Positions 1 through 64,000 of a DNA stretch of 64,000 bases are shown here, piece by piece. The translations under genes and the position numbers were made by a program. The DNA is from Methylophaga marina (lineage in GTDB: Bacteria; Pseudomonadota; Gammaproteobacteria; Nitrosococcales; Methylophagaceae), in assembly GCF_030296755.1 (NCBI RefSeq), contig NZ_AP027741.1, forward strand, positions 1,240,001-1,304,000. The letters are read 5' to 3'. Each line of letters opens with the position of its first letter. Within the stretch, counting starts at the first letter, position 1. The notes beneath the pieces are model-generated. The model worked only from the letters and a program-made list of their open reading frames with translations, was not told where the DNA came from and did not search any database.

Positions 1-772
1 TGGATGACAACATCGGCTCTGATTTTTGCGTAGCCATGTAGAGATTCTCACTCCCTAAATAGCGTGTCGACTGTAATGGTTCGATATTCAAAATAGCTTT
101 GTTATCAAGTTTGTAGCTCAAAACAGCATAAGTGTCGTATAACAGTTCGGCGTCGCCATTCACAACTAAGTGAATAGCCTCATCTGATGAGCCGGTTTCA
201 ATGATATTAAGTTTGGGGAAATAGCGTTTGATCGTACTAATCCTGGAGTCATCTTTTGGTAAAGCCACTCGCAATCCATCCAGCGAGTTTTTATTGTCGA
301 GTTTAATGTCATTACGAATAAAAAAATATTCAACAGCCTCATGATACGGACTGGAGAATGTCATATAAGCCATTTTTTCCTGCGTCATAAATACTGCAGG
401 TAATAAATCAATCTCTCCATCAACAAACTGTTTTAGATGATCACGCCAAGAGCCTTCCGTTTCATAGGTAAATTTTAAGCCTGTTAATGAAGAAACGATG
501 TTGAGATAGTCCCTGGCAATACCGATATATTGGTTATTCTCATTCACAAAATCATAAGGTGGCCATTCACTTCCGGCCCCCACAATAATTTCAGGATGGG
601 TGTCTATCCAGGCAATTTCTTCTTTCGTTAATAGCACAGGTGATTGGTACTGAGCTCGGACTGTTTCCGCGGCGGATTGGACAGTTGGACTATAGAAGAT
701 GAGGATTGAATTCAGTAACAGAATGAACGTTGTGATTAATGTCATTCTTGTGGTTACTAAAGGATAATTCAT
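1..772 (-). CDS. Solute-binding-domain sensor protein, N-terminal part (runs off the left edge)
   Basis: The frame stays open from an ATG at 770-772 to the window edge (257 codons). An N-terminal hydrophobic stretch (about residues 10-32) is a signal peptide or membrane anchor. It is followed by a family 3 periplasmic solute-binding domain: WIDTHPEIIVGAGSEWPPYD, then a GIARDYLN segment and TFSSPYHEA. The same domain order heads many sensor kinases and diguanylate cyclases, and the large sensor at 16925-21183 carries a related segment. The signalling output lies outside the window, so kinase or c-di-GMP activity cannot be shown. The gene follows the HD-GYP response regulator on the same strand after 11 bases, so the two are probably co-transcribed and may form one signalling pathway. 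Confidence 0.75.
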   Translation of the reverse strand, partial: MNYPLVTTRMTLITTFILLLNSILIFYSPTVQSAAETVRAQYQSPVLLTKEEIAWIDTHPEIIVGAGSEWPPYDFVNENNQYIGIARDYLNIVSSLTGLKFTYETEGSWRDHLKQFVDGEIDLLPAVFMTQEKMAYMTFSSPYHEAVEYFFIRNDIKLDNKNSLDGLRVALPKDDSRISTIKRYFPKLNIIETGSSDEAIHLVVNGDAELLYDTYAVLSYKLDNKAILNIEPLQSTRYLGSENLYMATQKSEPMLSS

Positions 773-783
773 CTTATAAGCAT

Positions 784-1833
784 CTATTTAACAATGTCAG
801 CAAACTGATCGAGGTGGCTTATCATCAAGTCGACTAACTCAGGATCAAAGTGATAACCGCGCTGTTCCTGGATGAAAGCAACCGCATCATCAACTGTCCA
901 AGCTGTTTTATAGCAACGTTGATGAGTCAAGGCATCAAATACATCCGCCAGAGCAACAATTCGCCCATAGATGTGTATGTCAGATCCTTTTAAACCACGG
1001 GGATAACCGCTCCCATCCCATTTTTCATGATGCTGATAGGCAATAATCGCGGCTGATTTAATTAATTTTCGTTTGGAACCTGATAATAATTTATACGCGT
1101 TTGTCGTATGCGATTTCATCACCTCAAATTCTTCTGGCGTATATTTTCCTGGCTTGTGAAGAATCTCATGAGGGACTGTCATCTTGCCGATATCATGCAT
1201 GGGTGAGGCATGGTAAAGAGTATCGGCATCAGTATCGTTTAATGTGGGATGCAGTTTGGCCAAGAGTGCAGAAATCTCAGCCACTCGCCTAATGTGTTTA
1301 CCTGTTTCATCTGATGTGGATTCCATCAATTCAGTTAGAAACCAGATGAGTTCTTTTTGGCTATTTTCTAACTCAGATAATAAGCGCGCCTGTGCAAAAC
1401 GGGATTTTGTTTCCAGATCAATATTTTGCTGCTCAAGCCATTTTTTTGTCTGATATAACTGGACATGCGTTCTAACACGAGCAAGGAGTTCGGCGGCATG
1501 AAAAGGCTTGGTCACATAATCGACCCCACCGACTTTAAAAGCTCTGGCTATAGAATCCACATCCGCTTTTGCGGTGAGAAAAATTATTGGAATGTCTTTG
1601 AGTTGAGTTTGGCTTTTTATACGCTGACAGGTTTCATAGCCATCTAAGCCAGGCATCATGATGTCGAGCAGAATCAGATCAAACGCAGCATCATCGTTTT
1701 GCAGAATTGACAGTGCTTTTTCACCACTATTGGCAAAGGAAAACTCATAGCTGTCTTCCCTCAGTAAGCTCATAGCGACCTGAATATTGTCAGGGACGTC
1801 GTCAACTATAAGAATCTGAGCATGTGGTGCCAT
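784..1833 (-). CDS. Two-component response regulator with HD-GYP c-di-GMP phosphodiesterase domain
   Basis: Residues 8-125 are a receiver domain with the acidic pocket VDDV and the phospho-acceptor Asp in LLDIMMPGLDGYE. A coiled linker (about 130-165) leads to an HD-GYP domain with MHDIGKMTVP and HHEKWDGSGYPRGLKG, the metal-binding HD and GYP motifs that hydrolyse cyclic di-GMP. I chose the ATG at 1831-1833 over a TTG one codon upstream. There is no DNA-binding domain, so output is through c-di-GMP turnover in the cytoplasm. The next gene downstream on the same strand is a periplasmic-binding sensor, a plausible partner. The family is certain; the signal it answers is unknown. Confidence 0.93.
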   Translation of the reverse strand: MAPHAQILIVDDVPDNIQVAMSLLREDSYEFSFANSGEKALSILQNDDAAFDLILLDIMMPGLDGYETCQRIKSQTQLKDIPIIFLTAKADVDSIARAFKVGGVDYVTKPFHAAELLARVRTHVQLYQTKKWLEQQNIDLETKSRFAQARLLSELENSQKELIWFLTELMESTSDETGKHIRRVAEISALLAKLHPTLNDTDADTLYHASPMHDIGKMTVPHEILHKPGKYTPEEFEVMKSHTTNAYKLLSGSKRKLIKSAAIIAYQHHEKWDGSGYPRGLKGSDIHIYGRIVALADVFDALTHQRCYKTAWTVDDAVAFIQEQRGYHFDPELVDLMISHLDQFADIVK

Positions 1834-1890
1834 CAATCCAACCTATTAAAAAGTTGGTTCGATTATATAAGCAAGTTGAAAGAAAAGTAC

Positions 1891-1915
1891 AATACCCTGC
1901 ATCAAGCAGGGTATT
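1891..1915 (-). terminator. Hairpin between dapB and the HD-GYP gene, probable terminator of dapB
   Basis: There is a perfect 10-bp stem, 1891-1900 paired with 1906-1915, with a 5-base loop. Read on the minus strand it is followed by a T-rich stretch (GTACTTTTCTTT). It sits just past the dapB stop, where the heat-shock/dapB transcript would end. Confidence 0.6.
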
Positions 1916-1971
1916 AGAAAATAAATTCAGCTACTACATCGGGCAAGTGACAGCAGCATGAATAAGTGATG

Positions 1972-2796
<825 letters not shown>

Positions 2797-2822
2797 TCAC
2801 CTAGTGATGACAGCGCATCATC

Positions 2823-3935
2823 TTATTCAAAAAAACGTTTTACCGCATCCAACCAGGAGCTGTGTTTCGGGTTATGCTTTTCACCACCGCCTTGCAGATC
2901 GCCCTCAAACTCTTGCAGTAACTCTTTTTGTTTCTTTGATAATTTCACCGGTGTTTCGATGATAACACGACATAAAAGATCACCGGTTGCGCCGCCACGA
3001 ACTGACTGCACACCTTTACCTTTAAGTCGGAATTGTTGTCCGGTTTGTGTGCCCTCTGGGATCTTAAGATTAGCCTTACCTTCCAGCGTGGGTACTTCCA
3101 CTTCACCACCCAACGCAGCAGTGACAAAACTTAAAGGTACATCGCAGAATAAATTCGTGCCATCACGGGTAAACACGTCATGACGATTTACCGATACTTC
3201 CACGTAAAGATCACCAGCAGGTGCACCATGGGTGCCCGCTTCACCTTCACCTGAGAGTCGAATTCGGTCGCCGGTATCAACACCAGCAGGCACTTTGACC
3301 TGTAAGGTTTTCTCTTCTTGAACCAGCCCTTCACCATGACAATCCGGACAAGGCTCTTTGATCATCTTACCGGTACCACGACAATGTGGGCAGGTTTGCT
3401 GCATGGTAAAGAAACCTTGCTGAATTCGAACCTGACCATGCCCACCACAGGTAGTACACGTGACGGGTTGTGTCCCTTTCTTCGCACCAGAACCATCACA
3501 GGTGTTACATTCAACATTGACTGGTATGCGAATAGTCGCCGTGGTTCCCGCCACAGCATCTTCCAATGACAAATCAAGTCGATATCTTAAATCAGCACCA
3601 CGATAGGCTTGTTGCCGGCCGCCACCTCCACCGCCAAAGATATCATTGAATACATCACCAAAAATATCGCTGAAGCCGCCACTGCTTCTAAAGCCTCCGC
3701 CCATGGATTGGTCGACACCTTCATGACCAAACTGGTCGTAAGCAGCACGCTTCTGGCTGTCAGAGAGAATTTCGTAGGCTTCTTTGGCTTCCTTAAACTT
3801 GGACTCAGCTTCAGCATCATCAGGATTTCTGTCCGGATGATATTTCATCGCCATGCGACGGTAGGCTTTTTTAATTTCAGCTTCAGTCGCCGTGCGTGAT
3901 AATTCTAAAACTTCGTAATAGTCTTTTTTGGCCAT
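2823..3935 (-). CDS. dnaJ: Chaperone DnaJ (Hsp40)
   Basis: Co-chaperone that delivers unfolded clients to DnaK and stimulates its ATPase. The J domain (about 1-70) contains the invariant HPD in [10 protein letters not shown] Gly/Phe-rich linker follows (about 75-110), then four CxxCxGxG zinc repeats ([32 protein letters not shown]) and the C-terminal substrate-binding domain. The reading frame extends five codons upstream, but the family start is MAKKDYYE, so I set the start at 3935. It is downstream of dnaK with a hairpin in between, so its level is probably set below that of dnaK. Confidence 0.97.
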
Positions 3936-3965
3936 TATTCTTTTTCCCAACTACCTAAAACGACA

Positions 3966-3997
3966 AAACAGGCGCCGGAGATTCCTGACGCCTGTTT
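3966..3997 (-). terminator. Hairpin between dnaK and dnaJ, probable attenuator
   Basis: A 9-bp perfect stem, 3966-3974 with 3989-3997, is followed on the minus strand by TTTTGTCGTTTT. It sits in the short dnaK-dnaJ gap. It looks like a leaky terminator that would lower dnaJ relative to dnaK; strength not tested. Confidence 0.6.
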
Positions 3998-4025
3998 GCC
4001 ATGCTCAACATAATCTTGTTAAAGA

Positions 4026-5948
4026 TTATTTTTTCTTGTCGTCGTCGACTTCTTCAAACTCTGCGTCGACAACATCATCACCGGCTTTCGCATCATCAGC
4101 TTGACCCTCATCAGCAGCACCAGCTTCCGCGTTTTCAGCATAAGCACGCTCTGCCAGTTTGCCAGCGACTTCACTTAAAGCGGTTGTTTTCGCTTCAATG
4201 TCGTCTTTGTCTTCGCCTTTGATGGCTTCTTGTAAAGCGGCAATCGCTGATTCGATTTTTTCTTTTTCGTCAGCCTCAACTTTATCACCTAAATCTTTAA
4301 GTGATTTTTCTGTGCCGTGAATCAATGCATCAGCTTGGTTACGTACAGTGACAAGCTCATGGAATTTACGATCTTCATCCGCATGCGCTTCTGCATCTTT
4401 CACCATTTTCTCAACTTCTTCATCTGATAAACCACTAGAGGCTTTAATCACGATAGATTGTTTTTTGCCTGTGGCTTTATCCGCTGCTGATACGTTAAGA
4501 ATACCGTTAGCATCAATATCAAATGTCACTTCGATTTGTGGTGTACCACGTGGTGCTGGAGGAATGTCCGCCAGGTCAAAACGGCCCAGTGATTTATTCG
4601 CTGATGCCATTTCACGCTCACCTTGAAGCACATGAATGGTCACTGCAGGCTGATTGTCTTCTGCCGTTGAGAACACTTGATTCGCTTTAGTAGGAATCGT
4701 GGTGTTTTTCTCAACCAGTTTGGTCATCACGCCACCCATGGTTTCGATACCCAGGCTCAGTGGTGTAACGTCAAGTAATAATACGTCTTTGACATCACCA
4801 GAAAGTACAGCCGCTTGGATAGCCGCACCCACTGCTACCGCTTCATCAGGATTCACATCACGGCGCGGCTCCTTACCGAACATGTCTTTAACCGCTTCCT
4901 GTACTTTAGGCATACGGGTTTGACCACCGACCAAAATCACATCGCTGATTTCAGACGTTGATAAGCCAGCATCTTTCAGTGCCATTTTACATGGCTCCAT
5001 GCTGCGTGAAATCAGGTCTTCAACCAGTGATTCCAGCTTGGCACGGGTTAAACGCATTTCCATGTGTTTAGGACCTGATGCATCAGCAGTGATGTAAGGC
5101 AGGTTGATATCTGTTTGTTGGCTTGAAGATAACTCGATCTTCGCTTTTTCAGCCGCATCTTTCAGACGTTGCAGAGCCAGTGGATCTTTTGCCAGATCAA
5201 CACCTTGGTCTTTTTTGAACTCTGCAACTAAATAATCAATGATGCGTTGGTCAAAGTCTTCACCACCCAAGAATGTATCACCATTAGTCGCTAATACTTC
5301 AAACTGGTGTTCGCCTTCAATATCCGCTATCTCGATGATTGATACGTCGAATGTACCACCACCTAAGTCATAGACAACCACGGTAGAGTCACCGCGTTTT
5401 TTATCCATACCGTAAGCCAAGGCTGCAGCGGTTGGTTCGTTGATGATACGTTTCACTTCAAGACCGGCAATTTTACCTGCGTCTTTGGTCGCCTGACGTT
5501 GTGAGTCGTTAAAATAGGCAGGTACAGTGACAACAGCTTCAGTCACTTCTTCACCTAAAAACTCTTCAGCTGTTTTCTTCATTTTCATCAAAACACGAGC
5601 TGAAATTTCAGGTGGCGCCATTTTTTTGTCATTCACAGAAACCCAGGCATCGCCATTGTCTGCTTCAACAATTTTGTATGGCACCATGTCGATATCACGC
5701 TGAACGACATCTTCTTTAAATTTACGGCCGATCAGACGCTTAATACCGTAAAGTGTGTTGTTAGGGTTAGTAACTGCTTGACGCTTCGCAGACTGACCTA
5801 CCAATACTTCATCATCTTTTGTGAAAGCGATGATTGATGGCGTAGTGCGATCGCCTTCGCTGTTTTCGATAACGCGCGCTTTACCATCTTCCATCACTGC
5901 GACACAGGAATTTGTTGTTCCTAAGTCAATACCAATAATTTTTCCCAT
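4026..5948 (-). CDS. dnaK: Chaperone DnaK (Hsp70)
   Basis: ATP-dependent protein-folding chaperone in the cytoplasm; 640 residues, the usual length. The nucleotide-binding domain begins [19 protein letters not shown] (phosphate-binding loop). It also has the [15 protein letters not shown] and [12 protein letters not shown] signatures, then the linker [18 protein letters not shown]. The substrate-binding domain, helical lid and acidic tail EEVDDDKKK follow. It has its own sigma-32 type promoter at 6005-6032 and lies in the grpE-dnaK-dnaJ-dapB block, partners in one chaperone cycle. Confidence 0.98.
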
Positions 5949-6004
5949 TTTTATACTCCATCAATCTTATTCTTGCTGACTATTTATGCAGCCTTCGGGT
6001 ATGT

Positions 6005-6032
6005 AATTGGGGGGCAAAATTTAAATTTCAAG
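6005..6032 (-). promoter_or_regulatory. Sigma-32 (heat-shock) promoter upstream of dnaK
   Basis: Read on the minus strand there is a perfect -35 CTTGAAA (6026-6032), a 13-base spacer and CCCCAATT (6005-6012) as -10. The enterobacterial consensus is CTTGAAA-N11-15-CCCCATNT. It is about 60 bases upstream of the dnaK start, between grpE and dnaK. Confidence 0.75.
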
Positions 6033-6046
6033 CCCCGAACCTATTT

Positions 6047-6586
6047 TTATTGAGAGACCACAACCATTGCAGGTCGAAGTAAACGGCCGTTAAAGCTATA
6101 ACCTTTCTGCATCACGCTAATGACATGGTTGGCTTCAATGCCATCGGCGGGTTGCATAGACACAGCCTGGTGTAATTCAGGGTCAAACGGTTGGCCCACG
6201 GGATCAACCTGTTCCAAACCAAGCTTGCCAATATTGTCGAGTAACATTTTCATCGTCATACTCATGCCATCACGTACAGCCTCTAAAGTAGCTGATTCTG
6301 ACTTGGCGGCATTCAGGCCAAGCTCAAGGCTGTCACAAATAGGTAAAAGCTCATTCACAAACTTATCTAGAGCATGTTTGTGGGCGTTTTCCAGGTCTCG
6401 TGCATGACGACGACGAACGTTTTCCAGATCAGCGCGAGCCAATAACACTTGATTCCAGTTTTCTTCGGCTTGTTGTTGTGCTTCTTCCAGTAACTGTTCA
6501 GTCGTTTTTTCAGTTTCTGCTGATGCCTCAGTATCAGCTTGCTCATTTGCTTCTACATCTGGCTTTTCGATTTCTTCGTTGCTCAT
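6047..6586 (-). CDS. grpE: Nucleotide exchange factor GrpE
   Basis: Exchanges ADP on DnaK to reset the chaperone cycle; acts as a dimer in the cytoplasm. The 179 residues begin with an acidic disordered N-terminus (about 1-35). A long coiled coil follows (ARADLENVRRRHARDLENAH), then the beta-wing domain ending in VISVMQKGYSFNGRLLRPAM, the typical GrpE C-terminus. It is the first gene of the heat-shock block and is preceded by a strong sigma-32 promoter match at 6624-6651. Confidence 0.96.
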   Translation of the reverse strand: MSNEEIEKPDVEANEQADTEASAETEKTTEQLLEEAQQQAEENWNQVLLARADLENVRRRHARDLENAHKHALDKFVNELLPICDSLELGLNAAKSESATLEAVRDGMSMTMKMLLDNIGKLGLEQVDPVGQPFDPELHQAVSMQPADGIEANHVISVMQKGYSFNGRLLRPAMVVVSQ

Positions 6587-6623
6587 GATTGAATCATTCC
6601 GGTTTGCTAATCACAGACCGTCA

Positions 6624-6651
6624 ATCTGGGGGTGAAAATTTTGATTTCAAG
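6624..6651 (-). promoter_or_regulatory. Sigma-32 (heat-shock) promoter upstream of grpE
   Basis: On the minus strand there is CTTGAAA (6645-6651), a 13-base spacer and CCCCAGAT (6624-6631). The -35 is perfect and spacing is identical to the dnaK promoter. It lies about 40 bases upstream of the grpE ATG. Confidence 0.78.
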
Positions 6652-6744
6652 GAAAACTTTGGAATTTATTGATTTTTTGTGATTCTACTTGTATTCAAAG
6701 CGTTATCTGATTATTAGAGCTTCAAAGTTTCGGGCTAAGCCCGA

Positions 6745-7303
6745 GTTCATTTATTCTGCTTGTCCAAATATAAACGCACGCCTCAATGACAACGTATAAA
6801 AAAACAAACCATCATCAATACACAGAGATTTATCTTCAGAGTTATCAGTCATTAGTTTCGCCTTGATGGCGAGTCAGGGAAATGCTTGCCCATTTCCCTA
6901 ACAACCCTAGGGCACCCCACCGTGCTGGCCTGCGGCTCCACTCGTCATAACATTGATTCAGGCGGTCGGCTAAAACTCGCTACGCTCACAAATTTGTCTG
7001 GAACAAATTTGGACGCCGGAGGCGCCCAAAGGGGAGTGGCATGGATGCCACGAATCAAACACTAGCCTCCCTCAGACCTGAATAAATGTCACTCCTCGCC
7101 AGCACAAATGGGGAAAGAGAGAATTTTTTCTTCCCGTCTATTGCCGCTAAAAATTGGCTTCATTTTATGGGTTAAGTGGACACGTGTTTGAGCGTAGCGA
7201 GTTGGTGTCCACGCCATAAAATGCAGTGAATTTTTAGCGACGAGGCAATATCGGGGGCCCTTTTGTTTGGTTCGTTTATTTTGGGCAAGCAAAATAAATG
7301 AAC
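6745..7303. repeat. Non-coding repeat element with inverted ends (MITE-like or intergenic mosaic repeat)
   Basis: The 800-base gap between grpE and dnaQ holds no credible gene. Its ends are inverted copies. The left end (6745-6779) matches the reverse complement of the right end (7270-7303) with three mismatches and one indel over about 34 bases. The right end itself folds (7270-7283 with 7290-7303). Inside are a short palindrome (7036-7042 with 7045-7051) and a long nested hairpin (7139-7250). The internal GC-rich phrases resemble a repeat type I recall from intergenic regions of several gammaproteobacteria, but that is from memory. The 67-codon frame at 7089-7292 is judged a by-product of the repeat. 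Confidence 0.65.
7139..7250. repeat. Long nested imperfect hairpin inside the repeat element
   Basis: Four blocks pair in order: 7139-7145 with 7244-7250, 7146-7155 with 7229-7238, 7161-7170 with 7214-7223, and 7176-7183 with 7205-7212. All four are perfect, separated by short mismatched or bulged segments. The apical loop is about 21 bases. Such a structure could form a cruciform in DNA or a stable RNA hairpin. Confidence 0.75.
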
Positions 7304-7341
7304 GCCCCGCGGCAGCTTCGATACTTTAATTCAACGAGCGT

Positions 7342-7366
7342 GTTGGGTTTCGTTCCTCAACCCAAC
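7342..7366. repeat. Small hairpin repeat (GTTGGGTT type)
   Basis: GTTGGGTT (7342-7349) pairs perfectly with AACCCAAC (7359-7366) around a 9-base loop. It lies just right of the large repeat element and 25 bases before the dnaQ stop. It looks like a separate short intergenic repeat. No clear T-tract follows on either strand, so I do not call it a terminator. Confidence 0.5.
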
Positions 7367-7390
7367 CTACAACCCTAAAAGTCTTAAAGA

Positions 7391-8128
7391 CTATGATTCT
7401 CTCAACCAAACACACTCCCCACCACTACTTTTCTGCACTTTCTCTAGCATTGCTTCATGCGCAGCAAGTTCTTCTTCAGAGGCACGGATAACTCTGAGTT
7501 TTCTTGGCGGAACGGCTGTAAGCATTTCTTCTGTCTCATTCTCTGATGATGTTTTGGGCTCCACTTCCTCAGCCGCCAACAGCATGGCAACCTGCCCACC
7601 GGTCATGGCCAAATAAACGTCTGCTAAGATCTCAGCATCCAGTAAGGCTCCGTGTAACTCACGGTTTGAGTTATCCACGTCATAACGTTTACATAGGGCG
7701 TCGAGATTATTTTTCTGGCCTGGATATTTGTCTCTGGCCATTTTTAAGGTGTCTAATACACTGCACAAGGTATTGACCCTGCGCTTTTCACCTTTGAGCT
7801 TTTTCAGTTCGTGATCAATAAAGCCAACATCGAACGGGGCGTTATGAATGATGAGTTCAGCGCCATCAATGAATTGTAAGAAGTCTTCAGCAACATCTTC
7901 AAAACTGGGTTTGTCGGCTAAAAATTCATTGGTAATGCCGTGGACTTCAATTGCACCGGCATCAATTTCACGATGTGGATTGATATATTGGTGAAATGTT
8001 TGCCCTGTCAGGCGACGATTCACCATTTCCACACAGCCAATCTCAATAATCCGATGATCTTCAGCAGTGCTGATACCGGTAGTTTCGGTATCCAGAATCA
8101 CTTGTCGTTTAACAACATTTTCTGTCAT
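7391..8128 (-). CDS. dnaQ: DNA polymerase III epsilon subunit, 3'-5' proofreading exonuclease
   Basis: Removes mismatched 3' nucleotides within the replicative polymerase core. The 245 residues carry a DEDDh exonuclease fold: ExoI ILDTETTGIS (about 11-20), ExoII HNAPFDVGFIDHEL and ExoIII HGALLDAEILADVY. The C-terminal tail matches the region that binds the alpha subunit in other DnaQ proteins. It lies 9 bases downstream of rnhA on the same strand, a neighbour pairing common in gammaproteobacteria. Confidence 0.95.
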   Translation of the reverse strand: MTENVVKRQVILDTETTGISTAEDHRIIEIGCVEMVNRRLTGQTFHQYINPHREIDAGAIEVHGITNEFLADKPSFEDVAEDFLQFIDGAELIIHNAPFDVGFIDHELKKLKGEKRRVNTLCSVLDTLKMARDKYPGQKNNLDALCKRYDVDNSNRELHGALLDAEILADVYLAMTGGQVAMLLAAEEVEPKTSSENETEEMLTAVPPRKLRVIRASEEELAAHEAMLEKVQKSSGGECVWLRES

Positions 8129-8137
8129 GACGTCCTC

Positions 8138-8581
8138 TTATTTCTTGGCGGCTATGTGTTCTCTGGCGGCAACAGCTAATTGATCCGCACGCTCGTTTTC
8201 AATATGTCCCTGATGGCCTCGGACCCATTCCCATTTTACCTGATGAGGGGCTACGGCCTTGTCGAGTCGTTGCCACAGTTCGACATTCTTCACCGGTTTC
8301 TTTGCTGCTGTCTTCCAGTTTTTGGCTTTCCAACCCGCTAGCCATTCCGTCATGCCTTTAATGACATATTGTGAATCCGTGGTGATGGTGACCTGACATG
8401 GACGCTTTAACGCTTCAAGACCAGCGATGACGGCCATCATTTCCATCTGATTATTGGTGGTGTTTTTTTCAGCACCGGATAGCTCTTTTTCCTGCCCCTT
8501 TGCACGTAATATGACGCCCCAGCCACCCGGGCCAGGATTGCCACTGCAGGCACCATCTGTAAATAACTCAACGTGGTCCAT
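8138..8581 (-). CDS. rnhA: Ribonuclease HI
   Basis: Cleaves RNA in RNA-DNA hybrids. The 147 residues match the family's normal size. All acidic catalytic positions are visible: Asp in [17 protein letters not shown], Glu in [10 protein letters not shown], Asp in [11 protein letters not shown], and the last Asp in ENERADQLA with the nearby His in GHQGHIE. The start overlaps the end of the upstream methyltransferase by 14 bases, so the two are translationally coupled, and dnaQ follows. Confidence 0.97.
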
Positions 8582-9299
8582 CGGTTCCTTCTCTTGTTAT
8601 CGGTTTGTTCACTAAACCGGCTGACGGAAATAAGTTCGGTTGACGCCAGCGTTGTTTAAGCGGATTGAGCGGGATGGTTCTCTTGCATGCCACCACTATC
8701 GTCACACCACCAAAACACGGCCATAGTCGTTTGCCCCATCGTTCCAAAAAACGACATCTGTTTAGCCAACTGGTCCGACTGAAAGGAGGCCTGAACATCA
8801 CCTTATGATGTTCGACCACCTCAAAATTTAATAATGCTAACCAATCCCGAATTCGGGTTTGAGTAAAAAAATGACCATGCCACGGCGCATTATCCTGCCA
8901 GGAAAATAATCGTCTCAGCCCCCATAAGCTCCAAGGGCTGAAGCTGCATAATATTAATTTCCCATCGGCAGCCAACACGCGCTCAGTTTCTCGTAGCACT
9001 TGATGCGGGTCATGTGCATATTCCAATACATGCAAAAGCAATAAATTATCTATACTGTGTGACTTAAGCGGCAAAGACTCAGCACTGGCATTTAAGTCTC
9101 CTGAAGGACCCACAATGCTGGTTTTGATAATACGGTTTGAAGGTGGAAATAAAGAATAATGTCCACCTAATTGCACATAAAAATAACCCACCAGCGGGTG
9201 ATTAAGTGAAGTCAAAACCGCCTGTTCCTGCTGTATGACCAACTCACCCAGTGGACTATGCCACCATTGATTCAATCGCCGTTGTTTGTTCTCATTCAT
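8568..9299 (-). CDS. Class I SAM-dependent methyltransferase
   Basis: The 243-residue protein has a methyltransferase type 11 core. [19 protein letters not shown] is the motif after the SAM site, with [20 protein letters not shown] as the post-II strand. The N-terminal SAM-binding glycine motif is degenerate, as in the YafS-like proteins that often stand next to rnhA/gloB; the substrate is not known. It is head to head with gloB across 25 bases, so the two promoters overlap. The family is certain and the function unassigned. Confidence 0.8.
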
Positions 9300-9324
9300 A
9301 GTCTGAGCCCATTAAGGAGAAATC

Positions 9325-10095
9325 ATGCTGAAGGTGCACCGAATTCCCGCATTTGATGACAATTATATCTGGCTAATCCAGGCGCAAGGCACAAATAAAG
9401 CAATTGTGGTTGATCCTGGTGATGCAACTCCCGTTCTGAACACATTAAAATCCCACGATCTGGAACTGATTGCCATCTTCATCACACATCACCATGCCGA
9501 TCATACTGCAGGCATTGCTGAGTTAACAAAAGCCGCGGCTCTTCCGGTTTATGGTCCGCTAAATGAGACCATTAAAGGGGTAACTCACCCGCAATCAGGC
9601 AGAGAACCCATCGCTGTTGATCCCGACTTTCCTATCTTCACTGTGCTGAATACACCAGGCCACACGCCTGGCCACATCAGCTATTTAGCCGAAGGCAAGC
9701 TGTTTTGTGGTGATACATTGTTTGCTGCAGGATGCGGACGATTATTGGGTGGTACCGCAGAACAATTGCATGCCTCACTGAATCTATTGGCAAGCTTACC
9801 TCCCACAACAACCATCTATTGCGCTCATGAATACACACTAGCTAACCTACGTTTTGCTAAAACAGTAGAGCCAGAAAATAAACAACTGCAGCAACGCTTT
9901 GAACAAACTGTAACAATGCGTCAGAAAAAACAGGCCACTGTACCTTCATTAATGCAGGATGAGCTGGCAACCAACCCGTTTCTTCGTTGTGATGTAGACA
10001 GAATAAAAAAGGCGACCGAAAAATTTTCCGGTCACCCTCTTCCAGATAGCCAAGCTGTCTTTAGCTCATTAAGAGCATGGAAAGACGAGTTTTAA
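9325..10095 (+). CDS. gloB: Hydroxyacylglutathione hydrolase (glyoxalase II)
   Basis: Hydrolyses S-lactoylglutathione in methylglyoxal detoxification; in methylotrophs it may also help with glutathione thioesters. The metallo-beta-lactamase motif THHHADHTAG provides the binuclear metal ligands. Further ligands are His in NTPGHTPGHISY, Asp in FCGDTLFAAGCGR and His in YCAHEYTLANLRFA. The 256 residues and the glutathione-binding C-terminus are normal. A GGAGAAATC Shine-Dalgarno precedes the ATG. It overlaps the end of the convergent mscS gene by 4 bases. Confidence 0.96.
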   Translation: MLKVHRIPAFDDNYIWLIQAQGTNKAIVVDPGDATPVLNTLKSHDLELIAIFITHHHADHTAGIAELTKAAALPVYGPLNETIKGVTHPQSGREPIAVDPDFPIFTVLNTPGHTPGHISYLAEGKLFCGDTLFAAGCGRLLGGTAEQLHASLNLLASLPPTTTIYCAHEYTLANLRFAKTVEPENKQLQQRFEQTVTMRQKKQATVPSLMQDELATNPFLRCDVDRIKKATEKFSGHPLPDSQAVFSSLRAWKDEF

Positions 10096-10916
10096 GCAGC
10101 TTTATCGTCTTGTTCTTTATCAAGGTTATTAAAATGGATGTCCATTTGTGGGTAAGGAATGGAGATACCATTTTCATCGAACGCGAGTTTTATGGTTTCA
10201 ATTAATTCCGAACGTACTGGCCAGTAATCAGCAGCTGCCACCCATGGACGGACATCAAAATTCACACTGCTATCACCTAATTCTGATACCCGAATAACAG
10301 GGGCAGGATCGGCCATCACTTTCTCATGCCCGGTCACGATATCGGTCAGTAATTGTTTGGCTTTGAGCAGATCATCGTCATAACCAATACCAAAGACCAT
10401 ATCGATACGTCGGGTGTCTTTGGCTGAATAGTTGGTAATAGTATCGTCATAAATTAGACCATTCGGCACGATAACTTCACGGTTATCACCTGTTTTCATA
10501 ATTGTGTTAAAAATCGTAATTGACTCAATCACACCTGCGGTACCACCCGCTTCAACAAAATCACCAATTTTGAAAGGTCTGAATAAAATCAGCATCACGC
10601 CGGCAGCAAAGTTTTGTAATGAATCTTTCAAAGCCAGGCCAACAGCTAAACCGGCCGCACCCAGCACGGCGATCATCGAGGTGGTATCCACACCCAATTG
10701 ATCGAGCGCTGCTATCAATACAAATAACAATAAAATGGCATTGGCAATGGTACTGAAGAAATTAATCAGAATAGGGTCAAGGTTTGCTCTTACCATTAAT
10801 TTGCGTGACATCTTCACCAGCCACTTGACCACGATTCGACCGACAAAAACAATGATCGCGGCATAGAGAATATTGATAAGCCAAAATACGACTATGCTTC
10901 CCGTTGCAGTTTCCAT
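10092..10916 (-). CDS. mscS: Small-conductance mechanosensitive channel MscS
   Basis: Inner-membrane channel that releases solutes on hypo-osmotic shock. At 274 residues it is close to E. coli MscS (286). It has an N-terminal transmembrane segment (about 8-28), a second one, and the pore helix TM3 with the Gly/Ala pattern AVLGAAGLAVGLALKDSLQN. A cytosolic beta domain (RPFKIGDFVEAGGTAG, VIVPNGLIYDDTITNYS) and alpha/beta cage follow. It starts one base past the pyrD start side and is the last gene of a minus-strand run. A second MscS-family gene lies at 12848-13702. Confidence 0.93.
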   Translation of the reverse strand: METATGSIVVFWLINILYAAIIVFVGRIVVKWLVKMSRKLMVRANLDPILINFFSTIANAILLLFVLIAALDQLGVDTTSMIAVLGAAGLAVGLALKDSLQNFAAGVMLILFRPFKIGDFVEAGGTAGVIESITIFNTIMKTGDNREVIVPNGLIYDDTITNYSAKDTRRIDMVFGIGYDDDLLKAKQLLTDIVTGHEKVMADPAPVIRVSELGDSSVNFDVRPWVAAADYWPVRSELIETIKLAFDENGISIPYPQMDIHFNNLDKEQDDKAA

Positions 10917-10917
10917 G

Positions 10918-11940
10918 TTAGTTCCTCTTTGATATGGATTGAATTACTTCACGAATTAACTTGGGGCCAAGGTAAATAAGGCCACTATAAATTTGTACTA
11001 GTGATGCACCTGCATCCAACTTGGCTAACGCCTGTTCAGCAGACATGATTCCACCCGCGGCGATGATAGGCAAGTCATCATCCAATGCTTCTCTGAAAAG
11101 TTTGACTATCTCTGTTGATTTTTCATATACAGGCGCGCCACTTAAACCACCTGCTTCTTCCGCATTATCGAGTCCGGCCACAGCATCACGATCCATCGTT
11201 GTATTGGTCGCAATAACAGCATCGATTTTATGTTTATTGAATGCTTCAGCTAGCTGTGAAACTTCATCTGTCGTCAGATCCGGCGCAACTTTCACTGCCA
11301 TCGGTACATATTTTCCATGCTGCTGTGCAAGCTCTGACTGCGCCTTTTTTAACTCAGCTAATAATGTATCCAAGGACTCGCCAAACTGAAGTGTGCGTAA
11401 ACCCGGAGTATTGGGGGAAGAAATATTGATAGTGACATAATCAGCATGTGGATAGACCTTATTCAGTCCTATCAGGTAATCATCTACGGCCTTTTCAACT
11501 GGCGTATCAAAATTTTTGCCAATATTTATGCCGATTAAGGTGTTGGTATCCGCCGCTTGAACTTGCTCAATAAGATGATCAACGCCCAGATTATTAAAGC
11601 CCATGCGATTAATGATGCCTTGAGCTTCTGGAATACGGAATAATCGCGGTTTCGGGTTGCCTGGCTGTGGTCTGGGTGTCACTGTACCGATTTCAACAAA
11701 TCCAAACCCCAGAGCGGACATGGCTTCAATGTGATCACCATTTTTATCAAGCCCCGCGGCCAGTCCAACTGCATTGGGAAAGGTCAGTCCCATCACCCGT
11801 ACGGGTTTCATGTGTATGTTTCGTGTCATCAGCCACGACAGTCCGCTCATTTCCAAGCAATCAAGTCCCACTAATCCTAGGTGATGCGCTTTTTCAGCAT
11901 CCAGACGAAACATCAGGTCTCTCATCATGCGATAAATCAT
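10918..11940 (-). CDS. pyrD: Dihydroorotate dehydrogenase (quinone), class 2
   Basis: Oxidises dihydroorotate to orotate in pyrimidine synthesis, passing electrons to the quinone pool at the inner membrane. The 340 residues begin with the membrane-associating helix typical of class 2 (YRMMRDLMFRLDAEKAHHLG). FMN-binding and catalytic motifs follow: NAVGLAAGLDKNGD, NRMGFNNLG, NISSPNTPGLR with the class 2 catalytic Ser, and IAAGGIMSAEQA. It abuts the upstream DUF2797-type gene without a gap. Confidence 0.97.
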   Translation of the reverse strand: MIYRMMRDLMFRLDAEKAHHLGLVGLDCLEMSGLSWLMTRNIHMKPVRVMGLTFPNAVGLAAGLDKNGDHIEAMSALGFGFVEIGTVTPRPQPGNPKPRLFRIPEAQGIINRMGFNNLGVDHLIEQVQAADTNTLIGINIGKNFDTPVEKAVDDYLIGLNKVYPHADYVTINISSPNTPGLRTLQFGESLDTLLAELKKAQSELAQQHGKYVPMAVKVAPDLTTDEVSQLAEAFNKHKIDAVIATNTTMDRDAVAGLDNAEEAGGLSGAPVYEKSTEIVKLFREALDDDLPIIAAGGIMSAEQALAKLDAGASLVQIYSGLIYLGPKLIREVIQSISKRN

Positions 11941-12770
11941 TTATACCTCCACTTCGATTTGATAACCGCTGAACTTGCGGAGATTGATAACACCCTTATC
12001 CAAAATCAGATACTGGCCTTTAATGCCTTCCAGTCGTCCTTCAACATGTGCTGTTTTGTCAAAATTAAACGAACTGACTTTATTGGGATAGGTGTTCACT
12101 GGGTATTCAATTGTCTGCACATTCTCGGCCGTTAAAACCTGAATGGCAGATTCACCAAACTGCTGTTGTAACTCAGATACCTCACTTTCACACAGGGCTA
12201 AGAGTCGATCTCTTTCAGCTGCCAGATCAAGTGGTTCAGCCTCACCTTTCAACATTTTCCGCCAATCTGTCCGGTCAGAGACATGCTGTTTAAACATCAC
12301 CTCAACCAGGCCCGATTGATAGCGACTTTTCACCCGAAAAATCGGCACAGCTTGAGTCGCACCCTGATCAATCCAACGTGTCGGAATTTGATTAATACGG
12401 GTGATACCCACTTTTAGCCCCGAACTATTGGCGAGATAAACAATATGATCCTGCATACATACCGCTTCACCCCACTCAGGCTCGCGGCACGTGCCTTGTT
12501 CATAGTGGCAAAGCTCTGGCTTCATAAAACACAGATCACACTGTGCTAGCTTTTGTGAACAGGGAAAACAAAAACCACCACTGAAGCTTTTTTCGTTAAA
12601 CGATTACAAGCCTGACAGTGAATCTCCCCTTGATAATGTAATGAAATCGGCTGTCCAATGATTTGGTTCAGAGGCAACAATTGCTCATCGAGCCTCATAG
12701 CGTAGTTAGCTTTTGTATTATCAGTCAGACTGACCTGCATTTTGGACAATTGTCCACTAAGCTTTGTCAC
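11941..12770 (-). CDS. DUF2797-type zinc-ribbon protein, split by a -1 frameshift
   Basis: Two frames join into one protein of about 276 residues. The N-terminal part has MRLDEQLLPLNQIIGQPISL and an IHCQACNR zinc knuckle. Adding one A to the run at 12588-12593 restores KKSFSGGFCFPCSQKLAQCD and leads straight into MKPELCHYEQGTCREPEWGE. The four Cys pairs and the later LKVGITR and YIxxP-like segments fit the uncharacterised DUF2797 family, which I recognise from its layout only. The molecular role is unknown. It sits directly upstream of pyrD. The break is most likely an assembly error (see the frameshift finding). Confidence 0.7.
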
Positions 12771-12847
12771 TGAGTTTCCCTTTAATCTGAAGTTTTTTTC
12801 TAGGCATCTTATCGCAGATAGGCACCCGCCAACAGGTTCGCTATATC

Positions 12848-13702
12848 TTAATCTTTGTTCTCTGGTTTTGAGTCAGCATCAGAAACCAGGCGAATCGGAA
12901 ATGGTTCGGTCACGGAGCCGGTATATAAGGAGCGGTGTGGGAAAGGAATTTCTATTGACTCAGCATCAAACGCTTCTTTAATTTCTTCATGGATACTGTT
13001 TTTTAGCTCGATAAAACTTTCTCGTTTCACCCATACCGAAAACTGCATATTCAGCGAAGAATCACCAAAACCAAGAAACACAAACTTCGGTTTAGGCTCA
13101 TCAAGACATAAGGGATTTGCCTCTGCCACTTTTTCCAGCACTTTTCTGACAGCTTTAATATCTTCTTTTAAAGCCACGGCGATGCTTAAATCAATCCGTC
13201 TGATGGGAAAACGCGTCAGCGTCGTGACTTCAGATTTAATCAGTGTTTCATTAGGTATTCGTACAAACAAATTATCAAATGTGCGAAGTTTTACTGACAA
13301 CAGATCTATGGACAGCACTTCTCCTGTAGTCTCTCCCACCTTGATGAGATCACCAACAGAAAAAGGTCGTTCAGCGACTAAAAATAATCCGCTGATGATA
13401 TTCGATGCTGATGTTTGTGAAGCAAACCCTATGGCGACTGACAATACACCAGCAGCGCCAATCAGTACCCCCAAATTAAAGCCGATGGCATTCAGCCCCA
13501 TGACAACAAATACCAACAGAATCAAATATGAGGCCACGCGAGCCATTAAAAGCTGTTGGTGCGTATCAAAACGATTTTTACTCCACTGACGTACAGCCCG
13601 GCTGGCCATCTTTGCCAAAATAAGACCGACGATAAAATAAATCAGGGCTTCAAATACAGACATAAACCATGCTGCATCGATATTGTTAATCCATTCTGTC
13701 AT
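12848..13702 (-). CDS. MscS-family mechanosensitive ion channel (second copy)
   Basis: A 284-residue membrane protein. It has a transmembrane segment at about 12-32, a second at 58-75, and an MscS-type pore helix with GVLIGAAGVLSVAIGFASQT. The cytosolic part follows: SASNIISGLFLVAERPFSVG and RIPNETLIKSEVTTLTRFP. The C-terminus ends with the family motif ESIEIPFPHRSLY. It is only distantly similar to the channel at 10092-10916, so it is not a recent duplicate. It is preceded on the same strand by the unknown gene 13721-14518, which may be functionally linked. Confidence 0.9.
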   Translation of the reverse strand: MTEWINNIDAAWFMSVFEALIYFIVGLILAKMASRAVRQWSKNRFDTHQQLLMARVASYLILLVFVVMGLNAIGFNLGVLIGAAGVLSVAIGFASQTSASNIISGLFLVAERPFSVGDLIKVGETTGEVLSIDLLSVKLRTFDNLFVRIPNETLIKSEVTTLTRFPIRRIDLSIAVALKEDIKAVRKVLEKVAEANPLCLDEPKPKFVFLGFGDSSLNMQFSVWVKRESFIELKNSIHEEIKEAFDAESIEIPFPHRSLYTGSVTEPFPIRLVSDADSKPENKD

Positions 13703-13720
13703 TCTTACTCGCCTGAGTTC

Positions 13721-14518
13721 TTAACCAAATAAAGCTGAAATAGCTTTGGTAATTTTACTGCGTCCAATGTCCTCTCTGGCTGCACATACCAGCTCCAGCG
13801 CACTCAATGGTAATCCACCACTGATGACGTCATCCAAGCTCAATATGGCATCATCCAGATTTCGTCTAACCAGTGTAATCCGTTGTGTCCAGAACTGTCC
13901 CTGCTTATCCACATATAGACTCAAGTTGGGAGCAGGCACACTAATTTTATCGAGTGTTAACATTTGATCCGACTGATTTTGAATGCGTACTTCTATTGCC
14001 GCTCTCGCCTTATTATTGGCAATGGGCTTCACATCTAATTGCTCACTGACCTGTGAGGCATAACTTAAAACGCCTTCACGCGTATTCGGGCCAAACCATG
14101 AATCACATACCTTCACTGTCGGAATATCTAATAAAGTCTGCTCAGAAGAAGTAGAAGCAATCTTCAACCAGAGCGGAAGACACACAAACAAAGTGACCTC
14201 TTGGAACGGCAATAAACTCACAGATACATCAGGCCGACAAACAACAGGGCGATCCGCTAAGGCTGGTTTAATCGCGACCCTTTCGGGGAGTTCTGCAAAC
14301 ACAAAACGATGTTCATGTTTGGGTGGTGATTCAAATGTACTGGTTTCATTTTTTAGCGACGGTTCAATTTGCTCAGTCGTATGCTGCCACTCGTAGCCCA
14401 ACCACCATTGATGTGGAGCAGAATGCATTTCCAGACACACATCCGCACACCGCATAACCCATTGAGTTTGCTGGGGAAAACCGAAATCACCCCACCACCT
14501 ATTTTGTCGTCCAACCAT
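13721..14518 (-). CDS. Hypothetical protein next to an MscS-type channel
   Basis: About 265 residues, no signal peptide or membrane segment. The N-terminus is Trp-rich (QNRWWGDFGFPQQTQWVM). The middle part contains VVCRPDVSVSLLPFQEVTLF, LFVCLPLWLKI and a conserved-looking CDSWFGPNTREGVLSYA. The pairing with mscS and the layout remind me of DUF432-type proteins, but I cannot confirm that. I took the ATG at 14516-14518; a TTG four codons upstream is the alternative. It is 18 bases upstream of the MscS-family gene, probably in one transcript, and divergent from mltD. Confidence 0.6.
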   Translation of the reverse strand: MVGRQNRWWGDFGFPQQTQWVMRCADVCLEMHSAPHQWWLGYEWQHTTEQIEPSLKNETSTFESPPKHEHRFVFAELPERVAIKPALADRPVVCRPDVSVSLLPFQEVTLFVCLPLWLKIASTSSEQTLLDIPTVKVCDSWFGPNTREGVLSYASQVSEQLDVKPIANNKARAAIEVRIQNQSDQMLTLDKISVPAPNLSLYVDKQGQFWTQRITLVRRNLDDAILSLDDVISGGLPLSALELVCAAREDIGRSKITKAISALFG

Positions 14519-14583
14519 GGTAAATAACAACTTATATAAATTATTCGGAGACAGGTCGAAAATCCTTCCTTATAATAGCGCAG

Positions 14584-16178
14584 ATGTTTACTCGAAATAT
14601 GATAAAAATAGCGCTCGTTTCGGTGATTACCCTACTTGTCGCTTCATGTAGCAGTACACCGGAAAAAGGCGCGGAAGCGTCAACGACTCCGTCAGTTACT
14701 TATTCTAAGGCAAAACAAAAACTGAAACATACGCCTTGGGAACAAGCCTACAACGAATCCTTAGACGACACTGAAAACCCACTCTCCTCAGAAAATCCCC
14801 CCATCACCCTCCCCCTCAAGCACCCACTGACGTCTGGGATCGCATTCGCGATGGCTTCGTGATTTCTGATTACAAAACCTTAGAACCAGATACCGAGCGT
14901 CAACTTCGCTGGTTCATTGATCATCAGGACTATGTCGGCCGAGTGGTAGAACGAGCCAGACCTTATCTCTATCACATTGTTGAAGAAGTCAACAAACGCA
15001 ACATGCCTATGGAGGTTGCGTTGTTACCTGTCGTGGAAAGCGGTTTTAAGCCGATGGCTTACTCACCTAGTCATGCATCCGGTTTATGGCAGTTTATCCC
15101 CGGTACCGGACAGGTTTACGGCTTGGAACAAAATTGGTGGTATGACGGCAGACGTGATGTTGTTAAGTCAACACAGGCCGCCCTCAATTATCTTGAAAAA
15201 CTGCATAATGATTTCGGTGACTGGCAGCTTGCTCTCGCAGCCTATAACTGCGGTGAAGGTACCGTTGGCCGCGCTATTAAGAAGAATCAGGAACAAGGTA
15301 AGCCGACTGATTTCTGGTCACTGGATCTACCAAGAGAAACCTCGGCCTATGTACCTCGCTTAATGGCCGTCAGCCATATGGTGAAATATCCTGAACGCTA
15401 TGAGCTAGAACTTAGCCCAATCGATAACAAGCCTTTCTTTGGGCAAGTTAATGTTGGCTCACAAATCGATCTAGCCATGGCAGCCAAGCTGGCTGGTATC
15501 ACTGAAAAACAAATGCATCAACTCAATCCAGCATTTAATCGCTGGGCAACCGCCCCACATGGCGATCATAAGTTAGTACTGCCGCTGGAAAAAATCCCCA
15601 CATTTAAGGCAGCTCTGGCTAAAACACCAGCATCACAGCGTGTGCAATGGGCTCGCCATGAAATCAAACGCGGTGAATCACTCAGTGTCATTGCCAGCAA
15701 CTATGACACAACTGTTGAAGTGATTAAACAAGCCAACAAGCTGGGTAGCACACAAATTAGGGCAGGCAAAAACTTACTTATCCCAGTGGCATCGCATGAT
15801 GTCAGCCAGCTAGCGTTGAAAAAAGCACAACGGAATCTGTCAGCAGCTAAAACCAAAAAAACGACTTACATTGTTAAAGCCGGTGACACTTGGTGGGATA
15901 TCGCACGGAAAAACAATACCGATGTGCAATCTCTGACTAAACAGAATAAAAAGTCCGCCAGAGATATTCTGCATGCAGGTCAAAAACTCGTTATCACTAC
16001 AACTGCTGAAGATATTAGAAAGTCAGTTAACTATACCATCAAAAATGGCGACTCTCTCTGGGCAATATCACGCAAGTTCAATGTCAGTGTGGCTGATGTG
16101 AAAGAGTGGAATGGTTTAAGTGATCGTTCAACATTACAGCCTGGCCAGAATTTGAAACTGTATATAGACGAAACCTGA
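14584..16178 (+). CDS. mltD: Membrane-bound lytic murein transglycosylase D, split by a -1 frameshift
   Basis: Lipoprotein that cleaves peptidoglycan glycan strands with formation of anhydro-muramic ends. A lipobox (VASCSS, about residue 21) anchors it to the outer membrane. The SLT domain carries the catalytic Glu in VVESGFKPMAYSPSHASGLW. Three LysM repeats follow, starting near HEIKRGESLSVIA, YIVKAGDTWWDIA and YTIKNGDSLWAIS. The frame breaks at the C run 14811-14815; one extra C gives LPPQAPTDVWDRIRDGFVIS and a continuous protein of about 531 residues. It is followed by trmL after 6 bases. Confidence 0.9.
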
Positions 16179-16184
16179 TTCACA

Positions 16185-16655
16185 GTGCTGCACGTTGCTC
16201 TCTACGAGCCCGAGATTCCACCCAACACGGGCAATATTATTCGTTTATGCGCCAACGCTGGCGCCAGTCTTCACCTGATAGAACCACTTGGTTTTGTGAT
16301 TGATGATAAACGTTTACGGCGTGCCGGTCTGGATTATCATGAATTTGCTCATGTCACCGTCCATAAAAACTTTGATGAATTCATAGCATGGAGCGACAGC
16401 AGACGAATTTTTGCCTGCACCACAAAAGCGACACAACATCACCATCAAGTCAGCTACATCGATGAAGACATTTTGTTATTTGGTCCTGAGTCGCGCGGCT
16501 TACCTGATAATGTTTTGAATCAAGTACAAGACAGTCAGAAAATACGCATTCCAATGCTTCCTGATAGCCGAAGTTTGAACCTGTCTAATGCGACGGCCAT
16601 CATCTTATACCAGGCATGGGAACAGCTCGACTTTGCCGGAGCAAAACGGTTCTGA
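16185..16655 (+). CDS. trmL: tRNA (cytidine(34)-2'-O)-methyltransferase
   Basis: Methylates the wobble ribose of leucine tRNAs; SPOUT-fold dimer. The 156 residues match family size. The N-terminus LHVALYEPEIPPNTGNIIRL and the knot motifs LFGPESRGLP and IPMLPDSRSLNLSNATAII are diagnostic. The start is GTG, 6 bases after the mltD stop. A TrmL substrate, tRNA-Leu(TAA), is also in the window at 51385. Confidence 0.95.
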   Translation: MLHVALYEPEIPPNTGNIIRLCANAGASLHLIEPLGFVIDDKRLRRAGLDYHEFAHVTVHKNFDEFIAWSDSRRIFACTTKATQHHHQVSYIDEDILLFGPESRGLPDNVLNQVQDSQKIRIPMLPDSRSLNLSNATAIILYQAWEQLDFAGAKRF

Positions 16656-16924
16656 TCATTGGCCATAAATGTGTTCAAAACCTGAGCCAGTTCAATGTCC
16701 TATTTTCGCATCTACTCTATGATTCACCCTTTTACGGATAGGTGAGTATCATGCTTGTTTAGTGCTAATAGCGCTAAGCTTGTTTGGCTCAGTTGGGTTA
16801 TTATTCACCATTCAATAAAACTTCAGTTATGTGTTATGCGCTATGGAAGGTAAATAACCATGATGTATCAATCATTTTTTTTATGTACTTCACCTAACCT
16901 CACCACGGATTTAGATTGCTACCA

Positions 16925-19900
16925 ATGACAGGCTATCAATTTTTTTGTGCATGCATTCTTAGTTTGCTACTGAGCTTTTCAGTCACAATTCATGCCCAAG
17001 TTACTCAGACAGACGATGACCTGGCGTTAGAAAAAGTAAGCTTGCAACTGAAATGGAAATATCAATTTCAGTTTGCTGGTTATATTGCTGCCGTAGAAAA
17101 AGGCTTTTATAAAGAACAAGGTTTGGACGTTGAGCTACGACCTCGTCAGTCTGAGTTAAACGTCGTTGATGAAGTCGTCAATGACAAAGCTGATTATGGC
17201 ATCGGTGGTATCGGTATTTTGTCTCAATATGCGAATGGTTCTCCAATAAAAGCATTAGCTGCTATCTTTCAGCATGATGCTTTAGTCTTTATGAGCCAAG
17301 CCGAGTCCGGCATTGTCAGCCCATATGAAATGGTGGGTAAACGCGTCATGTTTGATGGTACCAGCGGTAACGATGCCATCTTGAGGACCTTATTGAATGA
17401 TGCCGGCATTCAACTCAAAGATATCAATATTATCCCTCAACAAATGAGTATAAACAGTCTGCTTAATGATGAAGTCGATGTCATTTCAGGCTATATCACC
17501 GATCAGCCCTATGCGTTTTTACAGAAAAAGTTTCCCATCAACATCATCAATCCGCGTAACTACGGGTTTGATTTCTATGGTGATATTTTATTTACCAGCG
17601 ATGATGAGCTGAAAAACTACCCTGGCCGTGCACAACGCATGCTCAAAGCATCACTGAAAGGCTGGCAGTATGCGCTTGAGCACAGTGAGGAAATGATTCA
17701 TATCATCAAAGAAAAATACGGTGCAGAGCAGAGTCTATCTCGACTACGGTTTGAAGCAAGAGAAACAAAGAAGTTGATCTTACCTGAATTAATCCCCCTC
17801 GGAAGCATCGAAACACCTCGCCTTAAACGCATTGCTGATATTTATACTCAACTGGGTGTTACGCCCGCACTTTCTGAAAAGGCGCTCAACCACTTCATAC
17901 ACCAACCTAGTACAACCTTATCACTGACAGAAGCGGAACAAGCCTGGTTGCAGGCACATCCGGTGATTAAAGTCGGTGTAGATAAAAACTTCGCTCCTTA
18001 CGAGTGGGTGAATGATGATGGTGAATATGTCGGTATTGCAGCTGAATATATTAACCTGCTTGAAGAAAGACTCGGCGTTAGATTTGACATCATTTCCGAC
18101 CATAGCTGGGATGAGTTGATGACTATGGCTCAGCAAAATGAACTTGACATGTTGGCATGCTTAAATGAGACGCCAGAGCGAGAACAATACCTCAACTTTA
18201 CCGATCCTTATATTCAAAATCCCGTCGTCATCATTAACACAGATATCAACGGTTATGTTGGCGCACTGAAAAACCTGGCAGGTAAAACGGTTGCCATTGA
18301 AAAAGGTAATTTCAGTAATACCTTATTGAGTGATGACTACCCAGAAATTACCTTACTGTTTACCGACACGCCCAGACAGGCATTGGAAAAAGTGGCTCGG
18401 GGTGAGGCTGATGCTTATATTGGTGATGCAGCCTATGCCAACTATCAAATTAAAAACAATGATCTGATAAACCTTCAATTTGCTGGACAAACACAAGCAC
18501 GTGCCGTCTACCGGATGGGTGTCGTCGAAAACCAACCTGAGTTATTGAGTATCATCAATAAAGTGCTGGGACAGCTCTCTGAAAAAGAAAAAAAGAAATT
18601 GAATCACAATGGCTGGGCATCAAAGTCACTCCCGGCCCTCAATTAAAAACATTAATACAATTCGGCGTTGGTATCCTGCTGTTATTCTTATTATTTGGCT
18701 ACTGGATTCATCGTCTGCGACAGTCCCGCCGTGCTCTTCAGGAAAGTGAAAGTCGGTTAAGTGATGTGCTCAATACCTCACCTGTGCCAGAAATTATTAT
18801 TGATAATCAAGGTAAGGTGACTTATATCAATCAGGCCTTTATTCAGTCATTTGGTTTTACTCAGACTGATATCCCGACATTGGATGATTGGTTATTGAGG
18901 ACCTTTCCTAAACAAGAAACACGTGAACGTTTTATTCAGCAGGCCAACATTTCCACACACAAGCAATACGTATCTTTCAACTTCGAATCTATCGAAACAG
19001 ACCTAGTTTGTATGGATGGTCAACGCCGGGCTGTTATTGCTAACGCACGAAAAGTCAGTAGTGATGCCATCCCTGATACATTGATTATTCTCTACGATAT
19101 TACAGAACGTAAACGTGCTGAAGAAAAACTCAAACTGTCAGGACGGGTATTTACCCAGGCGCATGAAGGTATATTAATCACCGACGCTGATGGATTAATA
19201 GTCGACGTTAACCCGGCGTTTTCAGAGATCACAGGCTACAGCCGCGAAGATGTTCTACATCAGAATCCATCAATATTACGTTCAGATAAACATGATGCTT
19301 TGTATTTTGAAGAGATGTGGCAAGAGCTTCGTCATCAAGGTCACTGGCAAGGAGAAATCTGGAACAAGCGCAAAGATGGTCAGATCTATGCTGAACTATT
19401 AACGATATCAACATTAGTCGATGATTTTGGCGAAACGTTGCATTATCTCGGCATGTTTTCAGACATCACCCAGAGCAAAGAGCAACAACATGCACTGGAA
19501 ATGATGGCGCATTATGATGTGTTAACTCAACTGCCTAACCGCACCCTATTTGCTGACAGGTTCAAACAGGCAATTGCACACAGCAATCGTAATAACAGTT
19601 TATTAGCTGTTGTTTTTCTGGATTTGGATGGTTTCAAACCGGTCAATGATACCTATGGTCATGAAGCAGGTGACCAGTTACTGATTGAGGTCTCAGCCCG
19701 TATCCAGTCATGTATCAGACAAGACGATACCGCCTCGCGTCTTGGTGGCGATGAGTTCGCCTTATTGTTGAACGACGTAAGCAGCGCTGATCACTGTGAA
19801 ACGCTCATCAACCGTATAAGAAATGCCATCGAGCTCCCTTACATCATCGATGACAACAGTATCAGCTGTAGCGCCAGTATTGGTGTAACATTATACCCTC

Positions 19901-21183
19901 TCGATGATGCCGATGCTGACACCTTATTGCGTCATGCCGATCAGGCCATGTATCAAGCCAAAGTCTCAGGTCGTCAGCGTCATCATATGTTTGATATGCA
20001 GCAAGACGAGCAAATTTCCGAAAAGCAGAATCAATTTAAATCAATCGAAGATGCGCTTATATCCGATCAGCTGGTCTTGTTCTATCAGCCAAAAGTGAAT
20101 ATGCGTACAGGTGAAATTATTGGTGCTGAGGCATTGATTCGCTGGCAGCATCCTGAGCAAGGTTTAATCATGCCGGGGGCATTTTTGCCTGCTACGGAAG
20201 GTAGCCCATTGGAAATTAATATCGGCAACTGGGTAATTGAACACGCTATCAAGCAACTTGATGACTGGATTCAACGTGGCTGGTCGCTTGAAATGAGTAT
20301 TAATATTTCATCACGACACTTGCAATGGAATGGCTTTTTTGACCATCTGGATCGTGTGCTTGCCAGGTATCCGAATGTGCCCTCTTATATGATCCAGTTA
20401 GAGATTTTGGAAAGCAGTGTTTTGACAGACATCAACAATATCTCCTCAATTATTAAGACCTGTCGTCATACCCTAGGCCTCAAAATTTCCTTGGATGATT
20501 TTGGTACTGGTTATTCCTCTTTAACACATCTACGTCATCTGCCTGTCGACACCGTTAAAATCGATCAGAGTTTTGTCCGTGATCTCATTGATGACCCCAA
20601 TGACTACACCATCATTGATGGTGTTATCGGCCTCACAGATGCCTTCCATCACCAAGTCATTGCTGAAGGAGTAGAGACAACGGAGCATGGCTTGATGTTA
20701 CTAGCCATGGGCTGTGATTTGGCTCAAGGATATGGCATTGCCTATCCCATGTCAGCGGATGACTGTAATCAATGGATTAGCACTTATCAGCCGAATGTAC
20801 GCTGGATAGATTTGGCCGAGAGAAAACTTGACGCTGAACAAACACTACTTGAGTTGATGGATTTGCAAATAAATTATTGGCTTAATCGGGTTGTCAGCAA
20901 TCTGCAATCGACCTCAGACAAAATTGAGCACTGGCCTTTAATGAACCATAAAAAGTGTCACTTTGGTCTATGGCTGGAACAAGCTAAGAAACAGAACCTG
21001 TTTGATAAAGTCTGGATAGAATCAATGAAACTGGCTTATACCGAGCTCTATCACAATGCAAACAGCCTCAAATACCAGTTTCAGGAAAACCAGCACCGCG
21101 TCAACGATACTGGTATTACTGAATTAAAATCTCATTTTGGAATCATTCAATCACTCTTGAATGCAAAAAAACAAAGTCATTAA
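16925..21183 (+). CDS. Multidomain c-di-GMP sensor (NMT1-SBP3-TM-PAS-PAS-GGDEF-EAL-CZB), split by a -1 frameshift
   Basis: After a signal peptide comes an NMT1/THI5-like domain (LQLKWKYQFQFAGYIAAVEK). A family 3 solute-binding domain follows (VIKVGVDKNFAPYEWVNDDG). One extra A near 18608 restores NHKWLGIKV and a transmembrane segment. Then come two PAS domains, a GGDEF domain with RLGGDEFALL, and an EAL domain with GAEALIRWQHPEQG and KIDQSFVRDL. A C-terminal CZB-like zinc domain has CHFGLWLEQ. Both cyclase and phosphodiesterase motifs look intact. The total is about 1,420 residues. I took the ATG at 16925 because it starts a good signal peptide. Its stop overlaps that of the convergent YVTN gene. 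Confidence 0.88.
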
Positions 21184-22127
21184 TCACCGATAAAACGACC
21201 AAGACTTCTTGGGCCGTCAGGCATCGGCAAATGTTGGACGACTTGCTGTTGTTTAATATCAATCACCGATAAGGTATTGCTGAACCAATTCGTTACATAG
21301 GCATACTGGCTGTCATCTGAAAAAGCGACTGTTTCCGGCATTTCGCCTACTTTGATTTTTGTGACCATTTCTAATGTTTCAGTATCAAACACCCAAACAT
21401 CATTCGTACCTTGGTTAGCCACAAATAACCACTGGTTATCCGGTGTGACCGCAACACCATATGGCGCAGTGCCTGCTTTCAGCGTTTTCACCACCTCATA
21501 GCTCTCACCATCAATGACTGTGATGGTATTATCCTGGATGGCTGTGACAAATATCTGTTTGCTATCAGGACTCACAGCGACGGCATAAGGCGCTTTTCCA
21601 GTCTTCACCTCAGCATATTGGCGCGGCGTATCAGCATCAAGGACCGTTAAAGTATCACTATTGCGGTTAGCCACAAAGATACGTCGAGTTGCATTATCTA
21701 GTGCTAAACCAGCAGGATTCTTACCCACTGACAAGAGATCAACCACTAGCTTCGTTTCAGGATTAATGACCACAACAGCATTACGATGCCAGTCTGAAAC
21801 AAATACCTGATGCTTATCAGAAGGGTCGACCGCAATGGCAAAAGGTTGCCCACCCGTATTAATTTCAGCTAACTTCTTGTTATCTTTGGTATCGATCATT
21901 GTCACCAACCCTTGCTCAGGGTGCGTGACAAATAATTCATGCCGCTTATTATCCAATGAAACACCTACAGGTCCGGTAGTGACATCTACCGTGGCTGTTA
22001 TTTTTTGTGTATCAATATCTAAAACGGTAATTTTATTGGCAGCCTGACTACTGATATAAGCATGTTGAGCTGCTAGTGGCATGGCCACTAGCAATAAACT
22101 CAATGAGAGACCTAAACGCAGCCTCAC
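21180..22127 (-). CDS. Periplasmic seven-bladed YVTN beta-propeller protein
   Basis: 315 residues with a signal peptide ending near AAQHA. Seven YVTN-type strands are visible in order: AYISSQ, LFVTHP, VFVSDW, IFVANR, IFVTAI, LFVANQ and AYVTNW. Each is followed by a VDxxT-type turn and a GxxPxGxA-like motif, so the protein is one closed seven-bladed propeller. This size and layout resembles the propeller proteins found in PQQ-dependent alcohol oxidation operons. It is the last gene of a three-gene minus-strand group with the MxaD-like gene (adjacent, no gap). A role alongside methanol dehydrogenase in the periplasm is an inference from context. Confidence 0.85.
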   Translation of the reverse strand: MRLRLGLSLSLLLVAMPLAAQHAYISSQAANKITVLDIDTQKITATVDVTTGPVGVSLDNKRHELFVTHPEQGLVTMIDTKDNKKLAEINTGGQPFAIAVDPSDKHQVFVSDWHRNAVVVINPETKLVVDLLSVGKNPAGLALDNATRRIFVANRNSDTLTVLDADTPRQYAEVKTGKAPYAVAVSPDSKQIFVTAIQDNTITVIDGESYEVVKTLKAGTAPYGVAVTPDNQWLFVANQGTNDVWVFDTETLEMVTKIKVGEMPETVAFSDDSQYAYVTNWFSNTLSVIDIKQQQVVQHLPMPDGPRSLGRFIGD

Positions 22128-22649
22128 TTATTTCTTTCCTTCAAGAGATTCTTTTAAGCTGCCCATACCGGTTTTAGCAAAGGCTTCCATGGCTTTAACT
22201 GCCGATTCATCATTGTACTGTTCAGGTGGGAAGTTACCTGTGTCAGCACGATAGAAACGCCCCTTCCAGCTCATTTCAGTACCTTTATCCGCTTCCGTGA
22301 GTTCAATGCTGACGGTATAAAAGCTGACTGGAAATGCTTCGATATTCTCCTCCAGCAAGCGATAACTCATATAATGTTTAGCATCATCTTTTTCATCTAG
22401 GCTATCAGTAATTTCACCTTTGCCTTTTATCTTAAGTACTCGTGTTCCTTCTTCAGGTGATGTGACTGACTCAACCATGGGGTGCCAATCTGCTATGGCG
22501 TTAAAGTCTGACACTTTCTTCCAAACTGTCTCAACCGGTGCATCGATCACCATTTTTTCATCAATTTTCTGCGGTGTTGGCCCATGAGCGAGAGCAAGAC
22601 TAGTGACGAATAATTGACTTGCCATGAAGGCGGTTGCCCATAATTTCAT
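22128..22649 (-). CDS. mxaD: MxaD-like periplasmic SRPBCC protein
   Basis: 173 residues with a signal peptide (cleavage near LALAHG). The SRPBCC/START-type fold has DAPVETVWKKVSDFNAIADW and HPMVESV near the start and a long C-terminal helix. MxaD proteins of methylotrophs share this fold and periplasmic location; in Methylorubrum MxaD is reported to aid the methanol dehydrogenase-cytochrome cL interaction. Here the gene lies about 2.5 kb upstream of mxaF on the opposite strand, between a small periplasmic protein and a YVTN propeller. The symbol rests on fold plus context, so orthology is likely but not proven. Confidence 0.72.
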   Translation of the reverse strand: MKLWATAFMASQLFVTSLALAHGPTPQKIDEKMVIDAPVETVWKKVSDFNAIADWHPMVESVTSPEEGTRVLKIKGKGEITDSLDEKDDAKHYMSYRLLEENIEAFPVSFYTVSIELTEADKGTEMSWKGRFYRADTGNFPPEQYNDESAVKAMEAFAKTGMGSLKESLEGKK

Positions 22650-22696
22650 TAAAAATTCCTCTTTAAAATTGAAGTGCTGACTTGTAATGTAGAACG

Positions 22697-23020
22697 TTAT
22701 TTCGGATCGCGGTTGGTATGACCAAGTGTCTCAACATGACCGTTTACAATGCCGAATTGGGTATAACGATAAATTTTGTCTGAGTGAGCCTGCTGCACGA
22801 GATCGTGATAAATCCAAAACTCGATCTTGCCGCTGGAGTTTTCTCTTTTAGAAATAGAATCAGGTTCACCTAACTCCGCTTTGATAAATTCTGGGGTTTT
22901 ACCTGTGAAGTGTTTGAGGAAGGCCATTTCCTCGTAAGGTTTTTGCAGGGTAGCATCAGCAGCATGGCTGATACCTGGAATAAAAAGTAGTAAAGACAGG
23001 AGTAATGGCAAGAGTTTCAT
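22697..23020 (-). CDS. Small periplasmic protein, possible MxaE-type accessory protein
   Basis: 107 residues from the ATG at 23018-23020, which has a GAGGAAG Shine-Dalgarno; the open frame extends further upstream but without a better start. A signal peptide (LLPLLLSLLLFIPGISHAA) is followed by FIKAELGEPDSISKRE and IEFWIYHDLV. This pattern is reminiscent of SmpA/BamE-like folds (GxPd...wxY), though without a lipobox. It is first in the group with the MxaD-like and YVTN genes. The pairing with an MxaD-like gene suggests MxaE, whose function is poorly defined; I leave the symbol empty because sequence recognition is weak. Confidence 0.5.
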   Translation of the reverse strand: MKLLPLLLSLLLFIPGISHAADATLQKPYEEMAFLKHFTGKTPEFIKAELGEPDSISKRENSSGKIEFWIYHDLVQQAHSDKIYRYTQFGIVNGHVETLGHTNRDPK

Positions 23021-23217
23021 GTTCTTCCTCAAAGTGAATAGAAAACTCGACCATCCTACTGAGCATTGTGCCAATACCGTTAGAGACATGTCCTCGTATT
23101 TCAGCAGGACCTTTTCATCTATGTCTGCGTGATTTGCTCCCCATCGTATATCTGCCTATGGGTTAATCTATTTCAGTCCTTCATAATTTTGCTTTTAATT
23201 GTTAATGAACTCGAAAT

Positions 23218-24204
23218 ATGGATGGCCTGCAGCGACAGCTCGACCGCACCAGTGACAATGAGCAACCCAAACGTATCAGACATGACATTGTCTGGGTTAC
23301 AGCACTCTCTTTGGCTACTTACCTTCTGGCCTCATATTTCGATTTGGCTGAGCGCTATATCAACTGGACAGCATTAGGCGAGTTATATCAACTTGATGAG
23401 ATAATTTTTGTGTTGTTGGTTTTCTGTGCCGGGCTCATCTGGTTCAGTAAACGGCGAATATCTGAATTATCACAAGCATTGAGACATAACTTGGCCATGC
23501 AGGCTGAGCTTACGCATAACAATAAAAAAATCCGACAGCTGCTTAACGAAAAACAGTCACTGGTACAACGAATCACGTTGGTTAGAGAGTCTGAACGTGA
23601 TCACTTAGCCTCTGAACTTCATGACATCTTTGGTCAACATCTTGCTGCAATGGATGCCAACCTGACTGTCGCTCTAAACCAGACAAACAACTCAAATCTT
23701 ACATCCATTCTCGAGTCCGTGATGGACAGCACCACGGTATTACGCTCTATTACACGCAATAAGCTACGCCACCTCAAGCCACCCAGCCTCGATAGCATTG
23801 GTCTTAAAGGTGCTATTCGTGAACTGTTATCAGAATGGAGACAATCCTTTTCTGGCACTGACAACATCTCTTTGAATGTACATGATGATGAGCTCCCTAA
23901 ACCTATTGCTTTGACCTTATATCGAGCTCTGCAGGAAGGGTTGAGTAATATTAGTCGACATGCCAATGCAGAAAATGTGTTTATTTACTTACACCAGTTT
24001 CGTGAACCTGAGCATATGTGTATTCAGCTTAGACTGGAAGATGACGGGCTAGGTATGGATACAAACATAGAGAACCAATCCGGACTTGGGCTTGTAAGTA
24101 TTCGAGAACGTTGCGAAGCATTAAGTGGCGAGTTTTATATATCAACACGTCAACCACAGGGAACCACGTTAACTATTACGCTTCCTTATGACCCCATTGT
24201 TTGA
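23218..24204 (+). CDS. NarL-type membrane sensor histidine kinase, likely regulator of mxa genes
   Basis: 328 residues. Two N-terminal transmembrane segments (about 26-44 and 61-79) flank a very short periplasmic loop, so it probably senses at or within the membrane. The HisKA_3 phospho-acceptor His is in RDHLASELHDIFGQHLAAMD. The ATPase domain has RALQEGLSNISRHANAENV, LEDDGLGMD and GLGLVSIRERCEALSG. It is 9 bases upstream of a LuxR-type response regulator, and the pair sits directly upstream of mxaF on the same strand. Methylotrophs use such pairs (MxaY/MxaX, MxaB) to control methanol dehydrogenase; this assignment is from position. Confidence 0.88.
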   Translation: MDGLQRQLDRTSDNEQPKRIRHDIVWVTALSLATYLLASYFDLAERYINWTALGELYQLDEIIFVLLVFCAGLIWFSKRRISELSQALRHNLAMQAELTHNNKKIRQLLNEKQSLVQRITLVRESERDHLASELHDIFGQHLAAMDANLTVALNQTNNSNLTSILESVMDSTTVLRSITRNKLRHLKPPSLDSIGLKGAIRELLSEWRQSFSGTDNISLNVHDDELPKPIALTLYRALQEGLSNISRHANAENVFIYLHQFREPEHMCIQLRLEDDGLGMDTNIENQSGLGLVSIRERCEALSGEFYISTRQPQGTTLTITLPYDPIV

Positions 24205-24213
24205 GTAATTATT

Positions 24214-24858
24214 ATGTCTAAAACTACTATCTTACTAATTGATGACCATGCCATTTTGCGTGATGGTTACCAGCATTTATTAAATTCATCAGGATTTCAT
24301 GTGATTGATCAGGCCAGTAACTCTGAAGAGGGCTACCGTCTTTATGTGACACATAAGCCTGATGTCTGCATTATCGATATCAGTATGCCTGGCGCCGGTG
24401 GCCTCGAATGTATCAGGCGTATTATCGCACGAGACCCACAAGCTAAAATTCTTGTCTGCACAATGCATGATGACTCAACTCTGGCTATGCGGGCAATGGA
24501 TATGGGCGCACGAGGCTATATCACGAAATCCTGTCCTTCTTCTGTGTTAATTGAGGCAGTAAAAACCATTGCAAACCGTGGTCATTATCTCAGTACCGAG
24601 ATTGCTCGCTCCATCGCCATGGAAAAGTTGATTCATGCTGATCAAAAAGTACACTCCTTATCGCACCAGGAATTTGCTGTATTTCGTATGGTCGCTGAGG
24701 GCAAAAGTATCAATGAAATGGCAGATAACCTGGCCTTGGCACCCAAAACCGTATCCAACTACAAAACAAATATGATGCGAAAACTAGGCACCAATAATTT
24801 AGCTGAGATTATTTTTCTGGCTCAAAAAACGGGGTTGATTACTACACCGCCTAATTAA
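24214..24858 (+). CDS. LuxR/NarL-family response regulator, MxaB-like by position
   Basis: 214 residues. The receiver domain has the acidic pair IDDHAILRDGY, phospho-acceptor Asp in VCIIDISMPGAGGLE and the switch Lys in GYITKSCPSS. The C-terminal helix-turn-helix SHQEFAVFRMVAEGKSINEM and LAPKTVSNYKTNMMRKLGTN is standard NarL/LuxR. It is co-transcribed with the upstream kinase (9-base gap) and lies 275 bases upstream of mxaF. It resembles MxaB, the LuxR-type regulator needed for mxa expression in Methylorubrum. The target promoters are not shown by the sequence. Confidence 0.88.
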   Translation: MSKTTILLIDDHAILRDGYQHLLNSSGFHVIDQASNSEEGYRLYVTHKPDVCIIDISMPGAGGLECIRRIIARDPQAKILVCTMHDDSTLAMRAMDMGARGYITKSCPSSVLIEAVKTIANRGHYLSTEIARSIAMEKLIHADQKVHSLSHQEFAVFRMVAEGKSINEMADNLALAPKTVSNYKTNMMRKLGTNNLAEIIFLAQKTGLITTPPN

Positions 24859-25133
24859 AATTTGGCTAGTGAAAAAGTTCATAAACTTTCTTCACATCAC
24901 TCCCTGAGAAAGCAACAAAATATTTATAAACCATTGTTAAATATAATTATTCATAAATAGCATCAAAGCCTCACCGCCGAATTAAGGATAACTTCCCTGA
25001 CCCTTTTAGGTGTCGCTCTCTATCCCCTATCACAGCAAAGATAAGAAGATGAGCTTTGTGCTCAGCCGTGCTTTTTTTACAGCTGATACACAAAGTCAGC
25101 ATTGACTGACTCTCAAAACAAATAGGAGGATAT
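24859..25133 (+). promoter_or_regulatory. mxaF upstream region and leader
   Basis: 275 bases without a gene separate the response regulator from mxaF. The first half is AT-rich (about 24890-24960). A small hairpin, GCTGA ... TCAGC, lies near 25080-25100. An exceptionally strong Shine-Dalgarno AGGAGGA (25124-25130) sits just before the ATG. I find no convincing -35/-10 pair for the housekeeping sigma factor, which fits activator dependence. The mxa promoter must lie here or further upstream. Confidence 0.55.
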
Positions 25134-27016
25134 ATGAGAGAAATGCATCATAGCCGGTGGTCAAAAATCGGTACTGCGCTTGCTGTCTCATCCGCACTCG
25201 GATTGATGTCAAGCATGTCAGTTGCAAATGATAAGTTAGTAGAACTGTCAAAAAGCAATGAAAACTGGGTAATGCAAGGGAAAGACTTCTCAGGCACCCA
25301 CTACAGTACTGCCAAACAAATTAATAAAGATAACGTTAAAAAACTACGTCCATCATGGTCATTCTCAACAGGTGTACTCAACGGTCACGAAGGTGCGCCG
25401 CTTGTTGTAGATGGCACAATGTTCATTCATACACCATTCCCAAATAACACCTTTGCTATCGATCTGGATGAACCAGGTGTGATCAAATGGGAACACAAAC
25501 CAAAACAAGATCCTGCAGCTCGTGCTGTGGCATGTTGTGACGTTGTAAACCGTGGTTTAGCTTACTGGCCAGGTGATGACAAAGCACCAGCCATGATCGT
25601 TAAGAGCTTACTGGATGGTCACGTTGTCGCGTTAAATGCTGAAACAGGTGAAGAATACTGGAAAGTAGAAAACGGTGACATCAGCGTAGGCCAAACAGAA
25701 ACTGCAGCACCATTCGTTGCTAAAGACCTGGTTATCCAAGGTTCTTCTGGTGCGGAATTAGGTGTTCGTGGTTATGTCACTGCTTACGATATTCATACTG
25801 GTGAAATGGTATGGCGTTGGTATGCGACTGGTCCTGACGCAGATGTGGGTCTGGATAAAGACTTCAACAAACATAACCCTCATTATGGTCAAAAAGGTCT
25901 AGGTACATCTACCTGGGAAGATAACGCATGGAAAATCGGTGGTGGTACTAACTGGGGTTGGTACGCTTATGATCCAGATTTAGACATGTTCTATTATGGT
26001 TCAGGTAACCCTGCTCCATGGAACGAAACTATGCGTCCAGGTGATAACAAATGGACAATGACTATTTGGGGTCGTGATCTGGAAACGGGTTTAGCTAAAT
26101 TCGGTTACCAAAAAACACCTCATGATGAGTGGGATTACGCCGGCGTTAACGTCATGATGCTCTCTGAGCAAAAAGACAAAAACGGCAAAATGCGTAAACT
26201 GCTGACTCACCCTGATCGTAACGGTATCGTCTACACACTGGATCGTGAAACGGGTGACTTAGTCTCTGCCAACAAAATGGATGACACGGCCAACTGGGTG
26301 AAAAAGTTGACCTAGAAACAGGTCTACCAATTCGTGACCCTGAATATGGCACACGCATGGGACACCGTTCACGTGATGTATGTCCTTCAGCGATGGGCTT
26401 CCATAATCAGGGTTTCGATTCTTATGATCCTAAACGCGAACTGTTCTACTTAGGTATTAACCACCTATGTATGGATTGGGAACCATTCATGCTTCCATAC
26501 CGTGCAGGTCAGTTCTTCGTTGGTGCCAACGTATGGACATACCCTGGTCCTAAAGGTGATCGTCAAAACGGTATCGGTTCAGGCCAAGTTAAAGCCTACA
26601 ACGCGATTACTGGTGACTTCGCTTGGGAAAAAATGGAGAAATTCTCTGTTTGGGGCGGCACAATGGCGACCGAAGGTGGACTGGTATTCTACGGAACACT
26701 GGATGGCTTTATCAAAGCGCGTGATGCTGACAACGGTAAGTTGTTGTGGAAATTTAAACTTCCATCAGGCGCAATTGGTCACCCAATGACATACACCCAT
26801 GAAGGTACACAATACGTTGCTATCAACTATGGTGTAGGTGGTTGGCCTGCGGTTGGTCTTGTGTTTGACCTGAATGACCCATCAGCTGGTTTAGGTGCAG
26901 TAGGTGCCTTTAAAGAACTGGCGAAAAACACTCAAATGGGTGGTGGTGTCATGGTCTTCGCACTTGATGGTAAGAGCCCATATGACGATGTGAGCTTAGG
27001 TGAATACGGCATGTAA
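25134..27016 (+). CDS. mxaF: Methanol dehydrogenase large subunit, calcium/PQQ type, split by a -1 frameshift
   Basis: Oxidises methanol to formaldehyde in the periplasm with PQQ. A signal peptide ends near SMSVAND. The adjacent Cys pair ([10 protein letters not shown]) forms the PQQ-capping disulfide; the calcium ligand Asn lies in GSGNPAPWN. The catalytic Asp is in [10 protein letters not shown]. Ala follows it at the position where lanthanide XoxF enzymes have a second Asp, so this is the calcium form. One A missing from the run 26301-26305 breaks the frame; adding it gives [20 protein letters not shown] and about 627 residues. The sequence is otherwise intact. The Shine-Dalgarno also allows a start at 25143. 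Confidence 0.95.
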
Positions 27017-27065
27017 GCAAAGGCTTACTCGTCAAATAACTTAAGACTTATTTCGTTAGAAACCT

Positions 27066-27091
27066 GGCCAGCAACCAGTTGGTTGCTGGCC
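27066..27091 (+). promoter_or_regulatory. Intercistronic hairpin after mxaF
   Basis: An 11-bp perfect GC-rich stem, 27066-27076 with 27081-27091, has a 4-base loop. No T-tract follows, so it is more likely a 3'-end stabiliser or processing site for mxaF mRNA than a terminator. Confidence 0.65.
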
Positions 27092-27109
27092 TCCATCAAA
27101 GAGACCAAC

Positions 27110-27958
27110 ATGATGAAACGAAGCGTGAAAAAAGCCAAATCAGGTCGTATGTTACCTTCATTTTTGGCACTCATATTAGGCAGTGGCTTAGCCTTTAATG
27201 CACAAGCCAATACCAGCACCCTTAAAGTGTGTGCGGCCAGTGATGAATTGCCCTACTCAAATAAGCAGCAGGAAGGCTTTGAGAATGAACTGGCAAAAAT
27301 TCTAGCGGATACCATGGATCGGGAACTAGAGTTCGTCTGGTCCGATAGAGCAGCCATTTTTCTTGTGACAGAAAAGCTGCTTAAAAATCAATGTGATGTT
27401 GTCATGGGCGTAGACAAAGGTGATCCTCGTGTCGCGACCAGTGACCCATACTACAAGTCTGGCTATGCCTTTATTTATCCAGCAGACAAAGGTTTGGATA
27501 TTGAAAACTGGCAAAGCCCAGCATTAAAAGATATGTCTAAATTTGCCATCGTTCCAGGCAGCCCTTCCGAAGTGATGCTGCGTGAAATTGATAAGTATGA
27601 AGGCAACTTTAACTACACCATGTCCCTAATCGGTTTTAAGTCACGCCGTAACCAGTATGTACGTTACGCACCCGATTTACTGATATCAGAAGTGGTGTCA
27701 GGTAAAGCCGATATTGCTCACATCTGGGCACCAGAAGCCGCCCGTTATGTGAAATCAGCCTCGGTTCCACTAAAGATGGTGGTATCTGAAGAAATTGCAC
27801 CGACCCACGACGGAGAAGGTGTAAGACAACAGTTTGAACAAGCTATCGCCGTACGCAGTGACGATAAAGAACTGTTGAAAGAAATCAATACAGCCCTGCA
27901 TAAAGCTGATCCTAAGATCAAAGCCGTATTGAAAGATGAAGGCATCCCACTCTTATAA
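27110..27958 (+). CDS. mxaJ: Methanol oxidation protein MxaJ (periplasmic solute-binding family)
   Basis: About 282 residues from the ATG at 27110, with a long signal peptide ending near FNAQANTST. The family 3 periplasmic binding fold starts LKVCAASDELPYSNKQQEGF and ends in a typical helical C-terminus. MxaJ is needed for active methanol dehydrogenase; it is proposed to act as a periplasmic chaperone or assembly factor rather than a transporter component. The position directly after mxaF and before mxaG is the conserved mxaFJGI order. Confidence 0.93.
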   Translation: MMKRSVKKAKSGRMLPSFLALILGSGLAFNAQANTSTLKVCAASDELPYSNKQQEGFENELAKILADTMDRELEFVWSDRAAIFLVTEKLLKNQCDVVMGVDKGDPRVATSDPYYKSGYAFIYPADKGLDIENWQSPALKDMSKFAIVPGSPSEVMLREIDKYEGNFNYTMSLIGFKSRRNQYVRYAPDLLISEVVSGKADIAHIWAPEAARYVKSASVPLKMVVSEEIAPTHDGEGVRQQFEQAIAVRSDDKELLKEINTALHKADPKIKAVLKDEGIPLL

Positions 27959-28003
27959 CTCTAATAAAAATACTTTTTGTTACTACAGGAAATTTTTTAA
28001 ATC

Positions 28004-28588
28004 ATGACTAACAAAACATTTTTGCCAAAGAAGATTCGAGGAATCGCTTTACTTACTGTCTCGGTACTCTCCGTGGCAATGATTCCTGTCGCTCAATCTC
28101 AATTGGTTTTCAGAAATACAGTCACAGGTGATGTCCTGGACTTATCTTTTGGCAAGAAAGGTGAAAAGACAGAAGCTGTTGAGCATTTTCTTAATACAGG
28201 TGAAAACCTCTACAACACAGATGAAGAAGCCATCAAGTCTGGTGAAAGCTTATTTATGACTGCATGTTCAGGCTGTCATGGACATCATGCTGAAGGCAAA
28301 TTAGGTCCAGCATTAGGTGATGATTATTACACCTACCCTAAAAATGCTCATGATAAAGGCTTGTTTGAAACCATTTATGGCGGTGCCCGCAGCATGATGG
28401 GACCGCAATATAACAACCTCACTAAAGATGAAATCTTACACATCATGGCCTGGGTAAGAAGTGTTTACTGGGGTTCTGCAGATAAAGCTGAGTGGTTAAC
28501 TGAAGAGCAGAAAGCTAACTTTGAACCAGCAGAAGTGCCAGAAGACTTCAAAGAAGCTATGGATAACTTTAATAAAACTCATCATTAA
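28004..28588 (+). CDS. mxaG: Cytochrome cL, electron acceptor of methanol dehydrogenase
   Basis: Class I cytochrome c in the periplasm that takes electrons from PQQ of MxaFI and passes them to cytochrome cH. 194 residues with a signal peptide (about 1-32). A single haem site CSGCHG (about residue 89) supplies the proximal His. The distal Met is probably in ARSMMGPQYNNL. It has the acidic C-terminal extension typical of cL (WLTEEQKANFEPAEVPEDF). It is the third gene of mxaFJGI. Confidence 0.94.
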   Translation: MTNKTFLPKKIRGIALLTVSVLSVAMIPVAQSQLVFRNTVTGDVLDLSFGKKGEKTEAVEHFLNTGENLYNTDEEAIKSGESLFMTACSGCHGHHAEGKLGPALGDDYYTYPKNAHDKGLFETIYGGARSMMGPQYNNLTKDEILHIMAWVRSVYWGSADKAEWLTEEQKANFEPAEVPEDFKEAMDNFNKTHH

Positions 28589-28596
28589 TTAATGGG

Positions 28597-28625
28597 TGGC
28601 ATGTTGTCATAGTGGCAGCATGCCA
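28597..28625 (+). promoter_or_regulatory. Intercistronic hairpin between mxaG and mxaI
   Basis: A 13-bp stem, 28597-28609 with 28613-28625, has a 3-base loop and only two G-U wobbles. No T-run follows. It sits 9 bases past the mxaG stop and 35 bases before mxaI, so it may protect or process the messenger. Confidence 0.65.
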
Positions 28626-28660
28626 ATTCATTATGTCGTCGCAAAAATAAGGAGAGAAAT

Positions 28661-28933
28661 ATGAAACTAAAAACAATCGCTGTGACTTGTTCAGCCCTGA
28701 TGATGTTATCAGGCGCCAGTGCAGTTATGGCTTATGATGGTACTAAATGTAAAGCACCTGGCGATTGCTGGGAAGCTAAGCCTGGATTCCCAGATAAAAT
28801 CAAAGGTTCTAAGTACGATCCTAAACACAGTGAAAAAGAACTGAACAAACAAGATGCTGCGTTAAAAGCTATGGAAAAACGCAATGCTGAACGTGTTGAA
28901 CAGTTCAAAAAAACAGGTAAATGGGTTTATTAA
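28661..28933 (+). CDS. mxaI: Methanol dehydrogenase small subunit
   Basis: Beta subunit that wraps along MxaF in the alpha2beta2 enzyme. 90 residues with a signal peptide ending near VMAYDG. The mature form begins YDGTKCKAPGDCWEAKPGFP with the Cys pair that makes its disulfide. It continues as the Lys/Glu-rich single helix NKQDAALKAMEKRNAERVEQ. A GGAGAG Shine-Dalgarno precedes the ATG. MxaI marks the calcium enzyme, since XoxF lacks this subunit. A terminator-like hairpin follows directly. Confidence 0.96.
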   Translation: MKLKTIAVTCSALMMLSGASAVMAYDGTKCKAPGDCWEAKPGFPDKIKGSKYDPKHSEKELNKQDAALKAMEKRNAERVEQFKKTGKWVY

Positions 28934-28948
28934 TCCGTTACTGAAGCA

Positions 28949-28985
28949 GACCGGCCTTATTCTTGGGCCGGTCTTTTCTTTTTCT
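28949..28985 (+). terminator. Intrinsic terminator or attenuator between mxaI and mxaR
   Basis: GACCGGCC (28949-28956) pairs perfectly with GGCCGGTC (28966-28973) and is followed by TTTTCTTTTTCTT. This is a classical Rho-independent terminator, 15 bases past mxaI. Since mxaR to mxaL follow without another obvious promoter, partial read-through would separate high expression of the enzyme subunits from low expression of the maturation genes. Confidence 0.85.
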
Positions 28986-29001
28986 TCCATGTGAAACCAC
29001 T

Positions 29002-30036
29002 ATGAACCAGCTATCAAATACATCAACGATAGCGATGTCAGATTGGCATGCGCTTATTCGTCAGATGGAAACCAGCATCAATAACACGATTCTCGGTCAG
29101 GAACACATTGTCAGATTAATGACCATTGCCACCCTGTCCAGAGGGCATATCCTGCTTGAAGGTGATGTCGGTGTCGGTAAAACGACCTTATTGAAAACGG
29201 TAGCCGAATGTCTGGGTGGTAACTTTGAACGGATTGAAGGCACCATCGATCTGATGCCGCACGATCTCGTTTACTACACCTATATTGCCGAAAATGGTAA
29301 ACCAGGCGTGAGTTCAGGACCGGTTCTGAAACATGGCGATGAACTCTCTATCTTCTTTTTCAATGAGATTAACCGAGCACGGCCACAAGTCCACTCTTTA
29401 TTATTAAGAATCATGGCTGAACGCAGCGTGCATGCATTTAACCAAACACACTATTTCCCTCATTTGCAGGTGTTTGCTGACCGTAATCGTATTGAAAAAG
29501 ATGAAACCTTTGAGCTGCCTGCAGCGGCACGTGACCGTTTTATGATGGAACTGCATGTCGAGCAGCCAAAGTCAGAAACACAACTGAAAGATCTGATGTT
29601 CAATCCTCGTTTTCATGATGCTGACAAACTGGTTGACTCTGCTGATAAAGCAGTCGTACCGTTTCAGCAGTTGAATGATATTGCGGTTGCCATTCAAGAG
29701 CATGTTCACACCAGTGAAAAAGTGCAGGACTATGGCTATCATCTTTGCCGCGCTCTGCGTGAACCGGCTGAATATGGCATTCAAATCACCGATGTGGATA
29801 CCAACAATATGATCCGTGGTGGTATGGGACCACGCGGTATTAGTTATCTGGCTCGTGGAGCCAAAGTTAATGCTTGGCTGAATGGGCGTGATGCGCTTTT
29901 GCCAGAAGATTTCCATATGATCATCCGGCAGATAGCCAAACATCGATTATTCCTGAACCCTGTCTATGACTATAACCGTGATGATATTGTTGAATCACTT
30001 ATCACGGCAGCGTTGAATACCATTCAATCGCCATGA
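29002..30036 (+). CDS. mxaR: MoxR-type AAA ATPase of the methanol dehydrogenase maturation set
   Basis: 344 residues from the ATG at 29002; the frame extends upstream but runs through the terminator. Walker A is LLEGDVGVGKTTLLKTV and Walker B is LSIFFFNEINRARPQ, followed by a sensor region and a helical C-terminal lid. MoxR ATPases work with VWA-domain proteins as metal-insertion or assembly chaperones. Here mxaS, mxaC and mxaL provide the partners. MxaRSACKL is linked to calcium insertion into the apo-enzyme. The start of mxaS overlaps its stop by 4 bases. Confidence 0.94.
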   Translation: MNQLSNTSTIAMSDWHALIRQMETSINNTILGQEHIVRLMTIATLSRGHILLEGDVGVGKTTLLKTVAECLGGNFERIEGTIDLMPHDLVYYTYIAENGKPGVSSGPVLKHGDELSIFFFNEINRARPQVHSLLLRIMAERSVHAFNQTHYFPHLQVFADRNRIEKDETFELPAAARDRFMMELHVEQPKSETQLKDLMFNPRFHDADKLVDSADKAVVPFQQLNDIAVAIQEHVHTSEKVQDYGYHLCRALREPAEYGIQITDVDTNNMIRGGMGPRGISYLARGAKVNAWLNGRDALLPEDFHMIIRQIAKHRLFLNPVYDYNRDDIVESLITAALNTIQSP

Positions 30037-30839
30037 ATCAAACCTTTGATTACAAAACCACTGGCTTGATCAGTGGCTTGATGCTGGGCTCTCATAAAAG
30101 CCGGCAGCGTGGTACAGGATCGGATTTCTATAAGAAATCATTATTTTTAGATGAACCAGATACGTCACGTTTGGATTTAAATGCCAGCCTGACTGATCCG
30201 TTTGAGTCCCTGCATGTCAAAAGTTACCGACAACGCAGCAAAATCGATGTGATATTACTTATCGATGGCTCATCCTCGATGCTTTATGGCGAGAAAGCGA
30301 CCTTAATGCATCACGTGTATGAGAGCACCAAAGCCTCTGTCGAGGCCGCTAATGACCGTTTTTCATGTTATCTGCTCAAAGAAAAACTGATTAAGCTGGG
30401 TGATGCGGATGCTCTGACCACAGAATTAACTAACCTCCAGCCCGAGTCTAATCAGGCTGAAGCCACTCAACAAGTTTTTCCGATCTTGCCTGGCAAGCCG
30501 GCACTGGTATTTTTAGTCTCTGATTTTCACTGGCCGGAAACACAATTGCAGTCATTGCTGACTGTATTGTCAGCCCATTTGGTGGTGCCTATGGTGTTAT
30601 GGCAATCCAAAGAATTTCTCGACTTTCCATTATGGCGATTTGTCGAGTTGACTGATCTTGAAACAGGAGCCAGTTCTCTAGTATTTATCACCCGCGATCA
30701 AAAACAAAAAATTCAGCAGCAATATGACGATCGTAAAACCTATCTCACACAACAGTTTCGTCGATTTAATCAACATCCCTTTTGGTTGATTGATCACTAT
30801 GATGCCAGACAAATGAGTCGATACTTTTCGATGCAGTAG
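30033..30839 (+). CDS. mxaS: MxaS, von Willebrand A-like/DUF58-type protein
   Basis: 268 residues without signal peptide or clear transmembrane segment. The N-terminal region GSHKSRQRGTGSDFYKKSL matches the DUF58-like start that normally follows MoxR genes. The VWA core has the MIDAS-like motif VILLIDGSSSMLYGEKATL and later VFLVSDFHWPET. It overlaps the mxaR stop, and mxaA follows after 8 bases. It is expected to work in the cytoplasm with MxaR on insertion of calcium into methanol dehydrogenase, or on signalling for that step. Confidence 0.9.
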   Translation: MNQTFDYKTTGLISGLMLGSHKSRQRGTGSDFYKKSLFLDEPDTSRLDLNASLTDPFESLHVKSYRQRSKIDVILLIDGSSSMLYGEKATLMHHVYESTKASVEAANDRFSCYLLKEKLIKLGDADALTTELTNLQPESNQAEATQQVFPILPGKPALVFLVSDFHWPETQLQSLLTVLSAHLVVPMVLWQSKEFLDFPLWRFVELTDLETGASSLVFITRDQKQKIQQQYDDRKTYLTQQFRRFNQHPFWLIDHYDARQMSRYFSMQ

Positions 30840-30847
30840 GAACCATT

Positions 30848-31789
30848 ATGAAGTTTTTTAACACCATTTCACTGCTTTTAGGCTTATTTCTGCTTTCTGC
30901 TATCTGCTCTGCAAAGCCTCATATTCCAGGCCAACTTATCAAAATGGATCAAGGACGAAGTTACGGCTTGGTGGTTGGCGATATCATTGAACATCAATAT
31001 CTGATCGCTATCGATACAGCGTATTCTCTGTCACCCTCATCTCTTCCCGTTGAGGGTGAATTAACCTACTGGCTTGATTTGAATAGCGTCGATATGACCT
31101 CCGATCAACGGGGAGCAAAAAAGCTCTATCATCTTACCCTTCGCTATCAAACTTTTTACGCGCCACTTGATGTCCGTAAACTACTTATTCCTGAACAACA
31201 GTTAGTATTCACTGACAATTCAAATCAACGGTTTGAAATATCACTACCCGAATGGTACTTCACTATGTCGCCAATAAAAGAAGTTGTTTCAAGTGGTGTG
31301 GGTAATGATGATGGTAGTCATGGTTTTATGAAGCCCGATATCGCCCCCAGAACGCATTCACTTTCACGCTATCAATCGCCCATCATCATTTATGCCAGTT
31401 TATCTGTGATAGCTTTGCTTATCTGGGCAGCGCTCGCAGGGTTATTACCCAAGTTGAGTACTTCACCTTTTCACAAGGCTAAGCGTCAAATCAAACGCAT
31501 CAAACGCCAAAAAAATATAACGTCTGAACAGGTGCAACAGGGCATGCAAGCCATGCATGATGCGTTGAATACGCGGGCCAAACAGACCTTGTTTGCCTCA
31601 CAAATTGATGACTTTATTCATCGACACCCACAATTTAATGAAAGTCGTGGGCAAATTGAAGATTTCTTTCAGCAATCAAGAAGCGTTTTTTTCTTTGATA
31701 AAGAAGCTAAACCCACTATCTTGATGGATTGTATCCGTCTATGCGACAGACTCGCGGCCGCTGATAAAGTCGTGCAGAGTAACTCATGA
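30848..31789 (+). CDS. mxaA: MxaA, membrane-anchored methanol dehydrogenase maturation protein
   Basis: 313 residues. A signal peptide (FFNTISLLLGLFLLSAICSA) is followed by a periplasmic beta domain (about 25-150). A transmembrane segment (about 180-200, IIIYASLSVIALLIWAALAG) and a charged cytoplasmic helical tail (about 210-310) complete it. Mutants in mxaA of other methylotrophs make enzyme lacking calcium. The position between mxaS and mxaC, with a 4-base overlap into mxaC, is the conserved order. Assignment rests on architecture plus synteny. Confidence 0.87.
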   Translation: MKFFNTISLLLGLFLLSAICSAKPHIPGQLIKMDQGRSYGLVVGDIIEHQYLIAIDTAYSLSPSSLPVEGELTYWLDLNSVDMTSDQRGAKKLYHLTLRYQTFYAPLDVRKLLIPEQQLVFTDNSNQRFEISLPEWYFTMSPIKEVVSSGVGNDDGSHGFMKPDIAPRTHSLSRYQSPIIIYASLSVIALLIWAALAGLLPKLSTSPFHKAKRQIKRIKRQKNITSEQVQQGMQAMHDALNTRAKQTLFASQIDDFIHRHPQFNESRGQIEDFFQQSRSVFFFDKEAKPTILMDCIRLCDRLAAADKVVQSNS

Positions 31790-32766
31790 ATCTTGCTTTT
31801 CATCTGCCCTGGCTGCTGGTTTTATTGCCACTCAGCTTATTACCTTTTTTTAACAGTTTGTTTGACCGGCATGCGACGCCCAGCAGACAGCTGATCAAGC
31901 TGAATCCACTCACTATCTGGCTAAATCGCTTAATAAAGCTCTCTGCCGCTTTTGCTATAGCGTCAGTCATTATTGGACTTGCGGGTTTACAAAGCCTAGA
32001 GCAAACGGTGACACGAACAGGAAAAGGGGCACATATTGTGTTTGTGCTGGATCGAAGTGCCAGCATGAATGAGACCTTTGGTGGTCAGACACCTGATGAA
32101 AATGAGCAGTCAAAAGCTCAGGCTGCCAGACGTTTATTATCGGAATTTGTTAATCGTCGTCCACATGATTTGTTTGGGGTAGCCGGTTTTAGTACACAGC
32201 CTTTTTATATCAGCCCATTAACTGAACATAAAAGCGCGATTCAGGCCGCAATCAATAGTCTGGAAACACCTGGATTAGCGTTTACCAACGTCGCTAAGGG
32301 CCTTGGAATGGGGCTAAGCTACTTTAAAGACCAACCCCATACTGGCTCTCGCGTGATTGTCTTAGTCTCTGATGGGGCGGCAACGTTAGATCATCGAGCC
32401 CAGAAAACCCTAAGGGAATGGTTTGAACGTTATCGAGTCAGCTTGTATTGGTTCTTTTTACGTACAGAAAACGGACAAGGCATCTTTACCGAGCCAAAAT
32501 CACATCGTGATGATAATCCCAGAGTCATGCCTGAACGCCATTTACATAAGTTTTTCAATACGTTATCTGTGTCCTATCACGCATATGAAGTCGATACCGC
32601 CGAATCACTTCAGGCTGCCATTGCAGAGCTGGATGAATTGGAAAGTTTACCTTTGATTTATCAGGAAAAACTACCAAAACAAAGTCTGGCAGCTTGGTGT
32701 TATGGCTTTGCCTTATTTTTTGTATTACTTCTCGTTGCAGTGAAATTTTTGGAGAAACGCTCATGA
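31786..32766 (+). CDS. mxaC: MxaC, membrane VWA-domain protein
   Basis: 326 residues. Two transmembrane segments near the N-terminus (about 8-22 and 50-68) and one at the C-terminus (about 303-320) bracket a VWA domain. The MIDAS motif is HIVFVLDRSASMNETF, with VIVLVSDGAATLD as the later metal-binding strand. It is required with MxaA and MxaL for calcium insertion in studied methylotrophs. The ATGA overlap with mxaK shows translational coupling. Confidence 0.92.
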   Translation: MNLAFHLPWLLVLLPLSLLPFFNSLFDRHATPSRQLIKLNPLTIWLNRLIKLSAAFAIASVIIGLAGLQSLEQTVTRTGKGAHIVFVLDRSASMNETFGGQTPDENEQSKAQAARRLLSEFVNRRPHDLFGVAGFSTQPFYISPLTEHKSAIQAAINSLETPGLAFTNVAKGLGMGLSYFKDQPHTGSRVIVLVSDGAATLDHRAQKTLREWFERYRVSLYWFFLRTENGQGIFTEPKSHRDDNPRVMPERHLHKFFNTLSVSYHAYEVDTAESLQAAIAELDELESLPLIYQEKLPKQSLAAWCYGFALFFVLLLVAVKFLEKRS

Positions 32767-33332
32767 TGTTGCGTCGTCGTTATATACAACATCTTATGCT
32801 GGTCATTAGTTTAATTTTTCTCAGTTTACTGAGTCTGCAAATATTGGAAAGACAGCATCAAAAAGAGATTAACGAGGCCATACAACTTTTACAGTCTCCT
32901 CGCTTGGTAGAGATGAATGAAATTGATCTGACAGAGCCTGAATTACAGTTTGCCTATGCCCATCATTTGCAACAGCGAGGCATGTTTGAAGACGCGGTTG
33001 ATGCCTATGGTAAAGCCGAACGTATGAGCTCTCCTGCCATGCTGAAACTGGTTTATTACAATATGGGGAATCTCTATCTAGAGCAGGCGATTGAGACAGC
33101 AGAGAAGATGGGAATTGATCGTGCCACAGCACTGGCCGATGTTGCTAAAGATCTCTATAAATCAGCATTAAAAAATGATCCTGAGTTCTGGGCAGCAAAA
33201 TACAACTATGAAGCAGCGCAGCGACTTTCTCGTGATTTACCTCTTGGTGATTTACAAGAGTCAGGTGAAGCACAAGAAAGCTCCGAAGAATTATGGTCAG
33301 CCATGCCTGGCTTCCCCCTAGGTTTGCCTTAG
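32763..33332 (+). CDS. mxaK: MxaK
   Basis: 189 residues from the ATG at 32763, which overlaps the mxaC stop. The frame is open 23 codons further upstream, but that would run inside mxaC. It has an N-terminal transmembrane anchor (about 8-27), then a helical, TPR-like periplasmic part with FAYAHHLQQRGMFEDAVDAY and YYNMGNLYLEQAIETAEKMG. TPR-type proteins pair with VWA proteins in many MoxR operons, which suits its place between mxaC and mxaL. Confidence 0.88.
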   Translation: MMLRRRYIQHLMLVISLIFLSLLSLQILERQHQKEINEAIQLLQSPRLVEMNEIDLTEPELQFAYAHHLQQRGMFEDAVDAYGKAERMSSPAMLKLVYYNMGNLYLEQAIETAEKMGIDRATALADVAKDLYKSALKNDPEFWAAKYNYEAAQRLSRDLPLGDLQESGEAQESSEELWSAMPGFPLGLP

Positions 33333-33341
33333 GTTGTTGTT

Positions 33342-34297
33342 ATGAAGCGCTTATATGCATTGATAGCCTCTGCAATATTATTGCTTATCGCTATTGTTCT
33401 GCCGCCCTTGCCCTTCACCGTGAAAAGCTATGACTTTGTGTTTGTGCTTGATATCACGCGTAGCATGAATGTGCAGGATTATTCCGATAAACAGGGGGCG
33501 CTATCAGTCGCTTAGAAAAAGCCAAAGTGGCCATGCTTCAGGCTGCCAGAAGTTTGCCATGTGGCTCAAAAGTAGGCTTAGCTGTGTTCACCGAACGTGT
33601 TCCTGCGCTGCTCTATTCACCTATCGAAGTCTGTAATGATTATCCGGTACTTGAGGCAAGTATTGATGCACTTGACTGGCGTATGGCATGGGTCGCTGAC
33701 AGCAATATCGGACAAGCCCTATATAACACTCGTGAGCTGATGATGAATGACGTTCTTGCAGGAAGTAAGCTGGTGTTTTTCACCGATGGTCATGAAGCAC
33801 CACCCGTGAATCCACGCTATGCCCCCGATTTCAGTTACCTGGATACCGAAGAGCAAAAAGAAAATTGGAAAGCCGGCATCATCATTGGTGTTGGCGAACT
33901 TGGCTTGAGTAAAATTCCGAAATTTGATGAAGACGGTGTGCAGATTGGCTTCTATACCGCTGAAGATGTACCTCATGCCTCTCGCTTTGGTTTGCCAGAA
34001 GACCCAAGTAAAGTAGAAGGATATATCCCTCGTAATGGCCCTTGGGGAACAGCCAAAGTGGTCGGTACTGAACACATGTCCAGCCTCAAACAAGACTATT
34101 TAATGGACCTGGCTCAGCAAAATCACATGCTTTATCATCATCTGGAAAACAATGCCGCGCTGGCTAAAGCCCTGCAAAAAAATGACTTTGCTTATGAAGC
34201 CAAACAACCCACTCAGTTCAACAATATAGCAGCCGCCCTGGCCTTATTCCTGCTTCTGTATTGCTATCAACCTTTCAGAAAGAAATGGGCTGTATAA
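33342..34297 (+). CDS. mxaL: MxaL, VWA-domain membrane protein, split by a -1 frameshift
   Basis: An N-terminal membrane segment (LIASAILLLIAIVLPPLPF) precedes a VWA domain with YDFVFVLDITRSMNVQDY. The frame then breaks at the G run 33494-33498; one extra G gives DKQGGAISRLEKAKVAMLQA and joins the rest. Later LVFFTDGHEAPP follows. A C-terminal transmembrane segment (about FNNIAAALALFLLLYCYQPF) ends the protein of about 318 residues. It is the last gene of the mxa block, 9 bases after mxaK. The break is probably an assembly error. Confidence 0.9.
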
Positions 34298-34604
34298 TTT
34301 AACTAAGCTACCAAAGCTCCAGTCTTAAAGTTAAGTATATTCAGCCAAAATTCAAACTGTCTCGCTGCTTATTCTTAATTTTTGTATTCTGTTTCGTCTG
34401 CCCTAATAAATCTATACATGGCTAACGTAGATCCGATCAGAAGCGCCTGTAGGGTTGAGTCGCACGAGGAATTCATCTCCCCTATTAGACAATAGGGGCC
34501 CAGCAGCCAATTTCTTTTTTTATGTTGCTAGAGTCAAGCAAGAAACTCAGAAAGTGAAGAGCTGAAAGCAAGTGCTAGAAAACAAAACTTTAGACGAAAA
34601 AAAA
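34298..34604. other. Gene-free spacer between mxaL and tRNA-Met
   Basis: About 300 bases without a credible reading frame. The only clear structure is a perfect 8-bp hairpin, CCCCTATT (34479-34486) with AATAGGGG (34491-34498), loop AGAC. It lacks a T-tract close behind, but a run of T follows about 14 bases later. It could end the mxa transcript or belong to a small RNA; neither is shown. Confidence 0.5.
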
Positions 34605-34628
34605 CCGGAGTAGAACTCCGGCTTTTTT
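34598..34628 (-). terminator. Terminator of tRNA-Met
   Basis: CCGGAG (34605-34610) pairs with CTCCGG (34616-34621). There is an A-run to the left and a T-run to the right, so it can act in both directions. On the minus strand it immediately follows the tRNA-Met gene. Confidence 0.85.
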
Positions 34629-34635
34629 GAATCTT

Positions 34636-34712
34636 TGGTGGCTATACCTAGATTCGAACTAGGGACCCCATCATTATGAGTGATGTGCTCTAACCAGCTG
34701 AGCTATATAGCC
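34636..34712 (-). tRNA. tRNA-Met (CAT), elongator type
   Basis: 77 bases with the 3' CCA encoded. Acceptor GGCTATA pairs with TATAGCC. The D-arm is AGCTCAGCTGGTTAGAGC, the anticodon stem-loop is CATCA-CTCATAA-TGATG (anticodon CAT), and the T-loop is GTTCGAATC. It closely resembles the E. coli elongator tRNA-Met and lacks initiator features such as a mismatched first pair. A lysidine-type tRNA-Ile cannot be fully excluded. Confidence 0.95.
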
Positions 34713-34770
34713 ATATGAAGCGCGAAATAATACGATATAAATGCTTAAGTTTCAAGTGAAAATATCATAT

Positions 34771-35820
34771 TTATAACCAGTCACTCAGCTGGATACCAAA
34801 ACCAATGCTATTGGAGTGTGCGTCATAGTCAATCAGGCTTTCACCATAGCCATTAAACCATTGCACATAACCCTTTACGCGGTCGGTAAGCGGGAAACTC
34901 CAGCCCAATTGAACGGCACCATAGTTATCATCAAAATTGAGGTTATTCCGCAGCAAAATATCAAAGCTGTGGTTATCCATTTTATATACAGCGCCAAATT
35001 CAAAGTTACCCATATATTCTTCGATATCAGGATTGTCATCATCACTACTGCTATCCGGAATACGCCACCATGGTTTGAATGAGTAATACCAGTCATTGTG
35101 CTCAAACACAAAGTCGGTATAGACCCGGTTCCAGCTGCGTGACAATGTACCTGCCTGACCGTTTGACTGGTGCACAACACCCGTCCGAATAAGCGAGTTT
35201 TTTATACCGAATAATTCATAATTTGTTTTAAACGATAGCCAGGCTTCTGGTTCATGATCTGATTCACGGAAAGGCGATGAGCTGTTTTTATTAAACTGTT
35301 GCCAGAATGAGCGATTGGTATAGGCCACATAGGCATCTGCCCGACCATTGAATAGGTCATAGGCAACAGGTAGTTTCAAACTGATTTGAAACTTGGTTTC
35401 CCAGGGTTGTAAGTGAATATTGTCACCCGGATAAGCGGTTTCAAAAGGCGCTTCATTCGGCGACGCCATATTATTACTTAAAATAATGTAATTTGGCTTG
35501 TGGGGTAATAATACAAACGGATTTTTGGCTTCTTTCTTTTCCAAAAACAAACGGCGAGTGATCGCAGACTTATCTTCTGTCTCTACACCCGATTCTGTCA
35601 CTTTGATATCCATAGGCTCAGGTTTAGGTGAGGCTTCTTCGAGTGCTTGTTGAGTGATACTTGATTCACAAAACTGTCTGATATCGCCAACCGGCATGCT
35701 ATCGTCAGCAGTAGCTAATTGGGTGAGCAAGCATTGATTTAACTTATCATCGGCAATGACCATGGGCATATAGCCAACAGTCAGCATTGATAAAAGAAAC
35801 GAGAGTGATGCCGTCTTCAT
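34771..35820 (-). CDS. pldA: Outer-membrane phospholipase A
   Basis: Calcium-dependent phospholipase of the outer membrane that removes misplaced phospholipids. 349 residues with a signal peptide ending near MVIADD, a non-barrel N-terminal extension (about 25-110) and a 12-strand barrel. The catalytic triad motif is visible in GVVHQSNGQAGTLSRSWNRV: His and Ser spaced by one residue, Asn twelve residues on. The C-terminus ends IGFGIQLSDWL, a typical outer-membrane insertion signal. Confidence 0.93.
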   Translation of the reverse strand: MKTASLSFLLSMLTVGYMPMVIADDKLNQCLLTQLATADDSMPVGDIRQFCESSITQQALEEASPKPEPMDIKVTESGVETEDKSAITRRLFLEKKEAKNPFVLLPHKPNYIILSNNMASPNEAPFETAYPGDNIHLQPWETKFQISLKLPVAYDLFNGRADAYVAYTNRSFWQQFNKNSSSPFRESDHEPEAWLSFKTNYELFGIKNSLIRTGVVHQSNGQAGTLSRSWNRVYTDFVFEHNDWYYSFKPWWRIPDSSSDDDNPDIEEYMGNFEFGAVYKMDNHSFDILLRNNLNFDDNYGAVQLGWSFPLTDRVKGYVQWFNGYGESLIDYDAHSNSIGFGIQLSDWL

Positions 35821-35871
35821 GGCTTGCCTTTAAAAAGTGAACAACAATTCACGACATCATAGCTCAGAACG

Positions 35872-36963
35872 CTAAACGTTGAAGCGGAAATGCATGACAT
35901 CACCGTCTTTGATGACATACTCTTTCCCTTCCAGACGCCATTTACCTGCATCTTTAGCGCCTTGCTCTCCGTTGAATTGCACAAAGTCATCATAACTAAT
36001 AACTTCAGCACGGATAAAACCTTTCTGGAAGTCAGTATGAATAACGCCAGCGCCTTCTGGTGCTGTCGCGCCCACTTTCACTGTCCAGGCACGAACTTCT
36101 TTTACACCCGCAGTAAAATATGTATGCAAACCAAGCAATTCATATCCGGCACGGATGACACGATTCAGGCCAGGCTCGTCTTGTCCGATCTCACTTAAGA
36201 ACTCGACTTTTTCATCGTCTTCCAGTCCAGCAATTTCTGACTCAATCGCCGCACAGATAACCACTACATTGGCGCTTTCTTGTTCTGCCAATTGTTTCAC
36301 CGCATCCAATGCCGGATTATTTTCAAACCCATCTTCAGAGACGTTAGCGATATACATGGTCGGTTTGATCGTCAGCAGGTGTAAGTCACGAATCAAGGCT
36401 AGTTGATCTTTATCCAAGCCCATAGCGCGGACAGGTTTACCACCATCTAACTCCTCACGCATTTGTGTGAGTAACTCTAATCTTGCTTTCGCCGTTTTAT
36501 CGCCACTTTTTGCGTCACGTGTGGTTTTAGTGATGGCTTTCTCAACACTTTCTAAATCAGCCAAGGCTAATTCCGTGTTAATTACTTCGATATCATCCAG
36601 TGGTGAGACTTTGCCAGATACATGGACGATATTGTCATCTTCAAAACAACGTACCACGTGGGCAATCGCATCCGTTTCACGGATATTGGCGAGGAATTTA
36701 TTACCTAAACCTTCACCTTTTGAAGCACCAGCAACTAAGCCAGCAATATCAACGAATTCCATGGTGGTTGGCAAAACCCGTTCAGGACTGACAATCGCAG
36801 CCAGCTTATCCATTCGAGGGTCAGGGACTGGGACGATGCCAACATTCGGTTCAATGGTACAAAAAGGATAGTTCTGCGCATCGATACCGGCTTCAGTCAA
36901 TGCATTAAACAAGGTTGATTTGCCAACATTAGGTAAACCGACGATACCGCACTTAAATCCCAT
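35872..36963 (-). CDS. ychF: Ribosome-binding ATPase YchF (Obg family)
   Basis: 363 residues, the usual length. The P-loop is [19 protein letters not shown]. Switch and G3 regions follow with [21 protein letters not shown] coiled-coil insertion (about 130-200) and the C-terminal TGS domain ([20 protein letters not shown]) complete it. YchF prefers ATP over GTP and acts on translation and the oxidative stress response. It lies 8 bases downstream of pth, the classical pth-ychF pairing. Confidence 0.97.
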
Positions 36964-36971
36964 GAGAAATC

Positions 36972-37544
36972 CTATTGTGAATGTAGCCAGTTCATAGCCT
37001 TATCCATATTTCCGGATAACACCTCTGGCAAAATACGTAAAACATTATCGATGGCTTGCTCGATCTGTTGACGATCGGTCGGAGAAGGTTTGCTGAGTAC
37101 ATAATCAGAAACCAGTTTGCTATGTCCAGGATGCCCTATCCCCAAACGACAGCGCAGGAATTGCTTGCCACCCGTCTGAGCAATAATATCTCTGAGCCCG
37201 TTGTGTCCGCCATGGCCACCATCACGTTTTAATTTAACGGTGCCGGGCGCCAAATCTAATTCATCGTGTATGACGAGAACATTCTCTAATGGAATTTTGA
37301 AAAAATTGGCTAATGGCGCGACAGACTGACCGCTTCTATTCATAAATGTCAGCGGTTTTAGCAAATACACTTTATGACCATCCAGAGAGCATTGAACCAG
37401 CTCCCCGTGATATCGGTTTTGAACAGTAAAGTTCACACCGAGATCACGAGCAAGCTGGTCCAATAGCCAGAACCCGACATTATGTCGGGTTCCTTCATAC
37501 TGGGAGCCGGGGTTACCTAAACCGGCGATGATCCAGCTCCCCAT
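36972..37544 (-). CDS. pth: Peptidyl-tRNA hydrolase
   Basis: Recycles tRNAs by hydrolysing peptidyl-tRNA that falls off the ribosome. 190 residues. The N-terminal signature [20 protein letters not shown] contains the catalytic His. The substrate-groove Asn is in FMNRSGQSV, and the catalytic Asp is in [26 protein letters not shown] completes the family pattern. It lies between rplY and ychF on one strand with short gaps, a conserved translation-related cluster. Confidence 0.97.
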
Positions 37545-37551
37545 CTAAAGA

Positions 37552-38223
37552 TTACTCTTCAGTTGCTTCTTCATCACCTTCTGCGTCTTCAGCTTCATCA
37601 TCCACTGTATGTACGCGAGGCATATGAATGTTAACGACTGCTTGGTCATAAGCAGAACGTTCACCTTCTTCAAGGTGCTCTTCCTGACCATGCGACAGTG
37701 CAGTTAAGCTCACACCTTTAGGCAGGGCGATTTCTGATAAGTGAATCGCTTCATCTAATTCCAGCTTGCTGATATCCACTTCGATGTACTCAGGCAGATC
37801 AGCTGGTAAACAAGCAATTTCAACCTCAGTCATGACGTGAGAAACCACACCACCGGCTTTTACGCCTGCTGCTTTTTCTTCACCGATAAAGTGAAGAGGT
37901 ACAGTCATTGTCATTTCATGTTTCGCATCAACACGCAGGAAGTCAGCGTGAATGATTTTGTTGTCATTGGCAGGGTGACGTTGCAGGTCTTTTAATACAA
38001 CTTGCTCTTTTTTCTTGCCAATGTTCAGCGTCAGAATGTGTGCATAAAATGCTTCTTCAGCTAAATGACGAATGAATTGGTTATGATCTAAAGCGATCGA
38101 AACTGGCTCTTTTTCAGCGCCATAAACAACAGCTGGTACTTTACCCGCATGACGAAGGCGGCGGCTCGCACCTTTCCCCTCATCAGTACGCGCTTCAGCT
38201 TGTACTTCAAATAAGTTTTCCAT
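37552..38223 (-). CDS. rplY: 50S ribosomal protein L25 (general stress protein CTC form)
   Basis: Binds 5S rRNA in the large subunit. The start at 38223 (MENLFEVQAEARTDEGKGAS) is chosen because it matches the family N-terminus; the frame continues upstream without a ribosome site. At 223 residues it is the long CTC form: the L25 domain (about 5-95) is followed by a beta domain with ADLPEYIEVDISKLELDEAI. The acidic tail is DDEAEDAEGDEEATEE. It is downstream of prs, behind a terminator-like hairpin. Confidence 0.95.
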   Translation of the reverse strand: MENLFEVQAEARTDEGKGASRRLRHAGKVPAVVYGAEKEPVSIALDHNQFIRHLAEEAFYAHILTLNIGKKKEQVVLKDLQRHPANDNKIIHADFLRVDAKHEMTMTVPLHFIGEEKAAGVKAGGVVSHVMTEVEIACLPADLPEYIEVDISKLELDEAIHLSEIALPKGVSLTALSHGQEEHLEEGERSAYDQAVVNIHMPRVHTVDDEAEDAEGDEEATEE

Positions 38224-38256
38224 TTTTTTCTCCAAAAACAATGGACTTTTGCCCAT

Positions 38257-38280
38257 CAAAAATGCCGCTATTCAAGCGGC
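38257..38280 (-). terminator. Terminator-like hairpin between prs and rplY
   Basis: GCCGCT (38264-38269) pairs with AGCGGC (38275-38280). On the minus strand it is followed by ATTTTTG. It comes about 50 bases past the prs stop and could reduce read-through into rplY. Confidence 0.6.
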
Positions 38281-38330
38281 GTAAGCCTCCCCGCGACCAG
38301 GTTCGGCACGTAGAAGTCAGCCGAAGCTGA

Positions 38331-39266
38331 CTAATCCATATACAAGGAGCTAACAGACTCCTCGTTACTAATTCTGTACATCGCTTCTGCCAGCATCTCA
38401 GCGATGCTTAACACGCGAATTTTTTCACATTCCTGTGCATGTGGTTGCAACGGAATGGTATCGGTCACGACCAGTTCATCGAGTACCGAATTGCTGATAT
38501 TTTTTATAGCAGGGCCCGATAAAACAGGATGTGTGGAATAGGCAACCACGCGAGTAGCGCCATGTTCTTTCAATGCTGCAGAGGCCGCGCATAATGTTCC
38601 AGCCGTATCCACCATGTCATCAATTAACACGCAGACACGTCCATCGACATCACCAATAATATTCATGACTTTGGCTTCATTAGCACGCGGACGACGTTTG
38701 TCGATGATAGCTAACTCAACACCAAGATGTTTTGCTAAGGCACGCGCTCTAACCACACCACCCACATCAGGTGAAACCACGACTAAGTCCTGGTATTTGT
38801 GTTTCCAGATATCACCCAGTAAGACAGGTGAAGCGTAGACATTATCAACAGGACAATCAAAAAAGCCCTGGATTTGGTCGGCGTGTAAATCGACAGTTAA
38901 GACTCGGTCAGCTCCTACGCCAGTCAGCATATTCGCCACGACTTTTGCCGTGATAGCAACACGTGCTGAGCGAGGACGGCGATCTTGTCGAGAATAACCA
39001 AAATAAGGCACAACCAAGGTAATACGCTTTGCTGATGCACGACGAATAGCGTCGGTCATCACCATCAGTTCCATCAAATGGTCATTGGTTGGCATACAGG
39101 TAGGTTGAACGATAAAGACGTCTTTACCACGTACGTTATCAAGGATTTCAACCATGATTTCGCCATCACTGAATTTTTCCACGGTGGCTTTACCAAGGGA
39201 AATATTGAGGAAATTGGCGATGCTTTGAGCCAGCTTACGATTGGCATTACCAGTAAATACCATCAT
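38331..39266 (-). CDS. prs: Ribose-phosphate pyrophosphokinase
   Basis: Makes PRPP from ribose-5-phosphate and ATP for nucleotide, His and Trp synthesis. From the ATG at 39264-39266 it has 311 residues, the family norm, starting [21 protein letters not shown] 17 codons upstream is possible; neither has a clear Shine-Dalgarno. Motifs are the ATP site [16 protein letters not shown], the catalytic [20 protein letters not shown], and the PRPP loop [16 protein letters not shown]. The tRNA-Gln gene lies just upstream, and ispE before that. Confidence 0.96.
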
Positions 39267-39356
39267 GCGGCTGTCGGCTGTTCGTTGTTGTAACTGGAGA
39301 AGTCGGTTTTGTGTCACGGTAGAGGCGCCGAGTTTTCTATCAAAAAAACAAAAGAG

Positions 39357-39431
39357 TGGCTGGGGTACCAGGATTCGAACCTGGGAATGCTGGGATCAAA
39401 ACCCAGTGCCTTACCGCTTGGCGATACCCCA
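39357..39431 (-). tRNA. tRNA-Gln (TTG)
   Basis: 75 bases with an encoded CCA. Acceptor TGGGGTA pairs with TACCCCA. The anticodon arm is CTGGG-TTTTGAT-CCCAG with anticodon TTG, and the T-arm is GGTTCGAATCC. It lies between ispE and prs on the same strand, a position conserved in many gammaproteobacteria, and probably shares their transcript. Confidence 0.96.
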
Positions 39432-39472
39432 ACTGACAAAACTCATTCTATCATCTTGCTGTCACATCTGGC

Positions 39473-40312
39473 TTATTTTTCTGCCAGTGTTCTTGCAGTG
39501 AGTGGCGACTGATTACAGCCTTTTGCCACAAAACCCTGCCAGTGTGAAGGCAATTTATCTATCACGTCTTGTGCTTGTTGCTGACTTTGAAAATCAGCGA
39601 AAACACATGCTCCTGTACCAGTCATTCTTGGAGGCGCGTATTGTGCCAACCATTCTAGTGCATTTGCAACTGCTGGATAGTGTTTGACGACTACCGCTTC
39701 GCAGACGTTTCTGCCTTCCCCAGAAAGGAAGCGCGGTATTGTGATAGGTTCGCAGTCCCGTGTCAATTCCACTGATGAAAATATTTCTGCCGTAGACACA
39801 TGACAATCTGGAAAAATCACCGCAAACCAAGGTTCTACCAGGGATATTGGCGTTAAGTCTTCACCGACACCTTCAGCCCAGGCAGCATGTCCCGCGATAA
39901 AAATAGGTACATCGGCCCCTAAATTGAGTCCAATTTGCGCTAATTTTTGCTGTGATAAACCACACTTCCAAAGTTGATTGAGCGCGACTAAGGTGGTTGC
40001 CGCATTAGAACTTCCGCCACCCAATCCACCACCCATTGGCAATCGTTTGGTGATGGAAATATCCACACCCTGCTCACTATCTGTAAAAGGCTTGAGTAAC
40101 TTTGCAGCTTTGACAATCAGATTATCTTCGTCTGCTACTTCATCAAAAGTTGTTTTGAGATTTACTTGCCCAGAACGGTTGATATCAAAAAACAAACTAT
40201 CGCCATAGTCCAGAAACTGAAAAGCGGTCTGGAGGTTATGGTAACCGTCCTCTCTTCGTCCGGTGATGTGCAAAAATAAGTTTAATTTTGCCGGCGCTGG
40301 CCATGCTTTCAC
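39473..40312 (-). CDS. ispE: 4-diphosphocytidyl-2-C-methyl-D-erythritol kinase
   Basis: Phosphorylates CDP-methylerythritol in the MEP isoprenoid pathway. 279 residues, GHMP kinase family. The N-terminal substrate motif is [20 protein letters not shown]. The ATP loop is [18 protein letters not shown], and the C-terminal motif is [13 protein letters not shown]. The stop of lolB overlaps its start by 4 bases, giving the typical lolB-ispE coupling. Confidence 0.97.
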
Positions 40313-40908
40313 TCAGGTCGACTCCAATCAGCAATGATTAATCTAATATTCAAATCCGGGTGTTTGATAAAAATTTTGGCCGGCACAACCATGCCATCAA
40401 AAGGTACATAACGCAGATATTCAATCTGCCAACCGGCTTGCTGTAAGGTTTTTAAGCGTCCGTTTTCATCCAGCTCATACTCATCAACCGCCACCTCTTG
40501 ATATGGCACACCTCTCACCCAGTCCCGTAATGCACTGACAGGTAACAGCCAGCCTAAGGTTTTGGCTAATAACTGCTCGGGCGTTTGTGCGGAATATTGC
40601 TCACCATCATCCAGCGTCAATGTGACTTGTTCGTCATCCCCAACTAACTCCGCCCCGCCTTGAGAGAAAGGACCGGAAAGTTTGATATCGAAATCTTCAC
40701 CTTGTTGTTGCCAGCTAATGCCTGCATTCCAGCCTTCACGCCCCTGTGTGATGGCAGTACGGCCTCTAAAACGCCAGTCTTTCAGTGAGGCTATTTCTGT
40801 CTGCTGCATTTGCCATCGTTGCTCTGGCGACTCTGTCGTTTTAGGTTGCCATAATGGCGCGCAGGCAGTGAGTAATAGACTCAGTCCGGCTAACCAAACT
40901 AATCTCAT
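40309..40908 (-). CDS. lolB: Outer-membrane lipoprotein receptor LolB
   Basis: Takes lipoproteins from LolA and inserts them in the outer membrane. 199 residues with lipobox LLLTACAP (Cys about residue 16). The LolB barrel pattern includes [39 protein letters not shown] and the later [19 protein letters not shown]. It overlaps both neighbours by 4 bases (the TPR gene upstream, ispE downstream), so it sits in one tight operon. Confidence 0.95.
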
Positions 40909-42686
40909 TGGCCAAACCTGCGCATCGTTTCAATCAGAAGTTTATTGTCAGGATCCTGCAATAAACCTTTATCCCAGATGTCTTTGGCTTCTCTTTTTTT
41001 ACCACGTTGCCACAGCACTTCACCTAGATGCGCAATAAACTCAGGGTCAGGATTAGCTTCAGTGGCTTCTCGCAGATATTTTTCTGCTTTCGCTAAGTCA
41101 CCTAGTCGGTAATAAACCCAGCCCAAGCTATCCAAGTAAAAAGGATCACCTGGTTTCAGTTCTAAAGCACGTTGAATCAACTTTAATGCTTCCTGATGAC
41201 GATCCGTACGATCGGTTAAGGTATAACCCAACGCGTTTAATGCTTGAGAATTATTGGGATCATTGGCCAGAATTTGTTTTAGATCAGCTTCCAACACATC
41301 TAACTTATCCAGCGACTCAGCAATCATGGCCCGACTATATAAAGCGTCTTCATTTTTCGGGTAGTGCTTGATGGCTTTTGTTAATAAGTCAAAAGCCTCC
41401 TGCTTCATATCATGATCGCGCAATAAGCTGGCTTCGAATAAATAGTATTGCAGTGCTTTATTCGGTAACTGTTTTCTCAACTGGGCCAGATGCTCACGTG
41501 CTTTTTCAATATCATCCCGCCCTAATAATAGGTTGATGTAATGTGTCTGCGCCAAATCAAAACGGCTACTTTGCACAGGTACAGAGGCAAACCAGACCAG
41601 CGCAGCATCCACATTGGCATTTAACTCTTCAGCAATGCCCATGAAATAAGCGGCTTGATTCGTCGGGTCGCCGAGTTGCAGTAAATCACTGAAATATGAC
41701 TTTGCTTTTTCGCCATCTTTCTCTTCCAGCGCGAGCAATCCAAGCGCAAACAACACATCACGGTTTTCAGGATTATCTGCCTGAATCGATTCGAAGATAG
41801 TGCGTGCTTTATCCAGTTGACCGTCATCACCTAATAATTTGCCATAGGTAAAACGTAGTTCATCACTGGCATCTTCTTTTGCTGCAGGTTTAGCCAGCAG
41901 TTTGATACCGTCTTTGGTTTGTCCTAAACGCTGTAAGGTGTCGGCTTTCAGTACAAGATAACTTTCATTATCAGGGTCAGTTTTTAACAAAGGATCAATT
42001 TCAGCCAATGTAATCGGATACTGCTGATAGAAAAAAGCTAAACGTGCATAGGCGTAATGCGCATCTGGATGGCCTTGTTGATAAAGGTCTAACTTCTGCA
42101 GCGAGGCAAGCGCTTCTTCAGGTGGCGCTACTTCCGCCAAGCTCTCTGTCGCTCTGACTAGATACACTTTTTGATTTTCCGGCGCGAGTGACAGTGCTTT
42201 ATTGATGGCCTGAACTGCGCCGTCATAATCTTTCTGCATCATCAGAAATGGCGCGCGCATCATATAAACATCAGCATTGTTAGGATCGACTTCCAACCAG
42301 CGATCTAATGCATGACTAATTCTTTCTTCGTTTCTGGATAAGGTGGCGACTTGTGCACTTCTGCTCGCCAGTTTTGGTGACTTGACCATATCCGCAGCAC
42401 GTTCATAAAGCTCAACCGCCGCACCCACTTCACCACGCTGTCCCGCCACTTCCGCAGTAAGGATGTAGTACATCAGTTCAGGTGACATTGGCATAGTCAC
42501 TTCCGGCTTTTTCTTCTCTTTTACTTCGGGAGCAGCCTTAACAACTTTTTGCGTCTCATCAACTGTGGCTTGAGTTTGCTGTGCGGGGGTTGCAGCACAG
42601 GCAGTCATAAGAGAGGTAAGTCCGATCAGAGCAAAATATTTAGTACGTTGCCCTACATTCATCATGAATGATTTCGTTGAATCCAT
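40905..42686 (-). CDS. TPR-repeat lipoprotein
   Basis: About 593 residues from the ATG at 42684-42686. The frame is open 32 codons further, but the good lipobox LTSLMTACAA argues for this start or one 8 codons later. It has a Glu/Lys-rich linker, then at least ten TPR-like repeats through the whole length, such as NADVYMMRAPFLMMQKDYDG and DPFYLDSLGWVYYRLGDLAK. The C-terminal repeats keep the TPR consensus best. It is a common neighbour of lolB in gammaproteobacteria. Probably an outer-membrane-attached periplasmic scaffold; partners are unknown. It is divergent from hemA. Confidence 0.85.
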   Translation of the reverse strand: MDSTKSFMMNVGQRTKYFALIGLTSLMTACAATPAQQTQATVDETQKVVKAAPEVKEKKKPEVTMPMSPELMYYILTAEVAGQRGEVGAAVELYERAADMVKSPKLASRSAQVATLSRNEERISHALDRWLEVDPNNADVYMMRAPFLMMQKDYDGAVQAINKALSLAPENQKVYLVRATESLAEVAPPEEALASLQKLDLYQQGHPDAHYAYARLAFFYQQYPITLAEIDPLLKTDPDNESYLVLKADTLQRLGQTKDGIKLLAKPAAKEDASDELRFTYGKLLGDDGQLDKARTIFESIQADNPENRDVLFALGLLALEEKDGEKAKSYFSDLLQLGDPTNQAAYFMGIAEELNANVDAALVWFASVPVQSSRFDLAQTHYINLLLGRDDIEKAREHLAQLRKQLPNKALQYYLFEASLLRDHDMKQEAFDLLTKAIKHYPKNEDALYSRAMIAESLDKLDVLEADLKQILANDPNNSQALNALGYTLTDRTDRHQEALKLIQRALELKPGDPFYLDSLGWVYYRLGDLAKAEKYLREATEANPDPEFIAHLGEVLWQRGKKREAKDIWDKGLLQDPDNKLLIETMRRFGQ

Positions 42687-42804
42687 ATTAAAACGACCTG
42701 AACGTTTGATTTTGATAGAATGGCGAATTGTTTTCACTAAATAACAGACGATTGTAATAATGGCTGTAAAGTTTAACAGCATTTAATAACGACTTTTTCT
42801 TAAT

Positions 42805-44060
42805 ATGCATCTTGTCACCTATGGCATCAACCACAATACTGCTCCGGTTCATATCCGTGAGCTTTTTGCGTTTGATGCGAGCATGCTTCCAGCAGCTTTA
42901 TCCAATTTACATGAAGATGATTCCATACTTGAAGTCGTTATTCTGTCGACCTGCAATCGTACTGAAATCTATTGTTGTATCGATGGAGAGTCTGACAACC
43001 AGATCCTCGCTTGGTTGCATGACTATCATCAACAGGAAGAGGGTGCCATCACCCCATACCTTTATCATTACCAACAAGCCGATGCGATTAGACACCTGAT
43101 GCGAGTCGCCTGTGGATTAGATTCCATGGTGCTGGGCGAACCACAAATACTTGGTCAATTAAAAGATGCTTACAGCCAATCACTCAATGCCAACACTCTG
43201 GGCAAATCATTAGGTCGTTTATTCCAACACGCGTTTGCTGTCGCTAAACAAGTCCGAACCGATACCGCTATAGGTAACAGCCCGGTCTCGGTTGCCTTTG
43301 CGGCAGTCAGTCTGGCCAAACAAATTTTCAGTGAACTGGCTGACTCCACTGCTTTATTAATAGGTGCAGGTGAGACCATCGAGCTGGTCGCGCGTCATCT
43401 TTACGATAACGGTATCAAACGCATCATCATTGCAAACCGTACGATTGAACGCGCGCACAATCTCGCCACACAGGTGGATGGATATGCGATTAGTCTGAGT
43501 GAACTTCCTGCACATCTGGCTGAAGCGGATATTGTGGTGAGCTCCACGGCCAGCCAGCTACCTATTCTGGGTAAAGGGGCTGTAGAAAGGGCCTTAAAAG
43601 TCCGTAAACGTAAACCCATCTTCATGGTCGATATCGCCGTACCACGGGATATTGAAGCGGAAGTGGGATTATTAGATGATATCTATCTTTATTGTGTGGA
43701 TGATTTAAAAGAAATCATTGAAGAGAATTTACAGTCTCGTCGTGATGCAGCCTTACAGGCGGAAGAAATTATCGACACACAAGTGGATCATTTTCAGGCA
43801 TGGCTAAGAACACAAGATGCCGTCCCTGTAATTAGAGCCATACGTGACAATGCTGAAGAGATAAGTAAGCATTCACTAGAAAGAGCAATAAAACAACTTG
43901 AGCAAGGCATGCCTGCTGAACAGGCCATGACTGAACTCGCTCGTACACTGACCAATCGCTTACTGCATGAACCGAGTCGCCAACTCCGTCATTCCGGATT
44001 TGATGAAGAAGGACAGTTACTCAATGCAGCGCGGCGTCTGTTTAATATCAAGGATCCCAA

Positions 44061-44064
<4 letters not shown>
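42805..44064 (+). CDS. hemA: Glutamyl-tRNA reductase
   Basis: Reduces glutamyl-tRNA to glutamate-1-semialdehyde, the first committed step of haem synthesis. 419 residues. The catalytic Cys is in [13 protein letters not shown]. The N-terminus is [20 protein letters not shown], the NADPH-binding part has [16 protein letters not shown], and a dimerisation helix domain ends the protein. The start is 118 bases from the divergent TPR gene and overlaps prfA at its end by 4 bases, the common hemA-prfA order. Confidence 0.97.
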
Positions 44065-46602
<2,538 letters not shown>

Positions 46603-46659
46603 GTTCTCGCCTCTAGTCAGACCACATTGATTGCATACCCTGATTTCACTCAATAAAAA

Positions 46660-46684
46660 GGGGTTAACCAGTAACCCCTTTTTT
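46660..46684 (-). terminator. Terminator after purD
   Basis: GGGGTTA (46660-46666) pairs with TAACCCC (46672-46678). There is an A-run on one side and a T-run on the other, so it works in both directions. It lies between the purD stop and tsaC, so tsaC-hemF probably has its own promoter. Confidence 0.8.
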
Positions 46685-46703
46685 ACATTCTCAAACCGTC
46701 AGT

Positions 46704-47990
46704 TTAGCCTTGCTCACGTGCCACAGCGCGATAAGCGATATCAGTACGGAAATACGCATCATCCCACTTAATATGACTCAATGCGTCATACGCTGATTTT
46801 TGCGCTTCAGCCACAGTATTGCCCAGTGCCGTGACACATAACACGCGACCGCCAGCCGTGACGACATTATCACCCTGACTCGCTGTACCTGCATGGAAGA
46901 CTTTACTGCCATTTTGTTCGGCGTCTGCAATACCCGTAATCACATCACCTTTACGGTAACTATCTGGATAGCCGCCAGCCGCCATTACCACACCAATGGC
47001 CGCACGCGAATCCCACTCAGCTTCGACTTCGTTTAAACGCTTGTCTAATGCCGCTTCACATAATGTGACTAGGTCCGACTGTAAACGCATCAAAATCGGC
47101 TGAGTTTCTGGATCACCAAAACGGCAGTTATATTCAACTACGCGTGGCGCGCCTGCTTGATCAATCATCAGCCCCGCATATAAAAAGCCAGTATAAGGGC
47201 GACCATCAGCCGCCATGCCTTTCACAGTTGGCTCAATCACTTCCGCCATAATGCGTGCAAAGACCTCATCAGTGACCACAGGTGCAGGAGAATAAGCGCC
47301 CATCCCACCCGTGTTAGGTCCTTTATCGCCATTGTCGCGAGCTTTGTGATCTTGTGATGTTGCCAATGGCAGAATGTGTTCGCCATCCACCATCACGATG
47401 AAACTGGCTTCTTCGCCTGTCATAAATTCTTCAATAACCACACGGCTACCGGCGTCACCAAAGGCATTGCCAGACAGCATATCTTCAACCGCTGAAATCG
47501 CTTCGGCTTCGGTCATCGCCACAATCACGCCTTTGCCTGCTGCTAAACCATCGGCTTTAACAACAATGGGTGCGCCCTGCTCTTGAATATAAGCTTTGGC
47601 TTCATCCACTTGCGTAAATACTTGATATGCCGCGGTTGGAATCTGGTGACGAGCGAGGAAATCTTTAGTGAAGCTTTTTGAGGCTTCTAATTCTGCCGCT
47701 GCTTTTGATGGACCAAAACAACGTAAACCGGCAGCTTCAAAGGCATCAACCACACCCATGGTTAATGGCACTTCCGGCCCCACCACGGTTAAATCAATCG
47801 CGTTGTCCTGAGCAAACTTCACCAGCCCGGCGATATCTTCGACTTTGATATCCACATTGCTGATATTGCTTTCACTGGCGGTGCCGGGATTACCCGGTGC
47901 CACAAAAACCTGAGAACACTTTGGAGATTGATTCAGTTTCCAGGCGAGAGCATGTTCGCGCCCACCGCTACCGATGACTAATACTTTCAT
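46704..47990 (-). CDS. purD: Phosphoribosylamine-glycine ligase
   Basis: ATP-dependent joining of glycine to phosphoribosylamine, second step of purine synthesis. 428 residues with ATP-grasp fold. The N-terminus KVLVIGSGGREHALAWKL, the ATP loop PIVVKADGLAAGKGVIVAMT and RVVEYNCRFGDPETQPIL with Mg ligands are diagnostic. It is not next to purH here. A strong terminator follows. Confidence 0.97.
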   Translation of the reverse strand: MKVLVIGSGGREHALAWKLNQSPKCSQVFVAPGNPGTASESNISNVDIKVEDIAGLVKFAQDNAIDLTVVGPEVPLTMGVVDAFEAAGLRCFGPSKAAAELEASKSFTKDFLARHQIPTAAYQVFTQVDEAKAYIQEQGAPIVVKADGLAAGKGVIVAMTEAEAISAVEDMLSGNAFGDAGSRVVIEEFMTGEEASFIVMVDGEHILPLATSQDHKARDNGDKGPNTGGMGAYSPAPVVTDEVFARIMAEVIEPTVKGMAADGRPYTGFLYAGLMIDQAGAPRVVEYNCRFGDPETQPILMRLQSDLVTLCEAALDKRLNEVEAEWDSRAAIGVVMAAGGYPDSYRKGDVITGIADAEQNGSKVFHAGTASQGDNVVTAGGRVLCVTALGNTVAEAQKSAYDALSHIKWDDAYFRTDIAYRAVAREQG

Positions 47991-48126
47991 AGATGATTGC
48001 CGGAGATGCTAAAAAAGAGGCTAATAATACCGTAGATAACGGCTTTTCCAAACCACCAAAATGGATGATTTATAAAGGCAAAGCGATTCTTTTTCTCAAG
48101 CAATCCGTCAGCAGCCAGTGCTAGCT

Positions 48127-48140
48127 TTGATCCAGGTCAA
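48127..48140 (+). promoter_or_regulatory. FNR/ANR-type box upstream of hemN
   Basis: TTGAT-CCAG-GTCAA, one base from the FNR consensus TTGAT-N4-ATCAA. It lies 74 bases upstream of the hemN start. In many proteobacteria hemN is switched on by FNR/ANR under low oxygen, so an activating site here fits. Confidence 0.65.
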
Positions 48141-48213
48141 GATCTGTTCGGATAATAAAACAGCTTAAATCCTCGCTGGTTATACTTTGCGCACATTATT
48201 TAGGAATAAAACC

Positions 48214-49593
48214 ATGACTGATGCGATTGAATTTAATGAAGGATTAATCCGCCGTTACGACAAAGCCGGCCCGCGTTATACCTCCTACCCGACTGCTGTC
48301 GAATTTCATCATGGTTTTACGGTCGACACATACGCTCAACATATTGCTTTATCTAATCAGCGTGGCGGCCCGCTTTCGCTATATTTCCATGTGCCGTTCT
48401 GCGATACCGTTTGTTTCTATTGCGCCTGCAATAAAATCATCACCAAAAACCGCCAGCATGCTCAGCCTTACTTAGAAAACCTGTATGAAGAAATACGTAT
48501 GCAGGCTGAATTGTTCGACTCAAACCGAGTAGTTGAACAACTGCACTGGGGCGGTGGCACGCCAACATTTTTAACGCATCAGCAAATGCGTGAATTGATG
48601 GCGCAGACACGTAAACACTTCACCTTAGCGGATGATGACAAAGGTGAGTTTTCGATTGAAATCGATCCACGTGAAGCTGATGACGCCACCATAAAACTAT
48701 TAAGAGAGCTTGGCTTTAACCGCATCAGCCTCGGTTTGCAGGACTTCAACCCTAAGGTGCAGAAAGCCGTTAACCGTATTCAAACCGAAGAACAAACATT
48801 CTCAATTTTAGACGCTGCCCGTCGAGAAGGTTTCCGCAGTATCAGCCTGGATCTGATCTATGGCCTGCCCCATCAAACTGTAGAAAGCTTCAGCGAAACG
48901 TTAGATAAAGTGATTGCTGCCAGTCCTGATCGTTTGTCCGTGTTCAACTACGCTCACATGCCTGATCTATTTAAAACACAACGGCAAATTGCTACGGCTG
49001 ACATTCCACTACCACAGGTGAAATTACAGATTCTGCACCGCACCATCGATAAACTGACCGCGGCAGGTTATGTATATATAGGCATGGATCACTTTGCCAA
49101 ACCAGACGATGAGCTCACCCTAGCTCAACAAAACAAACAGCTGTATCGCAACTTCCAGGGTTACTCGACTCGTGCTGAGTGTGATCTGATTGGCTTCGGC
49201 GTCACGTCCATTGGCAAAGTTGGTGATGCCTATGTGCAAAATGTGAAAACGCTGCCGGAATATGATGAAGCGATTAAGGCGGGCAAATTGCCGGTATTAC
49301 GTGGTGTTGAGCTGGATGACGATGATAAATGTCGTCGCGACATCATCACTCGTCTTATCTGTGATTTTGCTCTGGATATTCCCGCTATCGAAAAAGCTTA
49401 CAACCTCAACTTCAACGAGTATTTTGCTGACGCCATTGAAGACCTAGAACAATTTGCCCAAGACGGCCTGTTGCAGTATAAATGGGACTCTATAGAAGTC
49501 TTACCCGCCGGCCGCTTGTTAATTCGTAATATCTGCATGGTGTTTGATAAATACAGTCAACAAGCAAGGCAGCGATTTTCCAAAGTTATATAG
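48214..49593 (+). CDS. hemN: Oxygen-independent coproporphyrinogen III dehydrogenase
   Basis: Radical-SAM enzyme for the anaerobic step to protoporphyrinogen IX. 459 residues from the ATG at 48214, which has an AGGAATAAA ribosome site; the frame runs nine codons further upstream. The iron-sulfur motif is CDTVCFYCACNK. LHWGGGTPTFLT and the YTSYPTAVEFHHGF start are HemN-specific and separate it from HemW. An FNR-type box lies upstream. The ClC channel gene follows after 5 bases. Confidence 0.96.
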   Translation: MTDAIEFNEGLIRRYDKAGPRYTSYPTAVEFHHGFTVDTYAQHIALSNQRGGPLSLYFHVPFCDTVCFYCACNKIITKNRQHAQPYLENLYEEIRMQAELFDSNRVVEQLHWGGGTPTFLTHQQMRELMAQTRKHFTLADDDKGEFSIEIDPREADDATIKLLRELGFNRISLGLQDFNPKVQKAVNRIQTEEQTFSILDAARREGFRSISLDLIYGLPHQTVESFSETLDKVIAASPDRLSVFNYAHMPDLFKTQRQIATADIPLPQVKLQILHRTIDKLTAAGYVYIGMDHFAKPDDELTLAQQNKQLYRNFQGYSTRAECDLIGFGVTSIGKVGDAYVQNVKTLPEYDEAIKAGKLPVLRGVELDDDDKCRRDIITRLICDFALDIPAIEKAYNLNFNEYFADAIEDLEQFAQDGLLQYKWDSIEVLPAGRLLIRNICMVFDKYSQQARQRFSKVI

Positions 49594-49598
49594 GGCAC

Positions 49599-51332
49599 AT
49601 GCTGGAAAAACTCCGACAGTACTTCATCTTTGGTCGATTGGGCGTCAAGCTGTATGTGCTTGCTGTCATTACCGGATTACTGTCGAGTCTCGCCATTATT
49701 CTGCTGCGCCTGACCATTGATTTTGGTCAAATGGCCCTGTTCCCCTCTGGCGAAGTGGAAAGTTACGACTCATTACCCTGGTACTGGTTACTGGCACTCC
49801 CCATTATCGGCAGCCTGCTAATTGGGCTGTTATTTCGCGGACTGGATGCAGAGCAACGTAACACTGGTATTTTGCATGTTATCGAGCGGCTCTCCTCCTA
49901 TGAAGGCCGGCTTCCGTGGCAAAATGCCGTCCGGCAATTTATAGGTACCAGTATCGCCATCATCACCGGCCACTCTGTCGGTCGTGAAGGACCAGGTGTG
50001 CATCTGGGTGCTGCCAGCGGCAGTTTGCTTGCAAGCGGGTTAGAGCTCCCAAACAACAGTGTGCGTATTCTGGTTGCTTCTGGCTCTGCCGCCGCCATAG
50101 CAGCCTCCTTTAATACGCCCATCGCTGGTGTGATCTTCGCGATGGAAGTCATCATGATGGAATACCACATTGCCAGTTTTATTCCAGTCATTCTGGCAGC
50201 GGTAACCGGTGCAGTGGTCTGTCGGCTCACCTTTGGAGATGATACGGTTTTCGTTAACCTCGCCTCCGAAATGCAATCCTTATGGGAGCTGCCCTACATC
50301 ATTTTTCTCGGCATCATCATTGGTTTTTTAGCCACCTTATCTCTAAAAAGCCTGCAATTGTTTTCCGGCACCTTTAGTAAACATCCTGCTTGGTTACGTC
50401 CAACCTATGCCGGTATTTTAATGGGTGTGTTTGGCATGGCCGTGCCTGAAGTGATGGGCATGGGCTACGGCATTATTGGCAGTATCTCCGCTAATGAAAT
50501 CGCGATTGGCAGCCTGGTCATCATCCTTGTACTGAAACTAGTGCTGTCCTCTGCTTGCGTGGGTTTTGGTATCCCCGCGGGAATGGTCGGCCCCACCATG
50601 GTCGTCGGTGCCTGTGCCGGTGCGATTCTGGGTTATATCGGTAATTTAGTCTTACCGGAATATGCCTCTTCTATGACCTTTTATGCCGTTATCGGTATGT
50701 GTGCGATGATGTCTGCCACACTCAAAGCTCCACTTGCGGCTTTAATGGCGATGTTGGAATTAACCGGTAATCCGGAAATCATCCTGCCGGGGATGCTCGC
50801 TATCGTTTTCTCCAGTTTGATTATTCACGATTACTTCAAGCTTGATGCCTTATTTGTCAGCATTCTTCGCTATCGTGGCCTCGACTTTCAAAATGACCCT
50901 ATCTCACAAGCATTACGTAAGATCAGTGTGGGCGCGGCCATGCAACGTAACTTTGTCACGTTAAATCAAACCATCAGCGCCCAAATGGCCATGCAAACCT
51001 TAAAAAACAGCCCCGAATGGATCATTATTACCCGCGATCGCATTCCGGTAGTAATGATGCCTGCCAGTGATCTGGCCAGAGCTGTCAGCGTCAAAGACAT
51101 GGGTGAAAATACCGAAATCGACTTAATGCAAATTCCCGGCACACGTCGAGATGTACACAAAATTTCCTTACATACCAGTTTGTTCGAAGCACACCGGGCC
51201 CTGAATGAACATCATGTAGAAGCGCTTTACGTCAGCCGTCAGAACGCACCAATGATTGAACGAATCTACGGCATTCTGACTCGTGAAATGATCGAAGCCC
51301 ACTACCAATTACCTAAATCTGTAACAAAATAG
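49599..51332 (+). CDS. ClC-family chloride channel or transporter with CBS domains
   Basis: 577 residues with about ten membrane helices. The ion-selectivity motifs are GHSVGREGPGVHLGAASG (with the gating Glu) and GFGIPAGMVGPTMVVGACAG. The C-terminus (about 440-570) is soluble and has the shape of a CBS pair: VTLNQTISAQMAMQTLKNSP and HKISLHTSLFEAHRALNEHH. E. coli ClcA lacks CBS domains, so this is a CBS-bearing ClC. Whether it is a channel or an H+/Cl- exchanger is unclear. It is immediately downstream of hemN, probably co-transcribed. Confidence 0.9.
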   Translation: MLEKLRQYFIFGRLGVKLYVLAVITGLLSSLAIILLRLTIDFGQMALFPSGEVESYDSLPWYWLLALPIIGSLLIGLLFRGLDAEQRNTGILHVIERLSSYEGRLPWQNAVRQFIGTSIAIITGHSVGREGPGVHLGAASGSLLASGLELPNNSVRILVASGSAAAIAASFNTPIAGVIFAMEVIMMEYHIASFIPVILAAVTGAVVCRLTFGDDTVFVNLASEMQSLWELPYIIFLGIIIGFLATLSLKSLQLFSGTFSKHPAWLRPTYAGILMGVFGMAVPEVMGMGYGIIGSISANEIAIGSLVIILVLKLVLSSACVGFGIPAGMVGPTMVVGACAGAILGYIGNLVLPEYASSMTFYAVIGMCAMMSATLKAPLAALMAMLELTGNPEIILPGMLAIVFSSLIIHDYFKLDALFVSILRYRGLDFQNDPISQALRKISVGAAMQRNFVTLNQTISAQMAMQTLKNSPEWIIITRDRIPVVMMPASDLARAVSVKDMGENTEIDLMQIPGTRRDVHKISLHTSLFEAHRALNEHHVEALYVSRQNAPMIERIYGILTREMIEAHYQLPKSVTK

Positions 51333-51384
51333 TAAAAAGGGTAGTGAACAAATCGAAAATCTTCGTTATAATGTGCGGCTTGTT

Positions 51385-51472
51385 GCCCAGGTGGTGAAAT
51401 TGGTAGACACAAGGGACTTAAAATCCCTCGCCCTAATCCGGCGTGCCGGTTCGATTCCGGCCCTGGGTACCA
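51385..51472 (+). tRNA. tRNA-Leu (TAA)
   Basis: 88 bases, class II with a long variable arm. Acceptor GCCCAGG pairs with CCTGGGT. The anticodon arm is AGGGA-CTTAAAA-TCCCT with anticodon TAA, the T-arm is GGTTCGATTCC, and the CCA is encoded. It is a target of the TrmL encoded at 16185. Confidence 0.96.
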
Positions 51473-51484
51473 TACGAATACGAA

Positions 51485-51517
51485 AGCCTCGATACTGCAA
51501 AGTCTCGGGGCTTTTTT
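51485..51517 (+). terminator. Terminator of tRNA-Leu
   Basis: AGCCTCGA (51485-51492) pairs with TCGGGGCT (51505-51512), one G-T wobble, then TTTTT. It begins 12 bases past the tRNA. Confidence 0.85.
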
Positions 51518-51625
51518 ATTTGTGCTGTAACAGCAGAATGTTTAGCTAGTACCGAGTGTTGTTGCAATGACTTATTGCTTATACGCTTGTTCGTACCTTG
51601 GCTGGCCATAAGGAACGCGCCTTCA

Positions 51626-53041
51626 ATGACTGCATCATTCACTAAAACACGCTGGCTTTTCTTGCTCCTGTCCGCCCTACTTACTGTTGCTCAACCTTCA
51701 GCTGAAGCAGGTTTGATCTCTGGCTTGTCAAAATTAGGGAAAAGCATAGATGCACCGGACAGCCCCCATGGCTCGTCCTTTCGGTTTGCTGATGAGTTAG
51801 CTCATTATCCAGAAGGCGGCGTTGCCGAAATTAGTTTTAACCATAGTCAAAATCAATGGCTAGCAAAAACACCCGATGGCAAAAGTGTGCCCGTTCATCA
51901 ATTCACTGAAACCGCGGCAGATACAAACAAACAAGCCACCTTATTACTGTCTGAAAGTCATCTCCCTTATTCACTGGATGCCTTTAATAAACTCCCCTCG
52001 GACGTAGCCATCAAGATTAAATCTCGACAAGGCAAAACCTATTCACTCACCACCAGCCCAACAACCAAACTCATTGATAAACACATCAGCATTAACATTA
52101 GCGATATCAGCGCATTAAAAACGGCCATGTGGCAGTTACAACGCCCCATCTCTTCGTCAAATATGCGGTTGATTCAACTGGCTGATAATCCTGAGGTTAC
52201 GCTACCTAAACAAAATTACGGTTCAAAAATACCGTTGGATAAAGTCGGCACAAACCAGTTGCTGAACGCACTCAAAACAATGCGTCAGCAAACCTTTGTT
52301 ATTTCAGCCAAAGTAGAAAATGGCTTTTTGATACATGGCAAAGAAAAAATCGCTGTGAAAGATTTGGAAAAGGTCGCAGCTGATAGAGATATCAGCCTGA
52401 TTATTCTGGGTTCGGACAAACCGAAAAAGACCTTACAAACATTGGCTAAGGACTGGCAAAAAAAGAAAGATGATGGCAGTTTAAACTCATACACAACCGG
52501 CGATTTTTACAATGCCTTTGCTGCTAAAAATTCGTCGGCTCCAATACCTGTTGATATTGATACCTCTGGGAAGTTACGCACCGCACTGCATTTTGATCAC
52601 CGCGCACCAACTAAAGCAGCCGTCGAAAAGCAAAGCAGTAGCCTCGAGCTCGCCTCAATGCCACTGAATTTTTTAGCAAAATCGGCCATGCTACTTCAGC
52701 CTAATGAAGCACGTGCAAAAGAACTGGATGATCGTATACACCCACTCATTCCGTCATGGGTTCATCTTTCTTTAATCGCTTCATTAGCGATTGGCCTGGT
52801 CGCCTACAAGACATCCTGGTTCTTATACCTCAAACTCTGGGCCTCACCACACCGAGTCAATTACCCAACTTGGTATGCATTCACCATTCGTTATCTGCTG
52901 CATCGACTGAGCTTTGTTCTAATTTATCTGCCATTGCTCGGCATCTTTAGTCCGATCTATATATTGATAAGCTGGATTTACAAAATTATTCACTTTTTGC
53001 TGATTCGTCCCGCTTCTTGGATTTTAAGCAAATTCAGTTAG
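51626..53041 (+). CDS. Unknown exported protein with two C-terminal membrane segments
   Basis: About 471 residues from the ATG at 51626, which has an AGGAA ribosome site. The open frame runs 61 codons further left, back into the tRNA-Leu gene, so it is discarded. A signal peptide (WLFLLLSALLTVAQPSAEAG) is followed by a soluble part of about 350 residues. That part is rich in Lys and Ser and has no known catalytic motif, with LTTSPTTKLIDKHISINISD in the middle. Two membrane segments lie near the C-terminus (VHLSLIASLAIGLVAYKTSW and FVLIYLPLLGIFSPIYILIS). I do not recognise the family. It stands alone between tRNA-Leu and a convergent outer-membrane gene. Confidence 0.75.
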   Translation: MTASFTKTRWLFLLLSALLTVAQPSAEAGLISGLSKLGKSIDAPDSPHGSSFRFADELAHYPEGGVAEISFNHSQNQWLAKTPDGKSVPVHQFTETAADTNKQATLLLSESHLPYSLDAFNKLPSDVAIKIKSRQGKTYSLTTSPTTKLIDKHISINISDISALKTAMWQLQRPISSSNMRLIQLADNPEVTLPKQNYGSKIPLDKVGTNQLLNALKTMRQQTFVISAKVENGFLIHGKEKIAVKDLEKVAADRDISLIILGSDKPKKTLQTLAKDWQKKKDDGSLNSYTTGDFYNAFAAKNSSAPIPVDIDTSGKLRTALHFDHRAPTKAAVEKQSSSLELASMPLNFLAKSAMLLQPNEARAKELDDRIHPLIPSWVHLSLIASLAIGLVAYKTSWFLYLKLWASPHRVNYPTWYAFTIRYLLHRLSFVLIYLPLLGIFSPIYILISWIYKIIHFLLIRPASWILSKFS

Positions 53042-53173
53042 GGAAAAGTCAAAGCATGGATAGGACTCAACTTGATTAATCAACAATCAACTCTATTGAT
53101 TTTAAATGAGCTGAACAGACGTATTTCCCGAGATAGCATCCCTTTTAACCAGTTTTATTCCCAATACCAAATG

Positions 53174-53944
53174 TCAATATTGATATTGCAGACCGAGCAA
53201 TACTTCGTGGGCTTTTAAATCGAAGTCTATGTCTCCTACATTGAAGGTAGGGCCGCCAGCTGTATAAGAGTTTGAAGCGCGTGCTTCGCCCATATCAAGA
53301 TAACGATAAGACAGATCGAGTTTCAAATGGTCGGTAATGGAGTAAAGGACACCAGCACCAATTTGCCAGGCAAAATCATTGTGGGTATCACCGAATAGGG
53401 TACCTGCATTCGTAAACTTCATGTCTTCGGTTTTATTTCGTGCCCAGCCAATGCCGCCCTGCAGGTAAGGGGAAAATGCGCCAGTATCCAAACCGGCTGC
53501 GCGAAATGGGTCGACATAGATGTTAAGGATCGTCGACCAGTTCGAAGTTTGAAACGCGCCGTCATCAATTTCGTTAATGGCTTTGTTCGGAATGCCATCC
53601 GCATCAAGATAAGTCCCGACCTCTGTCATTTTATCGCGGTATGACACCGTAATATCTGCCCGTATAAAGTCGTTTAGTTTGGCGCCTACGCCGATTTGAT
53701 AGCGTTCGCCGCTATCACGATCCATATCCAAAGTATCGTACTCGCTAGGGTCAAGAAAGCGGACATCATCATCAATCGTGGTGGAATACCCCAGATCTAC
53801 ACGCAGATAGGGTGAAAACATCCATCCATCATCCGCATACGCAGGACTATTTAGCCCGATAATGCTCAAAAGGCTAATGAAGCTAATCCAAGAAATCTGC
53901 CGAGGATTAGGCATTTTTGCTGATATCCAGTTCCGTGAAAACAT
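53174..53944 (-). CDS. Outer-membrane beta-barrel protein (OmpA/OmpW-like barrel)
   Basis: 256 residues with an N-terminal signal region ending near SPAYADDGW. Alternating strand patterns follow, such as WMFSPYLRVDLGYSTTIDD, and FSPYLQGGIGWARNKTED with VLYSITDHLKLDLSYRYLD. The C-terminus HEVLLGLQYQY is a typical barrel signal with a terminal aromatic residue. It is an eight-strand-type opacity/porin barrel. The ATG at 53942-53944 has a GGGAG ribosome site; MPNPRQ ten codons later is an alternative. Function unknown. Confidence 0.82.
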   Translation of the reverse strand: MFSRNWISAKMPNPRQISWISFISLLSIIGLNSPAYADDGWMFSPYLRVDLGYSTTIDDDVRFLDPSEYDTLDMDRDSGERYQIGVGAKLNDFIRADITVSYRDKMTEVGTYLDADGIPNKAINEIDDGAFQTSNWSTILNIYVDPFRAAGLDTGAFSPYLQGGIGWARNKTEDMKFTNAGTLFGDTHNDFAWQIGAGVLYSITDHLKLDLSYRYLDMGEARASNSYTAGGPTFNVGDIDFDLKAHEVLLGLQYQY

Positions 53945-54196
53945 TTATGCTGCTCCCTAATTAAGTAAATAATTTTAAATATTTATATCAGGTCTTCCCT
54001 TCGGAAGATATCGTGAATGACTATTTGTTTTCTATTGAAGCATATCAAGTAAGTTATCTGTCCCAAACATTGAGTAAGCTGTTTTCAAAATTCCTTTCAA
54101 AAATGCAAGAATGGTTATTATCGCTGAATAAGGATAGTGCCCCATTCATTTTGTGTGGGGATTATCGCAATACCAAAGCCATCAGGAATATCAATA

Positions 54197-55950
54197 ATGA
54201 AACTCTCCTCCGAGAATATGACTTCAGAAGTCTCGACACTCAACGACCTGGCAAAACTGACGAGCTATTCGCTCATGGACTCTCTTAACCGTGATCCAGA
54301 CGCGACGGTAAATGGCGAAGATCACTCTCCAAGACAAGTTTTCTCGGGGCATTATGTACCGGTAAAACCCACACCCATCGAAAACCCCGTTTATGTGACG
54401 CACAGTAAAACCTTTTTCGATGAACTGGGTTTCGCAGACAGCCTGGCGACCTCGGAAGACTTCATTCGACTGTTTTCCGGCGATCTCACTTATGTTCCAG
54501 AGCCTATTCGCCAAGTCGGTTGGGCGTCTGGGTACGCCCTATCTATCTACGGTACGGAATACACACAACAGTGTCCGTTCCAAACCGGTAATGGCTACGG
54601 CGATGGTCGAGCCATTTCCATATTAGAAGCCGTTATCAAAGGCCAACGCTGGGAAATGCAATTAAAAGGTGGTGGTCGAACACCCTACTGCCGGGGTGCG
54701 GATGGTCGGGCTGTTTTACGCTCCAGCATCAGAGAATTTCTTGCTCAAGAACACATGCACGCACTCGGTGTGCCCACATCACGTTCATTAAGTTTGTATG
54801 CCTCGACAACCGAGCGAGTCAGACGCCCCTGGTATTCGGAGGGTTCAACGGCAGCTGAACCGAATATTATTATCAATGAACCCGTTGCCATCTCAACGCG
54901 CGTCGCCCCTCCTTTATTCGGGTGGGTCAACTTGAGCTATTTGCTCGTCGTGTTGTGAATCATGCACATGAAAATGCCATGGATGAGCTGGAAAAGATCG
55001 TCTTGCACGTGATCGATCGAGAATATGCTGACGTTATCGATAACAGCCTGAACATCGAAACCAAAGTCATTTCACTTGCCAAGGCGTTTCGTGAACGCCT
55101 CACCTCGCTTATCGCTAACTGGATACGTGTCGGTTATTGCCAAGGTAATTTCAACAGTGATAACTGCGCGGTCGGCGGCTTTACGCTGGACTACGGTCCT
55201 TTTGGCTTCTGTGAAGCGTTTGATCCTGTATACCAGCCATGGATTGGTGGCGGACGTCATTTCTCATTCTTTAACCAACCCGCCGCAGCAGCGCGTAACT
55301 TCGCTATGTTTTGTAAAGCATTACAGCCTTTGCTTAAGGGCGATCAACATTACCTATCAGAGCTTGAAGAGGTTCAACACGGTTTTGCTGACGTCATACA
55401 AACGCAATTGGAAAAGATGTGGGCAGCTAAACTCGGGCTTGAGCATTATAACGAGGCATTATTCAGCGAGCTCATCAGCCTGATGACACTCACAACCGTC
55501 GATTACACCATTTTCTTTCGTGAACTCTCAGCGTTGCCTGACAACATCGGGCCACTGAAGAAAAGCTTTTATGGTGAACTCAATGCTTCTGAGTATGGCA
55601 CTAAGTCGGCAAACTCAAACACTCAGGATCTTGAGCAACACTGGTCAGCATGGCTTGATAAATGGCACTCGCTGCTAGACATAAGTGACAAAAACCCTAC
55701 TCGTTCACGTGAAGCAATTTCCAGCCAGATGAAACAGATTAATCCGAAATATATTTTGCGAGAGTGGCAGCTCGTTGCTGCTTATAAACAAGCTGCCGAA
55801 TGTGAATACACACTCCTTCGTGAATTACAGGATGTGATGACACAGCCCTACGCCGAACAATCAAAAGACATTGAGGAAAAATACTATCGGCTGATGCCAA
55901 CAGAGCTGAGTGATATCGGTGGGGTATCACACTATAGTTGTTCGTCGTGA
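54197..55950 (+). CDS. selO: SelO/YdiU-family protein adenylyltransferase, split by a -1 frameshift
   Basis: Pseudokinase-fold enzyme; SelO proteins transfer AMP to Ser, Thr or Tyr of partner proteins. About 584 residues from the ATG at 54197 (AGGAATATC ribosome site). Family motifs are [40 protein letters not shown], and the metal/ATP site [20 protein letters not shown]. The frame breaks near 54905-54912; one extra C gives [18 protein letters not shown], a core family segment. The N-terminal region differs from E. coli YdiU, so this is probably a divergent subfamily. It is convergent with the defence operon. Confidence 0.88.
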
Positions 55951-56059
55951 TTTGGAGTCAAAGGATCTGACAATATTGAATAACTCTTGTTTAATGACTT
56001 TTTAGGAATACGAAGTTGGGGTAGGGATCACATATAAACTCAGATAGAACTTAGAATCA

Positions 56060-57151
56060 TTAATCAAAAAGTTTGGCATCACGACAACCTGCTAAAAAAG
56101 CCTTTTTTAGAAAACGCTTATCAACGTATGGATCAAGGTCACTATCAAGCTCGATTGTTTCAACGTAATGTTGCCTAGACATTTTTAGCTTATCTGCTCG
56201 TTCAAAAACCTCTGTTAGCCATGCCTTGCCGGAACCTGTTGAGCAACATTCAGCTTTATAACGATCAGCAATCCCATACAAGTCATTCCATGTTTTCAAC
56301 TCATCAGCAACCACATCGGGACCTAACATCAGTTCAATATCATCACGCTCGAGGTTTTCCCAATCAGCTTGTTTTACTGTGACTTGCAACTCAATTGAGT
56401 TCTGATTATCACGAAACGGATAAAAAACTTTTCTCGGTATATTCAAAGGGTCTTTGGTATCTATATGAGGATCCTTCGCTAACTTGTAACTACTATTGCA
56501 GTGATGACAGGCAGGAACTAGATTGTAAAAGTTAATGCTATTGAATGGATATTTATCTTTTGGAAAATAATGATCATAAGCCTCTCGCTTATTTTCATAT
56601 CTATTTAACATGCCTGATAATCCACAAAATGGACACACATCACGATGATTTAAGGTAACAAATTTGTGGTTATGATCATCGATAACACCAATTTTTGATT
56701 TAACTGACGCTAACTTCAAAAAATCCGCTGAATACAAATTTTTGTAAAAACGTTTTAACTCAGTAACTAATCCAGGGAAATGTTCTTCTGGAAACGCCTG
56801 CTTTATTACCTCATAAGTTCCAGGCTGACATTGATCGCCATGCTCGCATAGTCGCTGAATATCATTATTCAGAGCAAACCAATCTTTAAACTGCTGTTTT
56901 TGTTCCTGATTTAAACCTTTGAATTTTTCAAATAGAGCATGCAATGGTTTGAGAAAATTATCTGCTCCAGAAACTTCTTGGGTATCCAACTCTGTGATCA
57001 TATTTAACAAGTCGGGTTCCGCAGCAAACAGTGTCTCAACAACATAATTCATTCCCGGAACAGCTTCACACCACACTTCGTCAAAAATAAATCGTACAAA
57101 TTCCTGCATTCGATCCATTGGGTGAGCTAAAAACTGATAAGGAAATAACAC
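56060..57151 (-). CDS. HNH endonuclease of an ATPase-HNH defence pair (PtuB-like)
   Basis: 363 residues, soluble. An N-terminal helical region of about 165 residues precedes an HNH zinc-finger nuclease. CPFCG (Cys 173 and 176) and CHHC (Cys 215 and 218) bind the structural zinc. The catalytic part is YDHYFPKDKYPFNSINFYNL with His 194, then HHCNSSYK. Such an HNH protein follows an SMC-like ATPase in Septu (PtuA-PtuB) and in related restriction-associated pairs. Here it begins 6 bases after the ATPase stop and is the last gene of the operon. DNA or tRNA could be the target; the sequence does not say. Confidence 0.8.
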   Translation of the reverse strand: MLFPYQFLAHPMDRMQEFVRFIFDEVWCEAVPGMNYVVETLFAAEPDLLNMITELDTQEVSGADNFLKPLHALFEKFKGLNQEQKQQFKDWFALNNDIQRLCEHGDQCQPGTYEVIKQAFPEEHFPGLVTELKRFYKNLYSADFLKLASVKSKIGVIDDHNHKFVTLNHRDVCPFCGLSGMLNRYENKREAYDHYFPKDKYPFNSINFYNLVPACHHCNSSYKLAKDPHIDTKDPLNIPRKVFYPFRDNQNSIELQVTVKQADWENLERDDIELMLGPDVVADELKTWNDLYGIADRYKAECCSTGSGKAWLTEVFERADKLKMSRQHYVETIELDSDLDPYVDKRFLKKAFLAGCRDAKLFD

Positions 57152-57157
57152 TAGCCC

Positions 57158-58986
57158 CTACTCCTTGGCTTGTTCCATGATAGTTTTCATTAACAACAGT
57201 TTTTCAACTGAGTCACCGAGACGATGATCTATCCGTTTTAGTAAATCATCAATATCAACACCACCCGCTTTAAATTCTTCTCTAAATTGATTCAGTAATG
57301 TTTCTGCATAGCCACCAATCGTTTCCTGCTTATCAAATGTCTCCATGGTGATTTTGTTAATTGAGGCACCCAATGTGTTGTATTCAGGATGCGTAATGCT
57401 GACTTCGTTTGTATTGGGATCCTTCTTGAAAAGAAGCACCTTGTTACTTTCACTATCTGATATCAAAAATGGCGTATGCGTGGTAATCAACATTTCATGT
57501 GTAGAATGCTGCTCTTTCTGTTCCGGAAAACAGGCTCGTAAACGACTGATAAAGTTCGAGCGCCATGCTGGGTTAAAGTGTGTTTCAGGCTCATCCAATA
57601 AAAATAGACTATTCGTGTCTTTAAATAATAAACATAAACCAAGGCTGTGAATAAGTTAATGTTCACCATCCGACAAATTTTTTAGCATGATGGGCTGCTT
57701 AATGCCTTGTTTGTTAAACCTGAAAAACTTAAAGCGCATTATGCGTTCATCGCTTGCCAATACAGGCACGGTTTCGCTGACATAGTGGCTATCAGATTGA
57801 TATAGATCGGCTTTCAGTTCTTCACTCACCGGATATAAGTTTAAAGTTAGTAAGACTTGAAAAGCCTGAAATAAGTCGATCGGGGATTTATTTACCCCAA
57901 AGCTAAAGTTTTCAGCAAACGCTTTTTTGGTTTTATCGTTAACGCAATAATCCAGATATAACGTATCCGTCGTTTCATCCAGAAAATAACTGGTAGCACA
58001 ACGTTTTAATCGATTTACAGTGGGATCAAAACGTTCAGCGGAATTCTTGTCCGCTTCCAATAAGTCCAATAAATTCAAAGTATAAACATCAAACTCATCA
58101 TCAACTGTCACGGCGGGATGATCTAGACCAAATACTTCAGCTTGTTGAGCCGTGATTTCTATCGAACGCTTAAGGATAATGCGAAATTCTTGCAGCTCCC
58201 CCAAGCCCAAATCTTGCTGAAATAGCTTTAATGATTCAGCTTCACCATACAGCAGATTACATAACAAAATTGCTTGGCTAAAAGAACTATCCATATAGGT
58301 CATACGTGTCTCTGGTTTTCCAGAGTATGGTAACTGTTCCTCAAGGCTGTACCAGTATTCATCAAACTGGATAAAACGCATTTTGAAAAAAGGCAGACTG
58401 AGAATCTCATTTTCACCTGATGAATAACCCAATACATACGCTGGCAACAAAAAGTCGCGCTCCTTATCCCCAGCCAAACCTTGTTGATTGTTTAGTCTCT
58501 TTAAATCTTGCTCATCAAGATCAAATCCAGCATAGTTTTTCCAGAAAATTTGTGGTGTTCCATCAAGCGATTTTCGAACCGACACCTCGGCAAATAAAGG
58601 GCTTGTTTGAGAACGTAAATCATCAGATACCTTAATCAGATATTCGAGCTCATAGGCATTAAGTGTATCTTCACCCCCATTACTGCTTTCATCACTATTG
58701 AGGGCGACATCCCCATCATCAATAAACGTATCTGGCAAAAATTGTCTGCTGCGTACGCGTAATATTTCAAGTTGAAAAAAATAACAGCTAGTGCTTCCAG
58801 TAAGTTAGACTTACCACTGCCATTCGGGCCTGCACAGACAAATGGGGCAAAGCCTTTATAGGCAAATTTGGGCTGCTCCGAGAACTCATCTTGTAAGGCC
58901 CAGTCTGTGCGAAAACGATACTCAAATCCTGCCTGCAAACTTCGGAAGCCATTAGGGTCAGTAATTTTTAAGCGGACTAACTTCAC
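57158..58986 (-). pseudogene. SMC/ABC-like defence ATPase (PtuA-like), interrupted by one -1 frameshift and one in-frame stop
   Basis: The joined frames give about 610 residues. Walker A is AGPNGSGKSNLLEALAVIFF (about residue 55). The first break is at the A run 58737-58741; one extra base gives ADNFLPDTFIDDGD. The ABC-like signature LSDGEH is followed by TAA at 57656-57658 where related proteins have Gln. The same frame then continues with SLGLCLLFKDTNSLFLLDEP (Walker B) and the His-switch LITTHTPFLISD. The start overlaps the hsdS stop by 4 bases. It matches restriction-system-associated AAA ATPases. The stop may be real, an assembly error or suppressed. Confidence 0.78.
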
Positions 58987-60510
58987 GCTTTAGCCACCTG
59001 CAGTTGAATACGCTTTTCATCTTCCAGATATTTTTGCTCAAACCGACCGCTACGGAGTTCTCCGAATATCCACTCTTTTAGATGGTCATAGTCATCAACC
59101 GTAACCTGCCTTTCAGGAAAGTCTTCTGACTCGAACAGCGAGTATTCTAGGGTTTTAGATTTAATTTCACTCCAGAACTGATCTAGTGTCTTTGCAATAT
59201 TAGTTTTATCTGCAATATATTCTTTAAACAAACTTTTTAATATGCTTCGCCTTCCCTCAACTGATGCCATCTGCTCAAAACTATAAACACCTAAGGCTTC
59301 ATCGCTCTCAGTAACAACATCAATTTCAATATTGGATTCAATTTCTTCAAAATCCGGAAGGGAAATAGCACTTAAATCCAACTCACCTTTAAACGCTTTT
59401 TGGCTAAGTGAGGCATACAGCGTTTCCAAGTCATCCAAACTTTGTTGGTAGTACGATTTAATGCTTTCGACTTTTTCAACGACTGTGGCAAATTGGTTTT
59501 GAATTTCAATCGGAGGTACTGGTAACAAAACACCCTTAAGATTAGCCTTTGATATGTTCGGCATTGAGCCTGCAGCGCCGCCAGCTAAAGATTGAATTTT
59601 TTTCTTTGAGAGTTAGATATGAGCAATTTCCACAAGAAAATTGGATTAACCTCATTTTTGTCATTTAACACAAACCTAAAAATCAAATCTGGCATTAACA
59701 ATTTAGGCCGCGTCTCAAATACATAGGCGCAAGCAGCTACAAGTTCATAGGTATTTTTTCGACTAAAAATTAGGTCACCAGCCTTGACTTCATATTCTTC
59801 GTTCAGCGGTGTTTGACTCGGTAAGGCCTTATTTTCGTTCCCTTTAAAAGTACAACTTGTAACCGCACCAAGTTTGAGAACCCCCATTCGTTCTCACCGG
59901 CTTCACGAGCTTCACATTTAGGGCTTTTTCCACTTTCAATATTTTTTAGAAGTTTCTCAAAAGGCTTCTTACCCCACCCTTTCTCATTACGAACAGGATC
60001 ACCAAACATCTCCAAAAACACGCTTTTAACTAATTCATCAAGTTGATGCAGATATTGCTTGCGTTCGACAATTAAGTCATCTACCTTGTCAAGTAAGCTA
60101 ACAATACGTTTTTGGTCATCGAGTGCCACTATTGGTATTGAACATTGCTTCACTTCTGTAAAATGATCAGCATAACCTCGACTTTTAATTTTAAGTCCTG
60201 AAAGAAAATAAAAAAGATACTTGTGATCAATCTGTGTTTTTTCTTTTGCTTCAAGAATTTTAACGTTTGGACCTGGGACGAAAGGTTGATCTACATATTT
60301 AGCTCGGCGGGTATGCCCTCCATATAGAACCAAACTTGGAGAAGGATTGATTACCAAGTCATCTCTGTTTGTCCACCCTTCTATATATTGAGCACCCTGT
60401 CCAATTACGGGGTAATTTCCTTCATTAAGATATTCAGACTTTGGTAAACCACGGGAACCAACTCCTCGAAATTTAATGGCATCACTAAATGATTCGAGTT
60501 CCGTACTCAT
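58983..60510 (-). CDS. hsdS: Type I restriction-modification specificity subunit HsdS, split by two -1 frameshifts
   Basis: Recognises the target sequence for the HsdM methylase and HsdR nuclease. The N-terminal target domain has RGVGSRGLPKSEYL and the spacer helix ALDDQKRIVSLLDKVDDLI. The first break is at 59881-59885 (one extra G on the coding strand restores NEWGVLKLGAVTSCTFKGN). The second break is at the T run 59597-59603 (restores QRKKIQSLAGGAAGSMPNIS). The second target domain and its spacer helix (PPIEIQNQFATVVEKVESIK) follow. Two half-sites plus two long helices are the normal layout, about 508 residues. It overlaps hsdM and the ATPase gene by 4 bases each. Confidence 0.87.
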
Positions 60511-62224
60511 CCAATCATCTCCTTTAATTCCAGCAGTTTTTTTAATATTCCACCTTTCACATTAGCCAAATCATATTCATTAGCCTCACCTACTTCAGCT
60601 TGAATCAGTCGATCTAAAATCACACTGGCCGCTTCGTATTTCACCTCTTCAAATACATCTGTTTTATATCGTGCTAATTGAAGGTCATAAGAATCTTCAG
60701 CTGCAATCTCAGCACGTGGCACCATAAAGCATTTATGCTCATCGTTGATGGCGCGGTCTTCACAGTCCGTTTCTGGGTTACGGGCATGATATTTAGCTAC
60801 GATATCCTGCAAGTCACCAAAACCTTCCTGCTTAGTACGTTTATCGTCCAATGAATAACCATCAGACTGCATTTCATAAAACCAGGTGTATTCAGTAGCA
60901 GGCTTAGTGACTTTATCTTGTGCATCCCAGACTTTAGTGAATATCAAAATCGCGGTGCTGACCCCCGCATAGGGCTTGAATACCCCACTGGGTATGGTGA
61001 TCACGGCTTTTAAATCGCAGCGGTCAACTAGTAACTGACGAATATATTTAAACGCTTTGCCACTGCCAAACAACACGCCTTGTGGAATGATCACACCGGC
61101 GGTACCACCTTTTATTAGCAGGTGATATATATTTTCCAAAAACAGCAATTCGGATTTGGTGGTACCGGATTGAAAACGCTCGTTAATATCGCCTTTGTCG
61201 ATATTACCGGTAAAAGGCGGATTCGCCATGATGATGTTGTACTGTCCCTCTTCATCAAAGCTTTTGCTTAAGGTGTCTTTATAATCAATTTGTGGCTCGT
61301 CAATACCGTGCATCATCAGGTTCATTAAGCCCAACCGCACCATAGTGCCATCAATATCAAAACCGAATAAAGACGCATCGAGAATGGCCTGTGCTTCTGG
61401 TGTCAGTGTTGAAGCAACCGAAGTACGGACAAAGCCATCTTCATCTGGCTTGAGATCTTTAGTCCCTGCATTGATAGCCAATTGAGTAACAATATATTGG
61501 TAGGCACCCAATAAAAACCCAGAGGTACCACAAGCTGGATCCGCTATTTTATGACCCAGTTTCGGCTGCACCAGATCAGCCATGAGCTTGATGATATGGC
61601 GAGGGGTACGGAACTGACCATTTTTACCAGCGCTGGCTATTTCAGAAAGCAAAAACTCATAGACATCCCCTTGGATATCCTGAAAGTTTTGCCCTTTTTC
61701 TGCATCTTTTTCCATAATGAGAAATATCTCATCAATGGTTTTGATTGCCTCCACCAGCAAAGAAGGTTTGGGAATAATAAATACGGCATTACGCATATGA
61801 TGCGTAAAGTTAGACTCGGTGCCATTTAAGTCTTTTAGAAATGGAAAGACTTTGAGCTGTACATGTGTAAGCATCTCTTCGGCTGGTTTGTGCTTGAATT
61901 CACTCCAACGCAAGTCTTTTCGGTCAATGCCGTGCTTTTCTTCATCTTGCTGCTGAATTTTTAACTTTTCATGCTCTGATGCATCAACTGGTATGGTTGT
62001 CCGATGCTCAGGTGGCACCCATTTATCTGCAAATTTTGATTGATAGCTTTCTCCCGACCATTCAGCATCTGCAAGCTTTTTTGATCCAGTTCATCCAAGC
62101 GTTTCATGAACAGCAAATAGGTGATTTGCTCAATGGCCGTGAGAGGATTTGAAATACCACCGGCCCAGAATTTATTCCAGAGCTGATCGATTTTGCTTTT
62201 AAGTTCGGGGTTATTTTGTAACAT
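60507..62224 (-). CDS. hsdM: Type I restriction-modification DNA methyltransferase HsdM, split by a -1 frameshift
   Basis: N6-adenine methylase that protects host DNA and forms the core of the type I complex. About 572 residues. The N-terminal helical domain (IDQLWNKFWAGGISNPLTAI, YLLFMKRLDELDQKK) breaks at the T run 62077-62082. One extra base gives LADAEWSGESYQSKFADKWV and joins the rest. The SAM motif is IADPACGTSGFLLGAYQY and the catalytic motif is IMANPPFTGN. It begins 10 bases after the RhuM-Fic gene and overlaps hsdS by 4 bases. Confidence 0.92.
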
Positions 62225-62234
62225 GTTTCTCTCG

Positions 62235-63248
62235 TTATACTTCTGCTTCGTCGGGATGTTTCAGCAAAATAAAATGCTCAACCAAACGAATCATCAGTTC
62301 TTTTTGTTCGGGCAGACTTTCAGCTACCAATAAAGCCAGTGCCACCAGGGTGTTGTCATTAATCAGTTGTTCAACTGGTTTTGCCAGTAGGTGCTGGTTG
62401 ATTCGCAAATACCATAAAAACAAAAATGAACCAGTGCGTTTGTTGCCATCTGCCAAGGGGTGATTTTTAATCACTAAATACAATAAATTGGCGGCCCGAC
62501 TGGCTGTATTGGGATAAAACAGCTCGTCACCGAAACCTTGTTCAATCGTGGCGATGGCAGATGCTAAACCATCCCCCCGCAATTGACCAAATAATTGCGT
62601 GGCCTCACCCTTGGTAATGAGTTCCTGCTTTAACTGATAAATGGCTTTGAGTGCATCATCAAAAACAAGTGCTTGCATGCCTGTTTGTGTTGACGTTTGT
62701 TCATCCAGACTTTGTTCATCATAGCCCTGTAACAAACTCCAACTGCGAGCATAGTCACTGATAACCGATAAAATGGCCGCACCTTCATCATTCACTAATT
62801 GTTGATTGGCCAGTGTACGCGAAAGTAGTTTGATGGCTTGTTCAAATTCTACGCCGCGCTCAGCTAGACGACGTTGGTTAAGCGTATAACCTTCGACCAG
62901 GTGTTGTTTTAATGTATTGGTTGCCCAGATACGAAACTGCGTCGCACGTTTGGAGTTAATGCGATAACCCACTGACAGGATGGCATCTAAACTATAAATT
63001 TTTCGTTTACGACCAACCTGTCTTGTGCCTTCTTTTTGAACTTGTAAGGAATCCTTACAAGTTGCCGCTTCCTGCAACTCACCTTCTTCAAAAATATTTT
63101 TTAGATGCATCGTGATATTTTGTGGTTTCACATCAAACAACATGGCAATCTGTGCCTGCGTCAACCACAGCGTTTCAGCATCCTGAGTGACTTCAAGTTG
63201 AATCGAGCCATCCTGAGATTGGTAGAGTTGAATTTGTTGCGTCGTCAT
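62235..63248 (-). CDS. RhuM-Fic fusion protein between hsdR and hsdM
   Basis: 337 residues. The N-terminal RhuM/virulence-type domain (about 5-125) has ETLWLTQAQIAMLFDVKPQN and a DNA-binding look; GYRINSKRATQFRIWATNTL is its core. A linker leads to a C-terminal Fic/Doc domain with HPLADGNKRTG at residues 263-273. Canonical Fic is HxFx(D/E)GNGRxxR; here the Phe is Leu, and NKR as in Doc replaces NGR, so the transfer reaction may be AMP or phosphate. I see no clear inhibitory (S/T)xxxE(G/N) helix. RhuM-Fic proteins occur beside type I restriction genes. Gaps of 16 and 10 bases show co-transcription. Confidence 0.85.
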   Translation of the reverse strand: MTTQQIQLYQSQDGSIQLEVTQDAETLWLTQAQIAMLFDVKPQNITMHLKNIFEEGELQEAATCKDSLQVQKEGTRQVGRKRKIYSLDAILSVGYRINSKRATQFRIWATNTLKQHLVEGYTLNQRRLAERGVEFEQAIKLLSRTLANQQLVNDEGAAILSVISDYARSWSLLQGYDEQSLDEQTSTQTGMQALVFDDALKAIYQLKQELITKGEATQLFGQLRGDGLASAIATIEQGFGDELFYPNTASRAANLLYLVIKNHPLADGNKRTGSFLFLWYLRINQHLLAKPVEQLINDNTLVALALLVAESLPEQKELMIRLVEHFILLKHPDEAEV

Positions 63249-63264
63249 TTGATTTATTTCCTTA

Positions 63265-64000
63265 TTACGCTGCCAGTTGTTCCGTTAACTGCAGAATGTC
63301 ATTTATCTCAGTGGGGCTAAATACACCACGTATGCCTTGGGGATGAATAACGGTGAATGGCGTATTGATGAGATCTTTTTTCTCGATTTTTTCACGTTCG
63401 ATGATCACCTCTTTCAGCAAGGCCAGAAAGTCTAGTTGGCGTGTCGTTAAATTCGTATGTTGCTGTATGAAAAGTTCAAAAGCATCCGAAACCGTTTCGG
63501 GAAAACTTTTTAATAACTCCAACCCCAAAATATGGCGAATAAACTGTATAAATTGCGCTTTTTTGTTTTTATAAACTTGGCGTAGTAGCGCTTCCGTTAT
63601 GTGTGGATGTTCTGCATGTAAGATATCAGCGAGGTCATTTGCTTCATCATCACCAATCGGTTGACCCGCCTGGAGCTTTTGCAAAATGGGGTTACTGTTG
63701 GTGAGCTCCCGGATAAGCTCTTCAACCATTTCTCGGTAGCGAGAGACGCTTACCGCCTCATGTTGAGGTCCGAACTCAACCATCTCTTTATTGATAACTT
63801 TATCTGTCAGGTTAAGGTGTACCTGTGACTTACCTTTATTATCAGGTTCACGGAACTTCATCAGAGGCGCTAGTTTCGCCACTAGATTATCCAGTCCATC
63901 TTCATCGAGATTAGCCCAAAAATAATTGCTTTGAGCACTTCGTATTAACGATTCTTCTAATTTTACAAAAGGCACTGTGAGCGGTAATTCGCTGATGAGT
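63265..64000 (-). CDS. hsdR: Type I restriction endonuclease HsdR, C-terminal part (runs off the right edge)
   Basis: The frame is open to the window edge, so only the last 245 or so residues are present. They fit the C-terminal helical domain of EcoEI-type HsdR: LAPLMKFREPDNKGKSQVHL, VSRYREMVEELIRELTNS, FIRHILGLELLKSFPETVSD and TPFTVIHPQGIRGVFSPTEI. The nuclease and helicase domains lie outside. It is the first gene seen of the operon, and the promoter must lie beyond the window. Confidence 0.85.
   Translation of the reverse strand, partial: LISELPLTVPFVKLEESLIRSAQSNYFWANLDEDGLDNLVAKLAPLMKFREPDNKGKSQVHLNLTDKVINKEMVEFGPQHEAVSVSRYREMVEELIRELTNSNPILQKLQAGQPIGDDEANDLADILHAEHPHITEALLRQVYKNKKAQFIQFIRHILGLELLKSFPETVSDAFELFIQQHTNLTTRQLDFLALLKEVIIEREKIEKKDLINTPFTVIHPQGIRGVFSPTEINDILQLTEQLAA

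Follow-up and report, generated by a model that had tools for sequence, protein, structure and literature searches.

On balance, we consider it probable that the propeller and SRPBCC proteins encoded beside the mxa operon of Methylophaga marina are MxaE and MxaD, that they belong to a divergent unit induced with mxaF, and that they act as a helper pair of methanol dehydrogenase, with a second such pair serving XoxF. Judging from gene order and phylogeny, there is little doubt that the propeller gene beside this Methylophaga-type operon is mxaE, an mxa gene that has a name but has been little studied. Synteny, tree placement, a promoter-like core common to mxaF and the unit, and the existence of the second pair with its partial co-occurrence were obtained directly; joint action by MxaD and MxaE, their biochemical role and, in this organism, co-regulation are inferred.

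The locus and its divergent unit

Within the window (the whole stretch of 64,000 nucleotides that was analysed), a sequence-only reading had described a minus-strand group of a small protein, an MxaD-like protein and a propeller, diverging from a kinase and a NarL-type regulator that lead into mxaF. Open reading frames (ORFs), domain searches and a structure model bore out this layout:

21180..22127, minus strand: mxaE, propeller of 315 aa with a GTG start (ORF, seven YVTN stretches, trees, synteny, model)
22128..22649, minus strand: mxaD, SRPBCC protein of 173 aa (ORF, Polyketide_cyc2 match, tree)
22697..23020, minus strand: small protein of 107 aa (ORF with preferred start)
23080..23109, minus strand: promoter-like core TCC[CT]-N20/21-CTCTA[AT], facing small-mxaD-mxaE (pattern search)
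23218..24204, plus strand: sensor histidine kinase, HisKA_3/HATPase_c, MxaY-like by position and type only (ORF, domains)
24214..24858, plus strand: NarL/FixJ-type response regulator, MxaX-like by position and type only (ORF, domains)
24994..25023, plus strand: the same promoter-like core, upstream of mxaF (pattern search)
25134..27016, plus strand: mxaF, large subunit of the Ca-type methanol dehydrogenase, with a broken frame (ORF, profile)
27083..34297, plus strand: remaining operon, mxaJ to mxaL (ORFs, NCBIfam, gene order)

The remaining plus-strand operon has gene starts at 27083 (mxaJ), 28004 (mxaG), 28661 (mxaI), 28963 (mxaR), 30033 (mxaS), 30848 (mxaA), 31786 (mxaC) and 32694 (mxaK), and mxaL ends at 34297. 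Whilst mxaJ and mxaG were named by NCBIfam equivalogs, the other genes we take to be mxaI, mxaR, mxaS, mxaA, mxaC, mxaK and mxaL from gene order. One-base deletions at about 26301 and 33494 interrupt the frames of mxaF and mxaL, respectively, in this assembly; both are intact in relatives. The divergence of the small protein, mxaD and propeller genes from the kinase and regulator recurs in 15 of the 18 propeller-bearing contigs of sister genomes and, therefore, is not due to chance; two of the remaining three have a contig end nearby and the third carries a transposase-like ORF at that place.

Signal-peptide-like starts, judged by eye, on MxaE, MxaD and the small protein suggest that all three are exported. 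None of them contains a single cysteine and, therefore, they have neither haem c nor a disulfide redox site. The ORF of the small protein spans 22697-23089 on the minus strand, and the ATG at 23020 is the more likely start, giving a signal-peptide-like N-terminus that is aligned in closer relatives too. This protein matched no family in Pfam or NCBIfam and no PDB sequence under E 0.5; its predicted fold weakly resembles BamE/OsmE/BLIP (best Foldseek matches not under E 0.001). In what was searched, it was found only in Gammaproteobacteria, next to mxa genes or their kinase, including three mxa loci outside Methylophaga (L143, L164 and L173).

Identity of the propeller and of MxaD

The sequence-only reading had placed the propeller outside the classical mxa genes, a claim refuted by its occupation of the mxaE place in the order mxaFJGIRSACKLDEHB, published for Methylorubrum extorquens AM1, and by its position in an mxa-linked clade. 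For this and the other comparisons with mxa and lanthanide systems we relied on portions of six articles (PMC9291206, PMC6839425, PMC6414531, PMC7391723, PMC6548844 and PMC5018670). The methylotroph literature, as far as examined, describes neither a fold or function for MxaE nor any experiment on MxaE itself.

Of 328 mxaI loci found, our survey took the best 80 and, therefore, leans towards relatives of the Methylophaga MxaI. In 50 of these 80, the propeller gene lies directly 3′ of mxaD on the same strand, and in 39 of the 50 mxaD itself directly follows mxaL (operon type); no locus among the 80 had a propeller above 100 bits without an mxaD. Another 22 of the 80, of which 14 carry Methylocystis or Methylocystaceae in their titles, have mxaD without an adjoining propeller, so that MxaE need not adjoin mxa; among 13 of these 22 genomes that were tested, a pair-type propeller was found elsewhere in 11 and none in two. 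The name MxaE rests on gene order in Methylorubrum thiocyanatum, a close relative of AM1 used as a stand-in for META1p4527, where mxaL is followed by mxaD, the propeller, a small exported protein and a response regulator, in agreement by locus tag with the mxaL-D-E-H-B of AM1. In the window, the pair does not follow mxaL within the operon but lies on the other strand and upstream of the kinase, a difference of arrangement only; the GTG start of mxaE abuts the end of mxaD on the same strand (22127/22128).

The YVTN repeat model TIGR02276 matches the propeller in seven stretches, Pfam gives a YncE-like match, and the structure model of the propeller (27 strands, mean pLDDT 92.7) forms about seven four-stranded blades. 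The best named subfamily after the repeat model was TIGR03866, the PQQ-dependent catabolism-associated beta-propeller, yet its 184.4 bits are below the curated cut-off of 287.3; membership in the YncE equivalog NF052280 was likewise rejected (125.3 bits, cut-off 400). In phylogenetic trees, all built from chosen rows by a quick method without bootstraps, the mxa-linked propellers including that of the window formed one clade, with SH-aLRT 95.7 in a 53-row tree leaving out the long-branched L133, L153, L189 and L203, and 99.0 in a 64-row tree leaving out these four plus L116, L123, L132, L197, L209 and L221. They were not a single clade in a first tree of 57 rows in which the four long-branched rows were kept. 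A recent origin of the window propeller by copying of the second pair (see below) within the family of Methylophaga was rejected (p-AU 0.0006).

MxaD, an SRPBCC protein by its Polyketide_cyc2 match (87 bits), falls in an mxa-linked clade with SH-aLRT 99.7 in a tree of 52 of the MxaD matches, and its local duplication within the family was also rejected (p-AU 0.0014). A PDB search with the MxaD profile additionally returned TAL-effector chains over 23 residues close to the N-terminus, which we regard as a chance match.

The other clade of the propeller tree, which we label LutB-like, bears on an alternative in which MxaE would bind or present Ca2+ during its insertion into MxaF, as a counterpart of LutB and PedA2 of lanthanide-transport clusters. 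Three members of that clade adjoin ABC-ATPase genes, and the portions of the literature used here describe LutB and PedA2 of lanthanide-uptake clusters as exported proteins or as YVTN proteins. However, MxaE and the LutB-like rows are separated at SH-aLRT 100, which rejects the window propeller as LutB-like, and the neighbour of MxaE is MxaD and not a transporter, making such a metal-handling role unlikely.

Promoter-like core and two-component system

The pattern TCC[CT]-N20/21-CTCTA[AT], chosen after the sequences were seen, has two matches in the 128,000 strand-bases of the window, before mxaF and before the small-mxaD-mxaE unit, and the core is present at both sites in 10 of 10 Methylophaga genomes compared. 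Matrices made from either promoter in the nine other genomes did not place the other site among the top 8 of the window; when made from the four most distant genomes, the matrix of the unit ranked the mxaF site eighth and missed its own site, and a joint matrix recovered the mxaF site only. Over the whole genome, a stricter pattern found only the mxaF site without mismatch and, with one mismatch allowed, three other places, a number equalled in the reversed control. Sigma-70-type promoters were unsupported, with five sites between 20900 and 25400 where shuffled sequence averaged 10.8.

According to the published excerpts used here, mxaE falls along with mxaF on lanthanum in two alphaproteobacteria: log2 changes in M. 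extorquens AM1 are −4.9 for mxaE, −6.2 for mxaD and −8.0 for mxaF, and the MxaE protein of Methylocella silvestris changes by −2.4 on methanol. The likeliest reading is that the small-mxaD-mxaE unit is activated jointly with mxaF by way of the common promoter element. The Methylophaga core could be a site through which the regulator governing the Ca/lanthanide switch acts.

Domain searches gave HisKA_3 and HATPase_c matches in the kinase and receiver and GerE (LuxR/NarL type) matches in the regulator; a HisKA_3 kinase with a LuxR-type regulator next to mxaF has the domains and position of an MxaX/MxaY pair. A rival reading makes the unit regulatory, with MxaE, MxaD and the small protein detecting methanol or a metal on behalf of the neighbouring kinase. 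Besides the divergence conserved in the sister contigs, one Methylophaga metagenome-assembled genome (L154) keeps the unit divergent from its kinase/regulator pair even with the block relocated to a place after mxaL, and of the 11 pair loci of non-operon type among the best 80 of 328, 10 have a kinase match no more than 3 kb from the propeller. Yet only 5 of the 39 operon-type loci in the same set have a kinase match within 3 kb, so that the link is not general, and we hold a sensory function to be very improbable.

A second pair and the proposed helper role

The link of the unit to methanol dehydrogenase, suggested from the sequence alone, gains support from the co-occurrence of the propeller as well as from the literature expression of mxaE and the common promoter-like core. 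An mxa-type propeller (40-100% identity) is encoded in 19 of 23 genomes of the genus and in none of 35 other genomes searched, and the four genus genomes without it also lack mxaI. Propellers in relatives devoid of mxa genes, which would count against this link, do exist for a paralogue about 29–34% identical that has its own MxaD homologue, but not for the window propeller.

This second MxaD-propeller pair is present without mxa genes. Across 12 genomes from other genera of the family, it occurs in all eight with a PQQ methanol dehydrogenase relative and in none of the four without; all 15 pair-type propellers fetched from other genomes adjoin an MxaD homologue, and for three of the 15 a xoxF-like gene is no more than 4 kb away. 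Outside the family the co-occurrence does not always hold: one genome with XoxF at 70% identity lacks the pair (G038), another has XoxF pieces and a propeller at 30% only (G039), and in a third, with XoxF at 64%, the propeller and an MxaD-like gene are 18 kb apart (G050). Two genus genomes (G001 and G010, 55% and 68% complete) contain pair members and no XoxF match. We give even odds to the idea that MxaD-MxaE is one module duplicated as a pair, with one copy for the Ca enzyme MxaFI and the other for the lanthanide enzyme XoxF. If true, the partner that MxaD lacks in both systems would be MxaE, and the propeller found apart from mxa would have gone unrecognised as a Xox accessory.

In AM1, MxaD has been cited as a stimulator of the interaction of MxaFI with cytochrome cL, and a mutant of an MxaD homologue grows more slowly on methanol with La (both from the portion of PMC7391723 used). 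Of the two roles previously put forward for the exported proteins, contact between enzyme and cytochrome is, according to this citation, plausible through MxaD; we found nothing in favour of PQQ handling in particular. The likeliest role of MxaD and MxaE is that of joint periplasmic, redox-inactive helpers that assist PQQ methanol dehydrogenase either while it matures or in making productive contact with its cytochrome; the second pair would do likewise for XoxF enzymes. An accessory set outside classical mxa, recruited in Methylophaga for either of those roles, would fit signal-peptide-like proteins adjoining the operon and the cited MxaD activity but is highly doubtful, since mxaD and the propeller follow mxaL in the 39 operon-type loci, local-duplication trees were rejected, and recruitment suits the small protein alone, itself also present outside Methylophaga. 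For the helper pair, the identity of the propeller and the parallel pair apart from mxa turn an orphan MxaE into a testable partner of MxaD.

Compared with known systems, the kinase and regulator resemble MxaX/MxaY of Paracoccus denitrificans in adjoining mxaF, a likeness of position and type only. The Paracoccus pair is upstream of and divergent from mxaF, whereas that of Methylophaga is co-directional with it, and MxaX is reported there as required for mxaF expression (PMC5018670, in part). LutB and PedA2 share with MxaE the character of exported propellers linked to PQQ alcohol dehydrogenases, but the LutB-like rows form their own clade near ABC-ATPase genes (three fetched places) and not near MxaD. 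As in M. extorquens, D is followed directly by E, and the families are the same by tree and profile in M. thiocyanatum; unlike there, the Methylophaga genes are separate from the operon, are carried on the other strand upstream of the kinase and regulator, and have the small protein in front and no mxaH- or mxaB-like gene adjoining. New in Methylophaga is mxaD-mxaE as a divergent unit behind a small protein, with a promoter-like core in common with mxaF.

The locus and the identity of its propeller

In the window, which comes from a Methylophaga-type genome of 3.107 Mb, open reading frames and family matches bore out the arrangement described by the sequence-only reading, a minus-strand trio opposite a kinase/regulator pair leading into mxaF. 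In transcription order, the trio (hereafter, the unit) and the genes head to head with it are:

22697-23020 (from the likely ATG), minus strand, small exported protein
22128-22649, minus strand, SRPBCC protein (MxaD)
21180-22127, minus strand, YVTN propeller
Head to head with the unit, plus strand, histidine kinase, NarL/FixJ-type regulator, then mxaF, mxaJ, mxaG, mxaI and further mxa genes

In the closest relatives of the window, genes for a two-domain solute-binding-like protein and a PAS-GGDEF-EAL protein (16916-21183 in the window) adjoin the unit; in several more distant ones they sit downstream of mxaL. The frames of mxaF (~26301) and mxaL (~33494) are each broken by a one-base deletion. 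Both genes are intact in a 96.3%-identical contig (L138), relative to which the window lacks two further bases (at 34515 and 38289), and in other relatives; sequence errors seem likelier than decay as the origin of these deletions.

The propeller was identified through gene order in mxaI loci of other genomes; the best 80 of 328 were scanned for relatives of the window's genes. In 50 of these 80 loci it comes after mxaD in the same orientation, and 39 of the 50 have mxaD immediately behind mxaL. Another 22 have mxaD without an adjacent propeller and eight have neither gene; in seven of these eight the available stretch stops short of the expected place, and in the remaining one (L198) the stretch after mxaL is visible and lacks both. 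No propeller above 100 bits was found without mxaD in the 80 loci, and in one locus (L205) a LutB-like propeller stands far away from mxaD. The order in Methylorubrum thiocyanatum is mxaL, mxaD, propeller, small exported protein and response regulator. This matches mxaL, mxaD, mxaE, mxaH and mxaB, the order by locus tag in M. extorquens AM1 (PMC6414531); the published operon string is mxaFJGIRSACKLDEHB. On this gene order, with M. thiocyanatum standing in for AM1, the window's propeller is very probably MxaE. Its position after mxaD in 50 of 80 loci, 39 of them with mxaD right after mxaL, contradicts the earlier placement of the propeller outside the classical mxa set.

The predicted structure of the propeller has 27 strands in about seven blades (pLDDT 92.7). 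Structural comparison put the YVTN domain of an archaeal surface-layer protein first, then Lp49, YncE and hydrazine synthase beta; these hits inform on fold and not on function. The small protein has no Pfam or NCBIfam match; its model is confident in the folded part (mean pLDDT 84.2) and resembles BamE, OsmE and BLIP-like folds, all weakly. It occurs in 13 of the same 80 loci, all gammaproteobacterial by title, immediately before mxaF in two of them (L164 and L173).

Occurrence and a shared promoter-like core

A search of 58 genomes found the mxa-type propeller (at 40-100% identity) in 19, all of them among the 23 of the genus Methylophaga, the small protein in 16 and mxaI in 14. The five genomes with the propeller and without mxaI are incomplete or fragmented assemblies: the contig also bears mxaF in two and the kinase and regulator in one, and it breaks off in another. 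In the fifth (G019, 85% complete), mxaD-mxaE (13073-15467 of L116, contig G019:C4) has a transposase-like ORF as its neighbour, and no mxa gene appears in 20 kb; the operon may have been lost there while the helper pair stayed. Propeller and mxaI are both absent from four genus genomes (completeness 68-99%).

Ten Methylophaga genomes served to compare the upstream regions of mxaF and of the unit. CTCTA[AT], read along the direction of transcription, is present in 10/10 regions of each kind (shuffled controls: means 1.7 and 1.0 of 10, maxima 7 and 5). The longer core TCC[CT]-N20/21-CTCTA[AT], picked after inspection of the sequences, likewise occurs upstream of both in 10/10 genomes, and on the strand facing the kinase in 0/10. 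Across the 64-kb window, both strands counted, it matches twice, at these two upstream sites, or three times if its start is relaxed to TCC. Of 76 mxa loci, 14 have the core upstream of mxaF, all from Methylophaga or closely related Gammaproteobacteria; in 10 of these it also faces the divergent unit; the remaining 62 have none upstream of mxaF. Matrix tests were mostly negative, as neither promoter's matrix placed the other site among its top 8 in the window, with one exception: a unit matrix built on the 4 most distant genomes ranked the mxaF site eighth and missed its own. In published expression data, mxaE of AM1 goes down on La along with the operon (log2 -4.9; PMC6414531), and MxaE protein of Methylocella silvestris decreases on La (log2 -2.4 on methanol).

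A second MxaD-propeller pair and the descent of the mxa-linked one

The genome of the window encodes a second SRPBCC-propeller pair (~1877709-1879218), which shares 38% and 32% identity with the SRPBCC protein and propeller of the window, respectively, and is flanked by mla-type and rarA-type genes (named by eye) in 15 family genomes, at one fetched locus in each. Twelve of the family's genomes belong to other genera, and all of them lack mxaI; among these, the pair occurs in 8/8 with a PQQ methanol-dehydrogenase relative (counted at E up to 1e-60; the G030 match has only 43-48% identity) and in 0/4 without one (Fisher ~0.002, calculated by hand and ignoring kinship). Outside the family this co-occurrence is a loose rule: G038 has XoxF without the pair; G039 has pieces of XoxF and a single propeller at 30%; in G050, which has XoxF, 18 kb separate the propeller and MxaD-like genes; in G047 a 34% dehydrogenase accompanies an adjacent pair; and G049 and G056, with dehydrogenases at 35-38%, lack the pair. 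Within the genus, the very incomplete G001 and G010 contain pair members and no XoxF match.

A pair-type propeller lies outside the mxa locus in 14 of 16 genomes reached via mxaI loci. All 15 fetched places have one or two adjacent MxaD homologues, and three an xoxF-like gene within 4 kb. In M. thiocyanatum a LutB-like propeller is found ~7 kb from the pair, and we infer that the pair corresponds to the locus of AM1 META1p1771, an MxaD homologue encoded within a few locus tags of lutA-lutB; without this homologue, AM1 grows more slowly on methanol plus La (PMC7391723). Two tandem MxaD homologues precede the non-mxa propeller in seven Methylocystis-type genomes and M. thiocyanatum (L227, L228, L235-L240). 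G000 encodes a third MxaD homologue, without a propeller (8554-9123 of L120; ~958553 in G000), just upstream of a TonB-receptor-like ORF, near sulfate-assimilation-like genes (named by eye).

With 53 and with 64 chosen rows, trees grouped the mxa-linked propellers in one clade (SH-aLRT 95.7 and 99.0); a first tree of 57 rows, four of them long-branched, did not. The MxaD tree (52 rows) was concordant (99.7; p-AU 0.0014). Constraining the Methylophaga propeller together with the second pair was rejected (p-AU 0.0006).

Proposed role of MxaD and MxaE

According to a citation in PMC7391723, MxaD stimulates the interaction between MxaFI and cytochrome cL. MxaE is encoded directly after MxaD, whose history it appears to share, and has zero cysteines; therefore, it cannot carry haem c. 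Most likely, MxaD and MxaE would be a helper pair acting on methanol dehydrogenase, in its maturation or docking. The main rival is a metal role of MxaE in the manner of LutB, the propeller of lanthanide-uptake clusters. A regulatory role of the unit has some support, since in Methylophaga it stays linked to the kinase, also after relocation of the block. This is the case of a Methylophaga MAG (L154, 15600-19300), in which the kinase/regulator and small-mxaD-propeller block is relocated after mxaL, still divergent; another, weaker kinase/regulator pair precedes mxaF there.
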